In this document: piece by piece, positions 1 to 35,197 of the stretch | Numbering within the stretch: position 1 is the first letter of the stretch | How the letters are laid out: each line of letters opens with the position of its first letter | Notes under the pieces: generated by a model | What the model was told of the DNA's origin: nothing | The model's input: the letters and a program-made list of their open reading frames with translations, nothing else | Databases searched by the model: none | IMG/VR virus record: IMGVR_UViG_3300008110_000190 | Location: 1 to 35,197 of that record | Strand: one strand, 5' to 3' | Length of the DNA stretch: 35,197 bases | Source of the DNA: a virus | Translations under genes and position numbers: made by a program

Positions 1-70
1 TTTTTTCAAAATTTATTTTATTTAATTCTGATACATCAAAAATTAAATAATTTCTGTCATTTTTTTCCAT
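1..70 (-). CDS. 5' end of an unidentified gene (partial, runs off window)
   Basis: On the minus strand an ATG at 70-68 overlaps the TAA stop of the LamG gene in a TAATG arrangement and opens a frame that stays open to base 1. The 23 visible residues begin MEKNDRNYLIFDVSELNKIN. The tight stop/start overlap suggests translational coupling with the upstream LamG gene, so the two may act together, for example as a tail-fibre protein and a small partner. Similar short openings (YLIFDVSELNKI-like) occur, as far as I recall, in small phage proteins of unknown function next to LamG proteins. No function can be assigned from this fragment. Confidence 0.55.
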   Translation of the reverse strand, partial: MEKNDRNYLIFDVSELNKINFEK

Positions 71-1767
71 TATATAAATCTATAATTTAGTGATTGATAA
101 TTTTGATTAACTTGTGTTGATGTTAATTCAGTATTATAAAATGAAGCATAAGCTATATTTCCATTGAAATAAAAACCATTAGCACCTGTCCAAGCTGCAC
201 TATAGCCTGCTCCTAAAAAATAATAATAAGTCGCTGAATAATTATTTTGTGTTTTAGAAATAGTACCAATCAAATTATTATCTAAATATGTTTTATGTGA
301 TGTTGATGCGAATGTTACAACAATATTATGCCAATTACCATCATTAACAGAAGTAACTGAAGTTGTTGAATTTGATACTGATCCACCCCAAAAACAAGAT
401 GTAACTATTTTTCCAGAAGAATTAATATAGATAGCAGGAACATAACCCGAGGCAGAAGAAGGGTTTGTTGTATTTTGTTGTCCAAATAAAGTTCCTCCAG
501 CTGTAGTTGTTTTAAACCAAATAGATACACTAAAAGGTGTTCCCGCATCGTGGTTGAAAAAGTTTGCTGGTAATGAAACATAATCATTTGCACCATCAAA
601 TACAATGCTTCCACCATTAGATAAATTAAATGTTGGCCCATTTGTCAAAGTACCATTATTCTGAACAGATGAAACTGTGCTTTTCCATAATGTTCCGATT
701 TGAGGGTAAGATAAAACATTACCTGCATCTAGATTAAGAATTAATCCATTAGTTTCAACTCCAACTGGAACTGCATGAGCATTATAGTTCTGTAGAATTT
801 CTGTTGAATTTAAAGATCTATTATAAATTTTAGAATTTAACAAATTACCATCAATATAATCTGTAGTATCCCATCTTCTCATTAATCTACCACCGGCACC
901 AGAAGATAGGGCGGTTGTCAAAGTTGATGCGGAAGAATAATATTTACCATCAACATAAAAAAATAATTGTGAGCCATTATAGGTTACTGAATAATGATAC
1001 CATTGGTCTGTTGTGGGTGTAAAGCCAGCTGATGGTAATTGCCAAGATCCATTAAAAAATCCTCCATATATTTTACCATCCCAAGGAGCATTTAAATATC
1101 CTATAGCATAATTTACATAATTTCCTGAAGGTCCGGGAAAAGTATTAGTTATAAATGTAGGATAAGCATTTGAAACAGGAGTAGAATTTTGTTTAGCCCA
1201 AACTTCAACTGTAAAATTATTTAAATTACCTAAATCATTAAAAGTTGCATAATTACTACTTGAAGAAGCAAAATTTATATATGAACTTCTACCTGATAAA
1301 ACATATGTTGGAGAGTTTAATAAAGTAACATTGAATCCACTATAACTTAAATCAGTCCAAGTTGTTCCGCTTCCACAGTATGAGGGTAAAAAATTAGAAT
1401 CAACCATTAATCTTAATCCGTTTGTTACTATGTCTGGATAATCTTTATTGACACATATTATATCTGATTGTCCAACATACCAAGCTGCAGCTTGGCTAAA
1501 TGTTGTATGATTAATTCCTGATATATAATTTGTCAGTGTAATAAATTCTAAATCATTTCCCGGACAAAATATTGATGGTCCTTGAGAAATTTTATTAACA
1601 TAAATAGTATATCCACTAGCTTTTGGAGTTATGCCATTCCAAAAACCTGTTGAGCTAGTTGGACCGTATGCTGCAAGAGAATTAATTCCCAGTGCAAAAT
1701 TTTTAGCCTTAACTGCATTATTTACTTGAGAAGTGCTGTATTTTATTTTATTTGGGGGAATTGGCAT
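70..1767 (-). CDS. Tandem LamG-like (concanavalin-fold) domain protein, tail fibre/adhesin candidate
   Basis: This 565-residue protein has an N-terminal region of about 110 residues (GPTSSTGFWNGITP, YTIYVNKISQGPSIF) followed by two LamG/concanavalin-like jelly-roll domains, at about 114-333 and 338-565. Each starts with a related block (VTNGLRLMVDSNFLPSY and ETNGLILNLDAGNVLSY) and ends with the usual closing strand and helix (KIYNRSLNSTEILQNYNAH; ASFYNTELTSTQVNQNYQS). Such domains bind glycans or proteins. In phages, proteins of this build are usually annotated as structural or receptor-binding. There is no signal peptide, which fits a virion protein rather than an exported one. It is divergent from the polymerase gene and overlaps the next minus-strand gene by one base. 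Fold is confident; the adhesin role is inferred from fold and phage context. Confidence 0.8.
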   Translation of the reverse strand: MPIPPNKIKYSTSQVNNAVKAKNFALGINSLAAYGPTSSTGFWNGITPKASGYTIYVNKISQGPSIFCPGNDLEFITLTNYISGINHTTFSQAAAWYVGQSDIICVNKDYPDIVTNGLRLMVDSNFLPSYCGSGTTWTDLSYSGFNVTLLNSPTYVLSGRSSYINFASSSSNYATFNDLGNLNNFTVEVWAKQNSTPVSNAYPTFITNTFPGPSGNYVNYAIGYLNAPWDGKIYGGFFNGSWQLPSAGFTPTTDQWYHYSVTYNGSQLFFYVDGKYYSSASTLTTALSSGAGGRLMRRWDTTDYIDGNLLNSKIYNRSLNSTEILQNYNAHAVPVGVETNGLILNLDAGNVLSYPQIGTLWKSTVSSVQNNGTLTNGPTFNLSNGGSIVFDGANDYVSLPANFFNHDAGTPFSVSIWFKTTTAGGTLFGQQNTTNPSSASGYVPAIYINSSGKIVTSCFWGGSVSNSTTSVTSVNDGNWHNIVVTFASTSHKTYLDNNLIGTISKTQNNYSATYYYFLGAGYSAAWTGANGFYFNGNIAYASFYNTELTSTQVNQNYQSLNYRFI

Positions 1768-1779
1768 TAAAATAGTTTT

Positions 1780-1790
1780 ATAATAAATAT
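1780..1790 (-). promoter_or_regulatory. Candidate late-promoter motif before the LamG gene
   Basis: Read on the minus strand this is ATATTTATTAT, ten of eleven bases identical to the ATATTTATTTT motif found before several plus-strand structural genes. It ends 12 bases before the LamG ATG. A promoter role is inferred from recurrence and position only. Confidence 0.35.
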
Positions 1791-1829
1791 TTTTATTTTA
1801 AAAAAATAGAAAAAATTATAATTTTATTG

Positions 1830-1837
1830 TATCTTTG
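1830..1837 (+). promoter_or_regulatory. Possible Bacteroidota-type -7 promoter element for the polymerase gene
   Basis: TATCTTTG matches the Bacteroidota -7 consensus TAnnTTTG exactly and lies 27 bases before the polymerase ATG, in the divergent spacer. No clear TTG/TTTG -33 element is seen at the expected spacing, so a host-type early or middle promoter is only suggested. Confidence 0.3.
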
Positions 1838-1864
1838 AAAGTCCATTGATATTTAAATATAATT

Positions 1865-4800
1865 ATGCCAAATTGCAGTTGTAATAATCCAAGATGCAAG
1901 CACCGTCCGATGGTGCATTTACATTTACACACTGATTTTTCAACTTTAGATGGAGCTTCAAAATCAGCTAATTACGTAAAATTAGCTAAAGAATTTAATC
2001 ATCCAGCAATCACAATATTGGACCATGGTAATGCTTCTGGTTGGTTGACACATTTTCAAAAGTGTAAATCTGCTGGAATAAAACCTATTCTCGGTATGGA
2101 AGCTTATTTAAATGATAATTTAGATAAAAATATACCGAAAGAAGAAGCTGAAAGTATTGATAATTCAGCCAAAAATACTCATCAATCTATTATTATAAAA
2201 AATCAGGAAGGGTATGTAAATTTAAATAAATTAATTTATAGATCATTTACTGAAGGATATTATTATAAAGGAAGAATTACTACTGAGTGGTTAATTGAAA
2301 ATAAAAAAGGATTAATTGTTACATCCTCCTGTATGGCATCAAAATTTGCCAGATTGATATCTGAGGGTAAAGAAAAAGAAGCTGAAGAAAGAATTTTATT
2401 ATTTAAAAGAGAATTTGGTGATGATTTTTATGCAGAACTTCAATTTAATGAAATTGAAGAACAAAAAATCTATAATAAATTCATTTTAAAAATGATTAAA
2501 AAGCATGATTTACAACCAATTTTAACTGGGGACGTTCATTATGCTATGCCGGAAGATAATAGATTACAGGATATTTTAATTGCAATAAACCAAAGTCAAC
2601 CAGTAGGAAGAGCGTTTTCATTACAAGCAAGAGAATTATATTATACAAATTTCGAGAATTTTCACGAAATGAATAAACGTTTAGGTTTTAATTATCCTGA
2701 ACACTATGTAGACTTTTGTTTAGATAATACTTTGAAGGTCGCTGAAAAATGCAATTTTGAATTTGAAATGACCGATGATAAGTACCCTAAATATGAACCT
2801 ACACCTGATGTTATAAAATATTTTAAAACAGATAACACAATAGAAATAATTCAAAAACTATCTAAAGCTAAATTAAAACAAAAATTAAAGGATTACGAAA
2901 AGACGGGTGTTGTAAAAATTGATTACGAAAAAGAAAAAATTTATTATGACCGTCTAGATTATGAGTTAAAAGTTATTGAAGATAAAAAAGTACTTGATTA
3001 TTTTTTGGTCGTTTGGGAGCTAATTAGATTTTGTAAAGATAATGATATAGCAACAGGTCCGGGACGTGGTTCCGCTGCCGGAAGCTTATTATCATGGTGT
3101 TTAGATATTACAAAAATTGATCCTGTAAGATTTGATTTATATTTTGAAAGATTCTTAAATCCAGAGAGAAAATCTATGCCGGATATTGATACAGATTTTG
3201 AAGCTGGCACAGATGAAAAGACATTAAATTTTCTTTATGAAAAATATGGAAAAGAACGTGTAGTTCCAGTAATTACGTTTGGAACCTTCAATGAAAAAGG
3301 TTGTATAAAAGATGTTGCTAGAGCTCTAGGTCAAGACACTGGATTCGAAAGTGATATTTTTGCCGTCACTAAGGAAATGCCAACAAAATGGGATTCTTCG
3401 CTTGAGGAATGGTTAATACATTGGCCAAATGATCCTATGTGTAGCGATAGGGTAAGGAAGTGGATTTTAGATCCACACAATAAAGAGGTTATTGATAATA
3501 CATTAAAATTACAAGGTCAATTAAGAAATCTTGGAAAACATGCTGCTGGAATTGTAATAACACCGGGCCCAATTTGGGAGAGTATGCCAGTTAATATTTG
3601 CAAAGGTCAAATAGTTTCTGGTTTCCAAGAATCAGGAAATGCAAAAGACCTTTCTTCTATTGGTATATTAAAACTTGATCGTTTAAAATTAGAAACATTA
3701 AACGTTATAAAAGATTGCATAAAATATATAAGAGAAAGACATGGAGATGAAATAGGTGATAAGGTCCAATTAGAAGTAGATTATGTTAATTTAGAAGATA
3801 AAAATCTGTATGATGAATTGAGATTAGGTTTTAATCAAGGTATTTTTCAGTTTGAGTCTGAAGGTATGAATGCAATGTTAAAATCTATGAAATGCGAAAA
3901 TTTTGACGAATTAGTAGCAGCAAACGCATTGTATCGTCCCGGACCGATGGGAATTAAGGCTCATGAAGAATTTATTAAAAATAAATTTGAGCCTGAAAAA
4001 AGAACTTATGCCCATAGTATATTAGCTCCACTGTTAGAAAAAACAAATGGAGTTTTAATATATCAAGAACAATTGATGTTTATTGCTAATCAAATAGGAG
4101 GAATGAGTTTAGGTGAAGGGGATAATTTGCGTAAGGCAATGGATGGTGCAGGTAAGATAATATCAAAAAAATTAGAGGGAAAAGAGTTATCAAATGATGA
4201 AGAAAATAATAAAAATTACAAATCCTATAAGGATTTGTGGAAAAAATTCATCGATGGTGCGATTGCAAAAGGCTTGTCTGTAGAAGACGTTGAAAAAATT
4301 GAATCTTGGTTAATTAAATATCTTGGCTATTCATTTAATTTGAGTCACAGTTTGAGTTATAGCTATGTTGCAGCACAAACATTATTTTTAAAACATTATT
4401 ATCCAACTGAATTTTATTGTGCTCTTCTAAATCATCCAAAAACTGGTAATGATGATGAAAAAAATAAAGCATGGTTAAATTCAGCACTTTTATCTGCAAT
4501 GTCGAAAGGAATAAAAATTGTTCCTCCTAATAGAAAATCAAACTGGGATTGGACGATTATTGAAGATAAAATTATTGCTATGGGTTATTCTTCAATAAAT
4601 GGTATGGGAGAAATAGCTTTCAAAGAATTAAAGAATAACAGAGTCGAATTAATGGATAAAGAAATGTTTTTCTCAACAAAATGGTCTAAATTCAATAAAA
4701 CAAATTTTGAATCATGTTTGAAAGCTGGTTTGTTTGATGATTGGTCAAATTCTAGAGAAGAACTCATAGAAATGAAACAGATAAAATATAAGCAAAGCAA

Positions 4801-5275
4801 CCAATTAGATATGTTCACAAACGATGTCGATACAGTTTTGACGGTTGCTGAAAGAAAATTTAAAAATAAAGATTTTGAAAAGACTACAGATCAGATTAGA
4901 TATGATCAGTTTCTAGAAATTTGTTCATTAGATTTAAATTTATTAAATAAAATAGCGAGTGTAAAAGAACAATTCATGAAAGCAACTGGTCTAAATATAG
5001 ATTCAGCCTTGAATTTTGAGGATACAAATAAATTTTATTATTTTATGATAAATCATATTGAGAAAAAAACTGCTCAATGGGATGGATCAAATTATTATGT
5101 TTTGACAATTTCTGATGGTGCTGCAACCAAAAAGGTTACCATGAACAATGATCTATATGAAAGGATGAGATTGATTTTAGAGACAAATTGTTTTTATGTA
5201 ACAAAGTTCTTTAAAAATAAAAAAGGGTTCTTGAATTTCACTAATTCTGCCCCATTCAGAAAAATAATTGTTTAA
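1865..5275 (+). CDS. dnaE: DNA polymerase III alpha subunit (family C replicative polymerase, DnaE-like)
   Basis: At 1136 residues this is close to the 1160 of E. coli DnaE. The PHP domain near the N-terminus keeps candidate metal-ligand motifs (HLHLHTDFS at 18-26, then LDHGN, GMEAYL, SSCMAS, TGDVHY), so a phosphoesterase (proofreading) activity is plausible. The palm has GPGRGSAAGS and MPDIDTDFE with catalytic Asp442 and Asp444; the third aspartate is probably Asp605 (LKLDRLKLETL). YRPGPM, YQEQLM and the helix-hairpin-helix region (SFNLSHSLSYSYVAAQT) follow. An internal QLDMF at 980-984 matches the beta-clamp binding pentapeptide (QADMF in E. coli), and an OB-like segment follows. Unusual is a Cys-rich N-terminal extension (C4, C6, C11, H13). 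The gene stands alone on the plus strand, and its stop overlaps the convergent holin stop. It likely replicates the phage genome using a host or phage clamp. Confidence 0.96.
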   Translation: MPNCSCNNPRCKHRPMVHLHLHTDFSTLDGASKSANYVKLAKEFNHPAITILDHGNASGWLTHFQKCKSAGIKPILGMEAYLNDNLDKNIPKEEAESIDNSAKNTHQSIIIKNQEGYVNLNKLIYRSFTEGYYYKGRITTEWLIENKKGLIVTSSCMASKFARLISEGKEKEAEERILLFKREFGDDFYAELQFNEIEEQKIYNKFILKMIKKHDLQPILTGDVHYAMPEDNRLQDILIAINQSQPVGRAFSLQARELYYTNFENFHEMNKRLGFNYPEHYVDFCLDNTLKVAEKCNFEFEMTDDKYPKYEPTPDVIKYFKTDNTIEIIQKLSKAKLKQKLKDYEKTGVVKIDYEKEKIYYDRLDYELKVIEDKKVLDYFLVVWELIRFCKDNDIATGPGRGSAAGSLLSWCLDITKIDPVRFDLYFERFLNPERKSMPDIDTDFEAGTDEKTLNFLYEKYGKERVVPVITFGTFNEKGCIKDVARALGQDTGFESDIFAVTKEMPTKWDSSLEEWLIHWPNDPMCSDRVRKWILDPHNKEVIDNTLKLQGQLRNLGKHAAGIVITPGPIWESMPVNICKGQIVSGFQESGNAKDLSSIGILKLDRLKLETLNVIKDCIKYIRERHGDEIGDKVQLEVDYVNLEDKNLYDELRLGFNQGIFQFESEGMNAMLKSMKCENFDELVAANALYRPGPMGIKAHEEFIKNKFEPEKRTYAHSILAPLLEKTNGVLIYQEQLMFIANQIGGMSLGEGDNLRKAMDGAGKIISKKLEGKELSNDEENNKNYKSYKDLWKKFIDGAIAKGLSVEDVEKIESWLIKYLGYSFNLSHSLSYSYVAAQTLFLKHYYPTEFYCALLNHPKTGNDDEKNKAWLNSALLSAMSKGIKIVPPNRKSNWDWTIIEDKIIAMGYSSINGMGEIAFKELKNNRVELMDKEMFFSTKWSKFNKTNFESCLKAGLFDDWSNSREELIEMKQIKYKQSNQLDMFTNDVDTVLTVAERKFKNKDFEKTTDQIRYDQFLEICSLDLNLLNKIASVKEQFMKATGLNIDSALNFEDTNKFYYFMINHIEKKTAQWDGSNYYVLTISDGAATKKVTMNNDLYERMRLILETNCFYVTKFFKNKKGFLNFTNSAPFRKIIV

Positions 5276-5793
5276 TCGTTTCTTGACTTACCTTTCCCAA
5301 AAAATATTTCTTGGACTAATTTCATTTTTTTCTTCATGTGATTATATATTTCATCAGAAATTACATTTAAAGCATGAAGGTTTTCTATGATAGAAATTAC
5401 AAGTGTGCTAATAAAACCAAAATAAAGTGTTCCCGGTAACCAACTAAATATATCGTCAACTTTTGCCAAATTCCAACCCAAACTCAACAAAGAAACATAC
5501 AATACCATAATAACTAATATTCTGGGTAATTTGGCTGAAGAAAATATATTTTGTTTAAAAGCTTTTAAAATTCCTGTCAAAGAATCAAAAGCTATAAACC
5601 CGAGTAATACATAAATTGCTTGAGCATCATCATATATATATGATGTTATAAATGTTGATATAGCTCCTATTGAAGCGATTACTGTGTTTGTATAAATATG
5701 GTCTAATCCAAAAGCACTTTTTACCAAATCCTTAATTGATTCAAAACCACACATTAAATGATTATCTTTCACTATATTTAATTTATCTAACAA
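5272..5793 (-). CDS. Holin of the Phage_holin_4 (toxin secretion/phage lysis) type
   Basis: This 173-residue protein has three to four hydrophobic segments. Its signature, LLGFIAFDSLTGILKAFKQ followed by FSSAKLPRILVIMVLYVSLL, is that of the Phage_holin_4 family (Asp, then LTGILKA, a short basic loop with Ser, then helices). It ends in a basic tail (HMKKKMKLVQEIFFGKGKSR), as holins often do. It would form the inner-membrane lesion that starts lysis. The frame opens at TTG (5793); an ATG at 5754 (MCGFESIKDLV) would give a shorter 160-residue product still holding all membrane segments, so the start is uncertain. It is the last gene of the minus-strand lysis block, 16 bases after the secreted protein gene. 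Confidence 0.82.
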   Translation of the reverse strand: MLDKLNIVKDNHLMCGFESIKDLVKSAFGLDHIYTNTVIASIGAISTFITSYIYDDAQAIYVLLGFIAFDSLTGILKAFKQNIFSSAKLPRILVIMVLYVSLLSLGWNLAKVDDIFSWLPGTLYFGFISTLVISIIENLHALNVISDEIYNHMKKKMKLVQEIFFGKGKSRND

Positions 5794-5809
5794 TAAATAA
5801 TTATTTTTT

Positions 5810-7216
5810 TTATTTTTTAATTAAAATTTTTTGTGCTTTTCCTCTCTCATCCACTATGATTATTACTCCTTCGTGATCCAAGCTGGTTTCTCTTCCGAAA
5901 ACATCATAAATTCTATATATTGGGTCTTCCTTACTATTTAAATTAACTGAAATCCAATCGAAACATTCATATTTACCATCATAATCTGTTTGACATAATT
6001 TATAATATTTTGATGGAGTTAAATCAACACAGGAATATTCTCTAGGAAAATTTGAATTTCCTGCACCATCTATCCTAATTAATTCATTTAAATCATTTAA
6101 ATTGTTAGATTCATAAACAGTAAAATAATCATTATTTATTTCACTAGCAGTTTTCCAGTTAAGTTCAACCTTTTCATTTTTCACAAATCCCAAGAAATAA
6201 AGTAATTGTATTGGTAGTGGTGAAAAATTATTTATTGTATCCGTGACAGAGCCTATATATGTTGAACAATTTGCTCCTATACCATTTAGACCAGCAACAA
6301 GTGGAAAGTTGATTCCACCTCCTGATACAGATGAAAGAGTATATGTAATTGTTTCACTTGGTTCATTGATTCCATCTGTCAACCCTGTTATCGGAATTGA
6401 TATTTCACCTAGATTGGTTCCAGAGTTTAAATTTGGATTATAATCTCCAGATGGCAGATTTAAAGTTATATTTCCTGAATTAATTGAAATTGTCCCTCTG
6501 CTAGGATTACCTATTGTAAAATCATTTGGATAAGTGGCAGTACCCGTTAAATTTAAATTAATTGTTGCCGGAGATGTCAATGTACCATTTACAATTAAAA
6601 TTAAATTTGTTTGAACACCTTCATTTTGTCTAGAAGGCGTAAAGTTTTTTAGACTAATTATTGGTTTTAATGATATAGTAATATCATCAATCAAGTTACC
6701 TGTAGATCCACCAGTAACAGCAACAAAACCTATTCTTTTTAAACCTCCTGTACCATTATTTGTCAAAGTGCCCGTATAATTAACCCAACTATTTGTTGCT
6801 GTATAAACTACAGATTGAGATATAACAGTATTATTTAATTCAGTCAATTGTGCTCTCATCTGTTCTGTATTTGTAGTCCTTTTCAAATACCAAATAGAAT
6901 AATTAACAACTTCATTGGGAGCTAAACATAACTCTTGATATAAAAAAGCTGAATTGTTCGCATTTATTTCAGCAAATTGAATTCCTGAACGTGAAGTTTT
7001 GCTTTGAAAACCAGTACCCCAAATTTCTATTACAGCAGTTGGATCTGTAGTTTTCCAACCGGGAACACTAGCTACTGGAAATAAGTTATAACAATTGGTA
7101 CAACCTAATGAAGGTTGTTCAAAACCCGGATTTACTATTAATCTTGTAGGTATTTGACCAAATAAAGAATTAAATAATAATGTAAATAAAAAAACTAAAA
7201 AAATAAAATTTTTCAT
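5810..7216 (-). CDS. Secreted multidomain protein with Calx-beta-like domain and T9SS-like C-terminus
   Basis: This 468-residue protein has a clear signal peptide (hydrophobic 4-19, then FGQ). Residues ~26-183 form a galactose-binding/CBM-like beta domain (LIVNPGFEQP, VPGWKTTDP, SRSGIQFAEINANNSAFLYQ, LIDDITISL). Residues ~190-325 look like a Calx-beta domain (FTPSRQNEGVQTNLILIVNG, ATYPNDFTIGNPSRGTISI). Residues 334-425 match a module typical of Bacteroidota surface proteins (LPIQLLYFLGF, VELNWKTASEINNDYFTVYE, GAGNSN, YYKLCQTDYDGKYECF). The end (431-468: YRIYDVFGRE, GVIIIVDERGKAQKILIKK) resembles a type A T9SS sorting domain. It lies between the spanin-like genes and the holin, so it is probably made late. 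Possible roles are outer-surface action at lysis, host-surface modification or a host-derived accessory gene. Domains are recognised; the function is not known. Confidence 0.75.
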   Translation of the reverse strand: MKNFIFLVFLFTLLFNSLFGQIPTRLIVNPGFEQPSLGCTNCYNLFPVASVPGWKTTDPTAVIEIWGTGFQSKTSRSGIQFAEINANNSAFLYQELCLAPNEVVNYSIWYLKRTTNTEQMRAQLTELNNTVISQSVVYTATNSWVNYTGTLTNNGTGGLKRIGFVAVTGGSTGNLIDDITISLKPIISLKNFTPSRQNEGVQTNLILIVNGTLTSPATINLNLTGTATYPNDFTIGNPSRGTISINSGNITLNLPSGDYNPNLNSGTNLGEISIPITGLTDGINEPSETITYTLSSVSGGGINFPLVAGLNGIGANCSTYIGSVTDTINNFSPLPIQLLYFLGFVKNEKVELNWKTASEINNDYFTVYESNNLNDLNELIRIDGAGNSNFPREYSCVDLTPSKYYKLCQTDYDGKYECFDWISVNLNSKEDPIYRIYDVFGRETSLDHEGVIIIVDERGKAQKILIKK

Positions 7217-7221
7217 AAATT

Positions 7222-7743
7222 TTAGAATTGTAGCAATTTATTGTCTTCTATCAAGGGTAAATTATAATCTCTGAATGTCTCCTTCCAATCAATTGTATTA
7301 TTAGAGTTACCATTTAAAAGTTCAAAATATCTCCCAATCTCCCATCTGGTCATTTTTTTAAGTTTAACCCTACCAAGATTATTTAATTTAATCTTATATA
7401 AACTTAAATCTAAAGTATATATATCATTTTTATAATTATAAATAAAAGTTGGTCCGTGAGACATATCTTGAAATTTTGTTTCTAAAGAATCACATGATTT
7501 ATTGCTTTTTAAAGCCAAATCCTTTTCTTCTACAACTTTCTTTAAACTATCTAATTGTGATTGCATTTTTTGCAATCTTAAATTGATTGCATCGGCTTGT
7601 TTTACTGTCATTACAACAACAGTATCCTTGCCACTAATTCGTACTATCGGATATTTCTGTGATTGGCACAACGATTTTATAGGGCTTAGAAAAATTATCA
7701 TTAGCCCTATTATTGTTATCAACCTGTTCAATTTGAGTTTCAT
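7222..7743 (-). CDS. Exported protein overlapping the i-spanin-like gene (o-spanin-like candidate)
   Basis: This 173-residue protein starts with a basic, hydrophobic export signal (KLKLNRLITIIGLMIIFLSP, then IKSLCQSQ). The Cys could be a lipid-attachment site, but the preceding residues (Lys-Ser-Leu) do not fit a standard lipobox, so signal peptidase I cleavage is equally likely. A conserved-looking block (YPIVRISGKDTVVVMTVKQA) and a coiled-coil stretch (residues ~50-80) follow, then a C-terminal domain with no family I recognise. Its first 110 bases lie inside the upstream i-spanin-like gene in another frame, the arrangement of overlapping Rz/Rz1 spanin pairs. It is separated by five bases from the secreted Calx-beta protein. 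It is longer than typical o-spanins, so the role is inferred from layout and export signal. Confidence 0.6.
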   Translation of the reverse strand: MKLKLNRLITIIGLMIIFLSPIKSLCQSQKYPIVRISGKDTVVVMTVKQADAINLRLQKMQSQLDSLKKVVEEKDLALKSNKSCDSLETKFQDMSHGPTFIYNYKNDIYTLDLSLYKIKLNNLGRVKLKKMTRWEIGRYFELLNGNSNNTIDWKETFRDYNLPLIEDNKLLQF

Positions 7744-8008
7744 AGTTATCTACTTTATTTTCTAAAGTTGAAACTTCATTTTTCAGTGAATCTCCTGCTA
7801 CAATCAACGAATCGGTCATAACTTTCAATTCTTGATTTTCGGTTGTCAACTTTTGGTTTTCTTGTGTTAATTTATTGTTTGATTCAGTCAAAGTAACATT
7901 TGACTCTACAACTTTAACGTGTCCTGTTCCGGCAAATAAAATATTTAATACAACAAGGATAACTACACTTCCTAGAACTGAATATAAAATTTTATTTGAT
8001 TTACTCAT
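7634..8008 (-). CDS. i-spanin-like membrane-anchored coiled-coil protein
   Basis: This 124-residue protein has one N-terminal membrane segment (ILYSVLGSVVILVVLNILFA, residues ~7-26) and then a long coiled coil rich in Asn, Gln, Glu and Leu (about 36-100; LTQENQKLTTENQELKV, LKNEVSTLENKVDNYETQI). A short tail ends in KPYKIVVPITEISDSTN. Size, topology and position between holin-like genes and an overlapping exported protein fit an i-spanin (Rz-like), which spans the periplasm and fuses inner and outer membranes in the last lysis step. Its ATG shares one base with the stop of the preceding gene (TAATG), so it is probably translationally coupled. No sequence motif is diagnostic, so a generic coiled-coil membrane protein remains possible. 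Confidence 0.6.
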   Translation of the reverse strand: MSKSNKILYSVLGSVVILVVLNILFAGTGHVKVVESNVTLTESNNKLTQENQKLTTENQELKVMTDSLIVAGDSLKNEVSTLENKVDNYETQIEQVDNNNRANDNFSKPYKIVVPITEISDSTN

Positions 8009-8304
8009 TATCTTTTCTGTTTTATTGAAGATTGAAGAATAATATCTTTTAGATCTTGAAGTGCTCTAGTATTATTATCTACAGAATTTTTCATATTTAC
8101 AGCATCATTTTTGACGTAATTATTTAATTCTTTTTGTAAATCCTCAACTTGAGATTTTAATCTATCTTCTGAAGCTATTTGTCTTTTCAACAAAAACCAT
8201 AGAGCAGCTCCTAAACCTAATGTAATAACACCCAAAGCCCCATATTGGGTAAGGGTTTCAAATATTCCGAAAGATGGTACTGGTGAAGCTTGTAATAAAA
8301 TCAT
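8008..8304 (-). CDS. Small one-TM holin-like protein, paralogue of the upstream gene
   Basis: This 98-residue protein has a short outer N-terminus, one hydrophobic segment (YGALGVITLGLGAALWFLLK) and a charged coiled-coil C-terminus. It is a paralogue of the protein encoded at 8301-8516: in the 41-residue block starting VPSFGIFE, 24 positions are identical by eye. It overlaps the upstream gene by four bases (ATGA) and the downstream gene by one base. Single-TM proteins with charged tails (BhlA/UviB-like) act as holins or holin partners in many phages. The duplication could give a holin/antiholin pair, but nothing in the sequence shows which is which. Confidence 0.62.
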   Translation of the reverse strand: MILLQASPVPSFGIFETLTQYGALGVITLGLGAALWFLLKRQIASEDRLKSQVEDLQKELNNYVKNDAVNMKNSVDNNTRALQDLKDIILQSSIKQKR

Positions 8305-8516
8305 TTGTTCTTATCCATTTCATCTAATTTTCTCTGCAATCTGTCTTTTTCATCTAAATGTCTTTTGATGAATATCCAACATACTGCTCCTAAAGCTAAA
8401 GCTGCTAATCCTAAGGCACCGTAATTGGCTAATTGCTCAAAAATTCCGAAACTAGGAACATTGTTTGTTACTGCTGTCGAAATGCTGTCTGCTACTGTTG
8501 TTGTTAAAGTATCCAT
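8301..8516 (-). CDS. Small one-TM holin-like protein
   Basis: This 71-residue protein is the first gene of the minus-strand lysis block. It has a Thr/Ser-rich N-terminus, the VPSFGIFEQLANYGALG block shared with its downstream paralogue, one membrane segment (LGLAALALGAVCWIFI) and a charged tail (KRHLDEKDRLQRKLDEMDKN). The shorter tail and longer N-terminus distinguish it from the paralogue. Its stop overlaps the next start (ATGA), so the pair is likely made together. The lysis role is inferred from topology and neighbours. Confidence 0.62.
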   Translation of the reverse strand: MDTLTTTVADSISTAVTNNVPSFGIFEQLANYGALGLAALALGAVCWIFIKRHLDEKDRLQRKLDEMDKNK

Positions 8517-8587
8517 AATGTTTTTGTTTTGTTTATTAGTAAATATTATAAAAAATTTTTACTTTTATCTATGAAAATTATAGTAAT
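8517..8587. promoter_or_regulatory. Divergent spacer between the lysis block and the plus-strand gene cluster
   Basis: This 71-base, nearly pure A/T spacer separates two diverging genes, so it must hold outward promoters for both or for at least one. On the minus strand it contains ATATTTA at 8546-8540, a partial match to the recurrent motif. On the plus strand TATCTATG (8566-8573) is one base off the Bacteroidota -7 element, with no good -33 partner. No hairpin is seen. Confidence 0.35.
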
Positions 8588-8914
8588 ATGAAAAAAGCTA
8601 AATTTGAATATCTAAAAGAAGACGGATCAAAATCAGAAAGACTTATTATTAATCCGTCATTTTTAAAAGAAAGTTTTAATTCTTACAAAGACTTTAATAA
8701 AAATGATGTAAAATACCTTTCTGGTTATGAGATTAATCCAGAGGGTTTATCTCAAGAACAACTTCTTGCTTATGAAAACTGCATAAAAGAGTATTATTCT
8801 GACATTTTTATGACTTTAAATGAATTTTTGGAGTCAAAAGGATTGAATCCGAAAAATGTAAACATGAAATCTTTCAAAAAAGAAGGTATAAAAAATCTTA
8901 ATATAATAGAATAA
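8588..8914 (+). CDS. Hypothetical protein, 108 residues
   Basis: I do not recognise this protein with confidence. It is soluble, rich in Lys, Asn and Ser, with a predicted beta start (KAKFEYLKEDGSKSERLIIN) followed by mostly helical sequence (SFLKESFNSYKDFNKNDVKY, SQEQLLAYENCIKEYY). It has no signal peptide, membrane segment or Cys cluster. The ATG follows an A-rich leader, and the gene is the first of the plus-strand series, 35 bases before the acidic protein gene. Codon use looks like its neighbours, which supports a real gene. Confidence 0.7.
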   Translation: MKKAKFEYLKEDGSKSERLIINPSFLKESFNSYKDFNKNDVKYLSGYEINPEGLSQEQLLAYENCIKEYYSDIFMTLNEFLESKGLNPKNVNMKSFKKEGIKNLNIIE

Positions 8915-8949
8915 TTTTCTTGCTATTTATTATTAAATAAGATAATATA

Positions 8950-9708
8950 ATGGCAAAAATTGATATCAGATCCTTAATTAAAGAAGAAGTTAGGAAAATT
9001 ATGTCTGAAATGCCCGGAGACGGATATATTCAGGAAAGGCCCCTGACACCTGCCGAAGAAGAAAAGAAAGAAGAATTGGTAAAAGCTCTTAAGTCTAAGT
9101 ATGGAAAAACTCCAAAAACTTACGCTATAGCTACAGCCCAAGCAAAGAAATTAGCCGAAGATCAAGATGAGAATTTTGATATGGAAGATATGGATTCATA
9201 TGATAGTAAAATAATCTCTCCAAGAGATGGAATAAATGCTTCTGATAAATTTTTAGCAATTGTTTTCAAAAATAGTGAGGTAGACGATAATAAATATTTT
9301 GACACAGAAGATGAAGCAAAAACTTGGTGTGATGATTGTTGTGCTAAAGGGGCTAATATGGAAGAGAGAATGTTAGCATTTCCTGACAAAACAAGAACTC
9401 CGGGAAGAAATAAAGAAAATTTACCATATCATTCACCTGTGTCAAAAACATTAGATGAAGTTGATGAAGATTTAGAAGAAGAATTAGAATTTTCAGATAA
9501 ATACGATGAAGATCCTGCCCTTAAAGGTAAACAATCAGAACTTCCAGATGAATTGCAAAAAGCTATAATTAATAAAAAAAATAAAAAAGAGATAGACGAA
9601 GAAAGAATGTTACCCCACCCTTCAATAAGAGTTTCTGGAACACGTCGTCATCATATATTACCAAATCACGCACCTGTAACAACATCACCTTCTAAAGGTA
9701 AAAAATAA
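8950..9708 (+). CDS. Acidic hypothetical protein with a duplicated C-terminal motif
   Basis: This 252-residue protein is soluble and strongly acidic in its middle. It starts with an amphipathic helix (IDIRSLIKEEVRKIMSEM) and has a short module KALKSKYGKTPKTYAIATAQ (residues ~45-65), of a kind I recall from other phage proteins without a known role. A motif occurs twice: EERMLAFPDKTRTPGR with LPYHSPV (from 138), and EERMLPHPSIRVSGTRRH with LPNHAPV (from 217). Each combines EERML, a Pro, basic residues and LPxHxPV, so each may be a short binding peptide for the same partner. An intrinsic terminator follows the gene. A scaffold or assembly role is possible but unsupported. Confidence 0.7.
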   Translation: MAKIDIRSLIKEEVRKIMSEMPGDGYIQERPLTPAEEEKKEELVKALKSKYGKTPKTYAIATAQAKKLAEDQDENFDMEDMDSYDSKIISPRDGINASDKFLAIVFKNSEVDDNKYFDTEDEAKTWCDDCCAKGANMEERMLAFPDKTRTPGRNKENLPYHSPVSKTLDEVDEDLEEELEFSDKYDEDPALKGKQSELPDELQKAIINKKNKKEIDEERMLPHPSIRVSGTRRHHILPNHAPVTTSPSKGKK

Positions 9709-9748
9709 TTGTTCATAGTTTTAGTTGATTTTTAGTTGTTAGATTGAG

Positions 9749-9778
9749 CCCACTCCTTAAAAAAGAGTGGGTTTTTTT
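9749..9778 (+). terminator. Intrinsic terminator after the acidic protein gene
   Basis: CCCACTC (9749-9755) pairs perfectly with GAGTGGG (9765-9771) around a nine-base loop and is followed by seven T residues. It ends transcription from the 8588-9708 genes just before the endonuclease gene. Confidence 0.88.
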
Positions 9779-9789
9779 AAAAAGAAAAT

Positions 9790-10233
9790 ATGTCAAAATC
9801 CAAAATAAACTGGTTGTTAAAACAGGAGAAAAAAAAATTAAAGATTCCAAAAACTCCAACTCAGAAAAAAAACTATGTGGAGAAACAAGCAAAAAAAATG
9901 TATTGGAACCCCACTGGTCCCGAAATTCGTTTAGGTGAGATATTGAATGAAATGGATATATATCATTTCAGTCAAAAAATTATAAAAGATAAAATATTTG
10001 ATTATTTTGTACCTAAAGCTAATCTTTTAATAGAAGTTGATGGTGATTATTGGCATGGGTTTGGAAAAGAATATTCTGAACTAAATGAAATACAAAAAAG
10101 ATCTAAAAGAAACGACAAAGATAAAGATATAATAGCTAAAGGTTTGGGCTATGAAATTTTGAGATTTTGGGAACATGATATTTATGATAATCCCGATTTT
10201 ATAAAATCAGAAATTTTAAAAAAAATAAATTAA
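9790..10233 (+). CDS. Vsr/DUF559-like PD-(D/E)XK endonuclease
   Basis: This 147-residue protein has the Vsr/DUF559 layout: a helix with a conserved Glu (PTGPEIRLGEILNEM), then FDYFVPKANLLIEVDGDYWH with the Asp and the E-V-D of a PD-(D/E)XK-like core, then a basic helix (QKRSKRNDKDKDIIAKGLGY), then YEILRFWEHDIYDNPDF, the typical closing strand and helix. Such enzymes nick or cut DNA, and phage versions often act as freestanding homing endonucleases or in DNA processing. It sits alone between a strong upstream terminator and the baseplate genes, as an inserted mobile gene would. The basic N-terminus (about 45 residues) may bind DNA. The frame is solid; the exact substrate is unknown. Confidence 0.8.
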   Translation: MSKSKINWLLKQEKKKLKIPKTPTQKKNYVEKQAKKMYWNPTGPEIRLGEILNEMDIYHFSQKIIKDKIFDYFVPKANLLIEVDGDYWHGFGKEYSELNEIQKRSKRNDKDKDIIAKGLGYEILRFWEHDIYDNPDFIKSEILKKIN

Positions 10234-10271
10234 TAATTTACATTTTTCGTTTATTATTTAATTTTTATCAT

Positions 10272-10282
10272 ATATTTTTTTT
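10272..10282 (+). promoter_or_regulatory. Candidate late-promoter motif before the first gp26-like gene
   Basis: ATATTTTTTTT differs at one position from the recurrent ATATTTATTTT and lies 28 bases before the ATG at 10311. In a run of T this match is weak evidence by itself. Confidence 0.25.
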
Positions 10283-10310
10283 GAAATATAGTTATAAACA
10301 AAAATAAATT

Positions 10311-11189
10311 ATGAGCGAACAAGATAACGTCATTAACCTTGGTCAGAAAAGACCTGTTGATCAAGAAAAAGTAAATGTTGCTGCTGCTGCAATGAACAAT
10401 GCAGAAATTCCAGAATACATGTTAAATCAAATTGTAGATGATGAATTTCCAGTAATAACAGACACAGTGCAATTACCATCAAAAGGTGTTTTCTACAGAA
10501 ATAAACAATCTGTAGTAAAAATTAAACATTTGACAGCTGAGGATGAAAATATTCTTACCTCTCCTGATCTAATTAGAAACGGAAAAGTATTAGATGTTCT
10601 TTTAGATAATGCAATTATTGATAATTCATTGAATGCTGATGATATGGTTGTTGGCGATAGAAATGCAGTATTGATGTATTTGAGAAAAGAAGGTTATGGT
10701 GATGATTATGAAGTAAAAATCAACTGTCCTGATTGTAGTGAAGATTTTTCTACAATCGTAAAAATTTCTGAAATAGAACCAAAACCATTAGAGTCTATGC
10801 CAGATAGTAATGGAGAATTTTTTGTTGATCTTCCCAAATCTAAATGGAAAGTAAAATTCAGATTATTGAATGGTAAAGATGAAAATTATCTTTCTCAACT
10901 TTCTGGAAAAAACAAGAAGGGTAAAAAGGGAGTTGTATATTCCAACCTCTTAACTGAAAGATTTTTATTACAGATTATGGAAGTAAATGGAAATAGAGAT
11001 AAACTTCAAATTAAAAAAGCAATTTCAAATATGCCTGCTATCGATAGTTTATTTTTGAGAGAGTATGTAGCTGAAGTTGAACCGGGGTTGAAACTCGAAA
11101 CAAATTACACATGTACAAATTGTAGTCATAATTTTGATGGTGACATTCCTATTACACCAAAATTATTCTGGCCTAATGCCAAAATTTAA
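10311..11189 (+). CDS. T4 gp26-like baseplate hub protein, copy 1
   Basis: This 292-residue protein has the features of the T4 baseplate (gp26, PF12322) family: LPSKGVFYRNKQSVVKIKHL, LTAEDENILTSPDLIRNG, a block MVVGDRNAVLMYLRKEGYGD, and LREYVAEVEPGL near the end. Two CxxC pairs (Cys139/142 and Cys268/271) flank the central domain and probably bind one zinc ion. The protein would be part of, or assemble, the central hub of the baseplate. The next gene is a diverged paralogue 17 bases downstream, so the two probably form neighbouring or alternating positions in one structure. Its first 40 residues are low in conserved features and may be a flexible arm. Confidence 0.85.
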   Translation: MSEQDNVINLGQKRPVDQEKVNVAAAAMNNAEIPEYMLNQIVDDEFPVITDTVQLPSKGVFYRNKQSVVKIKHLTAEDENILTSPDLIRNGKVLDVLLDNAIIDNSLNADDMVVGDRNAVLMYLRKEGYGDDYEVKINCPDCSEDFSTIVKISEIEPKPLESMPDSNGEFFVDLPKSKWKVKFRLLNGKDENYLSQLSGKNKKGKKGVVYSNLLTERFLLQIMEVNGNRDKLQIKKAISNMPAIDSLFLREYVAEVEPGLKLETNYTCTNCSHNFDGDIPITPKLFWPNAKI

Positions 11190-11206
11190 TTATTAAAAAA
11201 AACTAT

Positions 11207-12160
11207 GTGAATTTTAACTTTATACAAAACATAGATGTCCCATTCGACGCAATTACCTTGCCTAGTATGGGACTTTTTTATTCTTCAAAAACCTCGGTGT
11301 TGTATGTAAAATATATAACCGCAAGGGAAGAGAATGTATTGACCCAACCTTCCTTAATGGAAAATGGATATGGTTTAGATTTAGTTTTAAATTCTGTAAT
11401 TATAAATAAGGAATTTGATATAAATGATTTATTGGTTGGTGACAAACAATCAATTTTACTATATTTAAGATCTACATCTTATGGTGATAATTTTCCGATA
11501 ATTACAGAATGTCCAAGTTGCAAAATTACTGGTGAAACTAAATTTGAATTATCAAGTTTAGGAGCAAAGGAAATAACAGAAAAGCCCGATGAAGATGGTT
11601 TATTTACTTTTGAAATGCCTAAAATGAAATTAAATGGCGAAAAAGTAATAATCAAATTTGAACCTTTGAGAGTAAAACATGAAAAAAGCATAAATGTCTC
11701 GATAGAAAAAGAGAAAAAAGATAATAAAAAATATAATTCAAGTGTTACCTTAAAATTTCAAAATCAAATACACAGTATAAATGGAATTACTGATAAGATA
11801 TATATATCGAAAATTATAAAGAAATTTCCTATTAGAGATTCAACTGATTTGAGAGAGTATATGGAAATGGTTGAGCCGGGAATTGATAGTAATATACCAA
11901 TAAAATGCAATAATTGTAACGAAGAGTATTCTACTTATTTATACATAAATGATACAATTTTTACACTTGATCCTTCTTATAAATCAAACTTGTGGGAGGA
12001 AGTTTTTTTAATTTGGTACTATGGGAAAGGTGTAAATAGAGAAGATATTTACAACATGTCTACGGTTGAGAGAAGGTGGTCATTACAAAGAATTTCAGAA
12101 GAAATTGAAAAAAGAAATCAAGCAGAACAATCTGCAGCTGACAAAGCTAGAAGAAGTTAA
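11207..12160 (+). CDS. T4 gp26-like baseplate hub protein, copy 2 (paralogue)
   Basis: This 317-residue protein shares the signature blocks of its upstream neighbour: LPSMGLFYSSKTSVLYVKYI, ITAREENVLTQPSLMENG, LLVGDKQSILLYLRSTSYGD, LREYMEMVEPGI. Its two CxxC pairs are Cys102/105 and Cys234/237. It lacks the N-terminal arm of copy 1 and adds a C-terminal extension of about 65 residues (SNLWEEVFLIWYYGKG, STVERRWSLQRISEEIEKRN) that ends in a charged helix and may contact another hub part. The start is GTG at 11207; an ATG two bases earlier is in another frame and stops at once. Function is the same as for the family, with partner unknown. Confidence 0.83.
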   Translation: MNFNFIQNIDVPFDAITLPSMGLFYSSKTSVLYVKYITAREENVLTQPSLMENGYGLDLVLNSVIINKEFDINDLLVGDKQSILLYLRSTSYGDNFPIITECPSCKITGETKFELSSLGAKEITEKPDEDGLFTFEMPKMKLNGEKVIIKFEPLRVKHEKSINVSIEKEKKDNKKYNSSVTLKFQNQIHSINGITDKIYISKIIKKFPIRDSTDLREYMEMVEPGIDSNIPIKCNNCNEEYSTYLYINDTIFTLDPSYKSNLWEEVFLIWYYGKGVNREDIYNMSTVERRWSLQRISEEIEKRNQAEQSAADKARRS

Positions 12161-12215
12161 TTAAATATTGTTTTTTGATATAAAATTGTTTATTTTTATA
12201 AAAATATATTAAAAA

Positions 12216-12590
12216 ATGGAAAAAATAGATTTCAATAAAGAAACCTTAATTAAACTTTGGGAGGTTTCGGTTCAAAATATGAACCCGGATGTATCTCATG
12301 ATGTATCTGAGACACCATTAATTAGTTCTTACAGCATTCAATTACCATCTTTTTTAGCAGAGCCAATTCTATGTAATATCCAAATATTCAAATTGCAAGG
12401 AGAAAAACCTAAAATAAGTATTATTGTAGGAAATTATATTGAATTTGCATCTTATGAAATCACAGATGATGAATTTATTGAATTAAGTCAAAATTTTAGT
12501 GAAAAAAATGATATTATTGAATTAGAAATTCGAAATAATTTAATCCAAAAAGCTGAGAAAAATTTGGAAATATTAGTAAAAAGTATTTAA
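12216..12590 (+). CDS. Hypothetical protein, 124 residues
   Basis: I do not recognise this small acidic protein. It has alternating beta-like segments (YSIQLPSFLAEPILCNIQIF, PKISIIVGNYIEFASYEI) and ends in a helix (LIQKAEKNLEILVKSI). There is no signal peptide or membrane segment. It sits between the gp26-like pair and the histone-like gene, in the same direction and with short spacers, so it is probably co-transcribed with tail genes and may be a baseplate chaperone or minor part. That is inference from position. Confidence 0.65.
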   Translation: MEKIDFNKETLIKLWEVSVQNMNPDVSHDVSETPLISSYSIQLPSFLAEPILCNIQIFKLQGEKPKISIIVGNYIEFASYEITDDEFIELSQNFSEKNDIIELEIRNNLIQKAEKNLEILVKSI

Positions 12591-12617
12591 TTTGTTAAAC
12601 ATAAAAATCATAAAAAA

Positions 12618-12803
12618 ATGAACTCAAGAGAACAATTGATGCAGCTCGTAGAGCAATTCAACACAGAAATGACTTCCTTTGAAGATAAGGGTAAAAAAGT
12701 TGCTGGACGTAGAGCGAGAAAAGTATTACAAGAAATTGGAAAATTTGTTAAAGACACAAGAAAAGAAATTTCTGACAATATGAAGGCTGAAAAGCCAGAA
12801 TAA
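12618..12803 (+). CDS. Histone H1-like (Hc1-type) small basic protein
   Basis: This 61-residue protein has the build of the small Hc1/histone H1-like proteins common in Bacteroidota: a helix of the MNSREQLMQLVEQFNTEM type, then a Lys-Gly pair before a basic core (DKGKKVAGRRARKVLQEIGK), then DTRKEISDNMK. Family members bind DNA without strong sequence preference and compact it. Here it could help package or condense phage DNA, or act on the host nucleoid. It lies among tail genes, 27 bases after the preceding gene, and a terminator with a TTCG loop follows at once, so it is the last gene of its unit. The call rests on recalled family pattern; the length fits. Confidence 0.7.
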   Translation: MNSREQLMQLVEQFNTEMTSFEDKGKKVAGRRARKVLQEIGKFVKDTRKEISDNMKAEKPE

Positions 12804-12831
12804 AAAAAGGCTTCTGAGACTGCAAAAAAAA

Positions 12832-12860
12832 GGCTAGATTTCGATCTAGTCTTTTTTTTT
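12832..12860 (+). terminator. Intrinsic terminator with a TTCG tetraloop
   Basis: GGCTAGAT (12832-12839) pairs with ATCTAGTC (12844-12851; one G-T wobble) around the very stable TTCG tetraloop, followed by nine T residues. A run of A before the stem pairs with the T-run, so it could also work on the opposite strand. Confidence 0.9.
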
Positions 12861-12864
12861 ATTT

Positions 12865-12875
12865 ATATTTATTTT
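12865..12875 (+). promoter_or_regulatory. Candidate late-promoter motif ATATTTATTTT
   Basis: An exact copy of the recurrent motif lies between the terminator at 12832-12860 and the ATG at 12887, where a new transcript is expected to begin. It ends 11 bases before the start codon. Confidence 0.45.
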
Positions 12876-12886
12876 AGTAAAATACC

Positions 12887-13987
12887 ATGAAAGATCCAAT
12901 TAATTCACATAGAGATCATGATAAAAGAATGGATGAGATATTTGGCAAAATAGCTAAATTCTTTTCCTCATCCAATGATGGTAATGATTATCAAGCTCGT
13001 GTTTCAAGGACAGGTAAACCTATCAACTTATCATCAAGTGAAAAAAAACAAATACAAACACAAAGGGATCTTTCTTATCAAGCAAATATTGAAAAATATA
13101 AGGCTGGTTATTTATTGAATCCAGATACTTGTGGAAAGGATTATGCCCCCGTTCAAAAAAAGGATAAACAGGATAGCAAACAGAAAAAAACCTCTTATAG
13201 AAAACCAAGAATTCAAATAATTCCTAATGGAGGAATTATGATTGATCAGGATAAAATAATTAAAAATTATTCTGAACTCTATATTGAAAATACTGTAAAT
13301 GGTGTTGGAATGGGAGCTTACAGAAAAATAAATGTTAGAGATTTTGTATGTTATGATTTAGAGGAAGATGTTTATGGCATTTCATGGCTTTTGGATTCTT
13401 CTGCTTCTTATGTGGCAGAAAAAATATCCGGTAAATTACAGGCAAATAAATCCAGACAATCTATAAATTTTGATGGTAATTGGATAACGGGAAAATTTCA
13501 AGGAAAAATATCAGGTTCACAAGCACTTAACAGACTTAAACCATTACCATCTAAATCAGAAATATCTGATAAATTTCTCAAATTGCAGGATTTAATAAAA
13601 GAAACTAAAAATAATTTCGATTTAAAATTAAGTTTGGAAGATTTTAATCAAATGAATAGAATAGTTAGAGAATCTGAAAATGAAAAATTAAAGAATCTTT
13701 TTACTGATATACTTAAAATAAAAAATTATTTATTGAATTTTCAAGTTAATAGGGGAATGGGAAGTTCTTCTTATATAACATCTAATGAAATTTATAGAAT
13801 TAAATCTCAAATAGATAATAACGAGAATGTGGATGAAATAATGTCTGACATCCAAGAATTGACCAAAGAGTTTAAAATAATTAACTCTAAAATAAATAAC
13901 TTTTGGGAGGCGTATAAAAACGCTATTTCTGGGAATAAAAATGAGCCAGAGAAAGAAAAACTACCCAAATTTAAGAAAAAACGCTGA
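12887..13987 (+). CDS. Hypothetical 366-residue protein in the tail cluster
   Basis: I do not recognise a family. The N-terminal third (1-105) is charged and probably flexible (KKDKQDSKQKKTSYRKPR). A central, more globular region follows (GGIMIDQDKIIKNYSELYIE, FVCYDLEEDVYGISWLLDSS, NFDGNWITGKFQGKISGSQA). The C-terminal half is helical (FLKLQDLIKETKNNF, EIYRIKSQIDNNENVDEI) and ends in a basic tail. There is no signal peptide or membrane segment. The gene has its own candidate promoter motif and a terminator whose stem contains the TGA stop, so it appears to be a single-gene transcript between hub and tape-measure genes. A structural or assembly role is inferred from position only. Confidence 0.7.
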   Translation: MKDPINSHRDHDKRMDEIFGKIAKFFSSSNDGNDYQARVSRTGKPINLSSSEKKQIQTQRDLSYQANIEKYKAGYLLNPDTCGKDYAPVQKKDKQDSKQKKTSYRKPRIQIIPNGGIMIDQDKIIKNYSELYIENTVNGVGMGAYRKINVRDFVCYDLEEDVYGISWLLDSSASYVAEKISGKLQANKSRQSINFDGNWITGKFQGKISGSQALNRLKPLPSKSEISDKFLKLQDLIKETKNNFDLKLSLEDFNQMNRIVRESENEKLKNLFTDILKIKNYLLNFQVNRGMGSSSYITSNEIYRIKSQIDNNENVDEIMSDIQELTKEFKIINSKINNFWEAYKNAISGNKNEPEKEKLPKFKKKR

Positions 13988-14000
13988 AAATCAGCTTTTT
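13983..14000 (+). terminator. Short intrinsic terminator overlapping a stop codon
   Basis: GCTGA (13983-13987) pairs with TCAGC (13991-13995) around an AAA loop, followed by five T residues. The TGA stop of the 366-residue gene forms part of the left arm, so ribosomes finishing translation would occupy the hairpin. Confidence 0.65.
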
Positions 14001-14049
14001 ACACCTTGTAACTTTTTTTATATTTTTACGTTTAAATTAAAAAAAAGTC

Positions 14050-14610
14050 ATGGGAAACGCAATAGCATCAATATTCATTTGGGCTTGGTCTAATTTCATA
14101 GGTTGGCCAAGAGAAGAAAGCAGAGGTGTAGGATTTATTAGAATGTGTCTTTATTCCTATATTCTATTTAAATATCAATCTTATTTCTTGGGAGAAGAAG
14201 ATTTGCCATTATTTCTTGGATTGTTCTGTTTGGTACAATTTATAATTGGAATATTACAGTTCGGTGGAGCACACTCTATAAATGGACCTCTGGATTTTGA
14301 ATTGAATCGTCAAATTAGAGAAGGTATCGACGACGGCTCAATAAAAGTAATCAACACAAGAGATGATTCTTTCGAAAAACAATATCCGGGACTGACTTGG
14401 TGGTTCAGAGTTCGTGATCAACATATGAGAACATTATCAAATACGGAAAAGGCTAAATTCTTTGCACAAACTGGAGGTTTGACAGAGGGTTCTGTAAGGG
14501 AACTATCTAAATATCCAAACACTAAAAGAGCAATTGAAAGATTAGATTACGAATGTAAAAAACCTGCAAAAGAATTAATCGATTTTATGCGTGGAGCTAA
14601 AATAAAATAA
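14050..14610 (+). CDS. Membrane protein of unknown function, 186 residues
   Basis: Residues ~28-47 (FIRMCLYSYILFKYQSYF) and ~53-72 (LPLFLGLFCLVQFIIGILQF) form two likely membrane segments, after a Trp-rich start (FIWAWSNFIGWPREE) that may lie at the membrane surface. The remaining ~110 residues are soluble and charged (LDFELNRQIREGIDDGSIKV, YPGLTWWFRVRDQHMRTL). No family is recognised. It lies just before the tape-measure gene and is followed by tandem terminators. It might be a virion protein inserted into the host membrane during injection, or unrelated to the tail; the sequence does not decide. Confidence 0.7.
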   Translation: MGNAIASIFIWAWSNFIGWPREESRGVGFIRMCLYSYILFKYQSYFLGEEDLPLFLGLFCLVQFIIGILQFGGAHSINGPLDFELNRQIREGIDDGSIKVINTRDDSFEKQYPGLTWWFRVRDQHMRTLSNTEKAKFFAQTGGLTEGSVRELSKYPNTKRAIERLDYECKKPAKELIDFMRGAKIK

Positions 14611-14630
14611 TAATTATTTTTTTAAGTAGG

Positions 14631-14660
14631 AAACCTCTAGTAACAACTAGAGGTTTTTTT
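14631..14660 (+). terminator. Intrinsic terminator, first of a tandem pair
   Basis: AAACCTCTAG (14631-14640) pairs perfectly with CTAGAGGTTT (14647-14656) around a six-base loop, and the T-run continues to 14660. Confidence 0.92.
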
Positions 14661-14680
14661 ATTTTATAATATTTTTCACA

Positions 14681-14703
14681 CCCCTTATTCAAGGGGTTTT
14701 TTT
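14681..14703 (+). terminator. Intrinsic terminator, second of a tandem pair
   Basis: CCCCTT (14681-14686) pairs with AAGGGG (14691-14696) around an ATTC loop, followed by seven T residues. Two strong terminators in a row isolate the tape-measure gene from upstream transcription. Confidence 0.9.
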
Positions 14704-14711
14704 ATTCATTA

Positions 14712-14738
14712 ATATTTATTTTGAGCTATATTTATTTT
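14712..14738 (+). promoter_or_regulatory. Two copies of ATATTTATTTT before the tape-measure gene
   Basis: Exact copies lie at 14712-14722 and 14728-14738, with starts 16 bases apart, between the tandem terminators and the ATG at 14741. The second ends two bases before the start codon, so as a promoter element only the first leaves room for a leader; the second may be a duplicate or a translation-related site. Confidence 0.45.
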
Positions 14739-14740
14739 CA

Positions 14741-17700
14741 ATGGACGCTAATCAAGTCAAACAATTAATTAAAGAATTAAAAGCTGCTGGTACATTAACA
14801 GAAGAACAAGCAAAGCTTTTGAGAAGTCTTGAACGTGAGCAAAGAAAAGTTCAAAAAAGTACAAGAGACACTCAAGCTTCCATGGAGGATTTCAACAGAG
14901 GTTTGGATGAAGTTGGAGAAGCCTTTGGTCTGCGTTTAAGTCAGGCATTTGATACAATTGAAGTAGAAGTCGAGCAAGCGAAAAGAGATATTGCTACGAT
15001 GTTTGATGATCTTGAAGCTACAGCTCCAGAAATTGCTGCTAGTATTGGCGAAGAATTCAATTCAGCTTTTAGAAATGCTTTACCAGATCCGAAAGATATA
15101 CAAGCTCAAATAAATTTAAATTCATTAATAAGTGATTTTAAAGCATCATTCCCAGAAATGGGTAATGAAATGCAAAAAGCTTTCAAGACTGGAGATATTG
15201 CAACTTTCTATAAGAAATTTGGAGACGAAGGGATGAAGAGGCTCCGTGATTTTCTAGGAGATAAAAAAGGATTTCAGGGAATGAAAGATTATTTCAAACC
15301 CGGAGGAGATGGAGATAAAGGAACAAATAGATTTAGGCAACAATTAGAATCCTTTGAACCGGCAGCACAAAAAACAACTAAAGTTATAATGAATTGGAAC
15401 AATTTGTTCAGACAAATTGGTGACAATATTTTAAATTATATTGGGTTTGGTAAGATAATTCAAAATCTTATGGATTTTGATAAAAAATTATCTAATATAA
15501 AAAGAGAGTTCCAGATTCCAACTGCTGGTTTTTCTAAAGCATCAAGTTCAATGTCTGAACTTGTAAAGTATGGGGCCCAATTCGGTTTAGACAATGAAAA
15601 AGCTTTTACATTAGTAAAAAATATTGGTGAATACGCTAAATCAACAAACGTTCAAAATTTAGCTGCTACTGCAAAACAAGTTGCTGCAGTGTCAGACGCA
15701 ACTGGTATAGCATTAGAAAATGTCGGTCAATTGACTGGTCAAATGATGTTTTATGGGGCTAATGCTGAAAAAGCAAGAAAAGCTTTTGTAGATATTTCTA
15801 AAGCATCAACAAGGTTTGGAGTTAATGTAACGGCTGTAGCTAAAAAATTCCAAGATGTTTTTCCAAGATTTGCTAGAATGGGATTCAAAGCTGGTGAAGA
15901 ATCACTTGCTAGAATGGCAGCAAAAGCCGAAAAAATGGGCACTGATATTAATAAATTATTAGATGCTTCAGATAAATTTTTAGATATCAATGCAGCTCTT
16001 GAAGCATCAGCTGATTTGAGTTTGCTTGGTGGTGCTGCAGCACAGGTTTCATTTATGGATTTAATGAAAGCTGCTCAAGATGGTCCAGAAGCTATGGATA
16101 AGCTTATGACCCAAATGACTTCCGATATTGGAAAGTTAAATAAGGATGGTAAGTTGCAACTGTCTATGATCGATAGACAGAAAATTCAAAAAATTGCTGA
16201 AGCATCAGGAGAAGATGTAGAATCTGTAACAAATAGAATAAATTCAAGATTATCAGATGCTGCGAAAAAAGCGGCAATTCCACCCGGTGTGTTTAATGCA
16301 TTGAGTGATGACGAAAAAGATTTTTTACTTTCTAAAGCTGTGAAACAAGGTGGCAAGTGGAAATTTGAAGGGTTGGAGGGAATGCAAGATCTAAAAAATG
16401 TTTCTAAGGGAAGTATTCAAGCAATGATGAATAAATCAAAATCAGATGCTGAAAATATGGAGAAAGCTGCGAAGAGCAGACAAGCCTTAGAAGAAAAATT
16501 AAATAATTTAGCTAACGAGGTATTAGCCACATTCACAATGTTTCAACCTTATTTAGAAATGTTGAAACATGCCCTTGATAAATTGAGAGCAATTTTCGTT
16601 AGAGTGGGCAATGTTATTGATAAAGTATTTGGAGCTGAAACTGGTAAATGGGTTAAAGCAATGGCTTTGTTAGGTGGTATCCTTATGTTAACGTTTGGGC
16701 CTTCAGCAATGGCAAAATTTGCAGGTATTTTATTTAGAGGAATTACTTCACCTCTAAAAATGTTGTCTGGTTTAGGATCACAAATAAAATCTGCCTTTGC
16801 TGGTGTTGGTGGTGGTGCAAGTAAAAAAGCTACAGAAACATTAGCAAGTAAGGTAACTACACAAACCCCAGACATCGGCGGAAAAATGAAAGGAATGAAA
16901 ACGCCTCCAACAATGTTGCAACAGTTTTCAAAAATAAATCCTGCTCAAATTTTATCTTTAGCTGCAGCTTTTGTTGCCTTGGGAATCGCAATGCTATTAA
17001 TTGGGAAAGGAATTCAATTTGCTGCAACAGGTTTCGCAACTTTAGTTAATTCATTCAATAATGCTAAAAATGCAGGAGCAGCATTAGGTGCAATTGCAAT
17101 AGTTATGGGTGGTTTTGTTGCTATGGTTTATATTCTTGCTACTGCAAGTTCTATTGCTGCAATACCGTTGTTAGCTCTAGGTGCTGCTATGTTAATGCTT
17201 GGAGCTTCAGTTTATTTAGCAGCAAAAGGATTTTCTATATTGGTTCCAGCTATTATATCTATGGGTAAAAATATAGGAGCCACTTTTAAAGGTGCAGCTG
17301 GGTTAATTGCTTTAGCAGCAGCTTTAGTTATAATTTCTCCTGCATTATTAATTTTTGGAGCTGCAGGTTTAATTGCTGCTCCGGCAATGATTGCATTTGG
17401 ATATTTTCTACGTGGATTAGGTGCAGCAAAAGGTGTGAATCCAAAAATTATTTCTCAGATAGGAGATTCAATGGGCTCTATTGCTTGGGGACTTACTAAA
17501 CTTGGTTTGGTAGCTGGTCCTGCTGCACTGGCAATGGTTTCAGCTGGTGCTTTGATGGTTGTTGCCGTAGCATTAAAAAATATTTCTGCTGTTGATGTGA
17601 AAAAAGTAAGTCAATTTGGTCAAAGTCTTGCTTTAATATCAATGTCAATGATAAAAGGGTTAGTTAAATTGGCTTTGGTTTCACCATTTGCAGTATTAGC

Positions 17701-20700
17701 TATGGCTTCTGCTGTAAGTATAAATATAATTTCACAAGCATTATCAAGAATTAAAATAATTGATCTCGCAAAAATGCAAAACTTTGGTGACAGTATGGGC
17801 AAGGTTGGTTCTGCTATGATCAAAGGGTTGATAAAATTAGGCTTAGTAAGTCCTTTCACTGTTCTAGCAATTGTTTCAGCTGGAGCAATTAATTTAATAA
17901 GTAGAATGTTAGCAGATGTAAAAATTGTTGACCTTAAAAAAATGCAAGCATTTGGTCAATCATTGGCAGCAGTTTCTGCATCTTTTATTTTTGGACTTAT
18001 AAAGTTAGGTTTGGTTAGTCCATTTGTTGTTTTAGGCGTTGTATCAGCAGCTGGAATAAATTTAATTTCTAGATTATTAAATAATGTACCAGTATTAAAC
18101 CCAAAAAACTTGGGAATGACAGCTTCAACGATGGCTTCTACTTCCGGTAAGTTTGCAAAAGCAATGTTAAAATTAGGATTAGTTTCAGTTCTTACTCCTT
18201 TAGCGTTACTAGCAACATTGGGAATTTTAGGTGTAACAAAAATGTTAAAAGCTGTGCCTACACTTAATGCAAAAACATTAACTACAACTGCAGGAACAGT
18301 TTCTAAAGTTGTTTGGCCATTTACAAAAGCATTTTTAAAATTACAACCATTAGCAGCATTTACTCCATTAGCTTTAGTAGCTGCTGCGGGTATTTTAGGA
18401 GTAACAAAAATGTTGAAGGCAGTTCCAATGTTGAATCCTGCATTTTTGATAGTCACATCTTCAGTATTATCAAAAATTGCTTGGCCTTTTACAAAAAGCT
18501 TAATCAAGCTCGGAGCACTTTCCGTTTTTACTCCATTTGCAATATTAGCAGCGTTTGGAATATTGACAGTAACTAAAACACTTGCTAAAGTCACACCTTT
18601 AAATGCTGCAATTTTAATAACAACCGCTTCAATACTAAATACCGTATCTGGTAAATTTGGAAAAAGTTTATTTAAATTAGGGTTATTAGGAGTGTTTGCA
18701 ATACCTGCAATTTATGCTGCTAGATCTTTGGTTAGTATAACTAGTTCTTTATCTAAAATTACTCCATTGAACATGGCAATTTTGATAAATACAGCTAATG
18801 CTTTGAGTTTATCTTCTTCTGCATTTTCAAAAGGATTAAAAAAATTAGGATTCATTGGTTTCTTAGCAATACCCGCTATGATTGCAGCTAAATCTATTTC
18901 AATAATAACTAAATTTCTTGCTAATGTTACTCCTCTAGATCCAGTAAAGTTGGTGATGACTGGAGTTGCAATTTCTCTTTCGGCTCAAGCATTTTCGAAA
19001 GGTATGAAAAAATTAGGATTTATAGGATTTTTTGCTGTACCAGCATTGATAGCTGCTAAATCTATTTTATTAATTACAAATATTTTATCTAGAGTCCCAG
19101 TATTAAATCCCGGAATTTTAATTACAAACGCTATAACTCTTTCTATAATTTCTACACCATTATCAATGGGACTCAAAAAAATAGCATTATTAAGTCCCGT
19201 TGCTGCATTATCATCAATATCTTCAATTTTTATTCTAAAAACTGTTAGACTATTAAATCAAATACCACTTTTGAGTCCAGTAAAATTATTGACAACTGCG
19301 TTAACGTTATCAGCAATGTCTACTCCCTTGGCCAAAGGTTTATTCAAAATATCTTTACTGACATCAGTAGCAATGTTAGCCTCAATGTCATCATTGTTTA
19401 TTTTAAAAGCTACTAAATATCTTGCAGGAATTCCAATGTTGAATCCAATAAAATTAATTACTACTGCAGTTACTTTGGCTACGATGTCTGGACCTCTGTC
19501 TAATGGATTAAAGAAAATTGGATTAACAGCACCATTTGCAAAACTTGCATCCAACGCTGCTCTTAATATTTTTAAAACAGCAACATTTTTGAGAGGTGTA
19601 CCATTTTTATCCCCAACAAGATTTTTGACTCTTGCATATATTTTATCAAATACTTCCGAACCAATTGCTAAAGGTCTATCTAAATTAAGTAATGCAGCAT
19701 CTGTTGCAAATAAAGCTGCACAAGCAGCTTCCGGTCTAAGAAGAGTAACATTTATATTATTAATGACACTTCCGATAAATGCGGGAAAATTATTGAACAT
19801 AGCTAGTGTGATGACTTCGACCATGGGACCAATATCAAAAGGTCTACTAAAATTATCAGCAGCTGGATTTCTTGCAAATAGAGCTGTAAAAGCTGCTAAT
19901 AGTTTATTGAAAATCACAAAAACACTATCAAATTTACCTGTAGTAAGTCAAAGTGCATTAAAACAATTAGCAACAACTTTAAGTAGTACTGCTTGGAAAT
20001 TGACTAAAGGTTTAGGGAAATTTGCTGGTATTACAACTGTAATTGGTCCTGCAGTAGTTGTTGCCAAAGGTATCAACAGTATTTCCAGAAATTTATCATC
20101 TATGCCTGCGATAAACGCTTCGAGTTTGATAAATTTAGCCTCTACTTTATCTAAAACTTCTGGAAAACTTTTTTGGGGTTTAACAAAGTTTGCAGCTTCA
20201 TCAGTTCCAATTTTACCAGCAATTGCAGTAGCCGAAGGAGTTAAATTTATTACAAAGCAACTTTCTCAGGTTGTTCCAATAGATACAAAAAAATTAAGCA
20301 ACATAGCATTTTCATTAGCATTTATTTCTCCAGTTTTGACTGCGGGTTTTAAAACATTTGCTAAAATGGGTTCTAGTGTCATCGGTGCTATTTTTGCAGC
20401 AAAAGGCATAGTATCAGTAACAAATAGTTTAAAAAATGCCCTACATATTAATTCTAAAAAATTAATCAATATAGGTGATACTTTATATTATGCTTCTCCT
20501 AATTTGAGCAGAGGGTTCATAACTTTCAGTAGAGCTGGTTATTATGCTGGACTTGCAATTGTTGCTGCAAAGTCTTTGGTATTTATTACAAGATTATTAA
20601 GAGGAACAGTTCCTCTTAATTTTGCTAAAATGTTCAATATAGGCTTTGTATTAGCAACAACATCTTCTTCAATTGTAGTTGGAATTAAAAAACTCAGCTC

Positions 20701-22258
20701 CGGTATGCCATTTGTAATACCTGCTATATCAGCTGCAAGAGGTTTAGTTCCAATAAGTAAATTTTTAAGTCAAGTTGTTTTTGTTCCATTAAAAAATATG
20801 CAGCAATTGGGAACAGTTTTAAATAATACCTCCGGTGCTATAGTAAAAGGTCTAGTTAAATTTTTAGGAATAAGAGCACTTGTTAGTCCAGCGATTACAT
20901 CTGCAAACAGATTAGTTCAACTTAGTAAGATTATAAATCAAATTCAACCTATTGTTGCAAAAAATCTAAATAAATTAGCTAGTGTTACAAGTTCTACAAG
21001 TTGGAAATTAGGTAAAGCACTATTTAAATTTGCAGGAATTAGAGCAGTTACAACACCAGCAATATCTGCTGCTAGAGGTTTAGTAACTCTTACACAAGTA
21101 ATAAATCAAATACAGACAATTTTTAATAAAAATTTATTACAATTGTCAACAGTTCTAGGTTTTAGAAGTATTCCTTTGTTAAAAGCAATAGTCAAATTTT
21201 CATCAATTACACCTTTTGTTGCACCCGCAATTTTGACTGCAAAAGGCCTTGTAAGTTTAACAAAAAATATAAATCAAATACAAACAATATTTTTCAAAAA
21301 TTTATTAAGTTTAGGTACAGTTCTTACTGCAACATCTGGTAGATTGATAAAAGGTTTGATCAAATTTTCTGCAGTTGCATTTTTTACAGGTCCGGCAATT
21401 GTAAGTGCTATAGGGGTTAGAAAATTAAGCAGAATTTTATTAGGTATAGTTACTCTATCTCCTGTACCATTGATTACACTTGCTAGTCTATTAAGTGCTA
21501 CAGCGAGTACTATGATTTCTGGATTGGTTAGATGGTCTATGATGATACCATTTATTATTCCAGCAATTTTCTCAGTTCTCGGAGTCACAAGAATATTCAG
21601 ATCGTTAGCATCAATAGCTAATTTAAAAATTGATGGTATTTTAGCTCAAGTTCCTATAATTAATTCTTTAATTGCACCAATTATGAGGTTTTCTATGATA
21701 GGAATAGTAGCACCTCAATTAATTGCTGCAGGATTTGCATTAATGATTTTAGGAAAGAGTTTAAAATCAGCTACAAGTGGATTTACATCTTTTTCATTAG
21801 TTCCTTGGCCTTTATTCGCAAGTGCCCTTCCAACTATTAGTGGATTAACATCTACGTTAATATCATTTGGAACCAGAGGTTTGACTGCTTCTTCAGGTAT
21901 AATTTCAATGGCATCTAGCTTGAATGTATTAGGAAGATCTCTAAATAATGTTTCTTCAAGCTTTGGAATTTCAACCAAATCTATGGCTGATTACAACAAA
22001 GAAAAAGATAGACTAAAAACTGTAGCTACTGCTCCAAAACCGGGGGGTAATAATGAAATAAGTTTAATACAGAGAGCAAAAGCAGCTGCAGCCTTAGGAA
22101 CAGATTTAACAACCACAAGAAGAGAGGGTGCAGTAGCAGGAGGTAGAGAGACTGCTGGAACACAAGTTGTTCAGATAAAACCTATACAAATAGACTTGAA
22201 ATTGAACGGAAGACAGTTGCAGCAGATAATTGTCGAGGCTAATTATAATAGAACTTAA
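14741..22258 (+). CDS. Tail tape-measure protein with 24 perfect-length 56-residue repeats
   Basis: At 2505 residues this is by position, length and composition the tape measure, which sets tail length and is ejected with the DNA. Residues 1-~150 are helical and charged (LKAAGTLTEEQAKLLRSLER). Residues ~250-640 resemble a tape-measure core (SMSELVKYGAQFGLDNEKAF, TAKQVAAVSDATGIALENVG, KKFQDVFPRFARMGF). From ~635 to ~900 there are several strongly hydrophobic segments. Residues 952-2295 are 24 consecutive 56-residue units, preceded by one 52-residue unit. The last ~100 residues are soluble. At about 0.15 nm per residue, the rule known for tape measures, the tail would be about 375 nm, long for a contractile tail. 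Terminators and the candidate promoter pair lie just upstream, and the giant 22-residue-repeat gene follows after 57 bases. Confidence 0.92.
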   Translation: MDANQVKQLIKELKAAGTLTEEQAKLLRSLEREQRKVQKSTRDTQASMEDFNRGLDEVGEAFGLRLSQAFDTIEVEVEQAKRDIATMFDDLEATAPEIAASIGEEFNSAFRNALPDPKDIQAQINLNSLISDFKASFPEMGNEMQKAFKTGDIATFYKKFGDEGMKRLRDFLGDKKGFQGMKDYFKPGGDGDKGTNRFRQQLESFEPAAQKTTKVIMNWNNLFRQIGDNILNYIGFGKIIQNLMDFDKKLSNIKREFQIPTAGFSKASSSMSELVKYGAQFGLDNEKAFTLVKNIGEYAKSTNVQNLAATAKQVAAVSDATGIALENVGQLTGQMMFYGANAEKARKAFVDISKASTRFGVNVTAVAKKFQDVFPRFARMGFKAGEESLARMAAKAEKMGTDINKLLDASDKFLDINAALEASADLSLLGGAAAQVSFMDLMKAAQDGPEAMDKLMTQMTSDIGKLNKDGKLQLSMIDRQKIQKIAEASGEDVESVTNRINSRLSDAAKKAAIPPGVFNALSDDEKDFLLSKAVKQGGKWKFEGLEGMQDLKNVSKGSIQAMMNKSKSDAENMEKAAKSRQALEEKLNNLANEVLATFTMFQPYLEMLKHALDKLRAIFVRVGNVIDKVFGAETGKWVKAMALLGGILMLTFGPSAMAKFAGILFRGITSPLKMLSGLGSQIKSAFAGVGGGASKKATETLASKVTTQTPDIGGKMKGMKTPPTMLQQFSKINPAQILSLAAAFVALGIAMLLIGKGIQFAATGFATLVNSFNNAKNAGAALGAIAIVMGGFVAMVYILATASSIAAIPLLALGAAMLMLGASVYLAAKGFSILVPAIISMGKNIGATFKGAAGLIALAAALVIISPALLIFGAAGLIAAPAMIAFGYFLRGLGAAKGVNPKIISQIGDSMGSIAWGLTKLGLVAGPAALAMVSAGALMVVAVALKNISAVDVKKVSQFGQSLALISMSMIKGLVKLALVSPFAVLAMASAVSINIISQALSRIKIIDLAKMQNFGDSMGKVGSAMIKGLIKLGLVSPFTVLAIVSAGAINLISRMLADVKIVDLKKMQAFGQSLAAVSASFIFGLIKLGLVSPFVVLGVVSAAGINLISRLLNNVPVLNPKNLGMTASTMASTSGKFAKAMLKLGLVSVLTPLALLATLGILGVTKMLKAVPTLNAKTLTTTAGTVSKVVWPFTKAFLKLQPLAAFTPLALVAAAGILGVTKMLKAVPMLNPAFLIVTSSVLSKIAWPFTKSLIKLGALSVFTPFAILAAFGILTVTKTLAKVTPLNAAILITTASILNTVSGKFGKSLFKLGLLGVFAIPAIYAARSLVSITSSLSKITPLNMAILINTANALSLSSSAFSKGLKKLGFIGFLAIPAMIAAKSISIITKFLANVTPLDPVKLVMTGVAISLSAQAFSKGMKKLGFIGFFAVPALIAAKSILLITNILSRVPVLNPGILITNAITLSIISTPLSMGLKKIALLSPVAALSSISSIFILKTVRLLNQIPLLSPVKLLTTALTLSAMSTPLAKGLFKISLLTSVAMLASMSSLFILKATKYLAGIPMLNPIKLITTAVTLATMSGPLSNGLKKIGLTAPFAKLASNAALNIFKTATFLRGVPFLSPTRFLTLAYILSNTSEPIAKGLSKLSNAASVANKAAQAASGLRRVTFILLMTLPINAGKLLNIASVMTSTMGPISKGLLKLSAAGFLANRAVKAANSLLKITKTLSNLPVVSQSALKQLATTLSSTAWKLTKGLGKFAGITTVIGPAVVVAKGINSISRNLSSMPAINASSLINLASTLSKTSGKLFWGLTKFAASSVPILPAIAVAEGVKFITKQLSQVVPIDTKKLSNIAFSLAFISPVLTAGFKTFAKMGSSVIGAIFAAKGIVSVTNSLKNALHINSKKLINIGDTLYYASPNLSRGFITFSRAGYYAGLAIVAAKSLVFITRLLRGTVPLNFAKMFNIGFVLATTSSSIVVGIKKLSSGMPFVIPAISAARGLVPISKFLSQVVFVPLKNMQQLGTVLNNTSGAIVKGLVKFLGIRALVSPAITSANRLVQLSKIINQIQPIVAKNLNKLASVTSSTSWKLGKALFKFAGIRAVTTPAISAARGLVTLTQVINQIQTIFNKNLLQLSTVLGFRSIPLLKAIVKFSSITPFVAPAILTAKGLVSLTKNINQIQTIFFKNLLSLGTVLTATSGRLIKGLIKFSAVAFFTGPAIVSAIGVRKLSRILLGIVTLSPVPLITLASLLSATASTMISGLVRWSMMIPFIIPAIFSVLGVTRIFRSLASIANLKIDGILAQVPIINSLIAPIMRFSMIGIVAPQLIAAGFALMILGKSLKSATSGFTSFSLVPWPLFASALPTISGLTSTLISFGTRGLTASSGIISMASSLNVLGRSLNNVSSSFGISTKSMADYNKEKDRLKTVATAPKPGGNNEISLIQRAKAAAALGTDLTTTRREGAVAGGRETAGTQVVQIKPIQIDLKLNGRQLQQIIVEANYNRT
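17594..21625 (+). repeat. 24 x 168-bp coding repeat (56-residue units) in the tape measure
   Basis: Laying the protein out in lines of 56 residues from Asp952 keeps every unit in register to Leu2295 with no gap. Each unit runs: a start such as N/D-P-x-K-L, a polar helix (TTASTLSxxS), a KGLxKLG-like core, a hydrophobic stretch with a Pro (FxxPAIxAA), and an xxITKxLxxVPxL end. Units are diverged in DNA and protein; closest pairs are neighbours (units with INQIQTI ends near 20.9-21.3 kb; GILGVTKMLKAVP near 18.2-18.4 kb), as expected from local duplication. Confidence 0.95.
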
Positions 22259-22284
22259 AATATTTATTTATTGAGTTTTTTTTT

Positions 22285-22310
22285 ATAGTTTATATTTATT
22301 GATAAACTAT
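22285..22310 (+). repeat. Perfect 9-bp inverted repeat before the giant repeat gene
   Basis: ATAGTTTAT (22285-22293) is the exact reverse complement of ATAAACTAT (22302-22310), with an eight-base loop, five bases before the ATG at 22316. There is no T-run after it, so it is not a typical terminator. It could mask the start region in mRNA or be an operator. The loop and edges include ATATTTATT, part of the recurrent motif. Confidence 0.7.
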
Positions 22311-22315
22311 AATTG

Positions 22316-25300
22316 ATGATTGAGAATTTTCCTTTTGAGTCTGAAGAAGAATATAGACAAAGGGTCAAATTTGAGGAGTTTTTTGGTAATTATACAGATT
22401 CAGTAAGGCAAATACTGATAAGTAAAAATGTACCTAATCCCAAGAATTTATACGACGCTTACAAGATAAGAAAGGATAATCTTGCAAGAAATCAAACTAT
22501 TTCGGCCAATTTAGATGAAAATTCTCAATATTTAAGGTCTGTTTTACTATCAAAAAATGTTGATAATATAATTGATCCAGATAAAATTTCTAAAGAAATT
22601 AGAGAAACCCTTATTTCAAAAAATATATTATTAAATACTGATAAAGATCTAGAAGAATTATCTGAAAAGACCAGATTATCACTTTTAGCTAAAAATGAAT
22701 CTCAGCTTTATGGTAAATTAGATAGAACCGGAGCAGCTGCAAGAAGGAATTTGCTACCAAAAAATGAAATTGTCAATCCAGATAGCATAGAAAGATATGC
22801 TAATGTTACAAGATTTAATTTATTAAGTAGAAATTTGACTGATATTGCTGATGTTGAAAAGGCGGCAGAAAATTATCGAAATGCTCTGTTAAATAAAAAT
22901 AATTACGAAGGAACTAATCAGATATTAGATTCTAGTTCAGAAGTTCAAAGAAATAATTTATTAGCAAAAAATAGTAATTTCAACTCTTTTGATATTGATA
23001 AGTCATCCGAAGAAATTAGAAGTAGTCTGCTTTCAAAAAATCAAATTATTGATAATGTAAAAAATAATGATTTCTCAGTAGTAAGGCAATTTCTTCTAGC
23101 AAAAAATAATTTTGAAGAAATAAATCTTGATCTTCTTGCTTCAGAAATAAGAAATAATACTCTAAATAAAAATTATTATGATGAAAGTATAGATAATAGT
23201 AATGATTATAATAATTACAGACTTTCATTACTTAGTAAAAATGAAAATAAAGTTACAGATTTAGATGAACTATCTAAAGAAAATAGAGATTATCAGCTTA
23301 AATTCAATCAAATTTCAAAAAACGTTTCGAATGAATTAGCCGATCAGGAAGAGATAAGAAAAAATTTATTAGCAAAAAATCAAACCAACCCTAAGGATCT
23401 AGATCAGGAATCAGAAACCTTAAGAAATAAATTAATTTCCAAGAATTTATCTAATTTAATAAACATTGATTTGTTATCTATAAATCAAAGATCAAATTTA
23501 TTAAAGAGAAATGACTATACAGAAGCAAATGGTGAATTAGATAATATTTCTGCAATAATAAGAAATAGCACTCTGGCTAAAAATGAAAATTCCGAACGAA
23601 ACATTTTAGAAGAAACTGCTATTAAAGAAAGACTCAGAATTTTGAGTAAAAATCTTAAGAATGTTTTTGATATAGAAGGATTGGCTAGTGAAATTAGGAA
23701 CAATCTTCTTTCAAAAAACACTTTTGAGGGAGGTGTAAACAACTTACTTGACGAATCTTCAATAATTCAAAGATTAAACTTATTAGCTAAAAACGAAAAT
23801 TTAAATAGAGAGGATTTAGAATTAATTGCTAATAGAATTAGAACTACTCTTGTAGCAAAAAATCAAGTTATAGATTCTGCAGATAAAAATTTTGATAATA
23901 CAAGAAAATCATTATTAGCAAGAAATCAAAATGATTTAATTGACCTTGATAGTATCGCTAAAGATTTTAGAAATGCGTCGTTAAATAAAAACCAAATTGA
24001 TGCATTTTCTATAGATGAAGTATCTGAAAAGATAAGGACATCTCTAATAAATAAAAATAATATAAAATTATTTGATTTAGATAAACTTGCTGAAAATAAT
24101 AGGAATGCTCTTCTTAGTAAAAATGAAATTATTTCGGATAATGATGTTAATAGTGATCTAATAAGATCAAGTTTATTAAGTAAAAATCAAACTAAAACTG
24201 TTGATCTTGATGAAGAAGCCATATCTAGTAGAAATAGGCTTATTTCAAAAAATGTAAGTAATTTAATTGGAATAGATGATTTATCAATAAATCAAAGATT
24301 TAATTTATTGAGTAAGAATCAAAATAAAGAAATTGATTTAGATAAATTAGGAGAAATACAAAGAAATAATATTTTAAAATATAATCAATTTGTAGATATT
24401 GTATCTAATTTTGAAGAGGTTGAAATATTAAGAAAAAATTTACTTGCAAGAAATCAAAATCAATTAATAGATCTTGATGAACAAGCAAAAATCCAGAGAT
24501 TAAATCTTTTAAATACAAATCAGAATTTAAATTCTATAAATTTAGAAAGTGAAGTAGAAAACTATAGAAAAGAATTACTAGCCAAAAATCAATCAGTATA
24601 TAAAGATATTGATGAGGAAGCAATACCTCTTAGAAATAGTCTAATTGCTAAAAACGTAAGTAATTTAATTAACATAGATATTTTATCTATAAATCAGAGA
24701 TCTAATTTATTAAGTAAAAATTATTATACTGAAGCAAACGGTGAATTAGATGAATTATCCAGTAAAATAAGATTGCCATTACTCTCTAAAAATCAGAATT
24801 TCGGAGATATTAGTCTCGATGAAGTTGCATCACCAGAAAGAATAAGACTTATCACTAGAAATCTTAAAAAATTAATTGATTTAGATTTAGCAGCTATTCC
24901 TTATCGTGAACAATTATTGGGTAAAAATAATTATGACGATACTTTTAATAGAATTCTTGAGGAAATTGCTTTAAATCCGAGAAAAAATCTTTTAGCTAAA
25001 AATAAAGAAGATTTTTCGGAAGAACTGGAAACAATTGCTAGAATAACCAGAACTAATCTTCTAACTAAAAATTATGATATCAATAAAATAATTGATACTA
25101 CATTAGACACTAATGCTTTAGAGATTAGAAGAAATTTATTAGCTAAGAACGATGTAGTAGAAGCTAATTTAGATTTAATTTCATTAAAAGCAAGAACCAA
25201 TTCTCTTTCAAAAAACATATCATATGCAAGTTTAGATCTAGACCTTTATGCTTCACAATTCAGAGAAGAATTAAAAAGTAAAAATGTACCTTCTTTAAAT

Positions 25301-28300
25301 GATTTAGATAAACTTGCAAATTTATATAGACAAAACCTTTTAAAATCTAATGATCCCGGATATACATCTGTGGGTACGGATGAATTGATAGAGATTACAA
25401 GAACTAATCTATTAAGTAAAAACAAAGGTAAAATAATAGATATTGAATTTGAAGCACTGACTGTCAGAAATAGATTAATTTCTAAAAACATCGATGCTTT
25501 AATTGATATTGAAAAAATATCAAATGTTCAAAGAGAAAACCTTATCAGTAAAAACAAATATACTGAAGCAAATGGTTTACTTGATGAACAAGCTGGTGTC
25601 ATTAGAAATTCTCTTCTTAATAAAAATGTAGAAGAACTATTCAATCTAGATGCCTTAGCATTAGATATTAGAAGAAATTTAGTTAGTAAAAATCAAATAA
25701 CATATTTTGATTTAGATGCTGAAGCAAAAGATATTAGAAATAAATTACTTGCATCTAATTCTGATACCCCTATAGATTTGGATAAGTTAGGATTACAAAT
25801 CAGAACTTTAACATTAAGTAAAAACGAAAGTAAAAGTATCGATCTTGATAAAATTTCAGCTCAAGAAAGAGATGATTTATTATCAAAAAATGTTGAAACA
25901 AGAATAAATTTAGATTTAATTTCTGAACAATACAGAAAATTGCTTTTAAGTAGTAATGTATTTAAATTATTTGATTTAGATGCAGAGGCTACAGAAATCA
26001 GAAATAGATTAATATCAAAAAATTTAGATAAACTTTTTGATCTGGATGAGCTGGCAACTATTAATAGAACATCTTTATTGAAGTTCAATGAAATTTTACC
26101 AGTCGACCTAGAAAAGGATACAAATAAATTAAGAAATAAATTATTAGCTTTTAATAAAGCTCAATTTATAGATTTAGATACTTTGGCTATACGTCAAAGA
26201 GAAGATCTAATTCAAAAAAATCAAATAAAAGAATTTGATTTAGATGCTTTAGCTCTATCGATAAGAAACACATTACTTACAAGAAATGTTTATGAAATAA
26301 TAAACCTAGATAATTTAGCTTCTCAAGAAAGAAGTATACTTTTATCAAAGAACGAAACTAAAGTAATAGATCTAGATAGACTTGCAAATGAAATTAGAAA
26401 TAATCTAGTTACTAAAAATGTTTATGGTTTAATTGATTTAGATATTTTAGCTAGTTCGGAAAGAAAGAATTTATTAAGTAAAAACGAAATTACATTATTT
26501 GATCTTGATGCTAATGCAGAACCTTTAAGAAATAGTTTATTATCATTCAACCAAAATCAATTTATTGATCTTGATACGATTGCTTTACCTATTAGAACTA
26601 ATACGTTAGCTAAAAATGATACTAAGCAAATTGATTTAGATGCTACTGCAACTGTTCAAAGAAATAACATTTTAAGTAAAAACATAGCATCTAGCATAAA
26701 TCTAGACGCAGAAGCGGAAATTTTAAGAAAATTATTAACTGAAAAAAATCAACCTCAATTTCCTGATTTAGACAAAGAAGCTGCACCTTACAGAAAAGAT
26801 TTATTAGCGAAAAATGCAGAAATTGCTATCATAAATTTAGATGCAATAGCTGCTGCAAATCGTTCAGATATTTTACAGAAAAATGTTGAAAATATTATTG
26901 ATATCGAGAGATTAGCAACACAATCTCGAACAACATTATTAAGTTTCAATCAACCGCAATTTATTGATTTAGATCAGATCTCTGTCGAGCCAAGACAAAA
27001 TGCACTCAATAGCAATAAAAATATTAAGATAATAAATCTTGATGCAATTGCTGCTGAAAACAGAGATGATATTTTAGCTAAAAATAAAACAATAAGAGTT
27101 CAAGATCTTGATCAGGTTGCGGTGCCATTAAGAGCAAATTTATTAGCATTCAATATTCCGGTTTTTGGAAGTTTGGATGCAGTTGCAGAGCCAATAAGAA
27201 CATCGTTATTAAATGCTAATGTAGAAAGATTATTTGACCTTGATCAAATAGCAGCCGGAAACAGAAGTGATCAACTCTCTAAAAATTTAGAAACAACCAT
27301 TGATTTAGATAGCTTAGCTACATCAATAAGATATGGTCTTTTAGCAAATAATACGTCTGATTTGCTAATTGATTTAGATTCTCAAGCACAACAAGAAAGA
27401 TTATTATTATTAGCTAAAAATGTATCAAATTTATTAGTTGATTTAGATGCAGAAGCACAAGGTTTAAGAACTAATTTATTAGCATTTAATCAACCACAAT
27501 TTGTTGATTTAGATGCCGAAGCTATTAGTCAAAGAAATAATTTACTTTCAAAAAATCAACCATCAACTATTGATTTAGATACTAATGCTATAAGTTCAAG
27601 AAATAATTTATTAGCATTTAATCAACCACAGTTTATTGATCTAGATAGTGTAGCAACACCCATAAGAACTAATATGCTTTCCAGCAATGTTCCAAGTATA
27701 ATTGATTTGGATTCATTAGCTGCAGTCGAGAGATTAGATTTATTATCATTCAATATACCAACATTAATAGATCTTGATCAAGTTGCTCAATCTGAAAGAC
27801 AAAATTTATTAGCATTTAATGTTGCTCAATTTATTGACCTTGATACAGTAGCTGCTCCTCAAAGAGCAAATTTATTAGCAAACAATCAAGCTACAATAAT
27901 TGATATAGAAGGAATCGCTGATCAAGAAAGAAATAATTTATTAGCAAGTAATCAACCTCAATTTGTAAATCTTGATGAAGAAGCTGAACCATACAGATTA
28001 AGTTTACTAGCAAAAAATAATCCGGATCCGGATGGAAGTCCCTTGGGCACAAATGTGTTTATTGGAGGGACCAGCGTTTTCTTAGGAGTATCAAATCTTG
28101 ATATTAACGGAGCAATAATTAGAGCACTTAATAAGCTAAAGAATCAATTTATAGCAACATTAGATAGCCCTGATACTGATTTTCCACATTGGAATTTGTT
28201 AGGTCCTGCATTTAATCAAAATTTAAGAGGTAACGGAGATTGGGTTTTCTTTGCTCAGCAAAGACAACTTGAAATGAATGTTATGGGTCTTCAGGGAAGA

Positions 28301-29989
28301 AGATGGGGTGATATTGGGAATGCATTTTATGTACTGAATGGTCTTTCGCCTACACCATATATACCTAATTATTTTGCCAATATGGTTAAAGGGAGAAAAG
28401 AGGCAACAAACTCTGTTCCCATAGAAGTAATAGTAGCAAATAATGGATTGTATCTTTCCAATTCTCCTGAATTAATTCTTAAACCTTTGATTGGTTTAGC
28501 AGGAACACCTGCAGATGAATTAGGTACAGATATTTCAATGATGGCACAAACACTTCCAACACAACAATTGGAAGTGGATTTTAGAAAAAGAAAAAGAGGT
28601 GTTCACAACATAATAAACACTATTAGAAATGGAGAAAACTCATTATTAAATCAAAACTATTTATCTCAATCAAACAAAGAATTCATTATTGGTTATGATA
28701 ATTTTGGTGCTCCACTAAGAGCAAAACAAAGATACACTATAGTAAATCCTTATACTGGGCCTGCGTCTACTAAAAATTTAATTTTCTCAATTGAAAACTT
28801 GGCTATACCGGATACCGCTAATGATAGAGTTATGTATTTCCCGCCATACATAGAAAAGTTTTCACATAACTCAAAAGCAACTTGGACAGAACATACATTC
28901 CTTGGAAGACCTGAGTCATTATATACCTATTCAAAGGGTGACAGATCTGGTACAATTTCTTTTGTTGTTCTCACAGATTATGCTCAAACTGTAGACATGG
29001 GAGTTGACTGGGAAAATTTCAGAACATATGTAGAAACATTTGATAAAAACTTTACTGATACTATGGTTTTTGATGAACCAGTAAGCGGATTGGGAACTCA
29101 AGATCAAGTAGATGCTGAACTTGCAGCCACAAAACAACAATTAATTAATATTGATGAACAAATTAATGTTGTTACTGCAGAAATTAATCAAACAAATCAA
29201 GTAAATCAAGATATTAGTGATTTACAACAGAAAAAAAATGATTTAATTAAACAACAATTATCTCTACAACAAAAAATAGATGATTTAGATAAATCTTTTA
29301 GACCAACTACTAATCCATATTCAGAACAAAGAAAAGGTTTTGATAACGTATATAAAAACTTATTAGACACAGCTAGAGTTCCTGATGGACAATACGGTGA
29401 TGTAGTGAGTATTCTTTCAGATACAACTCAAAGATTGGCTGGAATGAAAAAAGATTTATTATTTCAACCAGCATTCTTTTCGGGATCAAAAGTTGATTTC
29501 AGAAACAGAATGAAATTTTTAGAAAAATTGACTAAACCTTCCAAATCATCATCAGAAAAAACAGGATTTAATTTCACTAATCCCCCAGTATGTAAAATGA
29601 GATTAGGAGATTGGGTTGATCACTATGTGATTTTTGATAGTGTAGATTATGATTATAAAGAAAATAGTTGGACGTTAGATGGTTTTGGAGAAGAAAATGG
29701 TTTGGTAACTGATGGTGTGCAACCTTTAATGGTTTCAGTAACTCTCAGCTTTAAATTGCTTGGTAAATATGGTGCGAGTATCAATCCAAGCTTGGCACCT
29801 CCATTGGCAAGTGATGAAACTGGATTCTTTGGAATATTAAATGATACACCTGATCAAGATATAGCAACTGGTGAGGTTAAAAAAGCAGATTCTGACGTAA
29901 CTCCAAATGCACCAACTACTAACAATATACTAATAACACAAAACCTAGATCAAGCAGCAAATCCTCTACTAACTGAAAATGTTGCATAA
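22316..29989 (+). CDS. Giant 22-residue-repeat protein with C-terminal baseplate/tube-like domain
   Basis: This 2557-residue protein (ATG at 22316; an in-frame TTG at 22313 is possible) has a 38-residue head, then about 83 repeat units (residues 39-1901) of consensus xxxxIDLDxxAxxxRxxLLSKN. The Arg and the final Asn are almost invariant. The C-terminal ~650 residues are globular: WNLLGPAFNQNLRGNGDWVF, LQGRRWGDIGNAFYVLNG, FPPYIEKFSHNSKATWTEHT, PESLYTYSKGDRSGTISFVV, a coiled coil at ~2266-2329 and VCKMRLGDWVDHYVIFDSVD. The TYSKGDRSGTISF and PPVCKMRLGDW patterns recall phage tube-cap/baseplate proteins, but I cannot name a family. Neighbours (tape measure upstream, gp53-like downstream) place it in the tail. 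The repeats may form a long helical rod or solenoid, such as a fibre, collar or second ruler. Low-complexity DNA is in frame throughout, so the protein is real. Confidence 0.85.
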   Translation: MIENFPFESEEEYRQRVKFEEFFGNYTDSVRQILISKNVPNPKNLYDAYKIRKDNLARNQTISANLDENSQYLRSVLLSKNVDNIIDPDKISKEIRETLISKNILLNTDKDLEELSEKTRLSLLAKNESQLYGKLDRTGAAARRNLLPKNEIVNPDSIERYANVTRFNLLSRNLTDIADVEKAAENYRNALLNKNNYEGTNQILDSSSEVQRNNLLAKNSNFNSFDIDKSSEEIRSSLLSKNQIIDNVKNNDFSVVRQFLLAKNNFEEINLDLLASEIRNNTLNKNYYDESIDNSNDYNNYRLSLLSKNENKVTDLDELSKENRDYQLKFNQISKNVSNELADQEEIRKNLLAKNQTNPKDLDQESETLRNKLISKNLSNLINIDLLSINQRSNLLKRNDYTEANGELDNISAIIRNSTLAKNENSERNILEETAIKERLRILSKNLKNVFDIEGLASEIRNNLLSKNTFEGGVNNLLDESSIIQRLNLLAKNENLNREDLELIANRIRTTLVAKNQVIDSADKNFDNTRKSLLARNQNDLIDLDSIAKDFRNASLNKNQIDAFSIDEVSEKIRTSLINKNNIKLFDLDKLAENNRNALLSKNEIISDNDVNSDLIRSSLLSKNQTKTVDLDEEAISSRNRLISKNVSNLIGIDDLSINQRFNLLSKNQNKEIDLDKLGEIQRNNILKYNQFVDIVSNFEEVEILRKNLLARNQNQLIDLDEQAKIQRLNLLNTNQNLNSINLESEVENYRKELLAKNQSVYKDIDEEAIPLRNSLIAKNVSNLINIDILSINQRSNLLSKNYYTEANGELDELSSKIRLPLLSKNQNFGDISLDEVASPERIRLITRNLKKLIDLDLAAIPYREQLLGKNNYDDTFNRILEEIALNPRKNLLAKNKEDFSEELETIARITRTNLLTKNYDINKIIDTTLDTNALEIRRNLLAKNDVVEANLDLISLKARTNSLSKNISYASLDLDLYASQFREELKSKNVPSLNDLDKLANLYRQNLLKSNDPGYTSVGTDELIEITRTNLLSKNKGKIIDIEFEALTVRNRLISKNIDALIDIEKISNVQRENLISKNKYTEANGLLDEQAGVIRNSLLNKNVEELFNLDALALDIRRNLVSKNQITYFDLDAEAKDIRNKLLASNSDTPIDLDKLGLQIRTLTLSKNESKSIDLDKISAQERDDLLSKNVETRINLDLISEQYRKLLLSSNVFKLFDLDAEATEIRNRLISKNLDKLFDLDELATINRTSLLKFNEILPVDLEKDTNKLRNKLLAFNKAQFIDLDTLAIRQREDLIQKNQIKEFDLDALALSIRNTLLTRNVYEIINLDNLASQERSILLSKNETKVIDLDRLANEIRNNLVTKNVYGLIDLDILASSERKNLLSKNEITLFDLDANAEPLRNSLLSFNQNQFIDLDTIALPIRTNTLAKNDTKQIDLDATATVQRNNILSKNIASSINLDAEAEILRKLLTEKNQPQFPDLDKEAAPYRKDLLAKNAEIAIINLDAIAAANRSDILQKNVENIIDIERLATQSRTTLLSFNQPQFIDLDQISVEPRQNALNSNKNIKIINLDAIAAENRDDILAKNKTIRVQDLDQVAVPLRANLLAFNIPVFGSLDAVAEPIRTSLLNANVERLFDLDQIAAGNRSDQLSKNLETTIDLDSLATSIRYGLLANNTSDLLIDLDSQAQQERLLLLAKNVSNLLVDLDAEAQGLRTNLLAFNQPQFVDLDAEAISQRNNLLSKNQPSTIDLDTNAISSRNNLLAFNQPQFIDLDSVATPIRTNMLSSNVPSIIDLDSLAAVERLDLLSFNIPTLIDLDQVAQSERQNLLAFNVAQFIDLDTVAAPQRANLLANNQATIIDIEGIADQERNNLLASNQPQFVNLDEEAEPYRLSLLAKNNPDPDGSPLGTNVFIGGTSVFLGVSNLDINGAIIRALNKLKNQFIATLDSPDTDFPHWNLLGPAFNQNLRGNGDWVFFAQQRQLEMNVMGLQGRRWGDIGNAFYVLNGLSPTPYIPNYFANMVKGRKEATNSVPIEVIVANNGLYLSNSPELILKPLIGLAGTPADELGTDISMMAQTLPTQQLEVDFRKRKRGVHNIINTIRNGENSLLNQNYLSQSNKEFIIGYDNFGAPLRAKQRYTIVNPYTGPASTKNLIFSIENLAIPDTANDRVMYFPPYIEKFSHNSKATWTEHTFLGRPESLYTYSKGDRSGTISFVVLTDYAQTVDMGVDWENFRTYVETFDKNFTDTMVFDEPVSGLGTQDQVDAELAATKQQLINIDEQINVVTAEINQTNQVNQDISDLQQKKNDLIKQQLSLQQKIDDLDKSFRPTTNPYSEQRKGFDNVYKNLLDTARVPDGQYGDVVSILSDTTQRLAGMKKDLLFQPAFFSGSKVDFRNRMKFLEKLTKPSKSSSEKTGFNFTNPPVCKMRLGDWVDHYVIFDSVDYDYKENSWTLDGFGEENGLVTDGVQPLMVSVTLSFKLLGKYGASINPSLAPPLASDETGFFGILNDTPDQDIATGEVKKADSDVTPNAPTTNNILITQNLDQAANPLLTENVA
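22430..28018 (+). repeat. About 83 tandem coding repeats of ~66 bp (22-residue units)
   Basis: Splitting after each conserved [K/R/S/F/A/N]-N gives about 83 units of 19 to 27 residues, modal length 22. Units 1-44 vary in length; units 45-83 are almost all 22 or 23 residues. Consensus is x4-I-D-L-D-x2-A-x3-R-x2-L-L-S/A-K/F-N. Near-identical DNA between late units (for example around 27477-27520 and 27608-27650) points to recent duplication at the 3' side. Confidence 0.95.
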
Positions 29990-29999
29990 TATTTATTTT
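29989..29999 (+). promoter_or_regulatory. Candidate late-promoter motif ATATTTATTTT
   Basis: An exact copy begins on the last base of the giant repeat gene's stop codon and ends 26 bases before the gp53-like ATG, matching the placement before other structural genes. Confidence 0.4.
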
Positions 30000-30025
30000 A
30001 AAAAAACATAATTTAATTTAGAAAA

Positions 30026-30328
30026 ATGGCTTTCTCAAGATACTCACAACTTGCATTTAACGGAGAAATGAAATCTTTTCCTAAAATATTAATTAGTAAA
30101 AGAACAACTGATATATATGTAACTTATAATTCAAATAAGACTAGATTAGATAGGATAGCATCAGAAGCGTATGGTGATGATACTCTTTATTGGATTATAT
30201 TATTAGCTAATCCAAATTATTATATGGAGTTTGATATTCCGAATGGTGCAGTAATAAGAGTTCCAAATCCATTAAGTGAAGTAATCACAGAATTCAATAA
30301 TAAAGTATTAGCAAATAGAAATTCATAA
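30026..30328 (+). CDS. gp53/LysM-like baseplate protein
   Basis: This 100-residue protein has the pattern of the LysM-like small baseplate proteins related to T4 gp53: TRLDRIASEAYGDDTLYWII, then LLANPNYYMEFDIPNGAVIR, then VPNP. The pattern is a LysM motif (helix, YGD-x4-W, Asn, then G-x3-RVPNP). In T4, gp53 helps join wedges around the hub; a tail-tube or tail-X role is an alternative for such short LysM proteins. One base separates it from the hub-hydrolase gene, so the two are co-translated and probably interact. The leader is A-rich (TTAGAAAAATGG). Confidence 0.82.
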   Translation: MAFSRYSQLAFNGEMKSFPKILISKRTTDIYVTYNSNKTRLDRIASEAYGDDTLYWIILLANPNYYMEFDIPNGAVIRVPNPLSEVITEFNNKVLANRNS

Positions 30329-30329
30329 T

Positions 30330-33300
30330 ATGCCTTTAGTAGTACCAGTTGATAGTGATATTAGACCTCAAGACCTTACTCTAGATTTTTATCTTGAAGC
30401 TACACCTATTGGCGGTGGTAAAAAAGATTTTTCAGGTAAAAACACTTATATAATTCAAGCATTTACTGAAAATTTAGGATTTGGAATCACTAGTTTAGAT
30501 ATAGATATAAAACCAAATTTACAACCAGTTGTAAATATTACATTTAAAGATTTATATGGTAACTTGGTTTATAGCAGAGATGAAAGATTCAAATTTGATA
30601 TTTTATTCCAATTACCATATCCAAAATTTAATTTATACATAAAAGGTTATGTTGGTAAACCAGTAAATTTTTTATTGCAAGTAAAATCTGTTAAGACTAC
30701 TTATCAATCTTCTGATGGTAGTTATGAAATAAAAGCCGAATTTATTCCTAATGTATTTGGGTTTTTTGGAGATATACCTTATCAATATCTTTTTGCAGTA
30801 GCAAAATTGAAAGATAAATTTGGAGAGAATACTGAAGGTTCTGAAGGAAATTCTTCTATCATAGAGATAGCAAAAAATGGAATTGAAATAAAACAAAAAA
30901 TACAGCAAGTAGAAGATAAATACAAATTACAAAGAGATACTTTGACTATTTTAGCTGGAGACCCAACTTCAATAGCAACTAGTTATAATCAGGGGACACT
31001 TAAATTTGATTCAATAAGTCCTGACGAGTCTTTGACTTCTGCTGGATTTACTGGTGTCACATTTAATATTAACACAAAAGATCCTAAGGGTAAAGATTAT
31101 ACAATAATTGACTCATCACTAGAAGTAATAGGTAATTCTATACTTGCAAGTATAAATTCTCCAACTACTATAGAGTTTAAATCAACCATACCATCATTAA
31201 GTGCTTTTACACAATCGGACAAAGGAAAAAAACAAATAGAAGATGCAAAAACAATTATAACTTCAAATTTAAATGCTATAACCAAAGCCTCAAGTGCTCA
31301 AGGTTACAGTAGTGTTGAAGATATTTTAATTGATACTCAAACGATCTATAATGTGATGACCAGACTCGCTGGTGATTGTGCTTATATACTGGGATATATT
31401 TTAGAGGGTGGAATTAGTGGCTATAACGCAGACACATCAAGACCTACAAACAACGAAATTTTTGGAAATTATTATCCTTTAATTGAAGAAAATAATTTAG
31501 GGCAAACTTCTGCATTTGGTGAGCAAAAACCTTGGTCACAGGCACCAATAGAATTGAAAAAAGTTGAAGATTTTTGTCAAGCTTTATATGAAGGTGTACA
31601 ACAAGCAGAAACAATAATTCAAGAAGCATCTGATCAAAATAATGCAATTACTGACCAACCTGCAATAGAAGGAGAAAAAATTGCAAAAAGATTAACGAAT
31701 GCTGAACACGTAAAAAATAATCCATATTTGGGACAAAGTGTTGATAAGATAATAACCAATCTAATACAAAGGGCAGGCTTAGCATCTTGCGGATACGCTT
31801 TCAATACATTAGCAGTAGCTCAAACAAACTTAACAGATGCTGAATATGAAAATTTTTCTGACGCAGTCCTTAAATTAAAAGGAACTGACAGAACAACTTT
31901 AAAAACATTTGCAGAGGAAGTAAAACAAATTTTTAATAGCAAAGGAGAACTTACAAAGGAATTTACAGATAAAACAAAAAATAATCCAAATTTAACTTAT
32001 CAAGATTATTTTGCTAGTTATTTTGAAAAAATGGATTTAGCATCCACAAATAAGGAAATATTTTTGAATTCAGATCCAAAAAGTTTAGTTTGTGTTTCCA
32101 TGTTTCAGAATGGAGTCATGTATCATAATCCAAAAGATGTATTAGCTAAATTGACTAGCAAAGCTGCAGGTGCAAACTCATGTTTAAATAAGGGTGGTAA
32201 AGCAGAAATTGTTGCATATATTAGAAATAAAAATGCACCTTTAGATGTGGATCAATTAAATGGAGATCCATCTTCTGATACACAAATGCCTCAGAAAGTA
32301 AAAAATCCGAATTTTCAATTTTTTAAAGTAGAATATAATCCACCAACTGAAGCAAAATACGGAGTATTTATCAATTATGCGGAAATGGTGAATGCTCCCA
32401 CGCCAACTTATAAATCATTGGATAGTTTAATTTTACCAGTAATAACTGGTCAAACCATTTCTGGATACGAACAAGCACAAAAAGAGGATTATTTAGTAAG
32501 GTTAGTTTCACAAACACAATTATCATCACCAGCAGATTATGTTACAAGTCTAAAAAATGAAACAGTTAGGAGCAATCTATGGTTTTATTGTAGTAAAATC
32601 TTGAACTTAACTTCCGGAACTGAAGAAGAACAAGAAAAAAGATTAAAAGATAAACAAGAGGCAGAAAATAAAGATGCTGTTTCGAGAGGTGAAACTCCTA
32701 CAGAAATTGTGACCGTCGGTGCCGTTGAGCCGTACTCACGAGATGATGGACAAATAAATGCAGTATATACACAGTTTCACCATATTTGTCAAGCTTGGAT
32801 TTCTTTAGCTACTACAGAAAATAGTGATGCATTACCAGATGGAACTGACGTTAATTTAAGGACAGTGTTGGAGAAAAAATACAGAAGTACTGATGGTACA
32901 TCTGCATTCTATTTAAATTTCAATTATCCACTTGTTATAGATAATCCGGCAGTGGATATAAGGGATGCTATTATTAATACAGATCCCTTATTGGAAAATA
33001 ACACTTCTACTTCTACGCTGAATATGATGCAAAACATATGTCAGTTAAATAACTTTTTATTACAACCTATACCAGCAGGTTTTACCAGTGATTTAAAAGA
33101 TTTATTTAAACCCCAGCCAAATATAGATTATAGCAATGCAGTAGGTAGAAATGCACTTTCAATTATTTGGGCACCAACACCTGAAAATAGATTGACCAAA
33201 AATGATAATAGTCCTATTTATCCAGATAAAAATTTTCTAAAAACTTTAGACAATTTAAAAACAGATATAATAGCCTTTCAATTTGGTAGTCCTAATAATG

Positions 33301-35197
33301 TTTTTCTTAAATCAGTAAAAGCTGGCACCGACGATAATAAAGTTACATCTGAAAGTTTACAAGCTACTAGTGATATTGTTAACAATCAAAATCAAAATAA
33401 AAAGAAAGGGTTCGATTGTTCAATGTTAGCTGTAATGCAAGGAAGAAGTTATAAAATAAGCTTAGATATTCTTGGTAATGCTCAAATTTTTCCAACCATG
33501 AATCTAGCTATTGATGGTTTACCTATTTTTACTGGTCTATATTGGGTTTTAGAAGTTCAGCATAAATTAACTCCTAATAATATGGAAACAGAAATTTCAG
33601 CCATGAAAATGAAAATTGGAAATGGGGGAAATTTTGCATTAATTATGCCTATCACTAAAAGAAGCGTAAGAACAATCACTCCATTCGGAGGTGGTGGAGA
33701 TGGTGGTAGTGGAGGAGGAAATTTCGGAGAAGGATTAAATATAGAACTTTTGAAAAAATTAAAAGATGTAAAACTTAGGAATCCTGCTGAAATTAACGCT
33801 GTAATAAAAACATATACTAGCAATAAGTATACTGATTTTGTAACTTGGGTAAATGCAGAAGTTGTCGGAAAAGCATCAATGTACAATAGAGGAAAAGTTG
33901 ATTCTGCAAATTGGAATAAGTGTTGGGAAACAATTATACCTGTTACTTGGTCCGAATATGGTACTGGAGGTATAAATTTTCTTGAATTTGTATGTTTATT
34001 TTGTATAATATATGGCGAGACAGGTGGTAAGTTTTCAAGTGTGAGAGAAGGCATGAATTCACTTGATAACGGTACAAATCCGGGTATTGCATATGCTTAT
34101 AAATATAATAGAGATTATAATAAAACTTCTGGAGATTTGTTTAGTGATGCTAATTTTATATCAGCTCATGCAAATAAGCCTTTAGGAAATGATAAAAATA
34201 CTAAAAATTCAAATGACCCATCATGGAAAGGAACAAGTTTTCCAAAAAGTTTGTTTCCAAGTAATATTAAAGAAGCAGCAAGAACAACTCCTGCAACATT
34301 TATAAATGAATCAGATTTTTATAAATTTAGTGGTCGTGGTTTAATTCAAACCACTTGGAGAAGCAATTATGAAAAAATACTTACTTGGGTTTTAAGTTAT
34401 ACTGGAAATGATACAATTGTAAAAAAATATAAAGGAATTTGGCAAGCAGCTCCTTATAATGGAAACAAAGAAATAATATTGACTAGAAGTACAAATGCTG
34501 ATTGGGACGAACTATTTAGTTCACAAATTTTATTAGGTCAAGCTATAAATATTCATTCAGGAAAAAATAGATATCAATATATGCCAGCACTTGATTCTTC
34601 AAAGGAGGAATTGATTAAAGCTATTAATAAAGTTGGTTTAACAATTAATGGTGCAGCTGGTATAGATGGAGAATACGTTTCAAGTTATAGAACTAGAGTA
34701 TATGGATTATTAAATGCACTATATCCACAAGGTGCTCCACAAATTTCTTCAACAAACACAGATATTTCTGCAAGCAATGATGGGGATAGGATTAATCAGG
34801 GAACGTCTAATGAATGTACAGTTGTAACAAGAGGAAAAAATAAAATTGCAATCCATACAGGTAAAGAAAGACAATTTAAAAAACGAGAAGTAAGATCTAT
34901 AACTTTACATATTACTGATGGCTGGGGCTATACTGGTTGTGCTCAAAGAACTTGTGATGGTGTAGGTGCATGTGATAAAGAATTCAATCAAGGTGGTATT
35001 CACTATGCTGTGGATTGGACTGGAGCTAGAGTAACAGGTATACCAGAAGATATAAGATCGGTTCATGGTAATAATTGGAATGCACATGGTATAGGTATTG
35101 AAATTTGTGCTCATTTTGGAGTAAAAAGTAAAGGTCCGGCAGGGCCTGAACAAAGAGTCGTATATTCAAATGATGCTGTAGCACCAGTTGGAAAAGC
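30330..35197 (+). CDS. Baseplate hub protein with GH19-like and N-acetylmuramoyl-L-alanine amidase domains (partial)
   Basis: The frame opens at ATG 30330 and is still open at the window end (1622 codons seen). Residues ~1-170 (KFDILFQLPYPKFNLYIKGY, GKPVNFLLQVKS) and ~1035-1105 (RSYKISLDILGNAQIFPTMN, DGLPIFTGLYWVLEVQHKLT) look like hub segments of the gp27/gpD type. A Gly-rich linker (1120-1134) leads to a GH19 chitinase-like lysozyme domain (~1215-1470): YGETGGKFSSVRE with candidate catalytic Glu1230, and FSGRGLIQTTWRSNYEK (from 1333). A second linker leads to an Amidase_2/PGRP domain with His1527 (TLHIT), IHYAVDWTG and NAHGIGIE (His1586, Glu1591). The protein would sit at the tail tip and cut both glycan and peptide parts of the wall at infection. 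It may double as the endolysin, since none is seen in the lysis block. Confidence 0.88.
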   Translation, partial: MPLVVPVDSDIRPQDLTLDFYLEATPIGGGKKDFSGKNTYIIQAFTENLGFGITSLDIDIKPNLQPVVNITFKDLYGNLVYSRDERFKFDILFQLPYPKFNLYIKGYVGKPVNFLLQVKSVKTTYQSSDGSYEIKAEFIPNVFGFFGDIPYQYLFAVAKLKDKFGENTEGSEGNSSIIEIAKNGIEIKQKIQQVEDKYKLQRDTLTILAGDPTSIATSYNQGTLKFDSISPDESLTSAGFTGVTFNINTKDPKGKDYTIIDSSLEVIGNSILASINSPTTIEFKSTIPSLSAFTQSDKGKKQIEDAKTIITSNLNAITKASSAQGYSSVEDILIDTQTIYNVMTRLAGDCAYILGYILEGGISGYNADTSRPTNNEIFGNYYPLIEENNLGQTSAFGEQKPWSQAPIELKKVEDFCQALYEGVQQAETIIQEASDQNNAITDQPAIEGEKIAKRLTNAEHVKNNPYLGQSVDKIITNLIQRAGLASCGYAFNTLAVAQTNLTDAEYENFSDAVLKLKGTDRTTLKTFAEEVKQIFNSKGELTKEFTDKTKNNPNLTYQDYFASYFEKMDLASTNKEIFLNSDPKSLVCVSMFQNGVMYHNPKDVLAKLTSKAAGANSCLNKGGKAEIVAYIRNKNAPLDVDQLNGDPSSDTQMPQKVKNPNFQFFKVEYNPPTEAKYGVFINYAEMVNAPTPTYKSLDSLILPVITGQTISGYEQAQKEDYLVRLVSQTQLSSPADYVTSLKNETVRSNLWFYCSKILNLTSGTEEEQEKRLKDKQEAENKDAVSRGETPTEIVTVGAVEPYSRDDGQINAVYTQFHHICQAWISLATTENSDALPDGTDVNLRTVLEKKYRSTDGTSAFYLNFNYPLVIDNPAVDIRDAIINTDPLLENNTSTSTLNMMQNICQLNNFLLQPIPAGFTSDLKDLFKPQPNIDYSNAVGRNALSIIWAPTPENRLTKNDNSPIYPDKNFLKTLDNLKTDIIAFQFGSPNNVFLKSVKAGTDDNKVTSESLQATSDIVNNQNQNKKKGFDCSMLAVMQGRSYKISLDILGNAQIFPTMNLAIDGLPIFTGLYWVLEVQHKLTPNNMETEISAMKMKIGNGGNFALIMPITKRSVRTITPFGGGGDGGSGGGNFGEGLNIELLKKLKDVKLRNPAEINAVIKTYTSNKYTDFVTWVNAEVVGKASMYNRGKVDSANWNKCWETIIPVTWSEYGTGGINFLEFVCLFCIIYGETGGKFSSVREGMNSLDNGTNPGIAYAYKYNRDYNKTSGDLFSDANFISAHANKPLGNDKNTKNSNDPSWKGTSFPKSLFPSNIKEAARTTPATFINESDFYKFSGRGLIQTTWRSNYEKILTWVLSYTGNDTIVKKYKGIWQAAPYNGNKEIILTRSTNADWDELFSSQILLGQAINIHSGKNRYQYMPALDSSKEELIKAINKVGLTINGAAGIDGEYVSSYRTRVYGLLNALYPQGAPQISSTNTDISASNDGDRINQGTSNECTVVTRGKNKIAIHTGKERQFKKREVRSITLHITDGWGYTGCAQRTCDGVGACDKEFNQGGIHYAVDWTGARVTGIPEDIRSVHGNNWNAHGIGIEICAHFGVKSKGPAGPEQRVVYSNDAVAPVGK

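Follow-up and report, generated by a model that had tools for sequence, protein, structure and literature searches.

A tandem-repeat array beside the tape measure gene of a phage that may form a second tape along the tail

The window, i.e., the whole stretch of 35,197 nucleotides of IMG/VR record IMGVR_UViG_3300008110_000190 that was analysed here, belongs to a large bacterial virus and encodes a protein with 84 tandem units next to the gene of the tape measure protein (TMP); comparison with relatives suggests that this protein could form another tape along the whole tail, one that had so far escaped notice. The array is considered probable to be tail-spanning, with one unit per tail ring, and to be anchored at the tube initiator, a reading in which the repeat itself, the linear match between unit number and TMP length at a slope of one ring and the helix-linker form predicted for the units are what is shown. 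The evidence consists throughout of sequence comparison and prediction. In literature searches covering open-access PMC text, no precedent was recognised from titles and abstracts.

The repeat array

The array gene lies on the plus strand, as do the other genes and features of the window given with coordinates below, and its open reading frame spans 22313-29989 with a TTG start (2558 residues), while counting from the ATG at 22316 (22316-29989) yields 2557 residues with an array followed by a tube-initiator-like part. A position-specific score chain identified 84 units of approximately 22 residues each, whereby the N-terminal cap and the first unit, which ends with Asn39, occupy 22316-22429 and the further 83 units of the form xxxxIDLDxxAxxxRxxLLSKN exactly fill 22430-28018. 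An earlier note on this DNA had described about 83 such units at 22430-28018, which is confirmed, the total becoming 84 when the unit ending upstream of that start, at 22429, is counted. In 20 shuffled versions of the protein no chain exceeded one unit. The spacing equals 22 in 54 of the 83 steps (range 21-26) and is steadier in the C-terminal half of the array (34/42) than in the N-terminal half (20/41). Likewise, the near-invariant Arg and terminal Asn that had been noted before were recovered in four homologous proteins at unit positions 15 (243 of 245 units) and 22 (234 of 245), counts biased slightly upward as the score model was derived from R...N matches. The repeat exists at the protein level; a search for DNA tandem repeats inside the array detected 27438-27673 only. 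Recent expansion at the DNA level was rejected as sole origin, since the identity between units of one protein averages just 34-37%. Profile searches of the units against Pfam, PHROG, NCBIfam and PDB sequences yielded chance-level matches only, in line with the earlier note, in which no described family was recognised, and scans of genome collections found no relative.

Three further IMG/VR contigs encode the same array protein with 85 units, hence the array is no assembly artefact. Their extra unit comprises 23 residues inserted after residue 1629; otherwise two of the three sister proteins are identical to that of the window and the third differs by one residue. The 84 units of the window reflect either a genuine loss or a collapsed repeat. 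In the related genome G004, an unmatched unit (unit 87) falls near the site of the sisters' extra unit.

AlphaFold2 modelled eight units as a monomer with eight separate helices of 15-16 residues each (pLDDT 72, pTM 0.17), whereby the predicted helix covers unit positions 7-22 and is followed by a short linker, giving a contour of about 44 Å per unit. The single helix per unit that had been proposed is therefore reproduced by the model, while the proposed stacking into a solenoid is not, as inter-unit packing is absent from it. A compact solenoid is unsupported in view of the low pTM and the missing packed core between units, both properties of the monomer model only, and a compact stack is further disfavoured because the approximately 27 TMP residues per unit would stay unexplained.

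Unit number and tape measure length

The putative TMP of 2505 residues (14741-22258), assigned from length, position and synteny, is encoded directly upstream of the array gene, and homology and position show the array protein to be separate from it. It contains 25 hydrophobic 56-residue repeats (17489-21688), the spacing being exactly 56 throughout. With TMP length used as a proxy for tail length, for which it probably stands here, array length co-varies with it as expected of a tape measure protein. The four pairs of unit number and TMP residues (84, 2505; 99, 2900; 31, 1093; 31, 1077) define a line with a slope of 26.72 residues per unit, an intercept of 257, residuals of at most 8.4 residues and leave-one-out errors of 5 to 17 residues; using the sisters' 85 units, the slope is 26.56, the residuals reach at most 12.9 and the leave-one-out errors are 13 to 27. 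At 1.5 Å per residue, both versions correspond to 39.8-40.1 Å per unit, and as 26.7 residues per unit thus amount to 40 Å, about one array unit per tail ring is suggested, the extended sheath rise in the published values given in PMC8570332 being 36-42.8 Å. Expressed in rings of 40 Å, TMP length exceeds the unit number by 9.9 (8.9 if 85), 9.8, 10.0 and 9.4. An identical 2505-residue TMP accompanies the 84 units of the window and the 85 of the three sisters, from which it follows that the match is good to about one unit; either it is inexact by that unit or one of the records is misassembled.

Array and TMP have changed length by matching amounts in different places. Comparison of G004 with the window shows a net difference of 15 array units (14 if the sisters' 85 units are used), located mainly at units 32-47, and seven 56-residue repeats (17 and 22-27) separate the two TMPs; compared with the sisters, G004 has 14 units and seven TMP repeats more, i.e., exactly 2:1. 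Clade B, the TMPs of which are much shorter, has kept the units and lacks the run of 56-residue repeats, so the units do not require these repeats, and an obligate pairing of both was rejected for this reason and for the different places of the insertions, the exact 2:1 difference notwithstanding.

Two other array types were compared with this relation. The uncultured 484-kb phage LR756508.1 encodes an unrelated array of 52-54 units of 16-17 residues next to a TMP of 1602 residues, for which 50.3 units are expected from the line; its addition gives r 0.9997 (as 52 units) or 0.9987 (as 54), the five points representing only about three independent lineages. The 44-residue family, to which the array of the cultured Microcystis phage Mel-JY01 belongs, was sampled with a single locus per equal-length set, leaving out L114 for its truncated TMP. 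Here, the array end correlates with TMP length at r=0.87 and the module count, which is subjective, at r=0.94 (n=9), with a large intercept and about 20-23 TMP residues per module, not 26.7; the length following the array, intended as control, gave a Spearman coefficient of 0.71 and a Pearson coefficient of 0.33. This third, heterogeneous type hence grows with the TMP but departs from one module per ring.

Anchoring, course and alternative readings

The array gene is positioned after the TMP gene and before a gp53/LysM-like baseplate wedge gene (30026-30328; PF11246 E=1.6e-5, phrog_7145 E=5.5e-12), as are gp48/gp54-like tube initiators, and the gene following it matches phrog_7145 in the window, G007, G008, LR756508 and Mel-JY01. 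A putative baseplate hub protein with a C-terminal Amidase_2 domain (30330-35195) then extends past the window end; two phrog_150 (baseplate hub) matches lie upstream of the TMP gene (10311-12160), and the phage possesses tube (phrog_4542) and sheath genes, the former at about 215739-216230 of G001:C1, the latter as two tandem paralogues. The C-terminal domain of the array protein (28019-29989) is homologous to proteins at the same position in other phages (hhalign of profiles A2 and A7, P=4.9e-8, probability 94.8, 79 columns). Synteny and this similarity thus agree with the earlier note in relating the domain to tail tube or baseplate, and it probably belongs to the baseplate/tube-junction (tube initiator) family. 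A search of PDB sequences with C-terminal profiles returned chance-level matches only and no solved tube initiator, and the AlphaFold2 model built from four sequences reached a pLDDT of 33.

In the suggested mechanism, the C-terminal domain would anchor the chain at the baseplate/tail-tube junction, from where the N-terminal chain would be laid headward up the tail. Each unit, consisting of a 16-residue helix and a stretched linker of six residues, would cover one ring of 40 Å, whereby the invariable Arg and Asn would make contact with the same site on every successive ring; the tape would presumably be present in six copies and run along the tube exterior, beneath the sheath. It would keep successive rings in register during growth of a very long tail and act as a second length-matched component alongside the TMP.

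A course inside the tube lumen, where the array would be bundled with the TMP and its period would reflect binding to the TMP helices or to the wall lining the lumen, is considered unlikely. Co-scaling with the TMP fits it equally well, helix-linker units could pack into a TMP bundle and the exactly two units per 56-residue repeat separating G004 from the 85-unit sisters also speak for it, but clade B keeps its units without the repeat run, and a chain whose attached C-terminal domain is located at the baseplate presumably could not exit the tube ahead of the DNA. Still less probable is a decoration of the sheath exterior with one unit per sheath ring, be it a stabilising strap or a surface fibre: the same ring count is predicted and the sheath genes, with their two paralogues, are present, yet a strap attached ring by ring would need to absorb the contraction of the sheath, the rings of which shorten to 16.4-18.9 Å according to the values in PMC8570332.

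The earlier note had suggested a solenoid or long rod that may be anchored at the baseplate; for a rod or fibre projecting from there, the TMP match would be coincidental or express a general trend of long-tailed phages towards long repeats. Repetitive rods are common among phage fibres, the independent points are few, the 44-residue family lies off the slope of one module per ring and the sisters' count shifts by one unit at constant TMP. However, the slope amounts to one ring rise and no residual exceeds half a ring, the sequence-unrelated array of LR756508.1 falls near the line and profile searches matched no fibre family, hence this reading is rated as improbable as sheath decoration. An outward rod is unsupported, and an array stretched along the tail is the more likely arrangement.

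Wider occurrence and meaning

Only tentatively, a general second ruler is proposed for contractile-tailed phages with a TMP above about 1,070 residues, the N-terminus of the tube initiator being a tail-long tape with about one module per ring that would have had no fewer than three origins, each in a different, unrelated kind of repeat (22 residues, 16-17 residues, mixed 20/34/39-44 residues), shorter non-repetitive extensions being the same device in miniature. Predicting TMP length from the total N-terminal extension succeeded within 50 residues for three of four testable cases and missed L070 by about 375 (1677 predicted, 1302 found). For the arrayless control, 80 loci among 253 relatives were considered, of which 16 had arrays, 19 were dropped and 45 kept; in the latter, the N-terminal extension correlates with TMP length at r 0.56 and the rest of the protein at r -0.19, near-duplicates by length (L105/L106, L086/L087) still being included. 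Dropped were loci with a truncated initiator (L060, L061, L065, L084, L104), without a visible TMP (L090), with a non-adjacent upstream ORF (L071) or being RM378 itself (L103), and presumed duplicates of equal or near-equal lengths (L059, L069, L081, L082, L095, L096, L110, L124, L126, L129, L131). In the ORFs examined of L014, L015, L031 and L033-L035, which came from pattern scans, no array was found, nor is one visible in the long extension of L090.

Like the TMPs T4 gp29 and lambda gpH, the array is repeated, predicted helical and proportional in length to the tail, here taken as TMP length. Unlike them, it is the product of the gene that follows, where it is joined to a domain of the baseplate junction, and it occurs in addition to a full-length TMP; its units are polar, with Asn and Arg, while the TMP repeats described in PMC3271669 are 11-residue units with W/F markers. 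The array gene shares its place after the TMP gene and before a gp53/LysM-like gene with those of junction proteins such as T4 gp48/gp54 and the A-1(L) tube initiator gp18, and its C-terminal domain is related across phages, the likeness to gp48/gp54 themselves being one of gene position. In T4 the gene order is 29-48-54, and gp48 and gp54 are located at the baseplate/tail-tube junction with six copies each. Arrayless relatives mostly comprise 325-838 residues as compared to 2558 for the array protein, with two longer ones (L009, 1354; L090, 1191). Nebulin-type muscle filament rulers have one short module per filament subunit and a repeat number matching filament length, which resembles the proposed tape by description and differs from it in polymer and kingdom.

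The classic textbook example of a molecular ruler consisting of one protein is the control of tail length. If the proposed tape holds true, long tails would be measured, or held in register, twice, and the array would be a genome-encoded, readable ring count; it would provide a natural test of the co-evolution of ruler and polymer and would account for a class of huge unannotated proteins encoded beside TMP genes.

The 22-residue array within a baseplate gene block

The array protein of the window (22316-29989, + strand) carries a chain of 84 units of the form xxxxIDLDxxAxxxRxxLLSKN, 83 of which fill 22430-28018 exactly, and none of 20 shuffles of the protein yielded such a chain. Across the 245 units of four arrays, Arg15 (243/245) and Asn22 (234/245) are the most constrained columns, followed by Leu18, Leu19, Leu7, Asp/Glu8, Ala/Ser11 and Lys21, and comparison of the units with Pfam, PHROG, NCBIfam and PDB sequences gave chance-level matches at most. 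Structure prediction, for which an alignment of 24 eight-unit blocks served as input, returned eight helices of 15-16 residues each with six or seven residues between them (pLDDT 72, pTM 0.17). The unit is predicted to consist of a helix and a linker, inter-unit packing being absent from the prediction, and by arithmetic its contour would amount to ca. 44 Å (16 x 1.5 Å + 6 x 3.4 Å).

On the + strand, ORF, Pfam and PHROG matching identified a block of baseplate genes, in which two phrog_150 baseplate genes (10311-12160), the protein in the tape measure protein (TMP) position (2505 aa, 14741-22258) and the array protein precede a wedge gene (gp53/LysM-like, 30026-30328) and, from 30330, a hub-like gene with Amidase_2 at its end. 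The hub-like protein (30330-35195) additionally shows weak endolysin-type matches at about residues 1327-1355, ahead of Amidase_2, and possibly combines two cell-wall enzymes. An HNH/homing endonuclease gene (phrog_559, 9790-10233) sits inside the baseplate gene run, and a DNA polymerase of 1136 aa (1865-5275, phrog_405, E=2e-247) is encoded near the tail block.

The order TMP, array-family protein, phrog_7145 wedge gene is shared by the window, its relatives G007 and G008, LR756508, Mel-JY01 and immuto, the latter possessing a further 74-aa gene between TMP and array-protein homologue. Gene order and the shared C-terminal domain place the array protein, as judged from sequence, at the baseplate/tail-tube junction. 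In T4, the genes for gp48 and gp54 come after that for gp29. As described in PMC3004832, the platform on which the tube grows is built at this junction from six copies each of gp48 and gp54. Sheath matches (PF04984) were identified in G001 (the contig of the window's phage), G004, G007 and G008, those of G001 and G004 alone passing the curated cut-off, and a tube gene (phrog_4542) in G001 and G007; hence the tails are probably contractile. PF04984 matches twice in G004 and once each in G007 and G008, and in G001:C1 208406-213459 (L141) two sheath-like genes lie in tandem, their products (786 and 879 aa) being almost identical at the N-terminus.

Unit count and tape measure length

Relatives were sought by the C-terminal domain and by unit patterns, whereby G004 (135-kb contig, C-terminal domain 69% identical to that of the window) and two further phages with window-type units, G007 (388 kb) and G008 (83 kb), were identified, the latter two with 37% and 35% identity in the C-terminal region and 31 units each. 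G006 is near-identical to G007; its copy of the G007 array gene (L028, G006:C1 124942-129025) is broken into two pieces in different frames, with one TGA, which may reflect either sequencing error or a real lesion. TMPs, called from their position and length and from homology among the group's members (window against G007, BLASTP 4e-45), measure 2505 (window), 2900 (G004), 1093 (G007) and 1077 aa (G008). With the window at 84 units, TMP length follows 257 + 26.72 x units (residuals 3.3, -2.6, 7.6 and -8.4 aa in the same order), a four-point line which comprises two clades, with few independent lineages, and in which TMP length represents tail length. Taking the standard helical rise of 1.5 Å per residue, the slope corresponds to 39.8-40.1 Å per unit, whether the window's phage is counted at 84 or at 85 units. 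This rise agrees with phage A-1(L), whose tail of 1045 Å goes together with a TMP no shorter than 689 residues (PMC10966104), and extended sheaths have a ring rise of 36-42.8 Å (PMC8570332). Expressed in 40-Å rings, TMP length is larger than the number of units by 9.9 (8.9 at 85 units), 9.8, 10.0 and 9.4, an excess that was most nearly constant at 40 Å and 40.6 Å among the rises tried (36 to 42.8 Å).

The alternative count stems from three IMG/VR contigs of 222, 79 and 57 kb (L001-L003), identical (100%) to the window in C-terminal domain and TMP, whose array protein has 85 units owing to an extra 23-residue unit after residue 1629 (window ca. 27200); otherwise two equal the window and the third differs by one residue. 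The unit absent from the window reflects either a copy-number change or a collapsed assembly, and, unless due to assembly error, 84 against 85 units at constant TMP shows that the length match holds no more closely than to about one unit. At 85 units the line becomes 260 + 26.56 x units (residuals -12.9, 10.3, 9.3, -6.7).

Array and TMP seem to have lengthened separately. As compared to the window, G004 has net 15 more units (14 against the 85-unit sisters), mostly as its units 32-47, and seven more 56-aa TMP repeats, located at numbers 17 and 22-27 of its 32. Along parallel chains these places do not correspond while the differences in length match, 395 aa of TMP being equal to 14.8 rings of 40 Å, which argues for selection on total length and against a single duplication shared by both proteins. 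The window has 25 of the hydrophobic 56-aa repeats (17489-21688) and G004 has 32, in both at exactly constant spacing without indel; the TMPs of clade B (G007/G008-type phages) are without this run.

Arrays of other types

In the 484-kb record LR756508.1 a TMP-like protein of 1602 aa precedes a 1579-aa protein, the first 900 residues of which form a different, acidic 16-17-aa repeat. Its chain counts 54 units, 52 of them scoring well, as compared to 50.3 expected from the line, and a five-point fit gives a slope of 26.6-26.8 with r 0.9997 (52 units) or 0.9987 (54). Relatives of its C-terminal domain occur in Flavobacterium phage immuto, Rhodothermus phage RM378 and Microcystis phage Mel-JY01 (E 7e-11 to 9e-13), and the profile of this group matches the window family (P = 4.9e-8 over 79 columns).

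A family scan with this group yielded 253 relatives, and among the best 80 of 253 a third array type, built of mixed modules of ca. 20, 34 and 39-44 aa, was found in 16; the cultured Mel-JY01 has it too. In nine distinct members TMP length correlates with the array end (r = 0.87), with the 44-aa module count alone (r = 0.77) and with a regex count of all modules (r = 0.94, slope ca. 20 aa per module). This type co-scales with the TMP, yet not as one module per ring, and the counting of modules is subjective. TMP lengths predicted beforehand came within 50 aa for loci L107, L063 and L074 and missed for L070 (1677 expected, 1302 found). The control, post-array length, gave a Pearson correlation with the TMP of 0.33 but a Spearman correlation of 0.71, and relatedness therefore probably contributes. 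Among 45 arrayless members TMP length correlates with the N-terminal extension (r 0.56) but not with the remainder of the protein (-0.19), phylogeny uncorrected; the TMP is at most 1066 aa in all 45 kept and at least 1077 aa in the 14 array-bearing proteins with measured TMP, among which the values for L107 and L074 are open-frame lengths and could be slightly too long.

Proposed path and role of the chain

The chain would run from the baseplate/tail-tube junction up the tail, each ring being met by a single unit, whereby the fixed Arg and Asn would dock at an identical site on every ring. We favour the outer tube face under the sheath as its path, as a baseplate-anchored chain in the lumen would obstruct DNA and a chain on the sheath would need to follow contraction. 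No account of such a tail-spanning tape was found in the open-access literature searched. The array could serve in measuring, or in bracing, very long tails; the length data alone fit either.
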